Shown: one piece after another, positions 1 to 64,000 of the stretch
Layout of the letters: each line of letters begins with the position of its first letter
Position numbering within the stretch: the first letter of the stretch is position 1
Origin: Zobellia uliginosa
Lineage (GTDB): Bacteria > Bacteroidota > Bacteroidia > Flavobacteriales > Flavobacteriaceae
Direction of reading: 5' to 3'
Length of the DNA: 64,000 nt
Assembly (NCBI RefSeq): GCF_018860745.1
Contig: NZ_JAHKPY010000014.1
Coordinates: 248,001-312,000, forward strand
Translations under genes and position numbers: made by a program
Notes under the pieces: model-generated
Databases searched by the model: none
The model's input: only the letters and a program-made list of their open reading frames with translations
Told to the model about the DNA's origin: nothing

Positions 1-14
1 CAAAAAATAATAAA

Positions 15-1064
15 ATGGTGCATTTTCATAAATTGACCGTAAAACACATCAAACCGCTCACTCCTAGTTCGGTTGCTATTACCTTTACGATACCGAAAGA
101 CCTTATACAAACTTTTGATTTTGTTCCTGGGCAATACATTACCATTAAAATGGAGCTTAAAGGAAAAGAAATCAGAAGAGCTTACTCAATTTGTTCTTCC
201 CCAAAGAGTGATTGCTTTACCATTGGCGTAAAAAAAGTTGATAAAGGCGGGTTTTCAGACTACGCACATACCAAACTCAAAACCGGTGATGTACTTGAAG
301 TCATGCCTCCAGAAGGTAGATTTACGTTTAAACCTACTGGAAAAGTTAAGAACATAGCGGCTTTCGCTGCTGGTAGCGGTATTACACCCATTCTGAGCAT
401 TGCTAAGGCAGTACTAGCGGATAATCCAAATAATAAATTCGTTCTTGTTTATGGAAACAAGTCTCAAAAGGAAACGATGTTCTATACGGATTTGGCAAAA
501 TTGGAATTGGATTACGCAGGCCGTTTCAGTGCATATTTCATAAATAGCCAGACCAAAGAAGATGATTCTCTTTTTGGCCGTATTGATGTTTCCACGGTTA
601 ACTATGCCATAAAGAACAAACATAAAGATGTAGATTTTGATGGGTATTACCTTTGTGGACCGGAAGCTATGATTCATTTAGTTTCCGATACGCTACAGGA
701 GAACAACATACCAAAAGACAAAATTCATTTTGAGCTTTTTACCACCACAGAGATTTTGGATGAACTACCTGAACAAGCCGATGGTAAAACGGAAGTTACT
801 GTTATAGTTGATGACGAAGAGTTTACTTTAACTATGGACAAGAAAGAAATTGTTCTAGATGCCGTACTAAAACAGAATATTGATGCTCCTTACTCTTGCC
901 AAGGTGGGGTTTGCAGTAGTTGCATTGCTAAAGTAACGGAAGGGAAAGCCGAAATGGTAAAAAATCAGATTCTTACGGATGGTGAAATTGCAGATGGTTT
1001 AATACTTACTTGTCAAGCACACCCAACAACACCTACTTTAAAAGTAGATTACGATGATGTTTAA
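15..1064 (+). CDS. Ferredoxin-NADP reductase-like flavoprotein with C-terminal 2Fe-2S domain (PaaE-like)
   Basis: Probable soluble electron-transfer oxidoreductase that passes electrons from NAD(P)H through FAD to a plant-type 2Fe-2S centre. The order is an FAD-binding domain (RAYS motif near residue 55), an NAD(P)-binding domain (GSGITP near residue 120 and a CGPEAM motif near 215) and a C-terminal ferredoxin domain with CQGGVCSSC and a later LTCQ cysteine. Length and order match reductases such as PaaE of phenylacetyl-CoA epoxygenase, but no paaABCD genes are next to it, so the partner is unknown. In Bacteroidota such stand-alone proteins are common. The ATG is 15 bases into the window, so upstream control cannot be seen. 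It converges on the patatin gene and shares a terminator with it. Confidence 0.85.
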   Translation: MVHFHKLTVKHIKPLTPSSVAITFTIPKDLIQTFDFVPGQYITIKMELKGKEIRRAYSICSSPKSDCFTIGVKKVDKGGFSDYAHTKLKTGDVLEVMPPEGRFTFKPTGKVKNIAAFAAGSGITPILSIAKAVLADNPNNKFVLVYGNKSQKETMFYTDLAKLELDYAGRFSAYFINSQTKEDDSLFGRIDVSTVNYAIKNKHKDVDFDGYYLCGPEAMIHLVSDTLQENNIPKDKIHFELFTTTEILDELPEQADGKTEVTVIVDDEEFTLTMDKKEIVLDAVLKQNIDAPYSCQGGVCSSCIAKVTEGKAEMVKNQILTDGEIADGLILTCQAHPTTPTLKVDYDDV

Positions 1065-1085
1065 AACATCCATTTAAAAATAAAG

Positions 1086-1121
1086 AAAGCCACGATTGTA
1101 AATTACAGTTGTGGCTTTTTT
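1086..1121. terminator. Bidirectional hairpin terminator
   Basis: The arms AAAGCCAC and GTGGCTTT extend inward with partly paired ATTGTAA/TTACAGT and are flanked by A- and T-runs. It lies between two convergent genes and covers the last codons of the patatin gene, whose stop is at 1103-1105. Confidence 0.8.
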
Positions 1122-1888
1122 AGTAGCTCTTCTAATTTTCGTGATGTATTTTCATAGCCAACCAGGTATGCTTTTTCAATACCTTTTCGGTCTAGAACAC
1201 CAATATTTTCCAGCTCTTTAAATTCCATAAGCAAATCACACGCTTCCAATTTTGTGCGATTTATGGCGTAAATCATTAGTCCCGTTACTCTTCCCGTTAG
1301 CTGCAACGAATTTTTGAGCGCATTTTTATTGAGTTCCCCAACAACGGATACATTGCTCCCAATAATATACTCCGCTTTGCCCACAACGGGTTCTAAGGGG
1401 AAATTATTCATTATACCCCCATCAGCATATAAATGCCCTTCCAACTCAACAGGGCTGAATACAGGAGGCAATGCAGCAGAAGCCAACAAAGGGCGAATAA
1501 GCTCTCCTTGCGAAAAATATTTAAGATCTCCCTTCTGTAGATTGGTGGCTACAATATGTAATTTTTTATGAAGTGCTTCAAAACTATTATCGGGAAAATA
1601 TGCCCTAAAGACATCAAAATACCTATCGGTATCAATAAAACCAGGTTTTACAATGGTCAAGAAATTATACTTGAATAAGGGTGTTTCCTTAAAAAAAGCC
1701 ATCATATCCACCACAGAGTTTCCGTTTGCATATAACGCGCCTACCAGTGCGCCCACACTACTACCGCCAATCACATCTGCGGAAAGACCAAACTCATTCA
1801 TAGCTTGTATAACGCCTATATGCGCCATACCGCGAACCCCACCGCCAGAGAGCACGAGGCCTATAGATTTTGTTTGGATATCACTCAT
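1103..1888 (-). CDS. Patatin-like phospholipase (RssA/NTE-type), cytoplasmic
   Basis: Serine lipid acyl hydrolase of the patatin family. All catalytic landmarks are visible: the oxyanion-hole motif GGGVRG near residue 15, the nucleophile motif GSSVG near 42, and the aspartate of the catalytic dyad in DGG near 155. At 261 residues it is the short single-domain bacterial form (RssA-like) with no signal peptide and no outer-membrane barrel, so it should act inside the cell. It is the last gene of the SusCD-ABC operon, 33 bases after the nucleoside hydrolase; whether it works with that uptake system or only shares the transcript is unclear. Its 3' end forms part of the shared terminator. Confidence 0.85.
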   Translation of the reverse strand: MSDIQTKSIGLVLSGGGVRGMAHIGVIQAMNEFGLSADVIGGSSVGALVGALYANGNSVVDMMAFFKETPLFKYNFLTIVKPGFIDTDRYFDVFRAYFPDNSFEALHKKLHIVATNLQKGDLKYFSQGELIRPLLASAALPPVFSPVELEGHLYADGGIMNNFPLEPVVGKAEYIIGSNVSVVGELNKNALKNSLQLTGRVTGLMIYAINRTKLEACDLLMEFKELENIGVLDRKGIEKAYLVGYENTSRKLEELLKKPQL

Positions 1889-1921
1889 TGTAGATTATCT
1901 GAAACTTGATTGCGAAGGTAT

Positions 1922-2842
1922 TTATTTCAAAAGACTATCCATCAATTTTTTATGATAGTCTAACACCACATCATAACAGTACTTTACTGGAAAACCCTCT
2001 TTCTTGTCGCACAGCAAATAGGGTTTGAACACCTGCTTGTCATTCTCTTTGACCGTATCGTCTTCATAAATTTCTAGTCGAGCATTTAGCTCTTCAGAAA
2101 TAATATCTTCCGGTGAAATAATATAATGACTGGCCAACACATCAAACGGATTGAACCCATCAGCTCCTTGGTCCACCCATTGCTGTAACCATGCGCGGGA
2201 AGCCTGGGCCAACCATTGATTGCCTTTATCGCTATCCGCCAAAGCATCTAAATCCTCTGCTTTAATCCAAACCTTATTAGATATTTCAAACGGACAAAGC
2301 GTAACGGGAACCCTATTTTCGAACATCAACCGAAAAGCATCATTATCCAAATCAAAATTAAGATCTTGGGCGTGATTGCCCTGATTTCCAATCTTAAAAT
2401 AGTCTTTGGGCGTTCTACGACCGGCAACCAAAACCACTTCTAGAATCTGACTTTTTAGTTCTGGGTATTTTAGAAGCAAAAGACCAACGTTGGTTGCGGG
2501 ACCAATAGCCATAATTATCATAGGCTGTTTACGGAGCGCTTCCGCCAAGGCATCAACAGCTTCGTTACTTTCTACCGCTTTGAGGTTTATAGCTTCGCCA
2601 GCTCCTTTATAAACAGGAATTTCGCCAAGAGCAAACTCAGTACTCATTTTTTGGCTCAGCGGATATGAATTTTCAATAACCGTGTTACCAAAAACCGCAC
2701 TGATGCCACAAACTTCAATAGTATCAGCTTTTATCAGTTGCAAAACGGCATACCCATCATCAACATCACAATAACCTTCTCGCTTCTCCCTTGTCATACC
2801 CACAGAAAGGTCTGTGTCTATCCATACTTTTTTTTTCGTCAT
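1922..2842 (-). CDS. Nucleoside hydrolase (IUNH family), cytoplasmic
   Basis: Predicted to cleave the N-glycosidic bond of a nucleoside or related N-riboside, giving base and sugar. The N terminus has the calcium-binding aspartates (WIDTD, then DVDDGYA), the middle has the IGPATNVG segment typical of the family, and NPFDVLA near residue 225 supplies a later conserved Asp. The usual compact DTDxxxDD motif is interrupted by roughly a dozen residues between the first aspartates and DVDD, marking a subfamily whose substrate I cannot assign. There is no signal peptide. It follows the ABC transporter ATPase by 24 bases in one operon, which suggests that it processes the imported compound. Confidence 0.8.
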   Translation of the reverse strand: MTKKKVWIDTDLSVGMTREKREGYCDVDDGYAVLQLIKADTIEVCGISAVFGNTVIENSYPLSQKMSTEFALGEIPVYKGAGEAINLKAVESNEAVDALAEALRKQPMIIMAIGPATNVGLLLLKYPELKSQILEVVLVAGRRTPKDYFKIGNQGNHAQDLNFDLDNDAFRLMFENRVPVTLCPFEISNKVWIKAEDLDALADSDKGNQWLAQASRAWLQQWVDQGADGFNPFDVLASHYIISPEDIISEELNARLEIYEDDTVKENDKQVFKPYLLCDKKEGFPVKYCYDVVLDYHKKLMDSLLK

Positions 2843-2866
2843 TCTAACTGAATTATATTTTTTCTC

Positions 2867-3586
2867 CTATATCAATCCGCCCCAAAAATCGATTTCATTT
2901 TGAACTCCTGTTTCCGGATCTTGAATAAAATCTTTCTTGTCTTCATACACCTTTAAAATTCCATCGTGCATAAAACCGATTTGGTCCCCCATTAATACAG
3001 CTTCTTTTAAATCATGGGTTACAAAGAGTGAGGTGATTTTATATTCTGCAGTTAACTTCTTAAACAGTTCTTGCATACGTTGCCGGGTTCCGGTATCCAA
3101 ACTACCAAAAGGCTCATCTAACAACAAAAGTGAAGGGTTAGTGCTGATCGCTCGGCCAAATGAAACTCGTTGCCGCTGCCCTCCAGAAAGCTCTGTAGGC
3201 ATTTTATCCGCTTGGCCTTCTAGTTCTAAGCTTTGAAGCATGTGGTTAACCTCCTCCTTTATTAAACCTTCCGGTATTTTTTTTAATCGCAGTCCGAAAG
3301 CTATATTCTCAAAAGCGTTCAAATGGGGAAACAGTAAATCTTCTTGATATAAATATACTATGTTTCGCTTCTCAGGTTTGGTTTCTGTAATGTCCTCTCC
3401 GTTCAACAAAATTTTGCCTGAATCTGATGCTACAAGTCCACCAATGGTCTTCAGCATCGTAGTTTTACCACAACCAGACTTTCCTAAAATGCTTAATGTT
3501 TGCTTGCTTTCCAGAGAGAAATTAAGATCCTTAACCACCTTTTCTTCTCCAAAACTTTTAACGATATGTTGTACTTCAAGAAACAT
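2867..3586 (-). CDS. ABC transporter ATP-binding protein (YnjD/ThiQ-like)
   Basis: Energises the importer encoded just upstream. The motifs appear in order: Walker A GKSGCGKTT near residue 35, Q-loop in YLYQED near 80, signature LSGGQRQR near 133, Walker B LLLLDEP near 153 and the H-loop in FVTHD near 189. The 239-residue length lacks the extra C-terminal regulatory domain of larger PotA/MalK types. Its ATG overlaps the stop of the permease gene by one base (TGATG), which indicates translational coupling. It resembles ATPases of thiamine, iron and YnjBCD-type importers; the substrate is not shown by the sequence. Confidence 0.9.
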   Translation of the reverse strand: MFLEVQHIVKSFGEEKVVKDLNFSLESKQTLSILGKSGCGKTTMLKTIGGLVASDSGKILLNGEDITETKPEKRNIVYLYQEDLLFPHLNAFENIAFGLRLKKIPEGLIKEEVNHMLQSLELEGQADKMPTELSGGQRQRVSFGRAISTNPSLLLLDEPFGSLDTGTRQRMQELFKKLTAEYKITSLFVTHDLKEAVLMGDQIGFMHDGILKVYEDKKDFIQDPETGVQNEIDFWGGLI

Positions 3587-4359
3587 CAGACCAATTTTTT
3601 AAATACATAACGCTTGTTAAAATACAATAAAACTACGGGTGGAAAAATCAATAAGCAACAGCTTAACGCTCCATAATAATAGTTGGCTTCTTTTATAAAC
3701 AAGAATACCTTTATTGTAAGTGTTTGTACTTTTCCAATACCTATAATAGAGGTCAGCCCATATTCGAACCAAGAAATAAGAAACGTTTGAAAAAAGCAGA
3801 TTAGGATTAGCCCTTTTGCCAGAGGTAATAACACTTTGGTATAGGTCTGCCATTTATTTCCGCCTAAAGTGGCCACTAGGTCTTCATAGCTTTTTACCTT
3901 TGCGTTCCAAAAACTACTAAAAAAGAGAAGGGCATACGGGAAGGCGATAATAAATTGGGCCACCACAACACCGGTCATATTTCCAAACAATCCCATTTTC
4001 AAAAAGAAGAAACTTAGACAGGCCGCAAAAACTACGGGTGCCAGTATGTATGGAAAATAGGCCAATAGTGTTAATATCCTTTTTTTAGGGTGATAAAACA
4101 CCGCTTTACTAATCAAAAATCCGGATGCCGTAGAAAATACAGCTACGGAAAGTGATATTAATAGAGACGAAAAAAAACTTTCTAAAAGCCCCGTTTCAGA
4201 ACCAAAAACAGTAACCCAATTCTTAAAACCCAAGTAAGATGGCCAAACCTCGGGAAAACGCCATTCAGAAGCCAATGATAAAAACACGAGGTAGATGAAC
4301 GGAAACAGTATCAACAGCACCGCTAAACTCAAAACAAAGGATTTCCAGTTAATTCGCAT
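3586..4359 (-). CDS. ABC transporter permease, second subunit
   Basis: Inner-membrane permease with about six hydrophobic segments. The cytoplasmic EAA loop, which contacts the ATPase, is recognisable around YEDLVATLGGNKWQT. I place the start at the ATG at 4359 (MRINWKS), giving about 257 residues; the longer reading frame begins at a TTG inside the preceding permease gene and adds a non-membrane, cysteine-containing tail. The chosen start overlaps the upstream gene by 11 bases, in keeping with the tight coupling seen in the operon. Together with the other permease it would form the heterodimeric channel. Confidence 0.85.
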   Translation of the reverse strand: MRINWKSFVLSLAVLLILFPFIYLVFLSLASEWRFPEVWPSYLGFKNWVTVFGSETGLLESFFSSLLISLSVAVFSTASGFLISKAVFYHPKKRILTLLAYFPYILAPVVFAACLSFFFLKMGLFGNMTGVVVAQFIIAFPYALLFFSSFWNAKVKSYEDLVATLGGNKWQTYTKVLLPLAKGLILICFFQTFLISWFEYGLTSIIGIGKVQTLTIKVFLFIKEANYYYGALSCCLLIFPPVVLLYFNKRYVFKKLV

Positions 4360-5203
4360 AGGCTGATTTTCTTTTGGGCAGAAACAGTACAATGGCAGCT
4401 GCAGAAACAATTAAAGTATATAAAACAGCTACCACATATCCTTCTGAAATTTTATCTAAATCGTATTGTTTAATTTCCTGAATAATAAGTACGGAAAGCA
4501 TTTGAGGCGATTCTTGACCTAAAATTAACGGCACTTCATAAGCTCCTAAAAGGAAAATAAAGTAGAGCACGATAAGGACCCAGGTCTTTTTAATCAAAAT
4601 AGGTAAAAACACACGTAGTGCAATCTGATTGGGATTTGCACCAAGGGACTGTGCCAATACAGAAAGTTCTTCTACCCTTTCATTTTTGTAAACGTTCAAG
4701 AAAAGTAAAACGAAAAAGGGCATAACCATAGTTACAAACGATAGGAGAATCCCAAAAGCCAGCCCGTCATTTACCAAATCCGGAAACTCCGAAGCTTTGG
4801 TTATCAACCCAAATTTGTGACTGATACGGGCAAAAAAGCCTCCTTTAGAAAAAAGTTGCAACGTGAAAAAACCAGTTACAACACCCGGTATCGCTAATGG
4901 TAGATAAATTATAAAAGACAAGAATCGCTTTTCAAGCTGTTTTTTAAATTTCAAGGTAATCCATAGTGCTCCACCTACTGAAATAGTTACGGCAGTGAGC
5001 GCTATTATAAAACTGTACAAAAATGATTTAAAAAAAATACCCGATGCCAAAACGGACTCCCAAAATTGTAGCGTAAAGCCATTATTAGCAACTCCAATGA
5101 CACCAAAACTATAAAGCAGTGCATAAATGAATGCTGCTGCAAAAGGCACTACACCAATCAGCACAAATAATAGAATACTTACGTTTGATTTCTTAATTTT
5201 CAA
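4349..5203 (-). CDS. ABC transporter permease, first subunit (TTG start)
   Basis: Inner-membrane permease of the binding-protein-dependent type, with six hydrophobic segments and an EAA-type loop around VEELSVLAQSLGANPNQ. The reading frame has a stop codon directly before the TTG at 5203 and no suitable ATG before the first membrane helix, so TTG is the likely start. It overlaps the stop of the substrate-binding lipoprotein by 11 bases. In E. coli YnjC both permease halves are fused in one protein; here they are separate genes. Confidence 0.82.
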   Translation of the reverse strand: MKIKKSNVSILLFVLIGVVPFAAAFIYALLYSFGVIGVANNGFTLQFWESVLASGIFFKSFLYSFIIALTAVTISVGGALWITLKFKKQLEKRFLSFIIYLPLAIPGVVTGFFTLQLFSKGGFFARISHKFGLITKASEFPDLVNDGLAFGILLSFVTMVMPFFVLLFLNVYKNERVEELSVLAQSLGANPNQIALRVFLPILIKKTWVLIVLYFIFLLGAYEVPLILGQESPQMLSVLIIQEIKQYDLDKISEGYVVAVLYTLIVSAAAIVLFLPKRKSAYAN

Positions 5204-6416
5204 TTACTTTTTTCCTAAAATCTTCATATAATCGAATCATATATTCAGGGGCCGGTTCCGCAATAGCATTTACTTCTAATTGCTTTAAAGTAGGGCCATA
5301 TTGCCTTTTTCTAGCATCCAGGAATTTTTCTTTCCACTCCGGTTCTAATTTCTCCATGGACAAAACCGTGTTAGAATCCATGCCGTTAGCATCTGCTTTC
5401 TTTAACTGGGCTTCGGGAGAAAGCAGAAAATTAATGACCTGCATCGCTCCTGCTTTTTGAGGTGCATTGTGTAAGATACCTAGGTAATTAGAATTTCTAA
5501 TGGTTCCGTTTTCCCAAGCATACCCTTTGGTTGATTTAGGATAAAGACCGGTTAGTACTTTGTCTTCAATACCTCCTTCGCTAAAACCATATGCTATGAG
5601 TAATTCTCCATTGGCATATAACTGATTCATTTTGGATTGTTCTTTGGGAAATGTACTTCCTTCCTTCCAAAAATACTGTTTGTTATTATTAATGAAATCC
5701 CATAACTTTTCCGATAACTGATTGTACTTATCTTCATCAAATGAACCATTCAATGCATTGGGGCCCCCACCTAACTCTGCCATAAAACTTTTTAAGAGTG
5801 TCATTCCCGTAAAGTCATTGGATATGGTAAATGTTCCTGGATGCTCCCTAATGAACTTTTCCAACTCAGGAATGCTTTTAGGTGGACTTGGCAACTTCTC
5901 CGAATCGTATACGATTGCAAATTGATTTATGCTCCATGGGGCTTCCATGCCATTTACAGCTTGCTGAAAATCCGTACTGATAAAGGAATCTTCAAAGTTG
6001 ATGAAAGATGCATTTGGAAGCAATCCTACAAACGGACCCCATAGCCCTTCTATCTTTCTCAATTGAAAAAATGTCTCTCCATTAATCCAAACCATATCCA
6101 CTTGTCCTTGTTCGATATCGGCCTGTTTTTCTCCCATAACCAATTGCACAATCTCAGGTCCTTGACCTCCGCTAATTTGTAAGTCGATGTTGAATTTCTT
6201 CTTAACACTTGGCACCACATAATTATTGATGTAGTCATTAATAGCCGTACTACCCTGCCACATCATAAAATTAACTATAGTACCCTCGGCATTATCTTGA
6301 ATCTCTTCCCATGATGCGCTTTTAAGTTTCTCATTATCCTGCGTTGTTTTTTCCCCACAAGAGAGCACTGAAACACCTATTAAAATACCAAATAGTATAT
6401 GATTAACTCTTCTCAT
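5193..6416 (-). CDS. ABC transporter substrate-binding lipoprotein (YnjB-like)
   Basis: Solute-binding component that captures the ligand in the periplasm. An N-terminal lipoprotein signal is clear: basic start, hydrophobic core and a VLSC lipobox with the acylated Cys near residue 20. The body has the look of extracellular solute-binding family 1, and the MVWINGETF segment resembles the conserved WINGENF-like stretch I recall from YnjB (COG4134), whose ligand is not established. It lies 81 bases after SusD and is coupled to the permease gene. The combination implies that a substrate crossing the outer membrane through SusCD is handed to this lipoprotein. Confidence 0.78.
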   Translation of the reverse strand: MRRVNHILFGILIGVSVLSCGEKTTQDNEKLKSASWEEIQDNAEGTIVNFMMWQGSTAINDYINNYVVPSVKKKFNIDLQISGGQGPEIVQLVMGEKQADIEQGQVDMVWINGETFFQLRKIEGLWGPFVGLLPNASFINFEDSFISTDFQQAVNGMEAPWSINQFAIVYDSEKLPSPPKSIPELEKFIREHPGTFTISNDFTGMTLLKSFMAELGGGPNALNGSFDEDKYNQLSEKLWDFINNNKQYFWKEGSTFPKEQSKMNQLYANGELLIAYGFSEGGIEDKVLTGLYPKSTKGYAWENGTIRNSNYLGILHNAPQKAGAMQVINFLLSPEAQLKKADANGMDSNTVLSMEKLEPEWKEKFLDARKRQYGPTLKQLEVNAIAEPAPEYMIRLYEDFRKKVIEN

Positions 6417-6497
6417 TAAAATTACCTCTGTTTATTTATAAATCACTTAGTCGCTTAATGGGTGAATCCTTTTAAAAATGTTCAACTTATTTTTAAG

Positions 6498-7967
6498 CTA
6501 GTCTTTTTCCCACCAACCTTTACTGTTAATATTATCCCCTCCAATGCTTTCTGCGGCAGCTTTATAATTTGCACTATTAGTAGCTTGCTCAGATTCCGGA
6601 TACAAATACCGAACGGGATATTTATTGTTGTTCAAATTATCCGGCCCTGGTTTTAATTTAGGAACACCCGTTCTACGCACATTAAACCAAGCTTCATGTC
6701 CATTAGAAATTAAACTAAACCATTTTTGTGTCAAAATCTTGTTTAGATTATCCGCACCATTAAGTAAAACTGACTCCTGGGTTAAATATCCGGCAGGTAC
6801 CTCAACCCCATAATATTCAAAACTAGCTGTTACTGCGGCTTCGTAATAGGCTTGAACATCTCCCGAAATATAACCCCGTTCCGCCGCTTCTGCTAAAGCG
6901 AACTGCACTTCTGAATATTGCATAAATTGCGCATCTACTCCATCAGGAACATCCCTAAAAATAGCACCGAACAAAGAAACGTCATTTAAATCTATTCCCT
7001 TTTCTGCAATAGTTTCTCGATCTTGACCATTGACCAATCCCTTGAATTCAGGATTTCCTGTATTAATGCTTACCTGGGTTGGTTTGTACAAAACCTCAAC
7101 CCTGGGGTCGTTCCACAAAGTTAAAACCGAATCAACGGTTGCCGTCATACGATGTTCTTGATACAACCCTAAAGCCGCCAAAGTCATGGGGTACTGATTG
7201 GGTGCAGAAGTCAAATATGGTAAAACCGCGTTATCCGCATTAGACCGCATCAACTTGCCTGAAGATGCCAAAGTTTGAATTTCCGAATAATCTGTCAATC
7301 GTTTACTGATTCGCATGAGGTATCGCAACCTTAGTGAGTTGGCAAAACGCATCCATTTATCCAAATCCCCATTGAACATAACATCGCCATTAATAGTTGC
7401 ACTGGAATTTTCTAAAGTCGTTGCTGCACGTTCCAGAACTACCAAGATGCCCGTTTCTGGATCTGTATAAATACTTTCTTGAGTATCGTAAGCGGGAGTA
7501 AACTGACCTTCCAAGGCATTAACGGCATCGGTATAGGGAACATCTCCCCACATATCCGTTAATTGTGAGAACAAGAAACTCTGCATGATATCCCCAATGG
7601 CATTATAAGACTCATTAGAGCCTTGTAGCTCTCGCATAGACTTGATATCACTCAACAACTGAAAAATAGTGTTCCAGTATTCGCTATTCGTTCCCATTTC
7701 ATAACGATCAATACGCTCAAATTCTACACTTGCAGCAAATTGCTGAATGTAATTGGCCAAACGAAAGCCTTGATTATAGGCGTTTTGGTTAGCTTCCACC
7801 GAAATAACATTAGCAAGCAAAAACTGCGGATCAACCGATTCCGGAGCGTTCGGGTTTTCGTTCAGTTCCTCAAACTCATCTGTGCAACCGCCAAGAAGCA
7901 AGACAAAACTGAATAGACCTAATATATATAGTTTGTTCATCGTATTATTTTTTTGTTTTTCTTTCAT
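6498..7967 (-). CDS. SusD/RagB-family outer-membrane lipoprotein (SusD-like_2 type)
   Basis: Surface lipoprotein that caps the SusC pore and binds the ligand. A lipobox (LGGC) follows a hydrophobic stretch, and the segment FEELNENPNAPE just after the Cys is typical of SusD-like_2 proteins, as is the C-terminal EAWFNVRRTG motif. The length of 489 residues fits the family. Two starts are possible: the ATG at 7967, preceded by a strong AGGAGG, and the ATG at 7940 (MNKLY), nearer the signal peptide. I prefer 7967 because of the ribosome-binding site. The gene starts 11 bases after the susC stop. Confidence 0.88.
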   Translation of the reverse strand: MKEKQKNNTMNKLYILGLFSFVLLLGGCTDEFEELNENPNAPESVDPQFLLANVISVEANQNAYNQGFRLANYIQQFAASVEFERIDRYEMGTNSEYWNTIFQLLSDIKSMRELQGSNESYNAIGDIMQSFLFSQLTDMWGDVPYTDAVNALEGQFTPAYDTQESIYTDPETGILVVLERAATTLENSSATINGDVMFNGDLDKWMRFANSLRLRYLMRISKRLTDYSEIQTLASSGKLMRSNADNAVLPYLTSAPNQYPMTLAALGLYQEHRMTATVDSVLTLWNDPRVEVLYKPTQVSINTGNPEFKGLVNGQDRETIAEKGIDLNDVSLFGAIFRDVPDGVDAQFMQYSEVQFALAEAAERGYISGDVQAYYEAAVTASFEYYGVEVPAGYLTQESVLLNGADNLNKILTQKWFSLISNGHEAWFNVRRTGVPKLKPGPDNLNNNKYPVRYLYPESEQATNSANYKAAAESIGGDNINSKGWWEKD

Positions 7968-7971
7968 AATT

Positions 7972-7977
7972 CCTCCT
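7972..7977 (-). promoter_or_regulatory. Shine-Dalgarno sequence of the SusD gene
   Basis: AGGAGG lies four bases before the ATG at 7967 and just after the susC stop codon. Strong Shine-Dalgarno sequences are rare in Bacteroidota, so it is informative for choosing this start and may raise SusD output relative to SusC. Confidence 0.6.
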
Positions 7978-7978
7978 C

Positions 7979-10900
7979 TTAAAAATCCGTTTTAACACTG
8001 AAGCCAAAACTTCGAGTGGATGGATATGAAAAGTCTTCTACACCATAAACAATTTGTTGTTCCTGCAGCGCATTGAGTTCGGGGTCAAAATGTGGATTCT
8101 CTGTAAATAACAATAAATTGCTACCCACTAAGCCTAATTTAATATTCTGAAAGCCGATGGATTTTGACACTTTTCCTGGTAGATTATAATACAGACCCAA
8201 CTGACGTAATTTTACATAAGACGCACTATAAAGCGCGCTGTCTTCATTACCGCGATCAAAAAAGTTGTTATAAAATTGACTTGCAGGCACCGATGTAGTA
8301 TTTGGTACGTATTCCGGGCTTTCTGCAGTTCCTACATTTACGACCCCATCGCCAACGACACCATCTTCCCGACCCACTAAAGTTTCTTGCAAAACACCCG
8401 AAGTACTACCCAATGCTTTTATTCTGGAAACGATCGTGCCTCCTTTTCTCCAATCGAAAAGTATGGTCATATCTATATTTTTATAGGAAAACTTGTTATT
8501 GAAGCCTACCGTAAAATCAGGATTATAATTTCCTAAAAGCCTAAGATTACCATCTTGTATGGGCAAGCCATTATCGCCATAAACAGTTTTTCCATCTACC
8601 TCAAGGAACCCAGTACCATACATGTCACCTACACGACCGTTCTCACGAGCAATATAGAAAACGGTGTTAGAACCGCCACCACCGGAGAAAATATCTGCTG
8701 TGCCAGTCACAAACTGGTCTACGCCTTCAGGTAACTTAGTAACTTCACTTCTATAGGTTGAATAATTGACCGATGACTGCCAATTAAAATCTTCTGAACG
8801 AATAATTTCTGCACTTACCAAAGCTTCAAATCCTCTGGTTCTAACTTCGCCTCCATTTACATTAAAGTTCGAAAAACCACTGGTCTGCGAAATAGGTCTG
8901 GAAATAATCTGGTCAATACTCGTATTCTGATACCCTGCTAAATCCAATTGAAACCTTCCATCTAAAAACCAGGCTTCTAAACCAGCCTCTAATGCATTTA
9001 GACGTTCAGGTCTTAGATTGGCATTCTTCAACACGGTTTCATTGGTGACCCGAAAACTAGACCCATAATTTTGGTTGAAAACAAAGTTCTGAACGTTTTG
9101 ATACGGGTCCGTATCGTTACCCACACTAGCCGCACTAAACCTAAGGTTCAAATAAGAGATGGCGTCCGGCAAAGTAAACATGTTACTCACCACATAACTA
9201 AGTCCCGCTGAATAGTATCCGAAAGAATTATTATCGCTTGGTAACGTACTACTCCAATCATTTCTATAAGTGACGTCAAAATACAGTGAATTTTTATAGG
9301 AGAGATTCCCACTTGCATATACGCTATTAATGCGTTTATTGAATTTCTGACTATCACCCACAAGTGGTGTTCTTGAGTTTGCCAAGGTATAAATGCCAGG
9401 AATAGCCAATTGAGAGGCTTCCGAAAATTTATATTGAATGTCTTGGTCAAAACGGTTTGCTCCTCCTGATACATTATATTTCCAATCGTCATTAATCTTA
9501 TCTGAATAAGAAAGAAGCACATCTGTATTCAACTCGCGAAAACGAACATCATCTTCACGATAGGTTCCTAACGGATTTTGATTGGTACTCACCGCACGAC
9601 GGAATTCCCTTTTATCATCATACGTATCAATACCAGCACGAACACTAAGACTTAGCTTATCCGTAATATCGTAGGTAGCAGATGCGTTTCCTAAAATTCG
9701 GTTTTTATTAAAGCTGTTTGTGTTTTCATAGACCGTTAAATAGGGGTTGGTCAACCATAAATAGTTAAAATCATAATGCTGGATGCCTTCTTGGCCTGCC
9801 TGCCAATAGTTCCGTAGCGACTCTACATTGGTATTTCTACCCGTCCAGTTAAATCCGTACAGCGGATTTTCATAGCCATAACCCAAATTAGGTCTATTAC
9901 CACTTCGGGTATTGATATAGTTTACAAAGGCCTTAAATTCTAGTTTTTCATGCACATTTTGATCTACACTAACGGCGAGACCATTTCTTTTTAAATCCGT
10001 ATTCGGCACAATTCCGTCATTTTTTAGGTTACTATACGATAACCGCGCGCTTCCCTTTTCTCCGCCCGTACTAATGGAAATGTTATTTTGATATGTTACC
10101 CCTGTTTCAAAGAAATTACGAACGTTGTCCGGTCTTGACACCCACGGTGTAGGGGTTATCTCCGTAAACGAACCATCTGGACGGGTTCTGGAAATCACAT
10201 CTCCTGCCCTTACAGGATTACCGTTGATATCTGTGGAAGGACTATCGAACTGAGCAATGAGCTGACCTTGGTCTAAACGTGGGCCATAACTGCTGATACC
10301 TCCATCGTTGAGACCTGCTCCAATTCCATTTTGAAAGGCATATTCCCCATTGGAACCTCCGCCATGCTCGTTTTGATAATCGGGCAAGGTCAATAGGCTT
10401 TCCACCGTCAAAGTGCTATTGATGCTTATACCCAATCCCTTTTTCTTTCGGCCTCTTTTAGTAGTAATGACTACAACTCCGTTTGCGGCACGTGCTCCGT
10501 ACAAGGCTGCAGAACCAGCGCCCTTTAAAATGGAGATTGATGCAATATCATCTGGACTAATATCTGCACCGCCATTACCGAAATCCACTTCTTGGAGTGC
10601 TCCGTCATTTACCAGGTTACTAGTAATCTGCTCATTACTGATAGGCACACCATCAACAACAAACAAGGGTTGGTTGCTACCGCCCAAAGAGTTTTCTCCC
10701 CGAATTACAATTCGCGAAGAAGAACCAACACCAGAAGAGCCATTTGTAATCTGAACACCCGCCACACGACCTGCAAGACTGTTTACCATGTTCGTTAACG
10801 GTACTTCTGTTAACTGTTCCGCTTTTACTGTTGTAACTGCAGAAACCAAAGATTGTTTCTCGCGCTCAATACCCAGCGCCGTCACTACGATTTCGTCTAA

Positions 10901-11197
10901 TTGTTCTGAAGAGAGTTCTAGTGTTATGACCTCTGGTAAGGTTCCATTAACCGTTTCAATGTCCTTGGTTACATATCCTATGGATGCAATACTGACAGTA
11001 AAAAAAGTTGCTTCCGTTTCTAAGCTAAAGAAACCCAATTCATCTGAAATCACATAATTATTGGTTCCTACCTCGTTTACCGTAGCGTAGGGCACAGGAT
11101 TATTATCTGTATCTACTAATTTTGCAGTGTAGGTGTTGGACTGGCCATACGCCATTACCACGCATAGCTGCATAAGCGCTATTATAGCTGTTTTCAT
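7979..11197 (-). CDS. SusC/RagA-family TonB-dependent outer-membrane receptor
   Basis: Outer-membrane pore driven by TonB. After a signal peptide comes a carboxypeptidase-regulatory-like domain (about residues 22-95), then the plug with the SusC signature region (LVSAVTTVKAEQL near 115, LFVVDGVPI near 178, GAGSAALYGARAANGVV near 225) and a long beta-barrel that ends in the aromatic residue of TDF. At 1072 residues it is full length. No sigma/anti-sigma pair and no glycoside hydrolase or peptidase is nearby; the downstream partners are an ABC importer and a nucleoside hydrolase, so the substrate is probably small rather than a polysaccharide. Confidence 0.92.
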   Translation of the reverse strand: MKTAIIALMQLCVVMAYGQSNTYTAKLVDTDNNPVPYATVNEVGTNNYVISDELGFFSLETEATFFTVSIASIGYVTKDIETVNGTLPEVITLELSSEQLDEIVVTALGIEREKQSLVSAVTTVKAEQLTEVPLTNMVNSLAGRVAGVQITNGSSGVGSSSRIVIRGENSLGGSNQPLFVVDGVPISNEQITSNLVNDGALQEVDFGNGGADISPDDIASISILKGAGSAALYGARAANGVVVITTKRGRKKKGLGISINSTLTVESLLTLPDYQNEHGGGSNGEYAFQNGIGAGLNDGGISSYGPRLDQGQLIAQFDSPSTDINGNPVRAGDVISRTRPDGSFTEITPTPWVSRPDNVRNFFETGVTYQNNISISTGGEKGSARLSYSNLKNDGIVPNTDLKRNGLAVSVDQNVHEKLEFKAFVNYINTRSGNRPNLGYGYENPLYGFNWTGRNTNVESLRNYWQAGQEGIQHYDFNYLWLTNPYLTVYENTNSFNKNRILGNASATYDITDKLSLSVRAGIDTYDDKREFRRAVSTNQNPLGTYREDDVRFRELNTDVLLSYSDKINDDWKYNVSGGANRFDQDIQYKFSEASQLAIPGIYTLANSRTPLVGDSQKFNKRINSVYASGNLSYKNSLYFDVTYRNDWSSTLPSDNNSFGYYSAGLSYVVSNMFTLPDAISYLNLRFSAASVGNDTDPYQNVQNFVFNQNYGSSFRVTNETVLKNANLRPERLNALEAGLEAWFLDGRFQLDLAGYQNTSIDQIISRPISQTSGFSNFNVNGGEVRTRGFEALVSAEIIRSEDFNWQSSVNYSTYRSEVTKLPEGVDQFVTGTADIFSGGGGSNTVFYIARENGRVGDMYGTGFLEVDGKTVYGDNGLPIQDGNLRLLGNYNPDFTVGFNNKFSYKNIDMTILFDWRKGGTIVSRIKALGSTSGVLQETLVGREDGVVGDGVVNVGTAESPEYVPNTTSVPASQFYNNFFDRGNEDSALYSASYVKLRQLGLYYNLPGKVSKSIGFQNIKLGLVGSNLLLFTENPHFDPELNALQEQQIVYGVEDFSYPSTRSFGFSVKTDF

Positions 11198-11230
11198 TAA
11201 ATTTCAATAAGGGTTGTTATTTGTTTTACG

Positions 11231-11277
11231 AAAAAGGGCAAGCACTAACCTGCTACCTTATCTAACCTTTTCAGGTT
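11231..11277 (-). promoter_or_regulatory. Attenuator-like structured leader before the susC gene
   Basis: On the minus strand, AACCT-GAAA-AGGTT forms a tetraloop hairpin (11264-11277). It is followed by a second, bulged stem GGTAGCA/TGCTTGCC (11236-11257) that ends in CTTTTTC, like an intrinsic terminator. AGGTTAG occurs twice, once in each element, so AACCT could pair with either copy. That is the geometry of a transcription switch. It fits no riboswitch class I can name. Confidence 0.4.
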
Positions 11278-11281
11278 TAAA

Positions 11282-11992
11282 CTAAGCTGCAATGAAGAAC
11301 GCAGGAGGACCTCTTAATTGAGAAGAAAATGAAAATTCGTTTGAATAAGAAAGTGATTTTAAGTGATAAGTACGATTTGTATTGGCCGATAAATGGTTTA
11401 GAATGAACTCAACTAAAACAACGTCATCAGAAGAATACAAAAATTGATGCAGCGCATGAGCGGTATCAATATCCGATAGCTCATTAAAATAATGTGTCTT
11501 TGCTTTCTTCCAGTAAACCCCGTTTACCAAAGTGCGGAACAGCGTAGACTGCAACCATGGGAGTGCTTTAAATTCATTTGCGTTAAAAAAATTTTTACGC
11601 ATCCCTAACAGATAGATTCCTCCATCTGTTGAAGGACCAACCACCATATCGTCCTGTTGAATCCGCTCAACGGATTGTTGCAGTACTTCAGAAGTTAAAT
11701 CCGGTGTGTCATTACCAATAGAAATCACTTTGGTGTAGCCTAAATCAAAAACTTCCTGAAATGCATTGGCGTAACGCTCCCCAAATGTTTTTCCCTTTTG
11801 AAGATTCTCGTCTATTACCACAACATCGGCATAGGTTGAGGATGCAATTTTATGGGTTCTATTTATAAGAATGTCAAAGAAACCCTTGGATGCATTTTTA
11901 TTGCGTTTACCAAAAAGCGACTTACGTTCTGCTTCCAGCTGTGCCGAAAGCGAGAATATTAAAATCGCGGTATCCTTGTTTTTTTGCCCCAT
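11282..11992 (-). CDS. TIGR04282/DUF2064-type glycosyltransferase-like protein
   Basis: Nucleotide-sugar-transferase-fold protein of the DUF2064 (TIGR04282) family, some members of which are annotated as arsenosugar-pathway glycosyltransferases. Landmarks are IFSLSAQ at the N terminus, a basic GKR segment, GNDTPDLT near residue 95 (the family GsDcPdL motif) and GPSTDGGIYLLGM near 122. After the conserved part the protein has a tail of about 50 residues ending in RGPPAFFIAA, which I cannot explain from the family. It is the first gene before susC, 84 bases apart on the same strand. The substrate is unknown. Confidence 0.75.
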   Translation of the reverse strand: MGQKNKDTAILIFSLSAQLEAERKSLFGKRNKNASKGFFDILINRTHKIASSTYADVVVIDENLQKGKTFGERYANAFQEVFDLGYTKVISIGNDTPDLTSEVLQQSVERIQQDDMVVGPSTDGGIYLLGMRKNFFNANEFKALPWLQSTLFRTLVNGVYWKKAKTHYFNELSDIDTAHALHQFLYSSDDVVLVEFILNHLSANTNRTYHLKSLSYSNEFSFSSQLRGPPAFFIAA

Positions 11993-12356
11993 TTATAAAT
12001 TTAGGTCGTAATTGTTTTTGAACCTTACTTCTTTTTTGGGTGCAAGATACTAAAGAAGTTATATTCAGTTCATCGGCTTATAAATAATTTCTTACACACA
12101 AATAATACGCCTACAAAGGTTTATTCGGATAGAGAACATTGCCAATGACTGTTTTACAACGAATTGTCAATCGATTATCTACATCTATTTACCGACTACG
12201 TGGTTTGTTGGTTACTCGTTGAATGACCGTATATTCATCCATTTTGTCCTTTTAACGAAAAAAATGGTCGGATAACCCCTTATTTGGAACATAGCATGGA
12301 CCGCAGCGGTTCTTTGTATGAGACCCAACGGTCTGTTTAACCCAAATTTTAAAATT
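11993..12356. other. Intergenic region between divergent genes
   Basis: A 364-base AT-rich stretch between the TIGR04282 gene and the TetR gene, reading outward. Apart from the palindrome at 12300-12310 and a weaker GACC-CAAC-GGTC repeat at 12322-12333, I see no gene, relic or RNA. Promoters of both genes must lie here but no perfect TAnnTTTG box stands out. Confidence 0.6.
12300..12310. promoter_or_regulatory. Short palindrome, candidate operator for the TetR gene
   Basis: ACCGC-A-GCGGT is a perfect 11-base inverted repeat about 47 bases before the preferred start of the TetR regulator. TetR proteins often bind such palindromes in their own promoter. Its GC-rich arms stand out in AT-rich surroundings. 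Binding is inference only. Confidence 0.3.
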
Positions 12357-12974
12357 ATGACCAAGAGCTTAAAACGCATGGCAACCATGCAAAGAATGCA
12401 AGTAACAGGACTAGAGCTTTTTTATAAGAACGGATATTATAATACTAGTATTGATGATATATTAAAAGAGTTATCCTTATCTAAAGGAGCCTTCTATTAT
12501 CATTTTGAATCTAAGGAGGACTTCTTTATTCAAATTATAGAAAACTTGTTGGTGCGTAAAATGTATAGTCAGCTTATCGAGCCTATTGAAGGTCATGACA
12601 ATACATTAGATCTGATTACTCAATGTTTTGAAGAGGCTTTAGAGACAGCTGTTCATAATGAGTTTGATTTTGGCTTCGTACTTAGTAACTTCATTAACGA
12701 GTTTAATGGTAAGAACGAGACAATAATGAAGCATCTTAACGATATTCTTCGCATTTGGGAAGTGAATTTAGTATCTGCAGTACAACGCGGTAAATTTAAC
12801 GGTCATATTGATAGACATATAGATAGCGAAGGTGTTGCCGTATATCTTATGAGCTCTTACATAGGAGTGCGAACTTTAATGGTTGAAACCGCACCAAGTG
12901 CACGTAAATATCGTTTTATGTCTCAACTGCGTCAATACTTTAAATCCTTGGAACCTAAAAGAGAAACGGTATAA
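12357..12974 (+). CDS. TetR/AcrR-family transcriptional regulator
   Basis: DNA-binding repressor-type protein. The N-terminal helix-turn-helix is clear: FYKNGYYNTSIDDILKEL, then LSKGAFYYHFESKED, the canonical TetR recognition segment. The C-terminal ligand-binding half (from about residue 60) is all-helical and unassigned. A start at the ATG at 12357 (MTKSLKR) leaves a normal short lead before helix 1; an in-frame ATG at 12318 would add 13 residues of unlikely composition. It is not next to an efflux pump or a divergent target, so its regulon is unknown. It converges on the family 9 glycosyltransferase gene with a gap of only seven bases. Confidence 0.88.
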   Translation: MTKSLKRMATMQRMQVTGLELFYKNGYYNTSIDDILKELSLSKGAFYYHFESKEDFFIQIIENLLVRKMYSQLIEPIEGHDNTLDLITQCFEEALETAVHNEFDFGFVLSNFINEFNGKNETIMKHLNDILRIWEVNLVSAVQRGKFNGHIDRHIDSEGVAVYLMSSYIGVRTLMVETAPSARKYRFMSQLRQYFKSLEPKRETV

Positions 12975-12981
12975 TGTAGCC

Positions 12982-14031
12982 CTAAGAGCTGTGAAGCACG
13001 CTTTCAATTTTAGCTATTACCTGTTCCGGTAGAATAGTATTCATTGCCAGCTCATAACCCTTGGGCATTTTATTACCATAGACCGATGTTGGAATAAGCG
13101 GAAATTTATCCCGATCAGCACAAAGGGCGTTATTGATATCTTGACCAAAGGGATAAAATCCGGCATGTGGATGGGTAACTCCCCAAATTGAAACTACGGG
13201 AATACCATACATAGCAGCCAAGTGAGCATTGCCACTATCCATAGATAGCATTACATCCAGATTTGAAATGAGCGCCAATTCCTCTTTAAAGGAAAGTTTA
13301 CCCACCATACTTATACAGCTTTTGAACTTGTCACTGATTTTTTCTAACTTTTTTTCTTGAACGGGCCCACCTCCAAAAAGAAAGATTTTATACTCACCTT
13401 TTGTATTAAGCTTTTCAATTACTTCTTCCATTAATTCCAATGGATATGTTTTTCCTTCAAATGCAGCAAAAGGGGCAATGCCAATCCATCTTTTTGAATC
13501 TGAACCGATTATTTTCACGGTTTCCTGCGATAATCCTACTTTGGGCAATATTGGATTTTTAGATAAATCGATTGGGAAACCCAAGTTCTGAAAAACATCT
13601 ACATACCTTTTATGCGTAGATTTTAAAGGCTTGAAAATTCTGGAGGTACTAGACGTCAATGCTTTTTTTTCTGCACGACCTTTGTCTATTTGTACAACGG
13701 GAATACCACCAAATTTAAAGTACCTCTTGAGCACCTTACTTCTAAGAACATTATGTAAATCTGCTACAGCATCAATATTTAATTTAAGAAGCTCTTTGTA
13801 AAGTCTATACAGACCAAAAACACCCTTGTGCCTTCCTTTAACATCAGCTTCAAAAACACTAACATTGGGTAATGAAGCAAACATAGGACCGAAAAATTTA
13901 CGTGTAAGCAACGTAATTTTCAGATTAGGATATTGTTTGGTCAAAGCAATAAGTACAGGAACTGTCATTGCGACATCGCCCATAGCGGAAAGCCTGATTA
14001 CCAATATGTGTTCGGGTTTATTTCTGGCCAC
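12982..14031 (-). CDS. Family 9 glycosyltransferase (heptosyltransferase-like), GTG start
   Basis: Resembles ADP-heptose:LPS heptosyltransferases (WaaC/WaaF/RfaF) of the inner-core pathway. The N-terminal motif ILVIRLSAMGDVAMT (about residues 9-23) and the C-terminal donor-site motif SMDSGNAHLAAMYG with VSIWG and HPHAG (about 265-295) define the GT-B fold. The start codon is GTG at 14031, inside the end of the DUF4254 gene (14-base overlap); no ATG lies before the conserved N-terminal strand. The exact sugar donor is not proven. It probably acts on lipid A-core at the inner face of the inner membrane. Confidence 0.85.
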   Translation of the reverse strand: MARNKPEHILVIRLSAMGDVAMTVPVLIALTKQYPNLKITLLTRKFFGPMFASLPNVSVFEADVKGRHKGVFGLYRLYKELLKLNIDAVADLHNVLRSKVLKRYFKFGGIPVVQIDKGRAEKKALTSSTSRIFKPLKSTHKRYVDVFQNLGFPIDLSKNPILPKVGLSQETVKIIGSDSKRWIGIAPFAAFEGKTYPLELMEEVIEKLNTKGEYKIFLFGGGPVQEKKLEKISDKFKSCISMVGKLSFKEELALISNLDVMLSMDSGNAHLAAMYGIPVVSIWGVTHPHAGFYPFGQDINNALCADRDKFPLIPTSVYGNKMPKGYELAMNTILPEQVIAKIESVLHSS

Positions 14032-14620
14032 GGAGAACAGGATTCATCTCATCGTCATTATACATCTTCATCTGCTTGTATACTTTCATATACTTATCGC
14101 CGGATTCTATATCCGCCAATAATTGGTCTATAGCAGTAGAAAGGTCCTTTCGTTGTTCAAGTAATACATTTAGTTTTTGAGTACACTTTTTTATATGCTC
14201 AGCAGAAGCATCCGTTCTACTGGCTTCCTCCTGCATATGATATATTTTCAATGCCAAAATAGAAAGTCTATCTATAGCCCATGCAGGACTTTCCGTATTT
14301 ATAGTTGCATCATCTTTTACCTCTACGGCATTATATTTCTCAAGGAAATAACTGTCAATATATTCTACTAAGTCTGTACGGTCTTGGTTACTTGCATCAA
14401 TTTTTCGTTTAAGAACTAAAGCATCAGAAGGAACTATGGCCGGATCACGAATAATATCTTCATAATGCCACTGCACGGTGTCTATCCAGTTTTTTCGATA
14501 AAGCAAATGAGCAATATCATCTTTAGGATATGGGTTTTCAAAAGATTGATGAACATCATCCTTTATATGATACTTCTGAATACTTTCCTCAAAAATGGTA
14601 AATGCGAACTTACTAAACAT
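14018..14620 (-). CDS. DUF4254 family protein
   Basis: A 200-residue, mostly helical soluble protein that I recognise as DUF4254 from its length, its composition (for example NWIDTVQWHYEDIIRDP near residue 50) and its position before a family 9 glycosyltransferase, an arrangement I recall from other Bacteroidota. No catalytic motif is evident. The 14-base overlap with the glycosyltransferase suggests co-translation and a joint role in core-oligosaccharide assembly, which is inference. Confidence 0.7.
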   Translation of the reverse strand: MFSKFAFTIFEESIQKYHIKDDVHQSFENPYPKDDIAHLLYRKNWIDTVQWHYEDIIRDPAIVPSDALVLKRKIDASNQDRTDLVEYIDSYFLEKYNAVEVKDDATINTESPAWAIDRLSILALKIYHMQEEASRTDASAEHIKKCTQKLNVLLEQRKDLSTAIDQLLADIESGDKYMKVYKQMKMYNDDEMNPVLRGQK

Positions 14621-14653
14621 TCTTTATTGCTTTAGACGCAAAGTTATTCATAA

Positions 14654-15592
14654 TTATTTTATCGCAATACTGGTCATCAATACCAAAAAGGGAATAATAA
14701 CGGCCGCCATAAGCATAATCTCTCTAATGTTGGCTTTCCTTAATGATTCAATATATTTTGTCATAAAAACTACAGATGGAAAAAAAGTTACCATTATAGG
14801 GTAGACATTATCTGCTAATAAAAGTATATTTAGAATTAGCCCGATGATAAAAGAAAGGGCGATGAGGCGCATGGTAATTACCTTACCAAAACCTGATTTT
14901 CCTAATTTTAAAAATGCCAATAGCCCTGCTACAAATGTGCCCAAAGCAAATAGAACCAACTTAGTGCTATGTCCCCAATAGGAAAAATAGGAAATGCTGA
15001 GTGAAACCGAAAACTTATAATGTTCTGAAAAAAAGTTTGGTGTACCGTATAAAATAAGCACACATTCCGTAATCATCAGCACCGTAAAAATTGCCGCAAG
15101 CGGCACGAGCCAGTTTCTAATATTCTTTGGTTCGTAAAAATATATTGCCGCTAAGACTAAAATTAAGAATAGCAATGCCCAGTCATAGAATAGACTAGAA
15201 ACCAGGACCCAAATAGTAGCATCAAAAATTTTGAACTTAATATTTTTTAAAGATCTAATACTAATTAGTCTCCTAGTGGCAAGAAGTAGAAAAAAACTAC
15301 AAAAAATGGCATTTGAATCTAGAAGTGTTTCTGGAAATACCACCATTAAAAGCCCATAAAATAGAATAGCAAAAGAGTTAACACCAGTTACTTTGTTCCG
15401 TTTCACTATAAAGTTGACAATGAACACACTAAAAAACAACACTGCCTGAATAAAAAATTGCCAGAATATCTGTACAAGAGAATAAATTCTATCGAACATA
15501 GAGAAATGCACGAACCAGTAGAAAACAAATAAAAACGAAAGAACTATTATGTAGTTAATTGGCTTTGTCTTGCCAAAAATGATTGATATCAT
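14654..15592 (-). CDS. DUF6427-type multi-spanning membrane protein
   Basis: A 312-residue integral membrane protein with about eight to ten hydrophobic segments and short loops. The start MISIIFGKTKPINY resembles the conserved beginning of the DUF6427 family that I recall from Flavobacteriia, whose function is unknown. It precedes DUF4254 and the glycosyltransferase on the same strand with a 33-base gap, so it may belong to their transcript. No transporter or enzyme motif is visible. Confidence 0.6.
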   Translation of the reverse strand: MISIIFGKTKPINYIIVLSFLFVFYWFVHFSMFDRIYSLVQIFWQFFIQAVLFFSVFIVNFIVKRNKVTGVNSFAILFYGLLMVVFPETLLDSNAIFCSFFLLLATRRLISIRSLKNIKFKIFDATIWVLVSSLFYDWALLFLILVLAAIYFYEPKNIRNWLVPLAAIFTVLMITECVLILYGTPNFFSEHYKFSVSLSISYFSYWGHSTKLVLFALGTFVAGLLAFLKLGKSGFGKVITMRLIALSFIIGLILNILLLADNVYPIMVTFFPSVVFMTKYIESLRKANIREIMLMAAVIIPFLVLMTSIAIK

Positions 15593-15767
15593 TTGAAAAA
15601 ATTATCTAAATTTTCACCCGTCGGCATTGTTTTTTATTCGTAAAAAGAGAGGTGTTAATTTGGAAAAAATCTTTCAATCTTCTACCTAAAACCTAACTTT
15701 AGTCTTGCCTATAAATTAACGAACTAAATCATAAAAATTAAAATTTAGAAAGTTCCCGGGCTTTTTA

Positions 15768-15775
15768 TACTTTTG
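15768..15775 (+). promoter_or_regulatory. Bacteroidota promoter -7 box (TACTTTTG)
   Basis: TACTTTTG followed by C matches TAnnTTTG and lies 20 bases before the ATG of the DUF6341-type gene, leaving room for a short leader. No clear -33 TTG is present. Confidence 0.55.
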
Positions 15776-15795
15776 CAAGTGTAAATATAGCTAAC

Positions 15796-16017
15796 ATGAC
15801 ATCATTTTTTGAAGGAATAGCGGATTTGTTCGTAAACCATTTGTTTTGGCCATTGGATCAGTTACGTTTTATGCATAGCTGGTGGGGTGCCAATTTTATA
15901 AACTGGATTCTTGCTGCAATTGGTTTTGTTGCTTTTATCTATTGGATGCTGCAACTTAAACAGTATAGTGACAATGACGAAGAAGATAAATCTATCTCTT
16001 CTCACTCTTACCTATAA
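15796..16017 (+). CDS. DUF6341-type small membrane protein
   Basis: A 73-residue protein with one or two hydrophobic segments (about residues 34-52) and an acidic tail (DNDEEDKS). The WWGANFINWI core resembles a small flavobacterial family (DUF6341) that databases have sometimes mislabelled uracil phosphoribosyltransferase; it lacks any phosphoribosyl-binding motif, so that label should not be used. It has its own promoter and terminator. Function is unknown; its position opposite the DUF6427 gene may be meaningful. Confidence 0.6.
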   Translation: MTSFFEGIADLFVNHLFWPLDQLRFMHSWWGANFINWILAAIGFVAFIYWMLQLKQYSDNDEEDKSISSHSYL

Positions 16018-16046
16018 ACCTATTTAAGGTCTTTTAACAAGGTATT

Positions 16047-16084
16047 GATATAGGATTCTTCTTCTAAAGATCGAATCCTATATC
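16047..16084 (+). terminator. Hairpin terminator with perfect 12-base arms
   Basis: GATATAGGATTC and GAATCCTATATC pair perfectly around a 14-base loop, followed on the plus strand by CTTTTCT. It ends the small membrane protein gene and overlaps the last codons of the convergent purD gene (stop at 16064-16066). Confidence 0.8.
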
Positions 16085-17335
16085 TTTTCTATAGTTCATA
16101 TTCTCGAACTTGATTTTCTCAATATTCTTATAAGAAGTGGCTAATGCCTCTTTAAAGTCGACTCCAAACGAAGTAACTGCCATTACCCTGCCCCCGCTAG
16201 TTACAACTTTACCTTCTTTTAAATTCGTGCCAGCGTGAAACACCAAAGAATCTTCAACGGACTCAAAACCGGTGATTTCCTTACCTTTTTCATATGCTTC
16301 AGGATACCCTCCGGAAACCAACATAACTGTAGATGCCGTTCTTGGGTCTAGCTCTAAATCTATACTGTCTAGAGTTCCGTTGGCTACTGCCTCAAAAACT
16401 TCAACTAAATCATTCTTTATTCTAGGTATAACCACTTCCGTCTCCGGATCACCCATACGTACGTTGTACTCAATAACTTTAGGTTCATCGCCAACCTTTA
16501 TAAGACCGATAAAGATAAAGCCCTTATAAGGTAGGTTATCCTTTTTAAGCCCCTCTACGGTAGGTTTGACAATTTGCTGGTGTATTTTATCCATTAAAAC
16601 CTCGTCAGCAAAAGGAACCGGTGAAATAGCACCCATACCGCCAGTATTCAACCCAGCGTCACCTTCACCTATACGTTTGTAATCTTTTGCGGTTGGTAAA
16701 ACCTTATAACCACTACCGTCTGTCAATACAAAAACACTTAATTCAATACCAGCTAAAAACTCCTCAATAACAACGGTAGCACTGGCATCACCAAACTTAG
16801 CGTCTACCAACATGGTTTTCAACTCTTCTTTGGCTTGATTTATATCATCTAAAATAACAACCCCTTTCCCCGCTGCCAGTCCGTCTGCCTTTAAGACATA
16901 GGGAGGTTGTAACGTTTCAAGAAAAGCGAAGCCTTTTTGAAGTGTATCTGCAGTAAAACTTTTATAAGCTGCAGTAGGAATGTTATGCCTAATCATGAAC
17001 TCCTTGGCAAATTCCTTACTGCCTTCTAGTTCCGCACCGGCTTTTTGAGGTCCAATTACTGGAATGTTCTTTAATTCCGCATCACTTAAAAAGTAATCAT
17101 GAACTCCGTTTACCAACGGGTCTTCTGGGCCAACTACAACAATATTAACCTCATTCTCAAGAACGGCTTTCTTTATGCTTTCAAAATCATTTACACCAAT
17201 TGGTATATTTTTTGCGATTATTGCAGTACCTGCATTTCCAGGTGCTACATATAGGTTGGTAAGTTTTGAGCTTTGTTTAAGCTTCCAGGCTAAAGTATGC
17301 TCGCGACCGCCAGCACCTAAAATAAGAATATTCAT
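16064..17335 (-). CDS. purD: Phosphoribosylamine--glycine ligase
   Basis: Cytoplasmic ATP-grasp enzyme of de novo purine synthesis that joins glycine to 5-phosphoribosylamine to form GAR. Residues 1-12 form the ILGAGGREH nucleotide-binding start. VGPEDPL near 75, the ATP-grasp stretch PPYVLKADGLAAGKGVV near 145, LNTGGMGA near 225 and YNVRMGDPETE near 285 are all present. The length of 423 is normal. Other pur genes are not adjacent, as expected in this phylum. It has its own promoter box, and its 3' end forms part of the terminator of the convergent gene. Confidence 0.97.
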   Translation of the reverse strand: MNILILGAGGREHTLAWKLKQSSKLTNLYVAPGNAGTAIIAKNIPIGVNDFESIKKAVLENEVNIVVVGPEDPLVNGVHDYFLSDAELKNIPVIGPQKAGAELEGSKEFAKEFMIRHNIPTAAYKSFTADTLQKGFAFLETLQPPYVLKADGLAAGKGVVILDDINQAKEELKTMLVDAKFGDASATVVIEEFLAGIELSVFVLTDGSGYKVLPTAKDYKRIGEGDAGLNTGGMGAISPVPFADEVLMDKIHQQIVKPTVEGLKKDNLPYKGFIFIGLIKVGDEPKVIEYNVRMGDPETEVVIPRIKNDLVEVFEAVANGTLDSIDLELDPRTASTVMLVSGGYPEAYEKGKEITGFESVEDSLVFHAGTNLKEGKVVTSGGRVMAVTSFGVDFKEALATSYKNIEKIKFENMNYRKDIGFDL

Positions 17336-17350
17336 GTTCTAAGGTTTGCG

Positions 17351-17358
17351 CAAAAATA
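17351..17358 (-). promoter_or_regulatory. Promoter -7 box of purD (TATTTTTG)
   Basis: TATTTTTGCGC on the minus strand lies 15 bases before the purD ATG, so the leader is predicted to be only about ten bases. The same TATTTTTGCGC string recurs before the OmpH gene. Confidence 0.55.
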
Positions 17359-17480
17359 CGTTTTGGAGGGGAATTTAAGGCACCTGTGGATATAATATTA
17401 AGAGAAAAATTAATCTATAACCAATAGCCAATGAAACTGAAAATAAAAATGTTGGATAATATATAATAAACCGTCCTAGC

Positions 17481-18671
17481 CTATTCTTTAGTAACACCTT
17501 CCTTATCTTCGGATTTTATACGTTCTTTTTTCCTTTTAGCAAGATTGGACTCTTCTACCTTAGATTTTATTCGATCAACTTTTCTTTTAAGCAGTATTTT
17601 TTGTTTTAGAGTAGCAAAACTATAGTTGTATTTGAAAAATATATAGCCCAAAGCGATGACAACTGACACTAACATGATTACCATTCCCAAGTTTTTGGCC
17701 GTACTCCCTAGAACAATGAACAGCATTACGAAAAGTAAATTGAAACAACCAATAATAAAACTTGCCTGTTTATGTGTAAGTCCCCAATAATCAATTAATA
17801 CATGATGTGTATGATTACGGTCAGGCGAAAATGGTCCTTTCTTATTAGCGATACGAATTGTAAATACTCTTGCCGTATCAAAAAGTGGTACTATTAAAAT
17901 ACTAATAGCAATTAACGGAGCGTTTTCAAGAAGAAACGGAAGTTCTGTATATGCGGTTGGTCTTAGTGCCAAAAATTTTAGGGTGAGTATACTGATAATC
18001 AACCCAACGATTAAGGAACCAGTATCTCCCATAAAAATCTTTTTATCGGAAGATAGATTGAAACCCAAGAATGCCATGAGACTTGCATTCATGGTTATGC
18101 TTATTAAAGCGAAAAAATACTCCCCCGTCATGTAGAAGATCGTTGTATATATTACCATTATAACTATACCCACTACGGATGCCAGTCCATCTATACCATC
18201 TATTAGATTATATGAGTTAATAATCGTTAACATCATAAACCCAGCAATAATAAGATACAGGTAGTACGGTATTTCGTTTATATTCAAAAATCCATTTAGA
18301 GAATGGATGGTAAAGCTTGGGTTTATTAGAATGAAAATTATTGCGAAAACCTGTGCCAAAAGCTTGGCCCCAGGAGAGATTACGACCAAATCATCTTTCA
18401 ACCCAATTATAAAAAGTACTGTTAAAGCCGGTATCATATACATGGCTTCGTCAAATAAATCTCGGTCTCTTATAAAGAAAAGAGCCAGTATAAGTACATA
18501 AAAAAAAGAAACGCCTCCCAAAGTTGGTGTTCTTAAAGAATGGGAACTTCGTTGATTGGGATCATCCATCAGCCGCTTGTGCTCTACTACCTTTATAATT
18601 TTTGGAATAGTTAAATAGGTAAGGAGAAATGCTCCTATAAATAATGATATGGCGGTTTCTAAGAAAAACAA
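17481..18671 (-). CDS. Undecaprenyl-phosphate sugar-phosphate transferase (WecA/MraY family), TTG start
   Basis: Polyprenol-phosphate GlcNAc- or HexNAc-1-phosphate transferase that starts repeat-unit assembly on undecaprenyl phosphate. It has about ten membrane helices. The family motifs are DDPNQRSSHS with TPTLGG (residues 36-53), KDD at 92-94, NLIDGIDGLA (155-164), FMGDTGSL (213-220) and the WecA-type PDRNHTHH near 280. The start must be TTG at 18671: a stop lies six codons upstream and no ATG precedes the first helix. The charged C-terminal tail (about 40 residues) is cytoplasmic. It is the most downstream gene of the polysaccharide locus and has its own promoter box. Confidence 0.88.
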   Translation of the reverse strand: MFFLETAISLFIGAFLLTYLTIPKIIKVVEHKRLMDDPNQRSSHSLRTPTLGGVSFFYVLILALFFIRDRDLFDEAMYMIPALTVLFIIGLKDDLVVISPGAKLLAQVFAIIFILINPSFTIHSLNGFLNINEIPYYLYLIIAGFMMLTIINSYNLIDGIDGLASVVGIVIMVIYTTIFYMTGEYFFALISITMNASLMAFLGFNLSSDKKIFMGDTGSLIVGLIISILTLKFLALRPTAYTELPFLLENAPLIAISILIVPLFDTARVFTIRIANKKGPFSPDRNHTHHVLIDYWGLTHKQASFIIGCFNLLFVMLFIVLGSTAKNLGMVIMLVSVVIALGYIFFKYNYSFATLKQKILLKRKVDRIKSKVEESNLAKRKKERIKSEDKEGVTKE

Positions 18672-18687
18672 GAGTTTATATTTTAGT

Positions 18688-18695
18688 CAAAAATA
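18688..18695 (-). promoter_or_regulatory. Promoter -7 box of the WecA-like gene (TATTTTTG)
   Basis: TATTTTTG on the minus strand lies 16 bases before the TTG start. It supports separate transcription of the initiating transferase and supports the TTG start. Confidence 0.5.
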
Positions 18696-18770
18696 GTAAA
18701 AGTAAACACTTCATTTACATTAAGGGCGTAGTATCTAACCAAAGGCTCGTACTCTTAAAAAACACAACCT

Positions 18771-20009
18771 CTAGCCAGAGAACTCATCAAAAACCCTAAT
18801 ATAATCTCTCGCTAACTTGGTGTAGGTAAGATTTTCAACTACGAACTCCCGACCATTAATGCCCAATTGCAATCTATCAGAGATTTGCATTCTTTTAAAT
18901 TCTTCTATTTTTATCTTAATATCCCTAGCATCCTCAGCTTCTGAAATTAATCCGCAATTTGCTTCCTCTATAATGTTTCCTGGAATGTTACAGGACATTA
19001 AAATGGGTGTTTTCGAGTACATATACTCAAATAGTTTATTCGCTGATACCCCATACCTATAAAGTTCCAAATCTCTCCAGCTTAAATACAGTAAATCACA
19101 CTGTTGGTAGAATGACATTAGGTATTCCCGTTTTACCGAGTCTAAGAACAATATATTAGCATTACTTTTGGCCAACTCCATTAAATGCTGTTTTTCTCCT
19201 CCATCACCTACCATGACCAAATAACAATTTGAGTCTTTATAAAATTCATTGAAAGTTTCAATAACATATTCCATGGCGTTGGCTTTTCCCAAAGTACCCG
19301 CATATCCAATAACAAAGGCATTATCCTTTAGGCTAGCCCCATCAAAACTCCATACTTTCTCTTTTTGGTTACTTACGAAACCCTTTAGGTCTATACCATT
19401 GGAGATCCATTTAAATTTAAATTCCTTACTGCCCAAAATAGATTTAATATGCTTATCGGAGTTTCGAAGGACCGAAACGATATAGTCTGCCTTCGAATAA
19501 CACTTGTACTCTAGGTGTGTAAGTATCCTTATGAAAATACTCTCTTCCGAATAGTTTCCAATACTCTTTGGCGTAAGAGGCCATAAATCCCTTGTTTCAA
19601 AAATAAATTTAGTTTTTCTTGAAAAGATTTTAAAAAAAAGCACATTGTAGACTGGAATCATGGGGGTTGAAGACAGAATAATTATATCTGGTTTTGGCAG
19701 TTTCATTAATGGGGCGACAAAAAGAAAAATAGAGAAAAGCACCCAATTGACAATTCTTATAAGACTGCTGGAGGATTCATGGGAAAACCCTTTTATTACT
19801 AAAGTTCTAATATTTCCCTTTACTATTTTCATTAATCCCTTAAGCGGTACTTCTCGTTTTGGGTTATGGGAATAAGAGGAGGTAATGAGGGTAACATCAT
19901 ACCCTTGTTTAACAAACTCTTGACCAAGGGTAAAATGCCTACTATGACCATTTTCACTAAGGTCTGGTGAGCTTAAGTGTTCATTAATTATCCAAATATT
20001 TTTTTTCAT
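18771..20009 (-). CDS. Family 4 glycosyltransferase (WbuB-like)
   Basis: GT-B retaining glycosyltransferase. The N terminus WIINEHLSSPD with GHSRH matches WbuB-type enzymes, which transfer an N-acetyl-fucosamine-type sugar to lipid-linked GlcNAc. The C-terminal donor domain includes GYAGTLGKANAM near residue 235 and an EYMYSKTPILM helix near 330 (the EX7E region). Hydrophobic segments near residues 85-115 suggest peripheral membrane association. It sits between the flippase and the initiator, so it may add the second sugar; the donor is unassigned. Confidence 0.82.
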   Translation of the reverse strand: MKKNIWIINEHLSSPDLSENGHSRHFTLGQEFVKQGYDVTLITSSYSHNPKREVPLKGLMKIVKGNIRTLVIKGFSHESSSSLIRIVNWVLFSIFLFVAPLMKLPKPDIIILSSTPMIPVYNVLFFKIFSRKTKFIFETRDLWPLTPKSIGNYSEESIFIRILTHLEYKCYSKADYIVSVLRNSDKHIKSILGSKEFKFKWISNGIDLKGFVSNQKEKVWSFDGASLKDNAFVIGYAGTLGKANAMEYVIETFNEFYKDSNCYLVMVGDGGEKQHLMELAKSNANILFLDSVKREYLMSFYQQCDLLYLSWRDLELYRYGVSANKLFEYMYSKTPILMSCNIPGNIIEEANCGLISEAEDARDIKIKIEEFKRMQISDRLQLGINGREFVVENLTYTKLARDYIRVFDEFSG

Positions 20010-20188
20010 TTTTTAAGAAACTCTATATAACGGAATCCTAAAGTTTAATTCCCCCGTTCAAATTATTTTACCTTAACCGCTATGCATTCATAAAAACTAG
20101 TAAAATAATTTAAAGTATTACAAAAGCAGCTTTACTTTTATTCCATACCTAGTTTTTGAAACAACTAATAATTTTGCCGCGATACATT

Positions 20189-21454
20189 TCAATTGTTTTT
20201 TCGAAGGCCCCAAGGCATAGGAAAGTTTTTGTTGGAATACACGAATACAACAATAAATAGAATAACAAAGGATATTAAAGTTGCTTGAGCCGCTCCCACC
20301 ATACCATTTAATTTAATGAAAACGTAATTTAAAACTAAATTAATCAATACCGTAAAAAAAGTACAATAAGCAATTATTTTGGTTTTCTTCAAGTAAAATA
20401 AATAGTTTACTACCATTTTATACATTCCTAAAAAAGCATATCCTAGTAACACCCACAAAACAATGTCAGATCCGCTTTCAAAATCCTTACCTACGAAATA
20501 CCTATAGATAATTGGAGTAGCAAAATAAAACACCAGTACAACCAAGAAAAGGAAGATGAAATAGAAATAAGACAATTTCACTATTTTTAATTTCACCCTA
20601 TATTCATTTTCTTTCAACTTTTTAAAAAAGAAAGGAACCCAAGCCTGGTTAAAAGAATTTTGAAGCAGCGCTATTACCATTCCTATTTGGTAACCCACCG
20701 AATAGACACCAACGTTATCCAATCCTAACATAAAAAGAATAAAAAATCTATCTGAAAAACTTAAAAGGCTAGATCCCAAAGAGTGAAAAACGAGTGGGAC
20801 GCTAAATGCAAGAGCCGATTTCTTATACCCTTTATCTACTTGAAGTTTTTGAATATTTCCATTCCTATAAAGAAAATATATAGCTAAGGCACCAAATACT
20901 ATCGCAACTAAAACCTGAGGTATTACTCTTCCCTCCCAACCCATTTCCAAAATAGCTATGAGGAAAATAGAAAGTCCAAGATCTATTACCGTTTTCATCA
21001 CTTTAAAAACACCAAATCTTACCGTATTATATGAAACTCTCCACAACAAAAGTAAAATCTCGGCTATCTGGGAGAAAAAAGTATAAATTAGTGCAAAAGT
21101 GAGAAGAAAAGGCGGAAAGCCATAAGACAACAAAAAATCATAAGCCAAAAAAGAGAACAAGAAGAAGACCAAAACTATAAGTGCGCCAATTCGTAATAAC
21201 ACCACAAATACAGTAGTTATAAACTTAGGCAAGTCTACATCCTCAAAATAGTAACGACCTATCGATTGTACAATACTAAGACCAATTATGGGTGTTGCTA
21301 TTAAAGTGATATTATAAAAAATATCAACTATGCCATACTCCTCCGGACTTAAGTTTACCGTAAGAAAAGGCAACAACAAAAATGGAATTACCGAATTAAG
21401 CACATTGAAGAATGTAAAAAGAGAAAGATTCTTAAAAAGACTTTTATTATTCAT
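20189..21454 (-). CDS. Polysaccharide flippase (Wzx/RfbX-like)
   Basis: An integral membrane protein of 421 residues with about twelve to fourteen hydrophobic segments in the MATE/MOP arrangement. It is predicted to flip undecaprenyl-linked repeat units to the periplasmic side. The N terminus NLSLFTFFNVLNSVIPFLLLP is typical of Wzx proteins (oligosaccharide flippase family). The low sequence conservation of Wzx makes specificity unreadable. It is separated by about 180 bases from its neighbours on each side, without a clear promoter or terminator. Confidence 0.85.
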   Translation of the reverse strand: MNNKSLFKNLSLFTFFNVLNSVIPFLLLPFLTVNLSPEEYGIVDIFYNITLIATPIIGLSIVQSIGRYYFEDVDLPKFITTVFVVLLRIGALIVLVFFLFSFLAYDFLLSYGFPPFLLTFALIYTFFSQIAEILLLLWRVSYNTVRFGVFKVMKTVIDLGLSIFLIAILEMGWEGRVIPQVLVAIVFGALAIYFLYRNGNIQKLQVDKGYKKSALAFSVPLVFHSLGSSLLSFSDRFFILFMLGLDNVGVYSVGYQIGMVIALLQNSFNQAWVPFFFKKLKENEYRVKLKIVKLSYFYFIFLFLVVLVFYFATPIIYRYFVGKDFESGSDIVLWVLLGYAFLGMYKMVVNYLFYLKKTKIIAYCTFFTVLINLVLNYVFIKLNGMVGAAQATLISFVILFIVVFVYSNKNFPMPWGLRKNN

Positions 21455-21640
21455 TTCCTCCTTCTAAGATTGCTCTTGCAAAAACATTCGGTTGCTCAGA
21501 AAACTCATTTAAGTGCAAAAGTAAGGCTTTATTGTTATTATCGTAATTAAAACCATTAGTACAAAAAAGATTTATAATGCTATGAATAAAATAGCATTTT
21601 TACACTGACCTTATACTAAAAGTCTGCTCTAAGGTTTCAC

Positions 21641-22936
21641 CTATTGAGGTGGCGTTAAATTTTCTTTCTTTAAACTTGGCCCTTGGGAAACCGATAGAAT
21701 TACAATAAATAGCATAAATAATACTATTCCTCTCTCTCTTTGCAATATACTTTCAAATAGAAAATTTAGAGTCATAAATGCTAAAAATAGTCCTAGCAAC
21801 TGGTCCTTATTGCGAAATGCTCTTGCTAGTCCCAAAACTAAAGAGAAAATAAACACCAAAACAAAAATGCTTCCGTTGGCGACCAAAAATTCTAAAAATT
21901 GATTATGGCTATTCTTATTCCGCAACCTTTCACAAGTTGAGAAAGCATAAAACTTAAGACATTTTTGATTCAACGCTTCTTTAGTACTCCCAGTTCCATA
22001 CCCTAAAAATGGAGATTCCTTGGATATGTTGTATGACAAAATCCACAAGTGAAAACGTATACTAGTAGACTCATTTATAAATTCATTCTCAAAAAAAACT
22101 TTCTTGAAACCTGTAATGCCTTGTATACTTCGCTTTTGAAATACAGGGTTAACGGTGTACATAACTAAAAAACCCGACACCAATATTACCAGAAGACCTA
22201 AATGAATTCTGGACCTCTTTATCAGCGCTTTGTAAACAAAAAATCCTGCGGTTACAGCTATAAATGAAAATATTCCCGCCTTACTGGAGGTAAGAAATAA
22301 TGCTGTAAAAAGAAGAAATATTACGCAAATTCTTAATAATAGGTTCCTATTGACTTTTAAAAAAGACCGCTCCATTAGACAAAATAGACAAATTCCCAAA
22401 TAGAGTGAAAAATACGTGGGATGCAAATCTAATATTGATGAAAACTGTTGATAAAAAAAAACATTGTTTTTCTGGTCAAATTGATCAATAACATAAACAC
22501 TTTCTTGAGTAATGACCCTATAAAGCCCATGTCCCAAACATAAAAGGACTGCAATTACCACTCCTATTAAAAAATAGGTCAAACACTTTTGTCTATATTT
22601 AAACATCAAGTTACTTCCTCCAAAAAATAGGGGCAAAATAAGAAGTGAAATCTGAGTCTGAATTTTAGATAAACCAGATTCGCTATCAATAGAATACAAA
22701 AGTCCAAAAACCAACATAACATGCAGTAGCATATATGCAATGAAATCCTTTTTAGCAAACACATTTTTGAAGTGTTGTCTGTTTAGCAACAATAGGGATG
22801 CGGCTGCATAAATTATAATAAGAATACTGGATATCTTTGGCACCAAGGGTAAGGACAAAAAAATAAATGGCAAAATTTCAAACCTTACTTTTTCAAGATA
22901 AAGGCGAACTTTTATTTGCGAATTACTTTCCAACAT
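21641..22936 (-). CDS. O-antigen ligase/polymerase-like membrane protein (Wzy_C type), copy 1
   Basis: A protein of about 431 residues with ten to twelve hydrophobic segments and a large periplasmic loop. It shows the Wzy/WaaL signature: PFLGYGTGSTKEA, then NSHNQFLEFLVANG about 40 residues later. Such proteins either polymerise repeat units or ligate polymer to lipid A-core. I start it at the ATG at 22936 (MLESNSQ) rather than the TTG at 22954. It overlaps the end of the next polymerase-like gene by 14 bases. Confidence 0.82.
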   Translation of the reverse strand: MLESNSQIKVRLYLEKVRFEILPFIFLSLPLVPKISSILIIIYAAASLLLLNRQHFKNVFAKKDFIAYMLLHVMLVFGLLYSIDSESGLSKIQTQISLLILPLFFGGSNLMFKYRQKCLTYFLIGVVIAVLLCLGHGLYRVITQESVYVIDQFDQKNNVFFYQQFSSILDLHPTYFSLYLGICLFCLMERSFLKVNRNLLLRICVIFLLFTALFLTSSKAGIFSFIAVTAGFFVYKALIKRSRIHLGLLVILVSGFLVMYTVNPVFQKRSIQGITGFKKVFFENEFINESTSIRFHLWILSYNISKESPFLGYGTGSTKEALNQKCLKFYAFSTCERLRNKNSHNQFLEFLVANGSIFVLVFIFSLVLGLARAFRNKDQLLGLFLAFMTLNFLFESILQRERGIVLFMLFIVILSVSQGPSLKKENLTPPQ

Positions 22937-24128
22937 TTTTTCCAAAAAAATCAATTGAATAGATTAAGATAAAAAGATAAAAGTAGTTGGACCATGGACC
23001 TGATAATAATGTTATGGAAATAACCGCACTAATGTAGAACACAAGCACCAAATTCATTGGGTATTCACTTCTAACTCCCGCTTGTTTTACTTTTATATAG
23101 AATATCGCCAACATTCCAATACCGAATATACCCATTTCGGTTATGAGTTGCATAATAAAATTATGCATACTCAAAGCCGTATACTCCTCTGTACCGGGGA
23201 CCACAATTTCATCCATCATAATAAGTGAGTTTCCAGGGCCTATACCTAACATGTATGAATGTAAAAACTCTTTTACTCCAAGAATTACCGCATTGGACCT
23301 AGAATTGAAGGTTCCAATATGTTCCAGCGGCTCTAATAATATGGTGTTTCCAACAAGTCTAGAAACAAAATACCCAATAGTATATTTTCCTTGAATACTA
23401 TACTCTCTTAAAAAAAACAAAGTGGCCACACCCAACGTACCCAAGACAAGAAAACCTAAATACCTTATTTTAAAAAGTTTAAACTTTATTAAGAAATATC
23501 CACCAAAAAAAACGATTATGGACAGAACCGCCAATTTAGCATCATCAAATGCTATTAGGTAAACTGCAGCAAGAATCCATAGGTATTTAAAAAACCCTTT
23601 TTCCTTTAAGAAAAACAAGGGAACAAAAATGGCCAATACGGAGGAGTACTCGTTTTCAGTCCAGAAAAAGATATGAACGGCGGGCAATCTACTTATGGTA
23701 TTAAAGTATACACCCCCAAAAAAGTACTGTATAAGCCCCAATACTAATAGGCTCTTAAAGAGAAATGAGAGATAAGAGTATATTCTCTCTGGCCCACAGA
23801 TTCTTAGTATTTCCTTATAGTAGAAATAATAAACAAATACCGCCAAATAATAAAGATTGAAAACAATACTAAAATTATGAAACCGAGATAAAAAAGATAC
23901 TATGGTCGAGTAGCATACCAAAACCGTAACTATACCAAGTAATTTAAAGGCTCTTCTGCGGTTGGCCACAAACAACCACAAGAAAATAAATGGAAGCAAA
24001 ACCCGGAATAAGGTTAATTTACTTTCCATGGAGGGTCTTAGAACTGTACTCATACCCGCTATGGTTATTATGGTAAAGTGTACCATCTCAACCAATCTAC
24101 TTTTATCTATACGAATACTTGATTCCAT
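22923..24128 (-). CDS. O-antigen ligase/polymerase-like membrane protein, copy 2
   Basis: A second polytopic protein of the Wzy/WaaL group (401 residues). The periplasmic loop carries LGIGPGNSLIMMDE and, after a gap, SMHNFIMQLITEMG, parallel to the motifs of the downstream gene. The two proteins are otherwise different in sequence, so they are not a recent duplication. One may be the polymerase and the other the ligase, or they may serve two glycans. It lies 51 bases after the small lipoprotein gene. Confidence 0.8.
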   Translation of the reverse strand: MESSIRIDKSRLVEMVHFTIITIAGMSTVLRPSMESKLTLFRVLLPFIFLWLFVANRRRAFKLLGIVTVLVCYSTIVSFLSRFHNFSIVFNLYYLAVFVYYFYYKEILRICGPERIYSYLSFLFKSLLVLGLIQYFFGGVYFNTISRLPAVHIFFWTENEYSSVLAIFVPLFFLKEKGFFKYLWILAAVYLIAFDDAKLAVLSIIVFFGGYFLIKFKLFKIRYLGFLVLGTLGVATLFFLREYSIQGKYTIGYFVSRLVGNTILLEPLEHIGTFNSRSNAVILGVKEFLHSYMLGIGPGNSLIMMDEIVVPGTEEYTALSMHNFIMQLITEMGIFGIGMLAIFYIKVKQAGVRSEYPMNLVLVFYISAVISITLLSGPWSNYFYLFILIYSIDFFGKNVGK

Positions 24129-24179
24129 CTAAAACCACATCTTAGGCAAATAAAAAAAAGATTTTATACCTATTGTCCA

Positions 24180-24725
24180 TTATACCCTTTGTAAAAGAGG
24201 CACATTTTGCAAAATAAGAACTAAGCTTTTTTGATTATTCTTATATTCCATTATTGAAATTGTTATTGCTCTAGCTTGCTCAATATTTGTTCTTATTTCA
24301 CGTTTTACCCTTAATTCATTATTTTGAGTCAATTCAAATTTTGCGGAAAAAGATTCAAACCCATATTTTTTTCTTTCAGGGGATACTAATTGAAGTTCAT
24401 CATCATTCGGATAAATTGAAAAAATAACATAATAATCTTTATAAAATTGAATTTTACCCGGCTTAGTTTTCAAATCAATCCTAAGCTTGTATTCTGATTC
24501 ATGCATTGGTTCAAGAACAATTCTTTCAAAATGCAGTTCTAAACTATCTTTTTGATGTTGCTCTTTTTTAATTTTATATTTAAGAATATCAAATTGCTTT
24601 CCCGCCATTTGAATTGAATCCACCCTGTTTACTTCCTGAACCTCTTTTACAGGTTTTGACCTATTGCATGAAACTCCTATAATACATGCAAAAACGATTA
24701 AACCCAAAAATTTATTTTTCCACAT
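24180..24725 (-). CDS. Hypothetical lipoprotein in the polysaccharide locus
   Basis: About 181 residues from the ATG at 24725 (MWKNKF); the longer frame starts with TTG. The N terminus is a lipoprotein signal (hydrophobic stretch, then GVSC followed by NRS). The rest is beta-rich and charged, with no family I recognise. It sits between the membrane polymerases and the terminal glycosyltransferase of the nonulosonate operon. A role in export or retention of the polymer is possible from context only. Confidence 0.6.
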   Translation of the reverse strand: MWKNKFLGLIVFACIIGVSCNRSKPVKEVQEVNRVDSIQMAGKQFDILKYKIKKEQHQKDSLELHFERIVLEPMHESEYKLRIDLKTKPGKIQFYKDYYVIFSIYPNDDELQLVSPERKKYGFESFSAKFELTQNNELRVKREIRTNIEQARAITISIMEYKNNQKSLVLILQNVPLLQRV

Positions 24726-25248
24726 AGAAAATGAATTGCAACACAATTGTTTTTTGCCAAGATCAATAGCTAAATGTCAGAATCTGTAATTGATATTTAA
24801 GTGAAATTAAGTAAAGTTTTTTCGTTTCCATTACTTGCAGGAACGAAAATAGTTCTTTCATACTCTAACTCTGTATTTTTGGTCATTTTTTTAAGTATGG
24901 AACGTAAATCATACAGGTGGTTTGCTCATATCTGTATTGGGTGGACTGGCGGTACTTTTACACCATTAAAACCTTTATTTTAATCTGTTAAAAACTTATT
25001 TAAAACCTAGAATTTGTATAAAGAATATACTATTCATGGCCTAGCTTGATAAACAGAATTTCTACTGTTGTTGGTAATTCTCGCGTAAAATTTAAAGTAA
25101 GTTTGGTTTAAATCAAAATCCAGTAAAAACGCGATTACACTTTGATATGAGCTCTTAAAATTGTGTTTGTATGAGAATGTTGTACGTAGTTCATATACTC
25201 TAAAAATGCAGAAAAGAATAAAATACCTATCATATTAAGGTGATATTT
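24726..25248. other. Intergenic region, 523 bases
   Basis: An AT-rich gap inside the polysaccharide locus. It contains an imperfect inverted repeat at 24819-24849 (TTTTCGTT..CC against GG AACGAAAA) and short unsupported reading frames (plus strand 24801-24983; a 32-codon minus-strand frame around 25137-25232). I see no recognisable gene, RNA or promoter. It separates the nonulosonate operon from the polymerase genes. Confidence 0.55.
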
Positions 25249-26613
25249 CTAATTCACTATCTTACTAAAAAAATCATTAAATCCTTCAGTATCCACTTGA
25301 GGGGAAAAAACATGGGAAATAGATTCTTTAATTTTAGACTTTACGAATGTCCTACCTTCTATTTCATTGAGTACATCAACTAGTTGTTCCTCCGTTTCCG
25401 CTACAAAATTGTACGGATTTTCTCCTAGTAATCTTTTTAGAAATCGATTATAATATCCCTTTATATTCAAGGATATTGTAGGAGTGCCCAATGCCAATGC
25501 TTCTAGGGCACATGTTGAGTATACCGTAAGGTGATAATCACAATATTTCAAAAGTTCGTATGTATTTATCTCTCCCAGTCGTACCAAGTTGGTTGAAGAA
25601 ATAAAAGATTCCCTATCTACATAGTGCCTAGGTTTAAATATAAAACAGATTTCGGGGAACTTTAAGGAAATACTTGAAATAATCTCTAATAAGGGCTCAT
25701 CTGTTGTTTTTAGCTGCCCTGTAATACATACGGTTTTCTTGAATGACTTCTTTATTTCTTGCAATTCGTAGGAAACACTAAGTCTTTCCTGCACTTCTTC
25801 AATGAAAGTGTAGCCATAGTCAAGTACCCATCCCTTTTCAAAGAGATTTCCTTTTATTACAGTGTCACTAGCATACTTTCCATAGCTTAGAAAATAATCT
25901 GGCATCAAGTTGTTAGGTTGCTTTTCTTCAAAATGATATGCCCTATGACTATCCGTAACCAAACCATGCTGTAATTCAATTACAGGAATGTTGTTTTTTT
26001 TGGCAGCCAGAATAAGTTCAAAATTAGAATAATAACACACTACGAAAATTGCTTTAGGCTTATATAACTTGAACAGCATGTTATAAAGTCTTTTTCCTGC
26101 GTGAATTCTGTGATAGATATATTTAATCTTAGATAAATCTTTTTTTAAATAAGTCTCAAGCAAATCAAGATTTTCAATTTCAGGGCTCTTGGATAATTTC
26201 AAAATAATGAACTGAATAAGGTATATCCAAGACATTCCAACATAGTATTCTCCCTTTTGTAATTTTTTTGACTCCGTTTTCCCTTTTGGTATTGGGTTTT
26301 CCAAGAGCACATAACCTTTTAAATATTTTAAAAGTCCAGTACTTACTCTATCAAAAGAATCCTCATTTATATGAAATCTTGTTTGTGAGGATGAGAACAC
26401 CCAATATTTAGACTTACCCATGTTTCTGATGGATAGCAAATCGCTGGGAAGAGTTTTTAGAAAAAGTCTTAAATAGGGTAAATTGGCTTCTTTTATAATA
26501 TTATTTTCGCCTACGATACCTACAAGATAGCTTTTTAATATGGGCCAAATGGAAACACCTTTATGCGCAATTTTATCTACAGCAACTTCGGTTTCAATCT
26601 TTTTTAAATTCAT
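25249..26613 (-). CDS. GT-B-like glycosyltransferase, candidate legionaminic acid transferase
   Basis: A protein of 454 residues resembling surface-polysaccharide/CDP-glycerol-type and sialyltransferase-like GT-B proteins. Supporting features are IPVIELQHG near residue 210 (the conserved HG), PDYFLSYGKYA near 235, KTVCITGQL near 290 opening the second Rossmann domain, and STCALEALALGTP near 370, a donor-site Ser/Thr-rich segment. It is the last gene of the leg operon, 20 bases after CMP-nonulosonate synthetase, so CMP-legionaminic acid is its most likely donor. That assignment is inference from context. Confidence 0.6.
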   Translation of the reverse strand: MNLKKIETEVAVDKIAHKGVSIWPILKSYLVGIVGENNIIKEANLPYLRLFLKTLPSDLLSIRNMGKSKYWVFSSSQTRFHINEDSFDRVSTGLLKYLKGYVLLENPIPKGKTESKKLQKGEYYVGMSWIYLIQFIILKLSKSPEIENLDLLETYLKKDLSKIKYIYHRIHAGKRLYNMLFKLYKPKAIFVVCYYSNFELILAAKKNNIPVIELQHGLVTDSHRAYHFEEKQPNNLMPDYFLSYGKYASDTVIKGNLFEKGWVLDYGYTFIEEVQERLSVSYELQEIKKSFKKTVCITGQLKTTDEPLLEIISSISLKFPEICFIFKPRHYVDRESFISSTNLVRLGEINTYELLKYCDYHLTVYSTCALEALALGTPTISLNIKGYYNRFLKRLLGENPYNFVAETEEQLVDVLNEIEGRTFVKSKIKESISHVFSPQVDTEGFNDFFSKIVN

Positions 26614-26633
26614 AATGCCAAATGTACAACATG

Positions 26634-27341
26634 CTAGTTTTTTGTAGCCTTTTCGTGTTTTTCCTCTATTATTGCTTTAGCAACCAACCAATCTAAAGGA
26701 GTGTCCAAATCATGCGAGGATATTTCATCCATTACATACTTGGCTCGTTTTGTAAATTCAGATAATCTTTTGCTTTTTAACGCCCTTACATTCATAATAT
26801 AAATTGCTCCGTTGAACTCCCATACTTGGGGGCAATCTTGCCTTCGTGAAAAGCTTCCTTTTTTGGAGTTCTGCAAATACCCTTGTTCGTTCTCTTCAAA
26901 AAGTACAAAGTAGGGGTTCGCTTTACTCTCGGAAACCGAAACCACCATTTCCAGTTCACTACTGGTTTCGTATAGTTTCATAGCTTCTTTAATATGCTGG
27001 GAAGATCTAAAGGGAGATGTAGGTTGTAAAAGGATAAGAACATCTGGATTATACCCAGTACTCTCTACATGTTCCAACGCATGTAGCAAGACCTCATAGG
27101 TGCCAGCAGAGTCTGACGCCAAGTTGGAGGGCCTTATGAACGGCACATTAAGACCAATAGTATTTACGACCGTTATGATTTTAGGGTCATCGGTAGAAAC
27201 TATAATCTCATTATCTTGAAACACTTCCCTAGCCGCCTTAATGGTATATTCAATTAACGGTTTCCCCCCTAATTTCTTTATGTTTTTACCGGGGATTCCC
27301 TTAGAACCCCCTCTTGCGGGAATTACGACCATTGGTTTCAT
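26634..27341 (-). CDS. legF: CMP-nonulosonate (N,N'-diacetyllegionaminate) cytidylyltransferase
   Basis: Activates a nonulosonic acid with CTP to the CMP-sugar used by transferases. The N-terminal motif IPARGGSKGIPGKNIK is diagnostic for the NeuA/PseF/LegF family. STDDPKI near residue 50, QPTSPFRSS near 105 and the DTPLDW C-terminal motif follow. The length of 235 is normal. Because LegB, LegC, LegH, LegG and LegI genes sit in the same operon, a legionaminic-type substrate is preferred over sialic acid. It overlaps the stop of ptmE by one base. Confidence 0.85.
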   Translation of the reverse strand: MKPMVVIPARGGSKGIPGKNIKKLGGKPLIEYTIKAAREVFQDNEIIVSTDDPKIITVVNTIGLNVPFIRPSNLASDSAGTYEVLLHALEHVESTGYNPDVLILLQPTSPFRSSQHIKEAMKLYETSSELEMVVSVSESKANPYFVLFEENEQGYLQNSKKGSFSRRQDCPQVWEFNGAIYIMNVRALKSKRLSEFTKRAKYVMDEISSHDLDTPLDWLVAKAIIEEKHEKATKN

Positions 27342-28387
27342 TAGAACTTAATTTGTTTGATGTCTTGTTGTGCTTTATTGTAATCTTCGTGTTTCCCCAC
27401 ATCCAACCAATACCCGGACAGTGGATATGAAATTACTTTTTTCTTTTCTGTTATTAACTTTTCCATAAAATCAGTTGCATTGAAAAAGCCTTCTTCAGGC
27501 AGATATTTCAATGCTGATCGCTTTATAAGGTAGATCCCTCCATTGGAATAATATGTGTAAGTTGGCTTTTCCCGTAAATTAAGAACATGCCCATTGTTGG
27601 TCTCTAAAACTGCGTAGGGAATATCAACCTTATAAGGGATAGTAACTACGGACAAATCTGCTTCTTGTTTAATAAAATCCAGAAAAAAATGTTCATAGTC
27701 CAAATTTGTGAGCACGTCAGAATTAGTAAGAAGCACATAGTCATGCCGGAAGTCCTTTATCTTAGAGACCGCTCCTATAGTGCCCAACGGTTCGTCTTCC
27801 CAGACATAGGAAATATGTACGTTCTTTATATCTCCGTTACCAAAATAATCCTCAATCTGGTTACCAAGATATTTAACGGAGACCCAAAAATCGTCTATTC
27901 CATAGAGAGTGAGCCTGTCCAAATTATGCTCCATAATAGGTTTATCTCCTACTTTGAGTAATGGCTTGGGAGTTTTTTCAGTCAAAGGCCTTAGCCGAGA
28001 TCCTTTGCCACCGGCCATAATTACCGCATCAACAGGCAAATATGACCTCATTGATCTGAAGTTTATAATGTTGACAATTTTATCGCTCTGATCAATTACT
28101 GGTAGAATCCTAAAGTGACCCTCTCTATATTCTATAATTTTTTCAATATTGCGCCCTCCTTTTCTAACGTATTTGGGGTCTTCCTGAATTACCTCATCTA
28201 CTAAGCTATTTACGGTTATGCCCCGAATAAGGCCTCTTCTGATATCGCCATCGGTCAATGAACCTATAAGCACGTCGTTTTTGTCAGCAACAAACAATAT
28301 GGCATCCTGCCCCAATTCGTTCAATCGTATGAGCGCCTGCTTGACACTGCTCCCAGATAAAATAATATGGTCTTTATAGCTTCTCAA
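27341..28387 (-). CDS. ptmE: CBS-domain sugar nucleotidyltransferase (PtmE-like), TTG start
   Basis: The N-terminal third (about residues 1-110) is a CBS-domain pair (AILFVADKNDVLIGSLTDGD); the rest is a NTP-transferase domain starting with MAGGKGSRLRPLTEKTPKP. This fusion matches PtmE of Campylobacter, which makes GDP-glucosamine for the GDP-linked legionaminic acid route. The start is TTG at 28387: the frame is closed by a stop just upstream and no ATG lies before the CBS fold. It overlaps legG by 14 bases. Its presence hints that the pathway uses GDP- rather than UDP-activated precursors. Confidence 0.75.
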   Translation of the reverse strand: MRSYKDHIILSGSSVKQALIRLNELGQDAILFVADKNDVLIGSLTDGDIRRGLIRGITVNSLVDEVIQEDPKYVRKGGRNIEKIIEYREGHFRILPVIDQSDKIVNIINFRSMRSYLPVDAVIMAGGKGSRLRPLTEKTPKPLLKVGDKPIMEHNLDRLTLYGIDDFWVSVKYLGNQIEDYFGNGDIKNVHISYVWEDEPLGTIGAVSKIKDFRHDYVLLTNSDVLTNLDYEHFFLDFIKQEADLSVVTIPYKVDIPYAVLETNNGHVLNLREKPTYTYYSNGGIYLIKRSALKYLPEEGFFNATDFMEKLITEKKKVISYPLSGYWLDVGKHEDYNKAQQDIKQIKF

Positions 28388-29549
28388 AATTAAAATTTGT
28401 TAGGTCGTAAAATGGTTTTTTCTTGTTTGTAAGATTAAAATTCTTTAATGGGCCAATTATTTTCTGCGTAGCATGGCCATCACCATAAATATGCTTCTGC
28501 TCCTGAATCTTAGTTTTAAATTCACTCTCTTTTGCTTTGCATATTGCGGAACTAATGGCTTCGGAATTGGGTGGGCAATTTATTACACTTTCAGGCATGA
28601 GCCGTCCTTTTTGCCTGTCTCCTATGTTGATAGTTGGTATATTAAAATAAGGTACTTCCAATATACCACTGGAAGAGTTTCCTATAACAAAGTCTACAAA
28701 TTGCAATGCAGAAAGATAACGTAATTGACCCAAGGAGGAAAACACGACCGCTCTTTCAGTATTCCTGCCAACATATTCATCAATCATTTTTACAATAATA
28801 CGGCCATCCTTATCCGAATTGGGCCTTGTAAAGATAAGGGTTGTGTTCTCAAGTGCATCCAAGGATATAAGCAGTTGCTCAAATTGTCTTTCGGCCGAAG
28901 CATTTTCCAAGGTAACTGGATGAAAGGTAATCAAAACCGAATATTGATCCAACTTTTTTGAAATGGATTCCTCAAACTTCGTTTTACCCAAAAGCTGCAG
29001 TTGGCGGATACTATCTATACCCAGTGCACCCACATTGAACACTTTGTTTGGATGCTCTCCCATTTGAATGATTCGTCTTCTATAGGCTTCGGTAGAAGCA
29101 AAGTGCAATCTGCTCATTTTGGTAATGGCATGCCTAATATATTCATCATAGGCCCCTTCTGTGGTCTCACCTCCATGAATATGGGCTACCGGTATAGTTG
29201 CAATTATAGCAGCTGTAACCACGGCTAAAATCTCACTACGATCCCCAAGAACAACTACTATATCTGGTTGTAGATTTACAAAAACGTTACCAAAACCCTT
29301 AATTGTATTTCCCATGGCTTCCGTAATTGCCTTAGGGGTATCATTTGTTAGAAAGTCTTCCACCTTTGCATGAATCACGAAACCATCTGCTTCAATTTCT
29401 TCGAAGGTGTTACCAAATTCGGGCATTAGGTGGGTTCCAGTGACCAACAACTGTAATTTCAGTTCCTTATCCTCATTAATGGCCTGAATCAATGGTTTTA
29501 ACAAGCCATATTCTGCCCTTGTTCCCGTTACTATGGCTATTTTTCTCAT
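28374..29549 (-). CDS. legG: Hydrolysing NDP-sugar 2-epimerase (NeuC/LegG)
   Basis: Removes the nucleotide and epimerises C2 of a diacetamido-trideoxy sugar to give the mannosamine-type precursor condensed by LegI. The N-terminal TGTRAEYGLLKPL and the HIHGGETTEGAYDEYIRHAITKMS region (residues about 125-148, shown in part) are typical of NeuC-type epimerases, distinct from the WecB type. NSSSGILE near 292 is the nucleotide-binding loop. The length of 391 is normal. Its ATG overlaps the legI stop by four bases. Confidence 0.87.
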   Translation of the reverse strand: MRKIAIVTGTRAEYGLLKPLIQAINEDKELKLQLLVTGTHLMPEFGNTFEEIEADGFVIHAKVEDFLTNDTPKAITEAMGNTIKGFGNVFVNLQPDIVVVLGDRSEILAVVTAAIIATIPVAHIHGGETTEGAYDEYIRHAITKMSRLHFASTEAYRRRIIQMGEHPNKVFNVGALGIDSIRQLQLLGKTKFEESISKKLDQYSVLITFHPVTLENASAERQFEQLLISLDALENTTLIFTRPNSDKDGRIIVKMIDEYVGRNTERAVVFSSLGQLRYLSALQFVDFVIGNSSSGILEVPYFNIPTINIGDRQKGRLMPESVINCPPNSEAISSAICKAKESEFKTKIQEQKHIYGDGHATQKIIGPLKNFNLTNKKKPFYDLTNFNFEKL

Positions 29550-30550
29550 ATTAGGTCGTCTTCCTCGTACATTTTAGTGGCTTTTGTACCCACTATCGCA
29601 TCCCATTTCATAGGTGATATACCCGTTCCTGGACGTTTAACCGTTAGGTTGCTTTCAGTAAATAAGCAACCCTTTTCTATTCGCGTTTTAGCAACTATGC
29701 TTTTTCTTGCTATCGCTTTGTTCTTGATTTCGCTAGGACTAGGTTCCTTTCGGCCATGTCCCAAGGCCTTTTCTATATTGCGAATAGCAGTAACCATGTC
29801 TTTTAATTCCTTGGGTTCTAAAGAGGCCTTATGGTCCGGGCCTTCCATATTATTGTCCAGTGTAAAATGTTTCTCAATTACGTTGGCACCCTTCGCCACA
29901 GCGGCAATAGAGACCTCTATTCCTAAAGTGTGGTCCGAATATCCATAGTTTACCGAAAACCTTTCGCCCATAGTATTCATCGCGTTAAGATTAACATCCT
30001 CTATGGGTGTTGGATACTCTGTATTGCAATGTAACACCGTAATATTATTTTGGGTCACTCCTTCCATATTTAATACGTTTAAGGCATCATCTACCTCCTT
30101 CATATCGGCCATGCCGGTAGAAATTATAATAGGTTTTTGGAATGAAGCTATTTTTCTTAAATATGGGAGGTTGGTTAATTCTCCGGAAGGGACTTTAAAA
30201 CACTCTATTCCTAGCTCATTTAAAAAATCCAGACTGTCCAGGTCAAAACCTGTAGACAAAAACTTGACACCCATATCCTTACAATACTCCAATAATTCAA
30301 GATGCATTTTTTTGGAAAGTTCCAATTTTTGGAGCATTTGAAATTGAGAATCCGTATTGTTTTTTGTATTTTCTTTTTGGTAATCTGCCTTTTGTGCTGA
30401 TTTTACCACTAATTTCTTGGCCTTAAAAGTTTGGAACTTTACATAATCAACTTTTGCATCTGCCGCCACATCAATCAGTTTTTTGGCCAAGGTCATATTC
30501 CCATTGTGGTTTACTCCCGCTTCCGCAATAATTATAACTTTGTTTTCCAT
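29546..30550 (-). CDS. legI: Nonulosonate (legionaminate/sialate) synthase with SAF domain
   Basis: Condenses phosphoenolpyruvate with the 6-deoxy-mannosamine derivative to make the nine-carbon acid. The N-terminal TIM barrel begins with AEAGVNHNG; KFQTFKAK near 40, STGMAD near 145 and NYGYSDHT near 203 are family motifs. The C-terminal SAF (antifreeze-like) domain starts around residue 280 (ARKSIVAKTRIEKG) and ends with KRPGTGISP. The length of 334 is normal. It is placed between legG and the acetyltransferase gene, with a one-base gap to the latter. Confidence 0.9.
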   Translation of the reverse strand: MENKVIIIAEAGVNHNGNMTLAKKLIDVAADAKVDYVKFQTFKAKKLVVKSAQKADYQKENTKNNTDSQFQMLQKLELSKKMHLELLEYCKDMGVKFLSTGFDLDSLDFLNELGIECFKVPSGELTNLPYLRKIASFQKPIIISTGMADMKEVDDALNVLNMEGVTQNNITVLHCNTEYPTPIEDVNLNAMNTMGERFSVNYGYSDHTLGIEVSIAAVAKGANVIEKHFTLDNNMEGPDHKASLEPKELKDMVTAIRNIEKALGHGRKEPSPSEIKNKAIARKSIVAKTRIEKGCLFTESNLTVKRPGTGISPMKWDAIVGTKATKMYEEDDLI

Positions 30551-30551
30551 T

Positions 30552-31181
30552 CTATCTCAATCTTTTTGCTGGGTTTCCTACATAAATTCCTTCTTCCAAA
30601 ATATCGCGGACAACAACAGAGCCTACGCCAATTATAACATCGTCACAAACCGTAATACCGGGTCTCACAACAGATCCGGCACCTACCAAAACATTCTTTC
30701 CTATGGACACATTGCCGGTTAGCACACTACCAGGAGCAATGTGCGAAAAATCACCAATTGTACATTCATGCTCAATAATGGCCCCAGTATTGATAATACA
30801 GGCATCACCTATTATCGATTTACTATTAACTACAGCTTTGGGAGCCACCAATGACGAATTACCAATAGAAGCCATTATAGATACGGAGGCACTTTTGTCA
30901 ATGAGAACAGTCTGCTCAATGGCCTGTTCTGTAAGCAACTGATACACTCTTTTTCGAATTTGGTTTGATCCTATAGCTGGAAATGCAACACCATTACCTA
31001 CAATTGAGGTGAGATCAAGCTTGTTTTCATCTCCTAGATAAGAAATTTGATATGGATTACTTTGTGCTTTCTGAAAATCAAAATAACCTTTTGGAACAAA
31101 CCCATTGCCTAAAGCAATATCTAAAACCACATAGGCATGACCTGAGTAACCTAATATATAGAGGCTTTTAAATTTTTGCAC
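30552..31181 (-). CDS. legH: Sugar O/N-acetyltransferase (LegH/PglD/NeuD-like), GTG start
   Basis: A left-handed beta-helix acetyltransferase. It has an N-terminal Rossmann-like subdomain (LYILGYSGHAYVVLD) that binds the nucleotide sugar, then hexapeptide repeats from about residue 95 (for example GNVSIGKNVLVGAGSVV). It should acetylate the 4-amino group made by LegC; a NeuD-type role cannot be excluded. The start is GTG at 31181, inside legC (14-base overlap); no ATG precedes the conserved first strand. Confidence 0.82.
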   Translation of the reverse strand: MQKFKSLYILGYSGHAYVVLDIALGNGFVPKGYFDFQKAQSNPYQISYLGDENKLDLTSIVGNGVAFPAIGSNQIRKRVYQLLTEQAIEQTVLIDKSASVSIMASIGNSSLVAPKAVVNSKSIIGDACIINTGAIIEHECTIGDFSHIAPGSVLTGNVSIGKNVLVGAGSVVRPGITVCDDVIIGVGSVVVRDILEEGIYVGNPAKRLR

Positions 31182-32307
31182 TGCTTGGTATATTTACGAC
31201 CCTTTCCTCCAGCCAAAGAGAATTTTCGAGATTAGCCTTCTGTGCATTCTTATATATATCAAGATTACTCATTAAGGTCCAAATTGGCCTTGTCATTATT
31301 CCATTATCATTAGTTTCCTTTAAAAACTTATTCCTGCTTTCTAAATCTTTTAAAATAATGGCATTTAGCCAATAATTGGCTCTAGAATTCTTGGGTTCAG
31401 TCACAAATTTTAGCTCCTTATTCCTAAAAAAATCTTCATATTTTTTTGCTAATATTTTTTTTGAAGAAAGAATTTTGTGCAAAACTTCCATTTGGGCACA
31501 CCCTAACGCCGCATTAATATTTGGCATCCTATAATTATAGGCAATTTCATCATGCTCAAAATTCCATCTGTGCGCAAGCTTTGCAGTAGTGGTGAGATGT
31601 TTCGCTTTTTGGGCTATCAAATCATTGTTAGTAATTATCATACCTCCACCACCGGTAGTAATTGTCTTGTTCCCGTTAAAACTTAAAACCCCTAAACTTC
31701 CAAATGTTCCTGTATGTTTGCCATTATAATAGCTGCCCAAAGATTCAGCGGAATCCTCAACAACTGTTATATTGAACTTATTACATACATTGTAAATTTC
31801 ATCCATTTTAATTGGTAATCCAAAGGTATGCATAGGAACTACAGCCTTGATCTTTCTATTGCTACGTTTATTAATGCACTCCCCATTAACCATCTTTGTT
31901 TCCTTGGACAAAAAAGATTCCAGTTTTTCCGGAGAAAGCCCCATGTTTTCCTTATCGACATCAACAAAGACGGGATTTGCCCCAATATAGCTTATCGCAT
32001 TACATGTGGCAACGAAAGTCAAGGCCTGGGTTATAACTTCTGTATCTGGTTCAACTCCTGCAAGTAGCAAAGCAATATGTAATGCGGATGTCCCGTTAAC
32101 GGTAGCCACGGCATGCTTAGCACCCGTAAATTTGGCAACCGCTACCTCAAAGCTGTCCACAAACTTACCAACGCTGGATACGAAAGTTGTATCTATACAT
32201 TGATTAAGATATTTTTTTTCGTTTCCTGTAAAACAAGGTTCGTGCAAAGGAATAAAATCCTCTGTTTGAAAGTGATTCCTAATAAATTCAATGGATTCAT
32301 TAATCAT
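31168..32307 (-). CDS. legC: DegT/DnrJ/EryC1 aminotransferase (LegC-like)
   Basis: PLP-dependent sugar aminotransferase that adds an amino group at C4 of the 4-keto-6-deoxy sugar from LegB. The PLP lysine is in SFNGNKTITTGGGG near residue 185; EDSAESLGSYY near 160 is the cofactor Asp region, and TVNGTSALHIALL near 68 is the typical phosphate-binding segment. The length of 379 is normal for LegC/PglE-type enzymes. It follows legB by six bases. Confidence 0.85.
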   Translation of the reverse strand: MINESIEFIRNHFQTEDFIPLHEPCFTGNEKKYLNQCIDTTFVSSVGKFVDSFEVAVAKFTGAKHAVATVNGTSALHIALLLAGVEPDTEVITQALTFVATCNAISYIGANPVFVDVDKENMGLSPEKLESFLSKETKMVNGECINKRSNRKIKAVVPMHTFGLPIKMDEIYNVCNKFNITVVEDSAESLGSYYNGKHTGTFGSLGVLSFNGNKTITTGGGGMIITNNDLIAQKAKHLTTTAKLAHRWNFEHDEIAYNYRMPNINAALGCAQMEVLHKILSSKKILAKKYEDFFRNKELKFVTEPKNSRANYWLNAIILKDLESRNKFLKETNDNGIMTRPIWTLMSNLDIYKNAQKANLENSLWLEERVVNIPSSAKI

Positions 32308-32313
32308 TGCTAT

Positions 32314-33501
32314 TTACATCTTTGCATCCAAATATTTTCCGGTCTCTTTATGTCCGAAATCCGGAATCATTTTAAAAAATAGATGCAGAATTTCGTCTTT
32401 GGACCATTGCCCTCTTTCTAGTAGTTCACGTATTAATGTTTCAAACATTAGAAGCTTATCATTATCATAAACGGGATCATTCTTAATAATCCCCAAGTTT
32501 TTGAACTTCTGCATGTCCAATTTTTCATCTTCCATAAAGAATTCCTCAAAATCCTTTTCTCCCGTAGTGTCGCTTGGGGTAAATAGACATGGCCATTTTT
32601 TTTCTTTAGGCAAAGTTTTAGTGAGTTCCCGCGCTTCATCCTCAGTTTTACAGAGGTAGGGCTCATAGCCTAGATTATTCAAATACTGCGTTGCTATATC
32701 AGCAAAAGAGATAAGATGTAAATCCTCACTAAGTTTAGGGAAAAAAATATCTCTGTTCTCACCAAAAATACATGACATGAGGCAAAGTTGCCCAGATTCC
32801 TTTGGAATGACAAAGTAGCGTTTTATATCGTTTGGGGCTACTATGGGCTGCATCTTTTGAATTCTTTTATCAAACCCATGAAGCAGGGAGCCATCAGAGA
32901 AAGCCACATTAGCAAATCGTGCTGTAGAAATCTTTATTTGAGAACTATAACGCATCAAAAACATTTCCATAATACGCTTAGAAGCCCCCATCATATTCAC
33001 AGGATTAGCGGCCTTATCGGTAGATACGCAGAAATATTTCTTTGTACCCTTTTTTATAGCATGCCCTAAGGTTTTGTTTGTATTCAAAATATTCACTTGA
33101 ATCATCCGCATTAGGGTGAAAGGGTCTTTCTCGCTTCTAACATGTTTTAAAGCAGACAGGTTAAGTATATAATCATATTGCCCATCACTTTCGATAAATG
33201 CGTCATATTCTACCGATCCTATATCTAATGCAAAAGTTCTGAAATCACCAGTTATATACCCAAAAGAACTTCTAACATCCCTAACAAGCTCAACCAAATT
33301 GTTTTCACTTATGTCAACAACATGAAGTTTTAACGGTTCTCTTTTAAAAATTTCTTTAGTAACGGCCTGGCCTATTGAACCAGCTCCGCCAATAACTAAA
33401 AAAGAAGAATTGGAAACAATTTCCTTTAGCTCCGTTTTATAATTACGTACATCTTCTAAAAACAACTCTTTATTCCTACCTATTAGGCTAAGTATATCCA
33501 T
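32314..33501 (-). CDS. legB: NDP-GlcNAc 4,6-dehydratase (LegB/PseB/CapD-like SDR)
   Basis: Extended SDR enzyme that opens the nonulosonate pathway by forming a 4-keto-6-deoxy sugar nucleotide. VIGGAGSIGQAV near residue 37 binds NAD(P), and ALKHVRSEKDP near 132 is the typical substrate segment. VSTDKAANPVNMMGASKR near 165 has the MxxxK variant of the catalytic motif seen in FlaA1/PseB-type enzymes. At 395 residues it is somewhat longer than PseB. It is the first gene of the leg operon; a promoter box lies 60 bases upstream. Confidence 0.82.
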   Translation of the reverse strand: MDILSLIGRNKELFLEDVRNYKTELKEIVSNSSFLVIGGAGSIGQAVTKEIFKREPLKLHVVDISENNLVELVRDVRSSFGYITGDFRTFALDIGSVEYDAFIESDGQYDYILNLSALKHVRSEKDPFTLMRMIQVNILNTNKTLGHAIKKGTKKYFCVSTDKAANPVNMMGASKRIMEMFLMRYSSQIKISTARFANVAFSDGSLLHGFDKRIQKMQPIVAPNDIKRYFVIPKESGQLCLMSCIFGENRDIFFPKLSEDLHLISFADIATQYLNNLGYEPYLCKTEDEARELTKTLPKEKKWPCLFTPSDTTGEKDFEEFFMEDEKLDMQKFKNLGIIKNDPVYDNDKLLMFETLIRELLERGQWSKDEILHLFFKMIPDFGHKETGKYLDAKM

Positions 33502-33561
33502 AATGAAATATATTCCATGAACTCAATCCTTATTAATTTAGAAGGTTTTTTCGGACTTAAA

Positions 33562-33569
33562 CAAAACTA
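33562..33569 (-). promoter_or_regulatory. Candidate -7 box for the leg operon (TAGTTTTG)
   Basis: TAGTTTTG on the minus strand matches TAnnTTTG and lies about 60 bases before legB in the only sizeable gap (255 bases) between wbpB and legB. No clear -33 box was found. Confidence 0.4.
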
Positions 33570-33756
33570 CAATAAAATTACCTACGACCATTGGCCAATC
33601 TAAAATTCTAGTATAAATATTCTGTTATGAAAAGCATATAACCTGAGCTACTTTCGCAAAATATTTTGTGTTCCACCAGCTGCTGTTTTCATAAGATTGT
33701 CTTGAATAGTCGAAGGAATATTCTCCTTATCGCATTAGTTGTTTTAAAAACTAAAC

Positions 33757-34698
<942 letters not shown>

Positions 34699-35793
34699 CT
34701 ATAAGTGTTTTATCAAATTTGAAGTTATATATTCTATTTCGTCGTTCGTTAAATATGGATTCATGGGAAGGCTCATTACCTCTGCGGCACAAGTTTCACT
34801 CACTGGAAAATCACCTTTTTTATGTCCCAAATAAGCAAAACACTCCTGTAAGTGCATAGGTATAGGATAATGAACTGCCGTAGGAACACCAGCTTCTTTT
34901 AGATGTGATTGAACCTGCTGCCTATTTTTAATCCTGATGGTATATTGTGCCCAGACCGATGTTCTATCTTCTTTCGTAAGAGGTGTAGGAACATGATTTT
35001 TTAACAATTGGGTGTACTTTATTGCTACATTCTGTCTTCGCTCAATATCTCTTTCATAATGCCGAAGTTTAATGTTTAGGATGGCAGCTTGAAGGTTGTC
35101 AAGTCTACCTCCCATTCCAATATATTTATGCGTGTAACGTTCTACCTGCCCGTGGACACGCATAGCCTTCATTTTATCATAAAGTTCTGCGTCTTGAGTA
35201 AAGACAGCTCCTCCATCGCCAAAACAACCCATTGGTTTTGCAGGAAAGAAACTAGTACAACCAATGGTTGATACCGAACAGCTCCGTTTTCCCTTATATA
35301 AGGCTCCAAAGCTTTGAGCTGCATCCTCTATTACCACTAAATTATGTTTGGCCGCAATAGTGTTAATCGCATCCATATCCGGCATTTGTCCATACAATGA
35401 AACCGGCATTATAGCCTTCGTTTTCTCGGTTATTGCATTTTCAATACGAGACGCATCAATATTGAAAGTTTCCTCTTCAATATCAACAAAAACAGGCTTA
35501 GCTCCTAAACAGGCTATTGTTTCTGCTGTTGCTATAAAGGTGAAAGGTGTCGTTATAATTTCATCTCCTGCGCGAATACCTAAAGCCATCAAGGCCAACA
35601 GTAGGGCATCAGTACCTGAAGATACCCCTAGAGCATAATTGCTTTTGACATAATTTTGCAAAGAAGCCTCAAATTCATCCGTTTCTTTACCCAAAATGTA
35701 GCGAGCAGAAGACATAACGTCCAAAGCTACTTTTTCAAATTCAGAACTATGTTCTTGATACGCCTTGGTCAAGTTTGCAAAATCGATTCTCAT
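34699..35793 (-). CDS. wbpE: DegT-family aminotransferase, WbpE/WlbC type
   Basis: PLP-dependent transaminase that aminates the 3-keto group made by WbpB. The internal aldimine lysine lies in SFFPAKPMGCFGDGG near residue 185; EDAAQSFGA near 157 and SSGTDALLLAL near 58 are the expected cofactor motifs. The length of 364 and a position between wbpB and wbpD match known wbp/wlb clusters. The stop is followed immediately by the wbpB ATG. Confidence 0.88.
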   Translation of the reverse strand: MRIDFANLTKAYQEHSSEFEKVALDVMSSARYILGKETDEFEASLQNYVKSNYALGVSSGTDALLLALMALGIRAGDEIITTPFTFIATAETIACLGAKPVFVDIEEETFNIDASRIENAITEKTKAIMPVSLYGQMPDMDAINTIAAKHNLVVIEDAAQSFGALYKGKRSCSVSTIGCTSFFPAKPMGCFGDGGAVFTQDAELYDKMKAMRVHGQVERYTHKYIGMGGRLDNLQAAILNIKLRHYERDIERRQNVAIKYTQLLKNHVPTPLTKEDRTSVWAQYTIRIKNRQQVQSHLKEAGVPTAVHYPIPMHLQECFAYLGHKKGDFPVSETCAAEVMSLPMNPYLTNDEIEYITSNLIKHL

Positions 35794-35809
35794 TAATTGT
35801 GGATGTTTT

Positions 35810-36391
35810 TTATTTCACACGGATAACCTCATGGTCCTCCAATTTATATTCTTGACCACTTTCAGGACATATGGCAAGATTATTTTTATTAAATTCAAGA
35901 CGATGTCCGTATTCACCAACCCAACCTATTTGCCTACCAGGATTACCTACAACAAGCGCATAATTAGGAACTTCTTTGATTATCACAGACCCTGCACCGA
36001 TTAAGCAGAATTTACCTAGGGCATTGCCACAAACAATGGTTGCATTAGCGCCTACTGAAGCACCCTGTTTAACAAGCGTCTCTTGATAGCTGTCACGACG
36101 AATAATGGCACTTCTTGGATTCATAATATTAGTAAATACCATTGAAGGGCCCAGAAAAACATCGTCTTCACAAACAACACCAGTATATATTGAGACATTA
36201 TTCTGAACCTTTACATTGTTGCCCAAAACCACTTGCGGAGAGACAACTACGTTCTGACCAATATTACATCTTTCACCAATTTTACAATCGGACATAATAT
36301 GTGAAAAATGCCATATTTTAGTTCCCTCCCTTATATCACAACCATCATCAATAACGGCAGTTTCATGTGCAAAAAAAGTATTAGAAGACAT
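35810..36391 (-). CDS. wbpD: UDP-2-acetamido-3-amino-uronate N-acetyltransferase (WbpD/WlbB)
   Basis: Hexapeptide-repeat acetyltransferase that acetylates the 3-amino group to give UDP-GlcNAc(3NAc)A. The N terminus FFAHETAVID, then GTKIWHFSHIM, is characteristic of WbpD/WlbB. The left-handed helix runs through most of the protein, and NIMNPRSAI near residue 107 is the family loop. The length of 193 is normal. The first 25 codons have a clear but diverged relic copy at 43935-44063. Confidence 0.9.
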   Translation of the reverse strand: MSSNTFFAHETAVIDDGCDIREGTKIWHFSHIMSDCKIGERCNIGQNVVVSPQVVLGNNVKVQNNVSIYTGVVCEDDVFLGPSMVFTNIMNPRSAIIRRDSYQETLVKQGASVGANATIVCGNALGKFCLIGAGSVIIKEVPNYALVVGNPGRQIGWVGEYGHRLEFNKNNLAICPESGQEYKLEDHEVIRVK

Positions 36392-36409
36392 ATTGAGTTA
36401 TATGAGTTA

Positions 36410-37186
36410 TTAGCTTTTTAAGACACTATATTTAGGCCTTCTAGCAAAAGTACAATAATTCTTCGCTTTCTCAAGTCGCACCTTATCCGACAGGTTATTT
36501 TCCCGAAGTATTTTTTCAGCAAAACCATACCAGCTTAGACTTTCTTCATCGGTAAAATGACGGATTCCATAGCCCTTACTTTCTCTTGCTACTAAATCCA
36601 ACACATATTTAGCTAAATTTCCTGCATAAGTCGGACAACCAATCTGATCATCCGTCACATTAAGGTTGGCACCTTCTCTGGCCTTTTGAAGAATGGTTTT
36701 ATAAAAGTTTTTTCCAAATTCCGAATACAACCAAGAAGTTCTTATAATGAAATATGCATCCATCGATTCTTGAATATGCTTCTCTCCCATCAACTTAGAT
36801 GCTCCGTAAACGTTAATTGGATTAGTGGGGTCACTAACTACATACGGAGTTTCTTTTTCTCCATCAAAAACGTAATCTGTAGAAATATGAATCAGGACTG
36901 TTTGTTGCTCCTTACAAACTAACGCCAAATTATTGACGCCTTCCGAATTAACTTTAAAGGCCTTTTCAGGTTCTTTTTCCGAGTTTTCTACATTTGTATA
37001 GGCTGCGCAATTAATGCAGTAATTAAACGCTCTGTTTGAAAGCCTTTTTTCAATTGAGTTAATATCTGTGATATCTAAATCTATTGAACTCAAAAAAACA
37101 AAATTCAGTTGAGGATAATCAGAAGTCAATTTCTGAATGCTTTGCCCCAACTGACCGTTAGCTCCGGTTACGAGTACAGATTTCAT
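36410..37186 (-). CDS. rmlD: dTDP-4-dehydrorhamnose reductase, short C terminus
   Basis: Last step of dTDP-L-rhamnose synthesis: NAD(P)H reduction of the 4-keto sugar. LVTGANGQLGQSI at the N terminus, HISTDYVFDG near residue 101 and the catalytic YGASKLMGE near 128 are all present. The protein ends at RRPKYSVLKS (residue 258), where typical RmlD proteins continue about 25-30 residues; the stop is followed by spacer and the next gene, so no continuation exists in frame. The active site is intact, so it may still function. It overlaps rmlC by four bases. Confidence 0.87.
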   Translation of the reverse strand: MKSVLVTGANGQLGQSIQKLTSDYPQLNFVFLSSIDLDITDINSIEKRLSNRAFNYCINCAAYTNVENSEKEPEKAFKVNSEGVNNLALVCKEQQTVLIHISTDYVFDGEKETPYVVSDPTNPINVYGASKLMGEKHIQESMDAYFIIRTSWLYSEFGKNFYKTILQKAREGANLNVTDDQIGCPTYAGNLAKYVLDLVARESKGYGIRHFTDEESLSWYGFAEKILRENNLSDKVRLEKAKNYCTFARRPKYSVLKS

Positions 37187-37728
37187 TTGAAAAATTCTTT
37201 AAAAGTAGGAAGTTGATAATCCTTTTCGGAAATAATTGGGGTAGTAATTGGGCATTGCCAATCAATATTTAAATCCAAATCGTTATAGATTACACCGCTT
37301 TCCGAAGCCGAATTATAAAATGCATCACATTTGTACATAAACGTAGCCTCATCACTCAAAGTAACAAAACCGTGAGCCATACCTTTTGGTATGAAAATAG
37401 CGGTTCTATTTGCGCTAGAGAGTTTAAGCTTGTAATGTTTACCAAAAGTGGTGCTTTCTTTTCTTAAATCTACTATTACATCCAAAACCTCACCATGAAC
37501 AACTTGCACCAATTTAGCTTGAGCATGAATGCCAGTTTGAAGGTGAAGCCCCCTAAGTACTCCTTTTTTGGATACCGAGATGTTATCTTGAACAAAATTT
37601 ACCTGTACACCTATGGCTTCTTCAAATTTTTCCTGCTGATATGATTCAAAGAAAACTCCCCTATCATCTTCAAATAGTCTCGGTTGTATTATAAAACAAC
37701 CTTTTAAACCGGTTTCCGTTATTTTCAT
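37183..37728 (-). CDS. rmlC: dTDP-4-dehydrorhamnose 3,5-epimerase
   Basis: Cupin-fold epimerase that inverts C3 and C5 of dTDP-4-keto-6-deoxyglucose. FFESYQQEKF near residue 28, GVLRGLHLQ near 57 with the catalytic His, VVDLRKES near 87 and IPKGMAHGF near 113 are canonical. The length of 181 is normal. It overlaps rmlD and lies 19 bases after rmlA. Confidence 0.95.
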   Translation of the reverse strand: MKITETGLKGCFIIQPRLFEDDRGVFFESYQQEKFEEAIGVQVNFVQDNISVSKKGVLRGLHLQTGIHAQAKLVQVVHGEVLDVIVDLRKESTTFGKHYKLKLSSANRTAIFIPKGMAHGFVTLSDEATFMYKCDAFYNSASESGVIYNDLDLNIDWQCPITTPIISEKDYQLPTFKEFFK

Positions 37729-37747
37729 GCTATTGTTTTCAGCTATT

Positions 37748-38602
37748 TTACAGCTCTAATAAATAGTTGCCATAACCACTTTTTACCAGTGGCTTGGCAA
37801 GGTTATGTAATTGTCCGCGAGAAATGTATCCCATGGTATACGCAACCTCTTCAATGGCACCCACTTTCAGACCTTGCCGCTCTTCAATAACCTCAACAAA
37901 TTGTGATGCTTGCATTAAGGAACTGAATGTACCCGTATCCAACCAGGCAGTTCCACGGTCTAGAATACTTACCGTTAATTTATTATTCTCTAGATATACC
38001 TTGTTCACATCTGTTATTTCAAGTTCTCCTCGTGGACTGGGCTTAATACCTTTGGCAATTTCTACAACTTGGTTATCATAAAAATAAATTCCAGGAACGG
38101 CATAATTAGACTTCGGATTCTCTGGTTTTTCCTCTATAGAAATAGCTTTTCCTACTTCATCAAACTCCACTACGCCATAACGTTTTGGGTCCTGCACATG
38201 ATAGCCATAAATGATTCCACCGTCAGGGTCATTATTCGCTTGAAGTAATTTTGCTAGACCAGAACCGTAAAATATGTTATCACCTAAAACTAAAGCAACT
38301 TTATCTTTTCCTATAAAATCTTCTCCAATAATAAAGGCTTCTGCTAACCCATTCGGGTTCTCTTGTACAGCATATTGAAAATTACAACCTAATTGAATGC
38401 CATTGCCTAATAATTTTTGAAAAAGAGGGATATCTTGCGGTGTGGTAATAATCAGTATTTCTTGGATACCAGCGGATAGAAGCGTAGCCAACGGGTAGTA
38501 AATCATCGGTTTATCATAAATAGGCATTAGCTGCTTGCTCACAGCTAAAGTAAGTGGATGTAAGCGAGTTCCCGACCCTCCAGCTAAGATGATTCCTTTC
38601 AT
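37748..38602 (-). CDS. rmlA: Glucose-1-phosphate thymidylyltransferase
   Basis: Makes dTDP-glucose from glucose-1-phosphate and dTTP. It has [18 protein letters not shown] at residues 8-25 (NTP-binding and catalytic Arg/Lys), LGDNIFYG near 108 and EEKPENPKS near 160. The length of 284 matches the family. It is four bases after rmlB in the order rmlB-A-C-D. Confidence 0.96.
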
Positions 38603-38606
38603 TTTT

Positions 38607-39629
38607 TTAACTCTTCTGATATTTACTAAGATACCATGAAACTGTTTTTTTCAATCCCGCATCAAAATTGAACTGTGGTTTCCACCCCAATTCAGTTTTT
38701 ATCTTATGTGCATCTATGGCATATCTAAAATCATGTCCTAAACGATCTTTAACAAACGTAATTTGTTCAGTATAACTACCATTTTCTTTAGGGTGGACCT
38801 GATCCAGAATGGTACAAATTGTTTTAGCAATTGAAATATTGTTATGCTCGTTGTCCCCACCTATAACATAGGTTTCACCGGCTTTACCCTTGGTAAAAGC
38901 AACATCAATGCCCATGCAATGGTCCAGGACATATAACCAATCCCTAACATTCTTTCCATCACCATAAATAGGAATATCTTCACCTGCGAGTGCCTTCCTA
39001 ATAATAGTGGGAATAAGCTTCTCATCATGTTGCTTAGGACCGTAATTATTGGAGCAATTGCTAGTAACTACATTCAATCCATAGGTGTGAAAATAACTTC
39101 TCACCAAAAAATCAGATGAAGCTTTTGAAGCACTGTAAGGACTATTAGGTGCGTATGGCGTATTTTCATCAAAAAAACCCGATTCACCAAGACTACCATA
39201 AACCTCATCAGTTGAAATATGATGGAAACGAGACATCTCAAATCCTTGTTTTGGACTATTTGCTTCAATAAGCCAATGTTTTCTTGCTGCTTCAATTAAC
39301 GTAAACGTTCCGTTAATATTGGTTTTTATAAATGCCTCTGGGCCTTCGATTGAATTATCTACATGAGATTCGGCGGCGAAGTGTATTACATCTGAAATCT
39401 GATATTCAATAAAAATAGATTTTACTAAATCTACGTCGCAAATATCTCCTTGCACAAATTTATACCGTTCATTATTTTTAACATCTTCTAAATGCTGGAG
39501 ATTACCGGCATACGTGAGTTTGTCAAGGTTTATAATAAAAATATCTTGATGTTGCTCCAAGAAAAAGGGTATAAAATTACTCCCTATGAAACCAGCTCCA
39601 CCAGTAATTAAAATATTTCTCTTGGGCAT
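38607..39629 (-). CDS. rmlB: dTDP-glucose 4,6-dehydratase
   Basis: Extended SDR forming dTDP-4-keto-6-deoxyglucose. [10 protein letters not shown] at residues 9-18 binds [13 protein letters not shown] near 140 carries the Asp-Glu pair, and YSASKASSD near 167 is the catalytic YxxxK. The length of 340 is normal. It follows the Wzz-like gene by ten bases. Confidence 0.97.
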
Positions 39630-39639
39630 TATTATTGAG

Positions 39640-40647
39640 CTATAATTGTAATTCTTTAGCTTTTCTATTTAGATAGCGTATAAACGACACTATAAAGAAC
39701 AAGACCACTAGAGACATGGGTATCAAGAAAAACTTATTATTGAAAAATGGCTTCTTGTACACTTGGGTTTTTCCCATATTAATCACACTAAGAATTTCAG
39801 TTTGGTCTGTAAGTTCTGATTTCTTTTCTTCGATTTCTTTCAGAAATCTGTTCTTTAGTGATAATAAACTTCCGATATTAAGAGCGCTTTCATTCTCCAT
39901 ATAAACTGAACCCGGAGCTCTCTCTGCGGTGTGGTTTGCAAGAGTTTTTGTATAATTATCAATAAGTTTGTCTATTTGAGATATAAGCAAGGTATTTTTA
40001 TCTATTCGCATTTGGGCGTTTTCCCTTGTGGTCTTAATAATCCTATCAAAATACTCATTGTTGTTAATGTAGTTGAGTAGTTTTTTAGCTATAATATTCC
40101 CCTTATTGGCATCAATATATGTAAATGTTATTCGGTGCGCTATTATGCTTTTCTTGGTAAGTTCCGATCTCACAATATCCACAACAAAGCTTTCCTCTTT
40201 AAAATTTTCCAACAATTTTAAATATTGTAATTCCTGCTCTGTCTCTTCTTCTGTTTCCTCTGAATCTGTAATTGGTTGAATTTCAATTCGAAAACCTTTT
40301 AAGTCTTCTATTGAAATACCAACGCGCTTAAAAAAACTGGTATCCTTACTAGAGATATTAGATTGAATCTCATTAACAGCAGCATATATGTAATCTGTAC
40401 TGTCAAAATTAGGACGAACAATGGTCTCTGCTTTTAGTTTTTTATTGCCCAAAGAGCTTAGAATGAAACTAATGATTATACCGAGAACAATAAGACCAAT
40501 TAGTATAAAAACATTTTTTTTGAGATATACAAATACACTCAAGAAGGCTATTCCCAAACGGTTGAACCCCTTCGATATCATTTTAAACAACTGCCCTAAA
40601 TCAATTTCATCAGAGGAGCTGGTGTTCGTTGGTTTGTTATCTGACAT
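39640..40647 (-). CDS. Wzz-like chain-length determinant family membrane protein
   Basis: A protein of 335 residues with a hydrophilic N terminus, a membrane helix near residues 47-67, a long periplasmic helical/coiled-coil region and a second membrane helix near 308-325. This is the topology of polysaccharide co-polymerases that control chain length. The typical Pro-Gly-rich motif near the second helix is not obvious (YKKPFFNNKFF lies there instead). There is no kinase domain. It is placed between rml and DUF6909 genes, four bases from the latter. Confidence 0.7.
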   Translation of the reverse strand: MSDNKPTNTSSSDEIDLGQLFKMISKGFNRLGIAFLSVFVYLKKNVFILIGLIVLGIIISFILSSLGNKKLKAETIVRPNFDSTDYIYAAVNEIQSNISSKDTSFFKRVGISIEDLKGFRIEIQPITDSEETEEETEQELQYLKLLENFKEESFVVDIVRSELTKKSIIAHRITFTYIDANKGNIIAKKLLNYINNNEYFDRIIKTTRENAQMRIDKNTLLISQIDKLIDNYTKTLANHTAERAPGSVYMENESALNIGSLLSLKNRFLKEIEEKKSELTDQTEILSVINMGKTQVYKKPFFNNKFFLIPMSLVVLFFIVSFIRYLNRKAKELQL

Positions 40648-40651
40648 TAAA

Positions 40652-42337
40652 CTATGAATTAAAAATTTGTTCTAATATTTTTTCAGTAATCAAATATGTT
40701 GGCTTAACTCCTGTTGTACCCAAACCTCCTGAAGCTAGGGTGCTACCAGTTTCTAACGGATTATCCGATGCGTAATAAGCGTAGCGCACTTTTATATCCT
40801 CTCGCACGCTCTTTCGTATTTTAGAAGCGGACTGTACTGCTTTTTGATAGTGAACTCCTTCCATTTCCAGACCAACTACGTTCCATGTAGATTGGTGAAA
40901 AAACTTCAAAACGTCCTTATTTTGAAGCGAAGTCCCTAAAACGGTAACCATGGTTCCCTCAAATACTTTTAGTCCGTGTCCTTTGAAGTCCTCTGCACAC
41001 AATTCGTTCTCGAAAGGGTAGTTATCTGCAGTACCTTCAAAAATATGTGCTGAAGGAATCATTAAATCTCCTTTACCACCTTCAAGTATACCCGCTTTTC
41101 CCATAATTGAAATTGAAGCAACATCCAAAAAAACCGATTTATCTCCTTTCACCTTGTAGGGTTTTAAAAATTCATCAATAGTCTCATATGCCTGTTCTCC
41201 AAAAGCATAGTCCATAACAAAGATTACCGGCTTTTCTTCATCTGGCATCTCTTTGGGTAGTTGGTAACAACATGCCTTGGCCGCCATCTGAGCCGTATCA
41301 AATAATTGTACGTCTATATTCGTACCCGAAAGATCATCTATTGCAATCATTCCATTCTCGGTAGCTATCTTAGTTACTTTTGCCCGTAGTTCAACGTTTG
41401 AAGAAGAACTTAATGCCTCATATATTTTTAAAGATTCAGCACCGGAAAACTCTTTTGTTAATGCGTTCTTCGCAAAAAGTGAATTCATAACACTGTGCAT
41501 ATTTGCGCTAATGATATGAATGGGACGATGCAACAGTCCGTTTTTCTTTAAAACTTCCTTTATGGTATCTGCCCAACGTTCTCCGTGAATGTGGTGGCCT
41601 AGGCGTTCCCGAAGTAAGGCACTGAAGGTAATAGCTCTTTTCTCTCCGGTTATTTCTTCTTCGATTGCCAATTTACCCAACCAGTATACTATTTCTAGAA
41701 AGCGATCAGGTTGTTCTTCTGTAGAAAATTGCTCATGAACGGCCATAATTTCAATGAAAGACCGTCCTAGGATATTTGCCGTATGGATAACTGCAACTTC
41801 TCTTTCGGCTAATGTCAATTCATCTTTATTTACAGCTTCTTCTAACTTCGTCCAATCTCTAATAGTACGGTCTGTATCTTCAATCAATACCCTTTTACAG
41901 ATTTTCTCAGATTCAATAAAAAGAAAAGTTAAGTGGGTAAGAATATCATAAATATCAGAACGCCCCCGAGTAATCTCGATGTTCATTTGCTCTTCATCTA
42001 TACGATAGCAATTTCTACGACGTTTGGGTGGTACTATTGGATCAAAATGAGATTTACCATAACCCTCATCAGAGGTTAAATTGATAAAACGACATTGTTC
42101 AATACCTTTAGGCAGACGTTCCAGAACATAAATCAGTCCGCTAAGTTCTGCTTTTTCTTCAGCTATAGAACCATAAATTTCAGGTCTTAACTGCAAAAGC
42201 GCATTCTTCAATGATTCACCTGATACACCTGTAGGTTTATAAAAACCCCGGTTAAAAAGGTGTCGCATCGTTATATATAAACGCTCAATAGCATTAGTTG
42301 ATTCTTGAGCTCGAGTAGTGGTGGTTGTATTGCCCAT
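40652..42337 (-). CDS. DUF6909-type protein with nucleoside-phosphorylase-like C-terminal part
   Basis: A cytoplasmic protein of about 561 residues from the ATG at 42337 (MGNTTTTT). I recall this family from Bacteroidota as DUF6909; no function is established. The N-terminal half is helical and conserved-looking. The C-terminal part has short motifs reminiscent of purine nucleoside phosphorylase/AMP nucleosidase: GKAGILEGGKGDLMIPSA near residue 420 and VVGLEMEGVHY near 505 (the MEG that contacts ribose in phosphorylases). It starts the long transcript running through rml, with a promoter box just upstream and a terminator before it. Confidence 0.6.
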   Translation of the reverse strand: MGNTTTTTRAQESTNAIERLYITMRHLFNRGFYKPTGVSGESLKNALLQLRPEIYGSIAEEKAELSGLIYVLERLPKGIEQCRFINLTSDEGYGKSHFDPIVPPKRRRNCYRIDEEQMNIEITRGRSDIYDILTHLTFLFIESEKICKRVLIEDTDRTIRDWTKLEEAVNKDELTLAEREVAVIHTANILGRSFIEIMAVHEQFSTEEQPDRFLEIVYWLGKLAIEEEITGEKRAITFSALLRERLGHHIHGERWADTIKEVLKKNGLLHRPIHIISANMHSVMNSLFAKNALTKEFSGAESLKIYEALSSSSNVELRAKVTKIATENGMIAIDDLSGTNIDVQLFDTAQMAAKACCYQLPKEMPDEEKPVIFVMDYAFGEQAYETIDEFLKPYKVKGDKSVFLDVASISIMGKAGILEGGKGDLMIPSAHIFEGTADNYPFENELCAEDFKGHGLKVFEGTMVTVLGTSLQNKDVLKFFHQSTWNVVGLEMEGVHYQKAVQSASKIRKSVREDIKVRYAYYASDNPLETGSTLASGGLGTTGVKPTYLITEKILEQIFNS

Positions 42338-42351
42338 AAACAAATTTCAAC

Positions 42352-42359
42352 CAAAATTA
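42352..42359 (-). promoter_or_regulatory. Promoter -7 box before the DUF6909 gene (TAATTTTG)
   Basis: TAATTTTG on the minus strand lies 14 bases before the ATG at 42337. From here genes run with gaps under 20 bases down to wbpB, so it may drive DUF6909, the Wzz-like gene, rmlBACD and wbpDEB. Confidence 0.5.
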
Positions 42360-42434
42360 CGATAATTTTTCCAGTAGTACGAATGCGATTTTTCCCTGAT
42401 AAATTGCGTAATTTCTGATCAGCTCTTAGAAATA

Positions 42435-42462
42435 ACAAAGGCCTCTATTGAGGCCTCTTTTC
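42435..42462 (-). terminator. Hairpin terminator after the epimerase gene
   Basis: AGGCCTC-TATT-GAGGCCT is a perfect stem with a four-base loop flanked by T-rich sequence on both strands. It lies 57 bases after the epimerase stop and separates that transcript from the DUF6909 operon. Confidence 0.75.
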
Positions 42463-42518
42463 TTAACTTGCAACTAAGTGAGCTTTGAAATCGAATATAG
42501 GTCTGCTGAAAGCACGAC

Positions 42519-43568
42519 CTAATTCAAAAATTGTAAAATACCACCTACCATTTTCGAAGCGCTATTTCCATCACCATATAAGGTGTCATTCCATGATTTC
42601 GGTGTTTTTTTAATCTCATCTTGTAATGTAGATAAATTATCAAACAACAGAATATTTGCGTCATCGATGAGTGTTTCTTTCCACTCTGTTTCTTTTCGAA
42701 TCGTAACGCATTTCTTCTTAAGCCAGAAAGCTTCTTTCTGCATACCTCCACTATCGGTAATTAGCCCCTCCGAACCTTGTAAGTATCCTAAATTAGAAAA
42801 ATAAGATTGTGGTTCTATAAAGTTGATATTTGAGTAGTCATCTAAATTTAACCTATAACTAGCTGCTAAATTCTTAGTTCTAGGATGCAGGGAGAAAATA
42901 ACTTTTTTATCCAAGTGATTAAGAACATCTAAAATATACCCAAGCCTGTCTTTATTATCCGTATTGTAAGGCCTATGTATCGTGGTATAATAATAGTTTT
43001 TCTCTTTTGGTGTATGATTGCTCAACAAATTGTTTTTGGTTACGTATTGAACTAAATCCTTCATTATATCACCCACCTCAAACACACCTTGTTCAATACC
43101 CTCGCTCTTCAAGTTTTGCACAGCAATAGCACTAGGAACAAATAATAAATCTGAAATGTGATCTGTTAATACACGATTTACCTCTTCAGGCATTTTCTTA
43201 TTAAAACTTCTTAAGCCTGCTTCAATATGAAATATGGGTATGTGCAGTTTTGATGCAACCAATGCGCCAGCCAAAGTTGAATTTGTATCTCCATAAATAA
43301 CAACTCCATCTGGTGTTGCCCTGTTTATAATCTTTTCTATTTCAATCATCATTTTTCCAGTCTGCTCACCATGAGCTCCACTACCGACATGTAATGTATA
43401 GTTTGGCGTGCTCATTTTAAGTTGAGTGAAAAATACTTCGCTCATATTATCATCATAATGCTGACCGGTATGTATTGTTATAAGCTCAACTTTATCCTTA
43501 CATGCCAATTCAAAAGGGAAATGCTTGATAAATTGGGGTCTAGCTCCAATTATAGCTACTATTTTCAT
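42519..43568 (-). CDS. wbpI: Non-hydrolysing UDP-sugar 2-epimerase (WbpI or WecB)
   Basis: A GT-B-fold epimerase of the WecB/WbpI group. It has IIGARPQFIKHF at the N terminus, TGQHYDDNMS near residue 36, HIEAGLRSF near 120, PEEVNRVLTDHISD near 131 and SGGMQKEAFW near 266. It converts a UDP-GlcNAc-type sugar to the manno form. With wbpB, wbpE and wbpD in the locus, and relics of wbpB and wbpD directly upstream, the likeliest role is WbpI (UDP-2,3-diacetamido-glucuronate 2-epimerase). WecB is the alternative. Its ATG overlaps the stop codon of the wbpB relic (ATGA). Confidence 0.8.
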   Translation of the reverse strand: MKIVAIIGARPQFIKHFPFELACKDKVELITIHTGQHYDDNMSEVFFTQLKMSTPNYTLHVGSGAHGEQTGKMMIEIEKIINRATPDGVVIYGDTNSTLAGALVASKLHIPIFHIEAGLRSFNKKMPEEVNRVLTDHISDLLFVPSAIAVQNLKSEGIEQGVFEVGDIMKDLVQYVTKNNLLSNHTPKEKNYYYTTIHRPYNTDNKDRLGYILDVLNHLDKKVIFSLHPRTKNLAASYRLNLDDYSNINFIEPQSYFSNLGYLQGSEGLITDSGGMQKEAFWLKKKCVTIRKETEWKETLIDDANILLFDNLSTLQDEIKKTPKSWNDTLYGDGNSASKMVGGILQFLN

Positions 43569-43726
43569 GTTATTTTTTTTAAAGAAGGGTGGTAATCATC
43601 AATTACATCTACTGGTCTAAAATTATTTGCCTTAAATAAATTTTAAAAAATCAGTGAAAATCTCTGTATTTCTATCTTTTCAAATTCTATATGACCAGAT
43701 GTTACGCTAAGTGCGAAATTTTTCAT
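43565..43726 (-). pseudogene. Relic of a second wbpB (5' and 3' ends joined)
   Basis: The minus-strand frame from 43726 begins with MKNFAL, identical to intact wbpB; 18 bases around the start (TAGATGAAAAATTTCGCA) match exactly. After about 27 codons there is a TAA. In the same frame a segment RPVDVIDDYHPSLKK follows, aligning with the wbpB C terminus [15 protein letters not shown]. Its TGA overlaps the epimerase ATG. The roughly 54-codon relic therefore retains both ends of a 313-codon gene with the middle deleted. Confidence 0.7.
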
Positions 43727-43934
43727 CTAGACTACTTAAACGTTTTCGAAACTAAATATTCTTTACATTTTTATCGTATGTATTTCGTCAATTCCCCTGA
43801 TTAATTAGATGATAAGTCTTTTCCAAGAGAAAATCTCTATAAATTATGGAAGTATATGTATTTGGAGTTGTATTTTTTCCAAACTACGTTCAAATCTTGA
43901 GAGATTGGAGGAAACGTTAGGTAAGACGGGGTAA
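43727..43934 (-). other. Degenerate stretch between relics, possible wbpE remnants
   Basis: In the intact copy wbpE sits between wbpD and wbpB. Here about 200 bases remain. A fragment KEYLVSKTFK before a stop resembles the wbpE C terminus IEYITSNLIK, and VVWKKYN could echo SVWAQYT. The matches are short and need frame changes, so I give them low weight. Confidence 0.3.
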
Positions 43935-44063
43935 CTAATAAATTTTATCACTTTTATTTCCGAACGCTTTCGTGACAAACCTGAAGGTTTTGGTTCCAGC
44001 ACCTATAACACAATTATCATCTATTACTGCGCTTTCATGGGCAAAAAAGTTGTTGGTCTGCAT
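43935..44063 (-). pseudogene. Relic of a second wbpD (5' end only)
   Basis: The minus-strand frame from the ATG at 44063 gives 42 codons. The first 25 match intact WbpD at 17 positions, including FFAHE, AVIDD and GTK, then the sequence departs (FRFVTKAF instead of WHFSHI) and ends at TAG. The divergence shows an old or horizontally derived copy rather than a recent duplication. Confidence 0.75.
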
Positions 44064-44149
44064 ATTTAAGGTATATGATAATTTTGTTTAGAAATACTTT
44101 TAAACTGATTTTATAATTGTTCGGCACAATAACAAAATACCAATTAGTA

Positions 44150-45649
44150 TTAATTCTTTTTGAAAGAAGATAAACCATCTGCAACCTTTCGGTCATTGGC
44201 TAATCTTTGAACCTTATTCTGACCGCCCAATTTACCTATAGATTTCATATAGGCATTAAAACCGCCTTCAGTTATACTTGTTACTTTTAAAGTTTGAAGC
44301 ACCTTGCCTTCAATTAAGTCAAAATAATAGCTATTTTGCTTTTGTAATGAACTGTCTAAAATACCTATAAATTTATCCATATCTGTTGGTTGGTTTTCAA
44401 ACTCTACAAACCATTCATGATAAGGCAATTCATTTCCTTTTGGCGTAATTTGTGGTGCTACTGTAAATTCATTAATGCTTGCACCAGTTTCTTTAACAGC
44501 TAATTGCATGGCTTCTTCTACTTCCTTGGCAATTACATGTTCCCCAAAAGCTGATATAAAATGTTTGATACGTCCTGATACAATTACTTTATAAGGCCTT
44601 AAGGAAATAAACTGAACGGTATCTCCCAAGTTGTACGCCCACAGTCCGGCATCTGTAGAGATGATCATTACGTAGTTTACATTAAGCTCTACGTCCCTGA
44701 TTGTTAGGCGCTTTGGATTCTCATCAAAAAACTCATCCGCCTTCACAAATTCATAGAAAATTCCCGAATTCAATAAGAGAAGCATTCCATTATCTTTCTG
44801 GGAATCTTGATACGCAAAGAAGCCTTCACTCGCCGGAAATAGCTCTATACTATCTACTTTCCTACCAATTAACCCTTCAAATTTGGCGCGGTAAGGTTCA
44901 TAGTTCACTCCCCCGTAAATAAATAGTTGAAAATTCTTGAACAAATCACCAACCTTTTTGCCGGACCTATCTTCTAATTTTTCAAAATACATTTGTACCC
45001 AAGAGGGTATGCCTGCGATAACGGTCATGTCCTCATTCATAGTCTCATCAACGATGGTATTGACCTTGGTTTCCCAATCTTCAATACAATTGGTTTCCCA
45101 GCTTGGCAATCGATTTTTTTGTAAATAGTTTGGTACGTAATGGGCCGATATTCCTGAAAGACGACCCAGTTTGACGCCATTTTTTTCAGTCAACTCCGGA
45201 CTCCCTTGCAGAAAAATCATCCGACCGGTTACAAAATCCGCATTTCCCGTTTCATCAATGTAATTTAAAATAGCATTCCGCGATGCGTTTACCTGGTGTT
45301 TTATAGAAGTGTCGGTAATTGGAATGTACTTTGCCCCAGAGGTTGTTCCAGAAGTTTTTGCAAAATAAATTGGCTTTCCTGGCCAAAGAATATCTTCTTT
45401 TCCTGCAACCACTTCTTCCACATATGGTTTCAAAGCTTCATAGTCTCTAATAGGGACTCTTTTTATAAAATCCTCATGAGATTGTATCTTTTTAAACTCG
45501 TGATCCTTCCCAAATTTTGTAGTGCTAGCTTTTTCAATTAGTTGTAAAAATACCTTATCCTGCGCAACTATGGGATTATCTCTCCATTTTGCAGTTTGTT
45601 TCGCAATACGTTTCGCAAATATTTTGGCTGCTAGTGATTTGATTGACAT
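44150..45649 (-). CDS. GH3 auxin-responsive promoter family protein
   Basis: A 499-residue member of the GH3 superfamily of ANL adenylating enzymes, which in plants conjugate amino acids to acyl acids; bacterial members are uncharacterised. The ATP-binding motif FAKTSGTTSGAKYIP is near residue 95, IYGGVNYEPYRAKFEGL near 243, and LFPASEGFFAYQD near 271 (the adenine-binding acidic motif). The C-terminal GRIKHFISAFGEHV near 360 is also family-typical. It stands alone between the polysaccharide locus and an M23 peptidase. Confidence 0.9.
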   Translation of the reverse strand: MSIKSLAAKIFAKRIAKQTAKWRDNPIVAQDKVFLQLIEKASTTKFGKDHEFKKIQSHEDFIKRVPIRDYEALKPYVEEVVAGKEDILWPGKPIYFAKTSGTTSGAKYIPITDTSIKHQVNASRNAILNYIDETGNADFVTGRMIFLQGSPELTEKNGVKLGRLSGISAHYVPNYLQKNRLPSWETNCIEDWETKVNTIVDETMNEDMTVIAGIPSWVQMYFEKLEDRSGKKVGDLFKNFQLFIYGGVNYEPYRAKFEGLIGRKVDSIELFPASEGFFAYQDSQKDNGMLLLLNSGIFYEFVKADEFFDENPKRLTIRDVELNVNYVMIISTDAGLWAYNLGDTVQFISLRPYKVIVSGRIKHFISAFGEHVIAKEVEEAMQLAVKETGASINEFTVAPQITPKGNELPYHEWFVEFENQPTDMDKFIGILDSSLQKQNSYYFDLIEGKVLQTLKVTSITEGGFNAYMKSIGKLGGQNKVQRLANDRKVADGLSSFKKN

Positions 45650-45720
45650 AGAAAAATCAGATATCGGTTTAAAGTAAGAGTGTGATTTCCATTTTTGAAA
45701 TCAGTAATTGAATATGCCGG

Positions 45721-46587
45721 TTAAAAGTCAATATAGTCCAACGGGTTTACGGCATTTCCATTACTCCACAGCTCAAAGTGGAGGTGAGGCCCGGTTGTAA
45801 ATTCGCCAGTATTCCCAACTGATGCAATTACTTCGCCAGCCCTTACCACGTCACCCTGTTTTTTGTTCAGTGATCCATTGTGTTTATAAACGCTCAACAG
45901 CCCATCTTTGTGTTCAAGAATAATTACATATCCTGTATCTGCAGTCCATTCAGAAAAGATAACAGTACCATTGGCAACTGCCTTTATAGGCGTGTCTTTA
46001 GGCGCTGTGACATCTACCGCATAATGCCTGTTATCTGCATCGTAACTATTGGATATTTCACCGTTCAATGGAGGAAAAAGCTCAATTTCTGCAGCTGTGG
46101 CACTTCTTTCAAAAAGATTGTATTTATCCTCTAAAGCAACCTCAGCCCTCAGGAGTGAGTCTTCTTTTGTAGGCGTTAAGTCCACACTAGAAGGGTCTAT
46201 TTTAAACTGCTCTCTCAGTGAATCAAGATTTATCTCTTGAGACGCTACATCACCGCGCAGCACCATTCGTATGCTCTCTAAATACTTATTGGTATTATTT
46301 AAGGAAGCCACCAATGAATCGGTCTTGTAGGTGAGGTCTGTTGCTTGCTTTTTGAGTTTTGTACTGGAATAACCGGGTATATATTCACGCAAAGGGGTAA
46401 AAGCAATAAGTAATGTTGTTAAAGCAATAAGTCCAATAATGCAAAATGAGCCGGTAACAAAAACATTAAGGCGGCTTAACTTAAAAGAGATTTTCTCTTC
46501 AAAAGTAGATTCATTAAGAATAACCAAACGATACTTGTGAAGCAGTTTGCGTTTAATTTCCTTTCTTTTTTTGACTTTTTTCGCCAT
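45721..46587 (-). CDS. M23-family metallopeptidase (LytM-type), membrane-anchored
   Basis: Probable peptidoglycan endopeptidase or regulator. A basic cytoplasmic N terminus is followed by one membrane helix (about residues 36-58), a coiled-coil stalk and the C-terminal M23 domain (about 175-285). The zinc ligands look intact: HYAVDV (His and Asp), HNGS, and GPHLHFELW. It should act in the periplasm on crosslinks during growth or division. The promoter -7 box lies only four bases before the ATG, so the mRNA may be leaderless. Confidence 0.88.
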   Translation of the reverse strand: MAKKVKKRKEIKRKLLHKYRLVILNESTFEEKISFKLSRLNVFVTGSFCIIGLIALTTLLIAFTPLREYIPGYSSTKLKKQATDLTYKTDSLVASLNNTNKYLESIRMVLRGDVASQEINLDSLREQFKIDPSSVDLTPTKEDSLLRAEVALEDKYNLFERSATAAEIELFPPLNGEISNSYDADNRHYAVDVTAPKDTPIKAVANGTVIFSEWTADTGYVIILEHKDGLLSVYKHNGSLNKKQGDVVRAGEVIASVGNTGEFTTGPHLHFELWSNGNAVNPLDYIDF

Positions 46588-46591
46588 GCAG

Positions 46592-46599
46592 CAAATATA
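46592..46599 (-). promoter_or_regulatory. Promoter -7 box abutting the M23 peptidase start (TATATTTG)
   Basis: TATATTTG followed by CTGC and then the ATG. With transcription starting a few bases after the box, the start codon would be at or within a base or two of the mRNA 5' end. Confidence 0.5.
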
Positions 46600-46753
46600 A
46601 TGGATGGAATCGGATTCTTATGCCGATGTTCTAAATTAATGATTCTTGCAAATACCATGGTAGTGCAATCACAACATTTAAGAAAAGCAGCCAAAATCTG
46701 TTAAAATAATTAGCTTGCATTTACATTTAAGGTTAATCAAGTTACTTTTTTGT

Positions 46754-46761
46754 TATCTTTG
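46754..46761 (+). promoter_or_regulatory. Promoter -7 box of tatA (TATCTTTG)
   Basis: TATCTTTG fits TAnnTTTG and lies 22 bases before the tatA ATG. The region is shared with the divergent M23 gene. Confidence 0.55.
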
Positions 46762-46783
46762 AATCTGTTCAAAAAATGAAAAT

Positions 46784-46966
46784 ATGACAACTTTACAGAT
46801 ATTTTTAGCGATAGGGCCATGGCAAATTGGAATCGTAGTTTTGGTGGTTCTTTTATTGTTCGGAGGAAAAAAGATTCCCGAATTGATGCGTGGACTTGGA
46901 AGTGGTATCAAAGAATTTAAGGATGCCTCTAAAGAAGACGATACATTAGAAGAGAAAAAGGATTAA
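46784..46966 (+). CDS. tatA: Twin-arginine translocase subunit TatA/TatE
   Basis: A 60-residue TatA. It has an N-terminal membrane helix (about residues 8-24), then the hinge [21 protein letters not shown] that opens the amphipathic helix, and an acidic/basic tail. TatA oligomers form the pore for folded proteins with twin-arginine signals. No tatC is adjacent, which is usual in this phylum. It has its own promoter and terminator. Confidence 0.93.
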
Positions 46967-46992
46967 GTTTTTTTCTAGCTTTTATAATCTAT

Positions 46993-47024
46993 AACCCTTT
47001 GACTTTCATCAAAGGGTTTTTTAT
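46993..47024 (+). terminator. Intrinsic terminator of tatA
   Basis: The arms AACCCTTTGA and TCAAAGGGTT pair perfectly with a six-base loop and are followed by TTTTTATT. Confidence 0.85.
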
Positions 47025-47330
47025 TCTTCAAAATAATACTTTTTGGTATATTCTATTTGTCGGACATATCGTACAGATTGTTCTTCGCCTGAGACTCAAA
47101 TTCCTTGGGCATAATTACGCTAACATCATTCTTCTCGGTATTCACTTCTATAAACCCGTATTTCACAACAAAAAGCATTAGTTACGTAACCTTCACCCGA
47201 AATTTACGTTATCAAAAGAATAGTATTAAGGTATAATACAGTGCTATTATTTGCTGATGCACGTCAATTCTCTTTTAAAAACCACTATCCAAACTTCTAA
47301 AAATCTGTCGATTTTTTAAACATCCCAATC
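47025..47330. other. Intergenic region with a possible small minus-strand ORF
   Basis: A 306-base gap between tatA and the OmpA-family gene. A 41-codon frame on the minus strand at 47053-47178 (start MLFVVKYGF, end DMSDK) has gene-like, E/K/N-rich composition but no recognised family and no promoter box. The promoter of the downstream gene must lie here; only a near match (TATTATTTGC near 47245) is visible. Confidence 0.4.
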
Positions 47331-49979
47331 ATGAAAAAACTAATAACCGCCTTTATTTTTCTTTTGTCCCTAGGTAGTTTTGCCCAAGACTTTGAAAATA
47401 TAGACTCAGAAGAAATTGTAAATTCTACAGAGACTGAAACTGAAACGGTCAGCTTTAGCCCAGTTGCAGCTGAAACCTTTTCAATAAACGAAACTTTTGA
47501 AGAGGCCGCTGACAGGCTTGAAATTCCGCATAGAACTTTTAGTGGTCTTACGGGTACGGAAAATGGTTACTATATCATATCGGGTGTTTTCAGTAAAGAG
47601 AAAACATTAAATAAAGCTCTTAAGAAACTAAGCAAAAAAGGCTTTGACTCTGCAGGCTATATCTTCAACCCGCAAAATGATTTAAACTATGTGTATTTAG
47701 CATATTATCCATTTGGTTTGGAAGCGGTAGATGCTTGCGCTTCAAATCTAGATGATCGTTATACAGATGATAAATGGATATTAGAGATTGAGGATAGTGT
47801 TGCAATAGGGGGAGAGGAAGTTGATTTAAACGAGGAGGCCGAGTCTATACAAAATGGTATAGCACCATTGGAAGCCGTAACGGAAAATTCTGGGGTTTCG
47901 GAACTTTCAACAATAGAAAAAGAAGTAGAGGTGTTGGAAGCTACACAAACAGAACCTGCTATTCCAACTGTGGCAGCTGCCATTCCTGAAACTGAAATAG
48001 AGACTGAAATAGAGACTGAATTGGAAACAGAGTTGGAGACAAAAACACCAATTACCACAATCTCTGAAACTGCTAACAAAACAAAACTACTACAGCGCGC
48101 TGATCATTATTTTGATAAAATGTGGTACTCAGAGGCTGCCGACCTTTATGAACAGGCATTAGAAAAAGGAGGCAAGAACCGCTCTAGAGACGTCATTCAA
48201 AAAACTGCCGATGCTTACTACTTCAACACAAATATGGAAAAAGCATATGAGTGGTATAATGTTCTTTACGACAACTACGGGAAAGAGATGTCTTCAGAGA
48301 ACATATTCAAATATGCTCATTCTTTGAAAGGCACGGGTAAGTACGCAAGATCAAAACGTCTTATGCGTCTTTACAATAAGAAAATGAAAGATGCACCTGC
48401 AGGCGAATTGGCAAGTAACGTCCAAGAGAGCGAAAGTGCGTTGGACAATATTCTTAATTCTAAGAAAGATTATGAAATAAAGAACTTGGCTGTAAACACA
48501 GAATATTCTGATTTCGCTCCCATGTTTTTAGATTCTAATCAAGTTGTATTTTCATCTGCAAAGGATTCTTCATTTTTTAGTACCAGACGGTATAAATGGA
48601 ATGATCAACCTTATCTAGATTTGTATGTTGCGAAAGTAAACGAAGAATCTGATGACCTTAAAAATGCACTTAAATTTTCTAAAAAGATAAACACGAAATA
48701 CCATGAAGCATCGGTAACTTTTTCACCGGATAATAGCACCATGTATTTTACGCGTAACAATTACGGGAAAAAATTAAAGAGAGATGATAAAGGTGTTAAT
48801 CACCTTAAGATTTATAAATCTACCAAAGTAGATACGGAATGGACGGAAGCTGTTGAAGTACCTTTTAATAGTGATAACTATTCTACAGGTCACCCAGCTT
48901 TGAGCCCAGACGGAAAACAATTATACTTTGTTTCTGATATGCCAGGCAGTCTAGGTAAAACAGATATTTTTGTTGTGGATGTTATGGAAGACGGTGGTTT
49001 TACAGCACCTAGAAACCTGGGGCCAACTATCAACACGGAACAACGTGAAATGTTTCCTTTCTTTAATGGAACTAAAATGTATTTTTCATCTGACGGATTT
49101 TCCGGTCTAGGCGGTCTGGATGTTTATGAAAGTACTTTTGATGAAGAAGAAGGGTTTGCAGAAGTTAAAAACCTGGGTCAACCAGTTAATAGCAATAAAG
49201 ACGATTTTTCATATATCGTTAATGAAGAGAACCAACAAGGTTACTTTGCTTCTAACAGAGAAGGTGGTAAGGGTGATGATGATATTTACTCTTTTAAGCG
49301 TTTAATTGTAGAAGAAATTCCTGAAAACAATAATGCTATTGCGGGTGTAGTTACTGAAATGGTAACTGGTGATATCATGCCACAAACTTTAGTTCAGCTT
49401 TTAGACGAAAACGGCATTAAGCTTAAAGAGATGGCTAGCGAAGATGACGGAAGCTTTATTTTCGAAGATTTAAACGATTCTACTCAATACACTTTAAAAA
49501 CTGTTCAAGAGAAATTTGTAGACAATGAAAGGTTAGTAACGACTACTGTTAATGATACTATTAAAGTTGATATTGCCATGAAGCGCCTTGAAGAAATGAT
49601 CGCTATTGAAGATGGCATCAAGAAAATCAAGACTGAAATGATTTACTTCAACTTTGACAAATCTTACATTAGGCCTGACGCAGCCAAGGAGTTGGATAAG
49701 CTAGTTAGTGTTATGAAAGAATTCCCAACTATTGTAATCAAAGTTGAATCACATACGGATTCACGTGGAACCAAGGCTTATAACGAGTACTTATCCGATA
49801 AGAGAGCGAAATCTACCAGAGACTACATTATATCTCAAGGTATTGATGCTAGCCGTATAGAAAGTGCTACTGGTTACGGAGAAAATAGATTGTTAAATGA
49901 TTGTGATGGATCATCACCTTGTTCTGAAGCTGATCACTTGTTAAACAGAAGATCAGAGTTCATTATTCTAAATATGTAA
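47331..49979 (+). CDS. PorE-like OmpA-family protein with SPOR-like, TPR and PD40 regions
   Basis: A secreted envelope protein of 882 residues. The order is a signal peptide ending FAQ, a SPOR-like domain (about 70-150, GYYIISGVFSKEK), an acidic Glu/Thr-rich linker (about 155-245), TPR-like helices (about 253-340) and WD40/PD40 beta-propeller repeats (about 385-655). A carboxypeptidase-regulatory-like domain (about 670-745) and a C-terminal OmpA domain follow (about 770-880), with NFDKSYIRPDA and ESHTDSRG for peptidoglycan binding. The TPR-PD40-CRD-OmpA layout is that of PorE of the type IX secretion/gliding system. The usual PorP/SprF neighbour is absent. Confidence 0.85.
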   Translation: MKKLITAFIFLLSLGSFAQDFENIDSEEIVNSTETETETVSFSPVAAETFSINETFEEAADRLEIPHRTFSGLTGTENGYYIISGVFSKEKTLNKALKKLSKKGFDSAGYIFNPQNDLNYVYLAYYPFGLEAVDACASNLDDRYTDDKWILEIEDSVAIGGEEVDLNEEAESIQNGIAPLEAVTENSGVSELSTIEKEVEVLEATQTEPAIPTVAAAIPETEIETEIETELETELETKTPITTISETANKTKLLQRADHYFDKMWYSEAADLYEQALEKGGKNRSRDVIQKTADAYYFNTNMEKAYEWYNVLYDNYGKEMSSENIFKYAHSLKGTGKYARSKRLMRLYNKKMKDAPAGELASNVQESESALDNILNSKKDYEIKNLAVNTEYSDFAPMFLDSNQVVFSSAKDSSFFSTRRYKWNDQPYLDLYVAKVNEESDDLKNALKFSKKINTKYHEASVTFSPDNSTMYFTRNNYGKKLKRDDKGVNHLKIYKSTKVDTEWTEAVEVPFNSDNYSTGHPALSPDGKQLYFVSDMPGSLGKTDIFVVDVMEDGGFTAPRNLGPTINTEQREMFPFFNGTKMYFSSDGFSGLGGLDVYESTFDEEEGFAEVKNLGQPVNSNKDDFSYIVNEENQQGYFASNREGGKGDDDIYSFKRLIVEEIPENNNAIAGVVTEMVTGDIMPQTLVQLLDENGIKLKEMASEDDGSFIFEDLNDSTQYTLKTVQEKFVDNERLVTTTVNDTIKVDIAMKRLEEMIAIEDGIKKIKTEMIYFNFDKSYIRPDAAKELDKLVSVMKEFPTIVIKVESHTDSRGTKAYNEYLSDKRAKSTRDYIISQGIDASRIESATGYGENRLLNDCDGSSPCSEADHLLNRRSEFIILNM
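47988..48042 (+). repeat. In-frame degenerate 12-base repeats (Glu-Thr linker)
   Basis: The unit GAAATAGAGACT occurs twice in tandem, followed by diverged GAATTGGAAACA and GAGTTGGAGACA units, encoding alternating ETEIE/ETELE residues. Such tracts can expand or contract without breaking the frame. Confidence 0.7.
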
Positions 49980-50000
49980 ACACAAAAAAAGTTCATTTAC

Positions 50001-50033
50001 AAAACCGCTGCATATAACGCAGCGGTTTTTTTA
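50001..50033 (+). terminator. Intrinsic terminator of the OmpA-family gene
   Basis: AAAACCGCTGC and GCAGCGGTTTT pair perfectly around a seven-base loop, followed by TTTTATTTT. Confidence 0.9.
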
Positions 50034-50412
50034 TTTTAATTAAGTAACATCTGTATGAAATTTTACAGTAAACAAAAGAGTAGGGGTAAGCATGTTCCTA
50101 AAATAACAATCACTTTAGAACACATATTTGGCTCTATTGTTAAAATGATATCTGCTGAAGCAAGGAATACGTTATAGAGCAACCTAATGTAATAGAATTA
50201 GAATTAATGGTTGAAGCCTCTATTAAACAAGTGCCAAGGGTTACTTTAAATGAATTATTCTTACGTAGTGTTCAATAATTGCTCTCTAAGAATTTTCAAG
50301 ACATGTTTTAAGGCCTATTGCAGAACTCTTCTCCTATATTCCATGCAAATCCCTGTTGCCTTAACAAACAAGGGTCTTATCAACTTAAAATCCACCCACT
50401 TATACGCCTTGG
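50034..50412. other. Intergenic region with a split small reading frame
   Basis: Between two terminators. A 40-codon plus-strand frame from the ATG at 50055 (MKFYSKQK... ending at 50177) is followed, in another frame, by about 38 open codons ending at 50278 (...VPRVTLNELFLRSVQ). Together they look like a small gene broken by one frameshift near 50160. No family is recognised and no other feature is seen. Confidence 0.35.
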
Positions 50413-50451
50413 GTAAAATAAAACCGCCAACCTTAAAAAGATGGGCGGTTT
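50413..50451 (-). terminator. Intrinsic terminator of the DUF4837 gene
   Basis: On the minus strand AAACCGCC and GGCGGTTT pair around a 15-base loop and are followed by TATTTTAC. It lies 20 bases after the stop. Confidence 0.8.
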
Positions 50452-50470
50452 AACTATACTATTGAATACC

Positions 50471-51472
50471 TTACTTCTTATCCACCTTGGCATCTAATCG
50501 CAAAGTTTTCAATATTGCTTCCAACTCAAAAAGGTCATCTCTTTTTTCTGTAGCAGGAGCAAATACGAACCCTTCTAACACCAGCTTTCTATTGTTCTTC
50601 TTATCATTTAAAATATAGGTAAGAAACGGACCGGCCATAGGATAATTTTTTATATCCCAAAGCCCTCTTACCTCAACCCCCTTAAGCCCGGCAATTTCTA
50701 CAGGATAAATATAAGGAGCAAATGCAGGTTCGGTACGCATATGCGTTATTTTACCAATAGCATCAGGACCTGGAATATATTTAGCTCCTACGGAATCGCG
50801 CATTGCTACTATGTCTTTCACCAATGTAGATTGGTTATTAAAACTATCCCCAGGCATATCATAAACAATTACATTAGCTGTTCCTTTTTGTATTTCGCGG
50901 TCTATCCAGACAAAATTATCTTCTTGCTTGCCCACTTTATATATGGAAGGAATTTTTAATGAAATTCCAAACTTCTCTTGTAGTACCGTTTCCTTATTCA
51001 ATGAGCGATTGAAACGTTTCTGTGCCGCTTCGATCTCCATATTCTTAAAAGCGGTGATTATTTCATCTGCTTTGGCCTCTATATTTTGAATTACCTCAGC
51101 TTTAGTTGTACCTTTTATAACCCCTACACGTTGCGGAGAAGCATACATATTGGTTTTTATGTGAGCAAGGTTTAAAGAATCTATTCCAACATACAGAATA
51201 GACCGGGTATTTCTAATAGAGCCGGTAAAAAACTTAGGTGCCAACTGATCTATAGAGAATAAAGGTTCATCCATAGGCATACCAACGACAGGTGCGGCAA
51301 AATGACTTCTTATACTATCACCAACACTACCTTTCCAAAGTTCATTATCAATAACCACTACCATAGAATTTATTGCTCCAATAGAAGAGGGGCGGTAGGT
51401 ATGATTCTTAGAATCCTTACACGATAAAAATACTAGGGAGAAGAGTAAAATTAGAGTTCCAGCTTGTTTCAT
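50471..51472 (-). CDS. DUF4837 family lipoprotein
   Basis: A protein of 333 residues with a lipoprotein signal (hydrophobic core, then FLSC followed by KDS). The body matches DUF4837 as I know it from Bacteroidota: SSIGAINSMVVVIDNELW near residue 30, an F-rich middle and a C-terminal EVRGLWDIKNYPMAGPF segment near 270. The function is unknown; it is likely held in an envelope membrane. It follows the MltD-like gene by 12 bases and probably shares its transcript. Confidence 0.82.
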   Translation of the reverse strand: MKQAGTLILLFSLVFLSCKDSKNHTYRPSSIGAINSMVVVIDNELWKGSVGDSIRSHFAAPVVGMPMDEPLFSIDQLAPKFFTGSIRNTRSILYVGIDSLNLAHIKTNMYASPQRVGVIKGTTKAEVIQNIEAKADEIITAFKNMEIEAAQKRFNRSLNKETVLQEKFGISLKIPSIYKVGKQEDNFVWIDREIQKGTANVIVYDMPGDSFNNQSTLVKDIVAMRDSVGAKYIPGPDAIGKITHMRTEPAFAPYIYPVEIAGLKGVEVRGLWDIKNYPMAGPFLTYILNDKKNNRKLVLEGFVFAPATEKRDDLFELEAILKTLRLDAKVDKK

Positions 51473-51484
51473 TTTGGTATAGAT

Positions 51485-53128
51485 TTACGATGAACATTCG
51501 CACAACTTTAGTTTTGTGCCCGGTTTTAGATTCTTACCACTAATACCGTTCCATTGTCGTAAATTTTCAACAGAAATTCCTGGATATTTTCTAGAGATGG
51601 TCCAAAGAGAATCTCCACTTCGCACAGTATGGGTCTTTGTACCCGGTGGGAAGCTTTTTGATACAGTAGATTTTCTTGTAGATGCAACGGCAGCACCAGG
51701 TGTTTTCCTTGGGAAAATAGTCAATCGTTGGCCTATTCTTAAATTGTTACTGCGCAAACCGTTCCATTGTTTCAATTGGCTTACACGCACACCGTATCTT
51801 TCTGCGATTTTCCCCAGAAAATCACCATTACGAACTTTATACCTAATTCTATTCTGTTCAGACTGTTTTACCAATTGTGGTAAAGGGCCCTCTTTGCTTT
51901 CTATCTCTTTTTTTACATGATCATAGATAGCACCTTCATTATGAACAAAGCTTCCAATAGCATGCTTTGGTAAGCGTAAAGCGTTATTTTTCCCGTCTAT
52001 AAAAGGTATTACGTAAAGTTTATAGGATGGGTTTAAAACTTTTAATTCTTCTTTACTAACGCCCGTTAACTCGGAAACCTGATCAAAAGTTATGAGACCT
52101 TTAACATGTACCGTGTCCGTTTCAAAATAAGGTCTTTCTATCTTTTTTCCTCTTAAACCATGTTCCTCGGCATATTCAAAAAGATACATGGTAGCCAAAA
52201 ATGCTGGAACATACCCCGCCGTTTCCCTTGGTAAGTAACGACGAATATTCCAATAGTTTTTATATCCTCCCGATCTTCTTATAGCCTTGTTTACGTTACC
52301 GGGACCAGAATTATAAGCTGCAAGCGCCAAATCCCAGTCGCCATAAATATCATATAGCTTCGCTAAAAACTGACAAGCGGCAACAGTAGATTTTAAAGGG
52401 TCTCTACGCTCATCAACATAGCTACTTACATTTAGCTTGTATTGTTTTCCCGTAGGATACATAAATTGCCAAAGCCCTGTTGCTCCTACTTGAGATCGGG
52501 CGCGAGGGTTCAGTGCGGATTCTACAATAGAAAGATATTTCATTTCTAAAGGAATATCATAATTGTCCAATTCCTGCTCAAAAAGCGGGAAATAGAATTG
52601 GCTTGTTGTTAACATACGCTCCATCAGATCTCTTTTTCTAAAAAGAAACGATTTGATCACGTTCTCCAAGGATGGATTGTAAGCTATGTTGAAGGGTGTT
52701 TTTTGATTTAACCTTTCTAAACGTGCTTTTAGTGTATCCGTAGGAAGTGAAGTAGGATAGGTTTTATCATAATCCAACTGCTCCACTTCACGAAACATCT
52801 CATCAGAAAGGGAAGCATTAGCATACAGCTCCTTCATCCAAAGACTATCATATTTAGCAGCTTCCGGCAAATCTTTAAGCTTTACCGTTAAGTCTATACT
52901 GTCTTTTTTAAGGGAAATAGGGCTATCATTGATACTAGCACTATCAAGAGCCATTTGCTCCATTTGCTCAATACCTTTCAAATCCATCGCCAACGTATCC
53001 GCGACAATCTCTTCTATTAGGTTTGGAGAACCTGCAACAGAATCTTTTTCTTGTTCCTGGGCCACCAAAGGCAAGGCCAGAACAAGACTTGAAAATATCG
53101 TGAGGAAACGTTTTCTATTATTTATCAT
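51485..53128 (-). CDS. mltD: Lytic murein transglycosylase with two LysM domains (MltD-like)
   Basis: Cleaves the glycan backbone of peptidoglycan in the periplasm. A signal peptide is followed by a spacer rich in DSxx residues, the SLT domain (about residues 195-310) with catalytic Glu in IVESALNPRARS, GATGLWQFM and ALAAYNSGPGNV, and two LysM repeats at about 410-455 and 495-545 (YKVRNGDFLGKIAERYG and HTVRSGDSLWTISRKYP) joined by a basic linker. This is the MltD architecture. A family 1 SLT fold and normal length support an active enzyme. Confidence 0.9.
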   Translation of the reverse strand: MINNRKRFLTIFSSLVLALPLVAQEQEKDSVAGSPNLIEEIVADTLAMDLKGIEQMEQMALDSASINDSPISLKKDSIDLTVKLKDLPEAAKYDSLWMKELYANASLSDEMFREVEQLDYDKTYPTSLPTDTLKARLERLNQKTPFNIAYNPSLENVIKSFLFRKRDLMERMLTTSQFYFPLFEQELDNYDIPLEMKYLSIVESALNPRARSQVGATGLWQFMYPTGKQYKLNVSSYVDERRDPLKSTVAACQFLAKLYDIYGDWDLALAAYNSGPGNVNKAIRRSGGYKNYWNIRRYLPRETAGYVPAFLATMYLFEYAEEHGLRGKKIERPYFETDTVHVKGLITFDQVSELTGVSKEELKVLNPSYKLYVIPFIDGKNNALRLPKHAIGSFVHNEGAIYDHVKKEIESKEGPLPQLVKQSEQNRIRYKVRNGDFLGKIAERYGVRVSQLKQWNGLRSNNLRIGQRLTIFPRKTPGAAVASTRKSTVSKSFPPGTKTHTVRSGDSLWTISRKYPGISVENLRQWNGISGKNLKPGTKLKLCECSS

Positions 53129-53274
53129 TTAAACTGCTTATATAGCGGAGCGAATAGCTTTTTATTAATATAGGGTTACAGCGAACTGTAACCCTACTAA
53201 AATCGTACTTTTTTCTGAAAAAATAAAATTTTATTCGATTAAACATAACGTTCCGTTTATCGATAACGCCTTTG

Positions 53275-54465
53275 TTAGCCGATTATTGCAGCGATGCCTG
53301 GCAAGGTTTTACCCTCTAAACTTTCTAACATAGCGCCTCCGCCTGTAGAAACATAACTTACCTTATCTTCAAAACCAAACTGCTTAACAGCGGCAACTGA
53401 ATCGCCACCTCCAACAAGTGAAAAAGCACCACCTTTCGTAGCCTCATCAATATAGTTTCCTAAAGCAATAGTTCCTTTCGCAAAACTTTCCATTTCAAAA
53501 ACGCCAATAGGACCGTTCCAAAGAATAGTTTTCGATTTCAAGATAACCTCTTTAAAGATTTCCAATGTTTTTGGACCAGCATCTAAACCTTGCCAACCGT
53601 CAGGAATTTTATTTACATCTACAATTTGTGTGTTGGCATTATTGGCAAAATCATCTGCCGCAAGAACATCAACAGGAATATGCACTTCTACATTCTTCTC
53701 TTTTGCCTGCTTTAAAATTTCCATTGCCAGGTCCATCTTATCATCTTCACAAATAGAATCGCCTACTTGGCCACCTTGTGCTTTTATAAAAGTATAAGTC
53801 ATACCCCCTCCAATAATTAGGTGATCTACTTTATCCAAGATGTTTTCAATAATTGTAATTTTAGACGAAACCTTAGCTCCACCCAAAATAGCCAAAACTG
53901 GTTTTTCACCAGTTTGCATTACCTTATCAATAGCTTCTATTTCTTTTGCAAGTAGTAGGCCAAAACATCTTGCATCAGGAAAAAACCTTGCAATGATAGT
54001 TGTAGAAGCATGAGCCCTGTGCGCAGTTCCAAAAGCATCATTTACATAAATATCACCTAATTTGGAAAGTTGTTCGGCAAAGGCCTCGTCTCCTTTTTCC
54101 TCTTCCGCGTGGAACCTTAGGTTCTCTAACAATAATATTTCACCTGGCTGAAGTTCCGCAACAGCTTTTTCTGCTACTTCACCAACACAATCAGGCACGA
54201 ATTTTACGGTAACTCCAATAACATCTGAAACTTTATTACAGATATGCTGTAAAGATAGGTCCGGATTCTTTTGTCCTTTTGGTCTACCCAAATGGCTCAT
54301 TAAAACAGCGCTGCCGCCGTCTTCAAGTACTTTTATGATTGTTGGTTTTGCCGCTTCGATACGGGTAGCATCAGCAACATTGAATTCCTCGTCCAAAGGC
54401 ACGTTAAAATCAACGCGAATGAGAGCTTTCTTATTTTCAAAATTAAAGTCGTTTATAGTTTTCAT
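53275..54465 (-). CDS. pgk: Phosphoglycerate kinase
   Basis: Glycolytic enzyme that transfers phosphate from 1,3-bisphosphoglycerate to [12 protein letters not shown] at residues 17-25, SHLGRPKG near 58, LLLENLRFH near 110, [13 protein letters not shown] near 144 and the C-terminal GGGDSVAAV near 357 are canonical. The length of 396 is normal. It is transcribed alone from a promoter whose -7 box lies 22 bases upstream. Confidence 0.98.
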
Positions 54466-54487
54466 GTTATGCGGTTTTAGAGAGTCG

Positions 54488-54495
54488 CAAATGTA
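54488..54495 (-). promoter_or_regulatory. Promoter -7 box of pgk (TACATTTG)
   Basis: TACATTTG followed by CG matches TAnnTTTG; an upstream TTTTG is about 26 bases away, somewhat farther than the usual -33 spacing. Confidence 0.55.
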
Positions 54496-54570
54496 ATAAA
54501 AAGGATGTTAGACTGGTAGTACAAAACCGATAGACTATAGATATTAACCATATTTAAGAAGTTATCCGCC

Positions 54571-54602
54571 TTGGATCGTATATATTAAAAAAGTTATCTT
54601 TG
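54571..54602 (+). promoter_or_regulatory. Complete promoter abutting the delta-prime gene start
   Basis: TTG at 54571-54573 and TATCTTTG at 54595-54602 are 21 bases apart, the expected -33/-7 arrangement for Bacteroidota. The ATG follows four bases later, so the transcript should be leaderless or nearly so. Confidence 0.65.
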
Positions 54603-54606
54603 GACC

Positions 54607-55758
54607 ATGCTGTTCAACCACATTTTAGGGCTATCCCATATCAAGAGCCATTTGGCCGGCAGTGCTGATGCAGGCAGAGTTCCTCATGCCCAATTATTTG
54701 TAGGGCCAGAGGGTTCAGGAACACTTCCTATGGCTATCGCTTACGCCCAATATATTATTTGCGGAAACCGTGATGGGGAGAATAATGGAGCTAACCAATC
54801 TTGTAATCTTAAGTTTGATTCCCTTGCTCATCCAGATATGCATTTTGCTTTTCCTGTCTCTAATTCTGATAAGGTAAAGAGCCATGCCGTTAGTAACCAT
54901 TACATGGAAGAATGGCGAAAATTTGTTAAAGAGCAGCCTTACGGTAATCTTTTTGATTGGTATCGTTTAATCGGTATTGAAAAAAAACAAGGTCAGATCG
55001 GTGTAGATGAAGCACAGGATATTGTTAGAAAGTTAGTCTTAAAATCATACGAAGGCGGTTATAAGGTAATGTTGATTTGGATGGCCGAAAAAATGAATAC
55101 GGCTGCCGCCAACAAACTTTTAAAACTAATTGAAGAACCACCTAACAAAACAGTATTTCTTTTAATAACCGAAGACGAGGGGCAAATTATTCAGACCATT
55201 CGTTCTCGTTGTCAAGTTTTACATTTTCCGCCTCTTGCTGAAGAAGCCATGGCAAATGCCCTTGTAGAAAAAGGCGCGTTAAGAGAAGAGGCTTTAAGAA
55301 TTGCTCATGAGGCAAACGGAAATTTCAATAAGGCATTAGATTTATTGAACGAAGATTCTGAAGATCTGATTTTTGAAAAATGGTTCGTACAATGGGTCCG
55401 TAGTGCTTTTAAGGCCAAAGGAAATAAGAGTGCGATTTCCGATTTAATTATGTGGAGTGAAGAAGTGGCAAAAACCGGTCGTGAAACCCAAAAGAAATTT
55501 CTACATTATTGCGTTACAGTAATGCGCCAAGCCATGCTAATCAATTTCAATGCGAAAGACCTTGCTTTTATGCGCATACATACTGATGGCTTTAGCTTAG
55601 ACAAATTTGCTCCTTTCATTCATGAAAACAATATTCTAACCATTGTAAAAGAGCTTGAAGACGCTATTTACCATATTGAACGAAATGGTAATTCTAAAAT
55701 AATTCTTACGGATCTTTCTATAAAATTGACGCGTCTTTTGCACAAAAAAGCGGCTTAG
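54607..55758 (+). CDS. holB: DNA polymerase III subunit delta prime-like clamp-loader protein
   Basis: A clamp-loader subunit of the replicative polymerase. The N terminus ILGLSHIKSHL, AGRVPHAQLFVGPEG is the delta-prime/tau AAA+ start with a degenerate P-loop (GPEGSGT), in keeping with the non-catalytic delta-prime role. MNTAAANKLLKLIEEPP near residue 165 is the hallmark segment, followed by TIRSRCQ (SRC motif) near 197. The length of 383 is on the long side but normal for this phylum. DoxX follows 62 bases later. Confidence 0.9.
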   Translation: MLFNHILGLSHIKSHLAGSADAGRVPHAQLFVGPEGSGTLPMAIAYAQYIICGNRDGENNGANQSCNLKFDSLAHPDMHFAFPVSNSDKVKSHAVSNHYMEEWRKFVKEQPYGNLFDWYRLIGIEKKQGQIGVDEAQDIVRKLVLKSYEGGYKVMLIWMAEKMNTAAANKLLKLIEEPPNKTVFLLITEDEGQIIQTIRSRCQVLHFPPLAEEAMANALVEKGALREEALRIAHEANGNFNKALDLLNEDSEDLIFEKWFVQWVRSAFKAKGNKSAISDLIMWSEEVAKTGRETQKKFLHYCVTVMRQAMLINFNAKDLAFMRIHTDGFSLDKFAPFIHENNILTIVKELEDAIYHIERNGNSKIILTDLSIKLTRLLHKKAA

Positions 55759-55820
55759 CCTGCTATCTGCTGTCCTTTTTTTGGTAACTTAATAGCAACC
55801 AACCGCAAAACCAAAAGACC

Positions 55821-56219
55821 ATGGACAGTTTTCTCCACTCTGCAACAGAACTCTTAATCCTAATTTTTCTGATTATCGTCTTTATGCAAAGTGGCATTGA
55901 CAAAGTGTTTAATTGGAAGGAAACCCTTTCCTATCTGAAAGAGCATTTTAAAGACACTCCATTAGAAAGTTTGGTTCCCGCTCTCTTGGGCACATTGCTC
56001 TTAATAGAGACCGCATCAGGAATTCTATGCGCCATAGGACTTTATCAATTATTGATTATAGGAGAAAACACCATTGCCTTTTATGGCAGTATACTTTCCT
56101 GCATATCCTTATTAATGTTGATGTTCGGTCAACGCATGGCCAAGGACTATGAAGGGGCTAAAACCATCACCGTATATTTTATGCCCGCTATATTTTTGGT
56201 TTACATACTTCAAAACTAA
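55821..56219 (+). CDS. DoxX-like membrane protein
   Basis: A 132-residue protein with four hydrophobic segments (about residues 8-26, 48-70, 77-97 and 112-130). The segment FMQSGIDKVFNWKETLSYL after helix 1 and the EH-x-K region fit DoxX/MauE-like proteins of Bacteroidota. The function is not established; the family has been linked to thiol/redox or quinone chemistry. It shares a terminator with the convergent OmpH gene. Confidence 0.75.
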   Translation: MDSFLHSATELLILIFLIIVFMQSGIDKVFNWKETLSYLKEHFKDTPLESLVPALLGTLLLIETASGILCAIGLYQLLIIGENTIAFYGSILSCISLLMLMFGQRMAKDYEGAKTITVYFMPAIFLVYILQN

Positions 56220-56256
56220 AAAAGGGTCAACCGATAAAATCCGTTGACCCTTTTAT
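56218..56256. terminator. Bidirectional terminator between DoxX and OmpH genes
   Basis: AAAAGGGTCAAC and GTTGACCCTTTT pair perfectly around an 11-base loop with A- and T-runs on the two sides, so it can end both convergent transcripts. Confidence 0.88.
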
Positions 56257-56274
56257 TCTGATGGTAAGTTAATT

Positions 56275-56781
56275 CTACTTCTTGTACTTGTCGTTCAATA
56301 GTTTTACGATTTCTGCAGTAAGGTCATTTTTATCTGCGCCATATAATACGCTGCCACCATCGCCACCACCAAGAATGTATGAGTAGCCATTTGCTTTGCC
56401 GTAAGCTTTTACCTCTTTTTTTACTTTACTGATGATGCTGTCCATTTCAGTTTGACCTAACAATTGAAGTTGTTGGTCTTCCTGCTGCAATTGTTGACCG
56501 ATCATTTGACCTTTTTGCTGCATTGCAGCATATTGTTCTTGGGCTTTTGTTTGTGATAACTTCTGAGCTTGAGTTTGGAATGCCTGCGCCTCCACTTGAA
56601 AAGCTTGCGTAATACTGTCTCTCTTTTTTGTTAGAGCGTCCGCTTTAACTTTAAAATTAGCTTCAACATCTATTTTTTCTTGGTACTCTTCCATCAACTT
56701 TACGTTGTCTACAAATCCAATTTTTTCCTGCTGACAAGAAACTGCTACCAACATTAAAAATACCACTACTACATTTTTCAT
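56275..56781 (-). CDS. OmpH/Skp-family periplasmic chaperone-like lipoprotein
   Basis: A Skp-like holdase for outer-membrane proteins. From the ATG at 56781 (MKNVVVV) there is a lipoprotein signal with AVSC, then a long glutamine-rich coiled coil (about residues 30-125) and a compact C-terminal cap with GYSYILGGGDGGSVLYG. The longer frame begins with TTG and adds a basic lead that would spoil the signal. About 168 residues fits Skp. Bacteroidota often carry several OmpH paralogues; only this one is seen here. Confidence 0.85.
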   Translation of the reverse strand: MKNVVVVFLMLVAVSCQQEKIGFVDNVKLMEEYQEKIDVEANFKVKADALTKKRDSITQAFQVEAQAFQTQAQKLSQTKAQEQYAAMQQKGQMIGQQLQQEDQQLQLLGQTEMDSIISKVKKEVKAYGKANGYSYILGGGDGGSVLYGADKNDLTAEIVKLLNDKYKK

Positions 56782-56875
56782 AATTCTGTTTATTTTAATC
56801 TTCTTTTTGCTTTTCAAAATTTTCTCAAAAATTATCCCTTCCCTAAATTCTGTCAAATTTAGTTTTCAAGTTGCG

Positions 56876-56883
56876 CAAAAATA
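56876..56883 (-). promoter_or_regulatory. Promoter -7 box of the OmpH gene (TATTTTTG) with adjacent palindrome
   Basis: TATTTTTGCGC on the minus strand, about 95 bases before the ATG. The perfect palindrome AGAAAAGCTTTTCT (56883-56896) directly abuts it on the upstream side, a possible regulator site. Confidence 0.5.
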
Positions 56884-56896
56884 GAAAAGCTTTTCT

Positions 56897-57156
56897 AATT
56901 GTAGTCATCAAATTTTTAAATGTGAAGGAAGAAACAATAATTCAAGAAATTAATTTAAACAACCTCAAATTGACCAAAAGACCAACTATAAAGAATTTCT
57001 ATACAAAGAACACAAGAATATAAAGGAAGATAATAAAAAATGGAGTCGTCAAAAAGGCGTACAAAGACAATTTTTACGAAATCATCCACACATAAGAGAT
57101 AAGCACTCAAACATCGTTAAAATCGCTTAAAACAAGTTTTAAGCTTCAGAAAGAGC
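56897..57156. other. Intergenic region with a strong inverted repeat
   Basis: AT-rich sequence between the OmpH promoter and the end of the methyltransferase gene. GCTTAAAAC-AA-GTTTTAAGC at 57125-57144 is a perfect nine-base-arm hairpin and may end the methyltransferase transcript, although no long T-run follows. No gene is seen in the rest. Confidence 0.5.
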
Positions 57157-57987
57157 TTATGGATGCTTTTTGAGAATATAGATTACAGAAGAGGGTTGTC
57201 CGCTGAACACTGCCCTAAAATTTGACCAAAATCCTACACCGAAGGCCTTGATAAAATTCTGTCTACCGGTTTTATATTTTTCAGAAAGCAAGGAGACATA
57301 AAAAGCATCAAACCACATAGGTTTTGTTTTTACTAATTTCATATTCTGTTTTGCGAATACTTTTTCTATTGACTCTTTAGAAAAATGCCAAAGATGTCTT
57401 GGCACATCATAAGCTGCCCAAAACTCTTTATAATAATTTGCATCAAAAGATTTAAAATTAGGAACTGCTATTACAAGCGTACCGTTATCTTCTAAGTTCG
57501 CTACAATTTTTTGGATTTGATCATCAAGATTAGGTAAGTGCTCCAAAACGTGCCAAAGTGTTATTACCTGAAATTTAGTGTTTGGCAACTCTTCCATATC
57601 GGAAAGCAAATTCATTTTCTTCTCACTGGAACGAACTCTTGCATCACTACTTGGCTCTATTCCCGTAACCGTCCAATTATTCTTTTTTGCCTGCAACAAA
57701 AAATCTCCGGTACCTGCCCCAACATCCAACAAGGTTTTAGTATTCTTTGCATAAGAATTTATTAAAGCTACTTTTTGAGAGAGACTAAACTTTTTTACCG
57801 CTTGATACATTTTATCCACTACAGATTTTGAAGCATCTGTATGTGATATGTAGTCATCACTTTCGTAATACTTTTGCAGATTTTTGGGCTCAGGTGTAGT
57901 CACCAACATTTGTAACTCTTCATCCAAAATCAATTCAAAGTCTTCTCCAGAAATTGAAAAATCTTTAGTTTTTAAAAACGGTTTCAT
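57157..57987 (-). CDS. Class I SAM-dependent methyltransferase
   Basis: A protein of 276 residues. The N-terminal part (about 1-85) is a small accessory domain. The SAM fold begins with LLDVGAGTGDFL near residue 89, followed by GIEPSSDA near 112 (acidic end of strand 2), ITLWHVLEHLPN near 145 and LVIAVPNFKSFD near 178, with PRHLWHFS near 205. This resembles the Methyltransf_23/UbiE-like group acting on small or glycan-linked substrates. The substrate is unknown. It overlaps the upstream lipoprotein gene by 23 bases. Confidence 0.82.
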   Translation of the reverse strand: MKPFLKTKDFSISGEDFELILDEELQMLVTTPEPKNLQKYYESDDYISHTDASKSVVDKMYQAVKKFSLSQKVALINSYAKNTKTLLDVGAGTGDFLLQAKKNNWTVTGIEPSSDARVRSSEKKMNLLSDMEELPNTKFQVITLWHVLEHLPNLDDQIQKIVANLEDNGTLVIAVPNFKSFDANYYKEFWAAYDVPRHLWHFSKESIEKVFAKQNMKLVKTKPMWFDAFYVSLLSEKYKTGRQNFIKAFGVGFWSNFRAVFSGQPSSVIYILKKHP

Positions 57988-58519
57988 TATAGTTGTGCGT
58001 GGTAAGATATTCCTTTTTGAGAGTTCGAAGATAATTTAAAACTGGCTCTCTAGAAAACGAATCTTCATGAAGACAATCTTTTTCCTTATCACTATAAACC
58101 TCAATGGCCAAATACCAATTATCAGTTCGTATTACATCGTCTCCTCCAACATATCCTTCATCATCCTCTAAACTCAAAGCTGCATTTAGGGTAGCACTGA
58201 AAAGAGTAGGTCCTAAGTTCAAAACTTTCGTAGGTATATCAATCTCATAAAAAGCAAAAAAATAATTCTCGCCGTCAATTAAAAATGGAATATCATCATA
58301 GACATTTTCATCATTCAATTGAAACTTAGTGTTTATATAATTATAAAAATGAGAAGCTTCTTTATGATCCTCAAAAATAAACATCGTGCGTTTGGAAAGG
58401 GTTCTTTTAAACTTCTTTCCCTTGGAAATTTTATAGTCTTTTATAGATGGTGCCACTCGTAAAGGAATACATGATTGACCTATTAACGTGCTGCACAATA
58501 CTAGAAGGAAAGCTTTCAT
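57965..58519 (-). CDS. Hypothetical lipoprotein
   Basis: About 184 residues from the ATG at 58519 (MKAFLLV); a TTG two codons earlier is less likely. A lipoprotein signal ends in GQSC. The mature part starts with PLRVAPSIKDYKI, is rich in aromatic and acidic residues and has no family I recognise. The 23-base overlap with the methyltransferase gene indicates co-expression, so the pair may act in one pathway. Confidence 0.65.
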   Translation of the reverse strand: MKAFLLVLCSTLIGQSCIPLRVAPSIKDYKISKGKKFKRTLSKRTMFIFEDHKEASHFYNYINTKFQLNDENVYDDIPFLIDGENYFFAFYEIDIPTKVLNLGPTLFSATLNAALSLEDDEGYVGGDDVIRTDNWYLAIEVYSDKEKDCLHEDSFSREPVLNYLRTLKKEYLTTHNYNETVFKN

Positions 58520-58696
58520 TCGCAAGCATTTTTAAATTGAAAAAATACTATCACAAAAACTTAGCCAAAAACAATTTAATTTCAATCCATTCGTTCTATT
58601 CTAGAGGTAAGTAAAAGCTATTCTGTTTAATTATAAAACAGAGTACATACCACATTAGAAGGGTTCTTGCTGCCGAGAAAAGTTCACGCAAGACAG

Positions 58697-58741
58697 ATGT
58701 CTACATGGTTTTCATAAGGAAAACCAATGTGGCACAGACAT
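58697..58741. other. Long imperfect hairpin next to parS
   Basis: The outer arms ATGTCT and AGACAT enclose ACATGGTTTTC and GAAAACC-A-ATGT with an ATAAG loop. The inner stem TGGTTTTC/GAAAACCA is perfect. The structure runs straight into the first parS palindrome. It could be the mnmG terminator region (without a T-run) or part of a larger protein-binding site. Confidence 0.45.
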
Positions 58742-58756
58742 GTTCCACGTGGAACG
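58741..58756. other. parS-like centromere site 1
   Basis: TGTTCCACGTGGAACG matches the ParB-binding consensus TGTTnCACGTGnAACA at all but the last base. It lies ten bases after the mnmG stop. parS sites are normally clustered near the chromosomal origin. Confidence 0.75.
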
Positions 58757-58766
58757 TTCCGGTTAT

Positions 58767-60635
58767 CTATCTTCCCAAATACACCAAAAGAACACTTATG
58801 TCAGAAGGGTTTACACCACTGACTCTAGCTGCTTGAGCTATGGTCACCGGCTGTATAGAATTCAACTTTTCACGAGCTTCGTATGACAAGGATTTAAGTT
58901 TGGAGTAATCAAAATTAGCAGGAATTTTTACATTCTCTAAACGCAATAGTTTGTCCGCATTATTCTTTTCTTTGGCAATATAGCCAGAATACTTAACCTG
59001 TATTTCCGTCTGTTCTAGCACTTCCCGATCCAGGTTATTATCCTCAACATAACCTGAAACCGTATCCAACTGTAGCATATGGTCCATGGTGACTTTCGGT
59101 CTAGAAAATACCTTAAACATCTTATCGGATTGTTTAACTAATGCGGAATCTACACTATCTAAAATTGGATTGATCTCCTCTGGTTTAACACTAGTTTCCT
59201 TAAAAAAGTTAACGAAAGAATCGGACTTAGCCTCCTTTTCTTCCATACGAATCAAACGCTCTTTTTTAGCTAAACCAATATCAAATCCTCTGGGAGTTAA
59301 TCTCAAATCAGCATTATCCTGACGCAACAAAGTTCGGTATTCTGCCCTAGAAGTAAACATGCGATATGGCTCTTCCGTACCCTTTGTAATTAAGTCATCT
59401 ATCAAAACACCTATATAAGCTTCATCTCTCTGAAGCACGAAATCCTCTTTCTCGCTAATTTTTAAATGAGCATTAATACCCGCCATCAAACCTTGAGAAG
59501 CAGCCTCCTCATAACCTGTAGTTCCATTAATTTGACCCGCAAAATAAAGATTATCTACAAGCTTAGTTTCTAAGGTATGCTTTAGTTGTGTAGGCGGAAA
59601 ATAATCATATTCTATAGCATAACCAGGCCTAAAAAATTTGACGTTTTCAAAACCTACAACAGATCGTAAAGCTTTAAACTGAACATCCTCAGGCAAGGAA
59701 GTAGAGAACCCATTTACATATACTTCAACCGTATCCCAACCTTCCGGTTCTACAAAAATTTGATGACTATTTTTATCAGCAAAGCGATTGATTTTATCCT
59801 CTATTGACGGACAATATCGGGGTCCCACACTTTTGATTCTACCGTTAAACATTGGCGAGCGATCAAATCCCTCACGCAAAACGTCATGGACCAAATCACT
59901 AGTATGTGTCATGAAACAGTCCCGTTGAGTGGTCAAAACCGGAGTCTGTAAATATGAAAATTTTTCTGGAATAGCATCGCCAGGTTGCGGAATCATAACT
60001 GAATAATTCAAAGAACGACCATCAACCCTTGGTGGAGTTCCGGTTTTCATACGGCCACTCTCGAAACCTAATTCCAGCAATTGTTCTGTAATTCCGGTAG
60101 CAGCCTTCTCTCCTGCTCTACCGCCACCAAACTGCTTTTCACCTATATGAATCAATCCATTTAAAAAGGTGCCGTTCGTAAGAATTACCGATTTAGATCG
60201 AATATCTATACCTAAAGAGCTTTTAACTCCTACGGCTTTACCGTTCTCAACCAATAAGCCACTTATCATTTCCTGATAGAAATCTACATTCGGTATATTT
60301 TCTAGAGCCAAACGCCATTCCTCAGCAAAACGCATACGGTCATTCTGAGCACGCGGACTCCACATTGCAGGGCCCTTCGATTTATTAAGCATTTTAAATT
60401 GAATCGCTGACTTATCCGTGATAATACCGCTCATTCCGCCCAATGCGTCAATTTCTCTAACAATTTGTCCTTTAGCAATTCCACCCATAGCAGGATTACA
60501 GGACATCTGACCAATGGTCTGTAAATTCATGGTCACCAACAGGGTTTTAGAACCCATATTTCCAGCTGCCGCTGCAGCTTCTGCACCAGCGTGCCCTCCT
60601 CCAACAACAATAACATCATACTCCTCTGCAAACAT
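58767..60635 (-). CDS. mnmG: tRNA uridine-5-carboxymethylaminomethyl modification enzyme, large subunit
   Basis: FAD enzyme that, with MnmE, modifies the wobble uridine of certain tRNAs. The N terminus VIVVGGGHAGAEAAAA binds FAD. The MnmG signatures GPRYCPSIEDKI near residue 272 and AGQINGTTGYEEAA near 368 are present, and the C-terminal helical domain ends normally. The length of 622 is full. The gene is classically close to the replication origin, and here parS-like palindromes flank it on both sides. Confidence 0.97.
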   Translation of the reverse strand: MFAEEYDVIVVGGGHAGAEAAAAAGNMGSKTLLVTMNLQTIGQMSCNPAMGGIAKGQIVREIDALGGMSGIITDKSAIQFKMLNKSKGPAMWSPRAQNDRMRFAEEWRLALENIPNVDFYQEMISGLLVENGKAVGVKSSLGIDIRSKSVILTNGTFLNGLIHIGEKQFGGGRAGEKAATGITEQLLELGFESGRMKTGTPPRVDGRSLNYSVMIPQPGDAIPEKFSYLQTPVLTTQRDCFMTHTSDLVHDVLREGFDRSPMFNGRIKSVGPRYCPSIEDKINRFADKNSHQIFVEPEGWDTVEVYVNGFSTSLPEDVQFKALRSVVGFENVKFFRPGYAIEYDYFPPTQLKHTLETKLVDNLYFAGQINGTTGYEEAASQGLMAGINAHLKISEKEDFVLQRDEAYIGVLIDDLITKGTEEPYRMFTSRAEYRTLLRQDNADLRLTPRGFDIGLAKKERLIRMEEKEAKSDSFVNFFKETSVKPEEINPILDSVDSALVKQSDKMFKVFSRPKVTMDHMLQLDTVSGYVEDNNLDREVLEQTEIQVKYSGYIAKEKNNADKLLRLENVKIPANFDYSKLKSLSYEAREKLNSIQPVTIAQAARVSGVNPSDISVLLVYLGR

Positions 60636-60708
60636 CTCTTATCCTCTAAAATTGTGATTTCAAAATAAAAATTATGGCAAACAGCCATGCACTAAACGCA
60701 AAACAACC

Positions 60709-61128
60709 TTAATGTTCCACGTGGAACATCATAATTTTCTCATTTTCTTTTTGCCTCATTATAACTACTTCCTCCTTTGTCTTATCCTTAAAACCAAAAA
60801 GGTGCAACACGCCATGAGCCATAACACGCAAAACTTCTTCTTCCAACGAGATATTAAATATCTTAGCGTTATCTTTTACTCTATCTACAGAGATAAATAT
60901 ATCTCCGCCGATGACATTATCTTCCGTATAATCAAACGTTAAAATATCTGTATACGTATCGTGATTCAAATATTTTTTATTCATTTTCAAAACCTCTTCA
61001 TCTGAACAAAAAACGTAATCTATCTGGTTAAGAACACCATTTTCTGATTCCACTACTGCGTTTAACCAATCTGAATATTTATCTTCGTTTTCTAGTGAAA
61101 ACCCGGTTTTATAATGGAACTCAATCAT
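60709..61128 (-). CDS. ybeY: Endoribonuclease YbeY (16S rRNA maturation)
   Basis: A zinc-dependent RNase involved in rRNA processing and ribosome quality control. The metal-binding helix HGVLHLFGFKD near residue 105 provides two His; the third ligand position of the usual GYDH is FKD here, a variant I recall from Bacteroidota. NKKYLNHDTYTDILTFDY near 51 is the family strand. The last six codons, MFHVEH, are exactly the second parS site. It overlaps the upstream DUF4175-type gene by eight bases. Confidence 0.92.
   Translation of the reverse strand: MIEFHYKTGFSLENEDKYSDWLNAVVESENGVLNQIDYVFCSDEEVLKMNKKYLNHDTYTDILTFDYTEDNVIGGDIFISVDRVKDNAKIFNISLEEEVLRVMAHGVLHLFGFKDKTKEEVVIMRQKENEKIMMFHVEH
60713..60728. 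other. parS-like centromere site 2, inside ybeY
   Basis: TGTTCCACGTGGAACA is a perfect 16-base palindrome (18 bases with flanks, 60712-60729) that fits the ParB consensus fully. It lies within the final codons of ybeY, about 2 kb from the first site. Confidence 0.85.
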
Positions 61129-64000
61129 TGTTCTTGAAATAGTCTTTTACCCTGTTTTGAAAATTTTGGCGCAAAGGTAAGCTTTGTCTGTTTAAAATCT
61201 CTACTTCGTTACGATAATTCTCTAAGAATGAGGGCTTAGTAATAATAGGGTTTTGAAACTGACTGGTATTTGTATTACTCTCTTTTTTAGACTTCCTCCC
61301 TTGTTTAAGGGATGCATTTTCTAATTTCAGCATTTCATACTGAATGTTATTTATCTTAGTTTGGCTTCTTTGGGTAACCCCATTTTCCAAAAGGTCGTTC
61401 TCAAAATCCTCCATTTGCTTAATAAGCTTCTGAGCCAATTTTTTATCGCCTGCATCCATCATATCCTTGAGTTGCTGCTCTAACTTACCCCGCAACATTT
61501 GCTGCTCTTTATAAATCTCATAAATTTCCTGCAACTCCGATTCAGAGGGTTGTCCATTACCTGGTCCAGATTCACCGTTTTGATTCTGCCCCGCTTTTCC
61601 TTTTCCCTTGTTTCCTTCTGAACCTTCTCCTTGATCCCCACCTTCATTACCTCCTTTTTCGCCACTACCCTTTTTACCCTCTCCTGATGTAGAACCTTTT
61701 CCTTTTTCCCCTTGCCCTTCGCCTTCGCCGGATTTACCCTCACCAGACTCTCCTTTACCAGGCTTACCCTTTCCAGGCTTACCCATACCGCTCATTTTTT
61801 CCTTTAACTCCTGTTGTCCCTTAATGATATCCGGTAGTTGAAAACCACCCTCTTCGCCCTGTCCCTCTCCTTGACCGGACATCATACTCTGCTCCATATT
61901 ATCCAAAATATTGGCGAGAAAGTCAGATAAACTATTGGATGCACTAAGCACATATTTTTGGTAGGATACACCTTGGTATATTTGGTTTTCAGCAACACTT
62001 TCCAATGTTTTGTCCACATTATAATAGACCTCCGTAATCTGTTCGTTTACGAATTCAGAAAGCTCAGCTCTTCTTAGAGAAAGAGCAAACAGACTATCGT
62101 CAACATGCTCAAAAAGCTCACGTAACTCCTGCTGTTTATGTATAGCATTTGAAAATTGTGGACTATCTGAATCCACATCCTCCAGACTATCGTACAGTAA
62201 TTCTTGCTTAAAAGAGAAGGTGATTAAATTATCCAATATTTGCCGAAGCATTTCGGCGTCTTCCGTTATGGTGGATTCCCCTCCCGCCCCAGCAGCAGAT
62301 TTACTGAGTTGTTCACTCATTTCTTTCATCTTCTGCGCTGCAGACTTTTGTTTTTGTTTAGCTTTATCAGACTTTTCTTTTTTCTCACCACCCCCCGTAT
62401 CCTTAGATTGTTCCTTTTTAAGCTCTTTTAAAGCTTCATTTTGATCTTCCTTAACCCCAGACTCCCTATCTTGGCTTCGATCTATATTTAATGGTTTATT
62501 TAAATCTTCATTGTCCTTCTGAAGCTCATCAAATTCCTTTGTTATATCCTCAAAATCCTTGTTTAACTGTTCTTGGATATCTGTGTCCTCCAATGTATTT
62601 AGTGAATCCGCAGCTTTTTCCTGTTCGTTAGAAAGTTTTTCCAAGTCCCTAGCTAGCTGATTTACCTTCTCCGTAACATAATACCGCTTGGTCAATTCTA
62701 GCAACTGTTCAAGATTACGCTCACTGCTTTGCTGTTTCTTTCCCAATTCCTCTAACCTTTTTGAAAGCTCCTCTTTATCTATTTTATCAGCAATCTTATT
62801 TAACTCATCAAGTAATTTTTCATTCTTCTTAGCACGTAATTCTTGACGCTCTAAACGTTCCTGAAGTAGCTCGTTAAACTTATCATTACTTTCCAATTTG
62901 TTTAAGTTCTCTTTTAGCTGCTTACTAAACTCTTCCATTTGAATTTCCTGCTGTTGTTGCTTTTGTAGAAAATCCTTAATTTGATTTTGATCTGTAAAAT
63001 CTAGCTGATTCTTCTCTTTCTGCTCTTTTCTAATCTCCTTTAGGTCTTCTTTTTGTTCTTTGAACTGGTCTAACGACTTATCCAAATTATTGATAATAGA
63101 CTGCTGAGCCTCCAATTCCTTCTTTCTCAATTGACTCTCATCTAACAATGACAAGGAAAACACTTCGGATTTAGTTGATTTACCATTATGAATGGCATCA
63201 TTATCTACTGCCTCAAAATAAAAACTATACTGCTTATCCTCTAATAATTCCAGGCCTGAAGGGAAAGTATAATAAAATTGTTCAAAATTTCCTGATGGTG
63301 TGCTGAGCGGTATAACCTGACGCTTATCCGGTTCACCATCCCTATAACAAACAAGTTTTATACTCTTCAGTTTATAATCATCCGTGGCCTCTCCCGAGTA
63401 ATAGGCTAAATTGGGATTCAGGGAGTCCAAAACCTGTCTGACCTTGATAGCTGGATACGCATCTTTAATCACTGTAAATTCATAGGCTAGTTTCTCATAG
63501 TCATCCACATTATCATTTGATGTGGACACTTCATATCCCAAACTTTTATATACACGTTTCTGTAGAGAAAATGCACCGTCATCGACCAAAAAATCCTGAA
63601 TGGTATCCTTGGTGATTAAACGTACATTTTTGGTATTCTCCCCTTTGATATTCCAAGTGACCTTAGTGCCCTCCGGAAAAATTGCATTACCTGTACTTTT
63701 AATGGTTTCCGAAGCCCTACCCGTGTAATTAGGATAGTCTAACTTAACTTGAAAATCCTCAATAACTGGAGTCTTAAGCACCTGAAGTTGATAATCCCTT
63801 GATCTAACATCATTGGCCAAAAAATAAAATTTTGAGTTTTTTAAAGGAGGAGTGAACGTGTATAAGTACCGACCGTTATCTTCTCGTAAAAGAGACTGTT
63901 TTCCATCTATTACGATAAAAACGGTTTCCGGTTTAACCTCTCCTTTCGTAGTTACTTCAACAGTATGTTCCTTTGAATCCAAAACACGTAAATCATTAGA
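61121..64000 (-). CDS. DUF4175-type large envelope protein, 5' end beyond the window
   Basis: The frame is open to the right edge (it reads SNDLRVLDSKEH before any start), so the N terminus, normally with membrane helices, is missing. About 960 residues are visible. They comprise an Ig-like beta-rich region (roughly the first 270 residues), a very long charged coiled coil rich in Glu, Lys and Gln, a Gly/Glu/Lys low-complexity tract and a C-terminal helix pair. This matches DUF4175-type proteins of Bacteroidota, which are of unknown function and probably periplasmic. It overlaps ybeY by eight bases. Confidence 0.78.
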   Translation of the reverse strand, partial: SNDLRVLDSKEHTVEVTTKGEVKPETVFIVIDGKQSLLREDNGRYLYTFTPPLKNSKFYFLANDVRSRDYQLQVLKTPVIEDFQVKLDYPNYTGRASETIKSTGNAIFPEGTKVTWNIKGENTKNVRLITKDTIQDFLVDDGAFSLQKRVYKSLGYEVSTSNDNVDDYEKLAYEFTVIKDAYPAIKVRQVLDSLNPNLAYYSGEATDDYKLKSIKLVCYRDGEPDKRQVIPLSTPSGNFEQFYYTFPSGLELLEDKQYSFYFEAVDNDAIHNGKSTKSEVFSLSLLDESQLRKKELEAQQSIINNLDKSLDQFKEQKEDLKEIRKEQKEKNQLDFTDQNQIKDFLQKQQQQEIQMEEFSKQLKENLNKLESNDKFNELLQERLERQELRAKKNEKLLDELNKIADKIDKEELSKRLEELGKKQQSSERNLEQLLELTKRYYVTEKVNQLARDLEKLSNEQEKAADSLNTLEDTDIQEQLNKDFEDITKEFDELQKDNEDLNKPLNIDRSQDRESGVKEDQNEALKELKKEQSKDTGGGEKKEKSDKAKQKQKSAAQKMKEMSEQLSKSAAGAGGESTITEDAEMLRQILDNLITFSFKQELLYDSLEDVDSDSPQFSNAIHKQQELRELFEHVDDSLFALSLRRAELSEFVNEQITEVYYNVDKTLESVAENQIYQGVSYQKYVLSASNSLSDFLANILDNMEQSMMSGQGEGQGEEGGFQLPDIIKGQQELKEKMSGMGKPGKGKPGKGESGEGKSGEGEGQGEKGKGSTSGEGKKGSGEKGGNEGGDQGEGSEGNKGKGKAGQNQNGESGPGNGQPSESELQEIYEIYKEQQMLRGKLEQQLKDMMDAGDKKLAQKLIKQMEDFENDLLENGVTQRSQTKINNIQYEMLKLENASLKQGRKSKKESNTNTSQFQNPIITKPSFLENYRNEVEILNRQSLPLRQNFQNRVKDYFKNND
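61548..61884 (-). repeat. Low-complexity Gly/Glu/Lys/Ser tract inside the DUF4175-type gene
   Basis: About 110 codons of imperfect short repeats such as GKGKPGKGE, SGEGKSGEGEG and GEGSEGNKGKG. The tract is in frame and probably disordered. It could change length by replication slippage. Confidence 0.75.

Follow-up and report, generated by a model that had tools for sequence, protein, structure and literature searches.

Remains of a second wbp gene cluster in front of a wbpI-type epimerase gene in Zobellia uliginosa

In the 64 kb stretch of DNA from the marine bacterium Zobellia uliginosa analysed here (hereafter the window), intact wbpD (35810..36391), wbpE (34699..35793) and wbpB (33757..34698) genes are found on the minus strand in one place, the main locus, and an intact gene encoding a wbpI-type UDP-sugar 2-epimerase of 349 residues, for which a search of the genome at E 1e-3 gave no second match, is located on the same strand at 42519..43568. 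This arrangement raises the question of what once stood in front of the epimerase gene, and of how the genes of one putative pathway came to lie in two places. The start of the epimerase gene at 43568 is separated from the upstream gene, which ends at 44150, by 581 bp on the minus strand, and it was originally predicted that this spacer contains decayed copies of wbpD and wbpB left by an ancestral wbpD-E-B-I operon, which the intact wbpDEB genes 7 kb away would have replaced. Pieces of three genes were identified on the minus strand of the interval 43569-44149: the beginning of wbpD comes first, followed by a 3'-terminal part of wbpE and then by the two ends of wbpB, which preserves the gene order and leads directly up to the intact wbpI. 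A relic of a second wbp cluster is therefore real and well supported, since it combines gene-order similarity above chance with broken frames and with intact wbpD and wbpB genes at the same site in relatives, as found in pseudogene remnants. The site is bordered by two conserved genes, both on the minus strand: an upstream gene (44150..45649), which we take to be GH3-like, and an unnamed downstream gene of 563 codons (40652..42343).

All pieces of the relic lie on the minus strand. The wbpD piece comprises the start and the first ~25 codons (44063-43988; whole frame 43935..44063), beyond which the frame shows no further similarity and ends at a stop at 43935. The peptide read from 44063 is identical to the window's own WbpD at 17 of 25 residues, exactly as predicted, and the next best 25-mer in the six frames of the window reaches 8; likewise, tblastn of WbpD on the window finds the site at E 8e-8, and a whole-genome protein search with WbpD lists it at E 1.2e-4, covering WbpD residues 1-29. 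Then follows a stretch of ~140 bp without detectable homology (43848..43987), which displays borderline matches only and no match above the maximum of 200 shuffles. The wbpE piece (43727..43836) aligns with the 3' end of the main-locus wbpE copies; the wbpE scraps suspected at this position thus correspond to ~100 bp of the 3' end and to no other part of the gene. The relic wbpB starts with an ATG at 43726 and retains its first ~13 codons (43689..43726), and TAGATGAAAAATTTCGCA in the relic agrees at 18 of 18 positions with the junction between the wbpE stop and the wbpB start of the intact cluster. The remaining body of wbpB is lost (43622..43688); a putative GHIEFEK scrap, a candidate for the middle of wbpB at 43640-43690, does not exceed the range of shuffles and was rejected. 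The 3' end of wbpB (RPVDVIDDYHPSLK; 43570..43621) adjoins wbpI. The frames are broken or mostly deleted, with stops in all minus frames, and the 581 bp of the window compare with 1864 bp between the same two genes in one sister species (G002) and with 1842 bp in another (G004), the latter measured from the point where two inserted genes end.

In order to place the relic, nine Zobellia genomes, including that of the window (G000), were searched. Both site-flanking genes were found in all eight congeners, where their orthologues flank the site, and in two of these, the sister species G002 and G004, intact wbpD, wbpB and wbpI genes are present at the site in the order wbpD (193 codons), 224 bp, wbpB (312 codons), 12 bp and wbpI, with two additional genes between the upstream flank and wbpD in G004. 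The prediction that a wbpD-(E)-B set once stood beside the epimerase gene is borne out by these intact genes; a full ancestral set with wbpE is unseen, however, wbpE being already a remnant in both sisters. In the same way, the frame of the wbpB tail in the window does reach a stop that overlaps the ATG of the epimerase gene, as noted previously, but this overlap is not ancestral, for in both sisters 12 bp separate the end of wbpB from the wbpI ATG. The distance from one flanking gene to the other is just 137-155 bp in the remaining six congeners; no wbp relic was detected there by tblastn at E 1e-2, and blastn of these spacers against the sister site at E 1e-2 returned nothing in five of the six, the remaining match (27/38, E 0.004, between the 155 bp spacer of G008 and the G002 site) being taken as chance. 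Both the protein and the DNA trees of six flanking genes unite G000, G002 and G004 in one clade with 100/100 support, so that a single origin of the secondary cluster suffices. The second-best wbpB match in G002 and G004 is 29-30% identical and the second-best wbpD match is partial. Between these two genomes dN/dS amounts to 0.18 for wbpD, 0.04 for wbpB and 0.05 for wbpI, and the three genes are under purifying selection; the value for wbpD exceeds that of other wbpD pairs (0.06-0.11), which we count against our explanation.

The continuous stretch from the wbpE end to the wbpB start aligns to the sister sites at 127 of 159 positions in G004 (80%, E 4e-36) and at 119 of 148 in G002. Within this alignment the wbpE remnant is identical to each sister at 88 of 110 positions and the wbpB start at 31 of 39. 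The end of wbpB matches at 23 of 28 bases in G004 and 21 of 27 in G002, with a score of 17 against a shuffle maximum of 15 (n=200) for the former and of 14 against 15 for the latter. Both ends of wbpB are present and in the intact gene order, as had been claimed. The wbpD head, in turn, agrees at 47 of 61 bases with the window's own wbpD, 44 with G002, 43 with G004 and 48 with G257, a genome of another genus; it is too short to be placed and, taken alone, does not favour the sisters.

The 110 bp that precede the start of the relic wbpB resemble each sister more closely than do the four-fold sites of six genes (39-56%, G000 versus the sisters), which raises the possibility that the stretch from the wbpE end to the wbpB start was kept as a leader or promoter for wbpI and is not mere debris, and the wbpD-wbpB gap, in which G002 and G004 differ at 5 of 224 bases, points in the same direction. 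Nevertheless, identities of 62-91% were also measured between these genomes for eight ordinary spacers in the vicinity, the low divergence between G002 and G004 extends into part of wbpD, as in a recombination tract, and the relic contains neither a Bacteroidota-type promoter motif nor an Rfam match up to E 1, which makes such a role unlikely. An Rfam scan of 42300-44300 gave two matches up to E 1, both below the gathering score and both outside the relic. The interval that leads from the upstream gene to wbpI contains no terminator-like site, and the expression of wbpI would be explained most simply by read-through out of that gene. On the 3' side of wbpI a GC-rich hairpin, terminator-like on both strands, is located at 42437-42458, and a sub-threshold Rfam match to Atu_C8 at 42352-42472 (E 0.0046, 28.5 versus 50 bits) is probably just this hairpin.

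Alternatively, the wbpDEB genes of the main locus could recently have been copied in part to the site beside wbpI, where the copy then decayed, and the wbpD head is, in fact, slightly closer to the own wbpD than to either sister. This origin is very improbable, however, given that the collinear chain score of the relic is 66 to the own cluster versus 146 to the G002 site and 133 to the G004 site, that the wbpE remnant gives a much better alignment with the sister sequences, with which it has in common an insertion that is missing from the main-locus copies, and that the sisters carry their genes in the same position. In 200 shuffles for each of these three comparisons the maximum scores were 55 (own wbpDEB), 60 (G002) and 50 (G004), and the real score was never reached. 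Chance similarity in an AT-rich spacer is refuted by these shuffles, by the E value of the alignment with G004 and by the distance between the WbpD match and the next best 25-mer, even though some individual pieces, the wbpB middle among them, do not rise above chance and the G008 spacer illustrates the level that chance can attain.

The order in which the genes of the second cluster decayed can be read in part from wbpE. In the 224 bp gap between wbpD and wbpB of G002 and G004 the 3' end was the only part of wbpE that could be detected; the insertion mentioned above, of ~19 bp, is shared by the remnants of the window and both sisters and is absent from the main-locus copies, as read by eye from the alignment. 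A wbpE orthologue was not found elsewhere in G002 or G004, where the best match is a core aminotransferase with 42% identity. Since the same remnant occurs in three species and no other wbpE was found in the sisters, the gene was most likely lost at the secondary site before the window species, G002 and G004 separated.

The prediction that the main-locus genes replaced the second cluster finds less support. At the main locus wbpD-E-B follows rmlD in six of the eight congeners, G002 and G004 having no wbpDEB there. Four outgroup genera were fetched, and three of them (G018, G257 and G202) display the same order, the fourth (G261) having wbpD-wbpB in the same place without wbpE; in Hyunsoonleella pacifica (L059) the order is rmlA-C-D-wbpD-E-B-I. 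Judged by this distribution, the place of the main locus is the inherited one and the cluster at 43.5-44.1 kb is secondary, unlike in the history originally proposed. In the wbpB tree the branch of the G002 and G004 copies, which adjoins the main-locus copies, is longer (0.11). Exchange has nevertheless probably affected part of the main locus, because the window and G005 are identical at 249 of 357 four-fold sites (70%) in rmlC, rmlD, wbpD and wbpE versus 440 of 1051 (42%) in six flanking genes (Fisher p 5e-20, for genes picked after the table had been seen), which argues that rmlC-wbpE was recently exchanged, inside the genus, with a G005-like relative. The four-fold matches of rmlB are also high (79/108 with G003 and 69/103 with G005). 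Main-locus wbpB, in contrast, with 51 of 106 matches to G005 and 55 of 106 to G001, carries no exchange signal, and recent import alone therefore does not suffice to account for the redundancy of the second wbpB. A wbpI relic behind main-locus wbpB, at 33502-33756, was sought by tblastn and no match was obtained at E 1e-2. The adjoining interval of the window, 26634-33501, is occupied by a complete-looking cassette for a nucleotide sugar of the legionaminic or sialic type, with LegC-, NeuD- and NeuB-type genes identified by NCBIfam and others by eye; in G005, G006 and G008 the corresponding place holds wbpI and a different gene set.

Based on these observations, we hypothesize that a second wbp cluster was already present, between the 44150-45649 and 40652-42343 genes, in the progenitor that the window species shares with G002 and G004, and that wbpE was the first of its genes to erode, at a time when the three lineages had not yet diverged. 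The sisters possess no other close wbpD or wbpB, and their second-cluster copies of these genes remained intact. For the window species, wbpD, wbpE and wbpB would be supplied by the main locus, so that the second wbpD and wbpB would have become redundant and have mostly been lost by internal deletions, whereas wbpI, absent from the main locus, would have been kept at the secondary site. We have good confidence in this history as a whole, and redundancy is the probable cause of the decay of the second wbpD and wbpB. The presence of wbpD, wbpE and wbpB at the main locus, we infer, goes back in part to exchange. The working pathway would consequently be split, with WbpD, WbpE and WbpB encoded at 33.8-36.4 kb and WbpI at 42.5-43.6 kb, and its product would probably be UDP-ManNAc(3NAc)A.

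The early erosion of wbpE may be viewed against the distribution of this gene in the family. A search of 299 genomes gave 45 wbpB matches in 44 genomes, and the best 30 of the 45 loci, three of them from Zobellia including that of the window, were inspected: 11 have both wbpD and wbpE, a further one has wbpE at the very edge of the inspected stretch, in 10 wbpD is the immediate neighbour of wbpB and wbpE is missing, and eight have neither gene within 1.5 kb. The ten loci without wbpE between wbpD and wbpB are L145, L146, L147, L152, L153, L158, L160, L161, L163 and L167, and the best relative of wbpE in these ten genomes is 40-44% identical. Zobellia likewise possesses a relative of wbpE, the core aminotransferase gene (42-44% identical), beside a galE-like gene labelled by eye, and the encoded enzyme might stand in for WbpE. 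As a partner specific to the wbp genes the core aminotransferase is weakened by its presence (E 1e-100) in 53 of 60 relatives, wbpB (E 1e-90) being found in 23 of the same 60, and it is therefore a general gene that is not tied to the wbp genes. A rule in which loss followed backup, with wbpE going first as another aminotransferase stood in for it, wbpD and wbpB going where the main locus supplies them, and wbpI kept for want of a substitute, is a tentative and rather doubtful idea; we counted the ten wbpE-less loci as fitting it, on the assumption that their 40-44% identical relatives are orthologous to the core gene.

Another point concerns the identity of the epimerase. Its best solved relative is 8sxv, a UDP-2,3-diacetamido-2,3-dideoxy-glucuronic acid-2-epimerase (299 bits), followed by 4neq, a UDP-GlcNAc 2-epimerase (287), and 1f6d, which we take to be E. 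coli WecB, scores 98 bits. The NCBIfam model TIGR00236 (wecB) matches at 253.7 bits with a cut-off of 210.15. The gene is linked to wbpB/D/E genes in all five close Zobellia copies and in L059 and L060, the epimerases of which group with those of Zobellia (96/98 support), and in L061 it is linked to wbpB; the more distant relatives L062, L063, L064, L067 and L100 are found without wbp linkage. The wbp-linked nearest relatives and the tree favour, without proving it, an assignment as WbpI (UDP-GlcNAc3NAcA 2-epimerase), in agreement with the original prediction; the match to the wecB model and the score of 4neq, almost equal to that of 8sxv, count against it. The four-fold identity of the window wbpI is 45-47% to G002 and G004, close to the value for flanking genes, and 31-34% to G005, G006 and G008, the difference between G002 and G005 having p 0.07. 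Against our explanation we count this p value and the WbpI protein tree, in which G002 and G004 stand with G005, G006 and G008 apart from G000 (82/84). The wbpI DNA of G005 is 97% identical to that of G006 and G008 and the two site-flanking genes of these genomes merely 77-80%, and this part of the locus has likely been exchanged recently. The legionaminic or sialic-type cassette seems to have an epimerase of its own at 28374-29549, as suggested by the place of this gene and by a weak match to WbpI (23%, E 4e-4), and it need not, therefore, use wbpI.

Deletion-ridden gene ends remain at polysaccharide loci after the turnover of surface-sugar genes, and the relic described here is ordinary in kind and unusually readable, for it differs from such pseudogene remnants in general in that two sisters with a nearly whole set reveal part of the order of loss. 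It offers a clear example of the swapping and loss of surface-polysaccharide genes in bacteria, by which a surface-sugar pathway appears to have been split over two sites, and it is of use for annotating the locus and for naming the epimerase. The frequent absence of wbpE from the side of wbpD and wbpB in the family also raises the question of which aminotransferase performs the WbpE step. An intact wbpD-E-B-I order is present in G005, G006 and G008. Five wbp genes have been reported in Zobellia galactanivorans (PMC4031482). These genes and the Wbp pathway of Pseudomonas aeruginosa (WbpA, B, E, D and I) represent the same enzyme set as that considered here; the window differs in that its working genes lie at two sites and that a second set survives as a relic. 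In Porphyromonas gingivalis, which belongs to the same phylum, the wbp genes are not in one cluster either (PMC4031482, PMC7468200), but within what these two accounts relate no wbpI homologue was found in that species, whereas in the window wbpI is the surviving gene. A literature search, mostly of open-access sources, gave no title on this relic among the matches listed, of which only PMC4031482 combines Zobellia, wbp and lipopolysaccharide. Elsewhere in the window, no comparably large frame is seen at the place that matches two very large open frames of outgroup genomes, which are located near the orthologue of the gene at 47331-49979 and comprise 2731 aa in G257 (L171, 5197-13392) and 2864 aa in G202 (L173 and L174 joined, 21050-29644).
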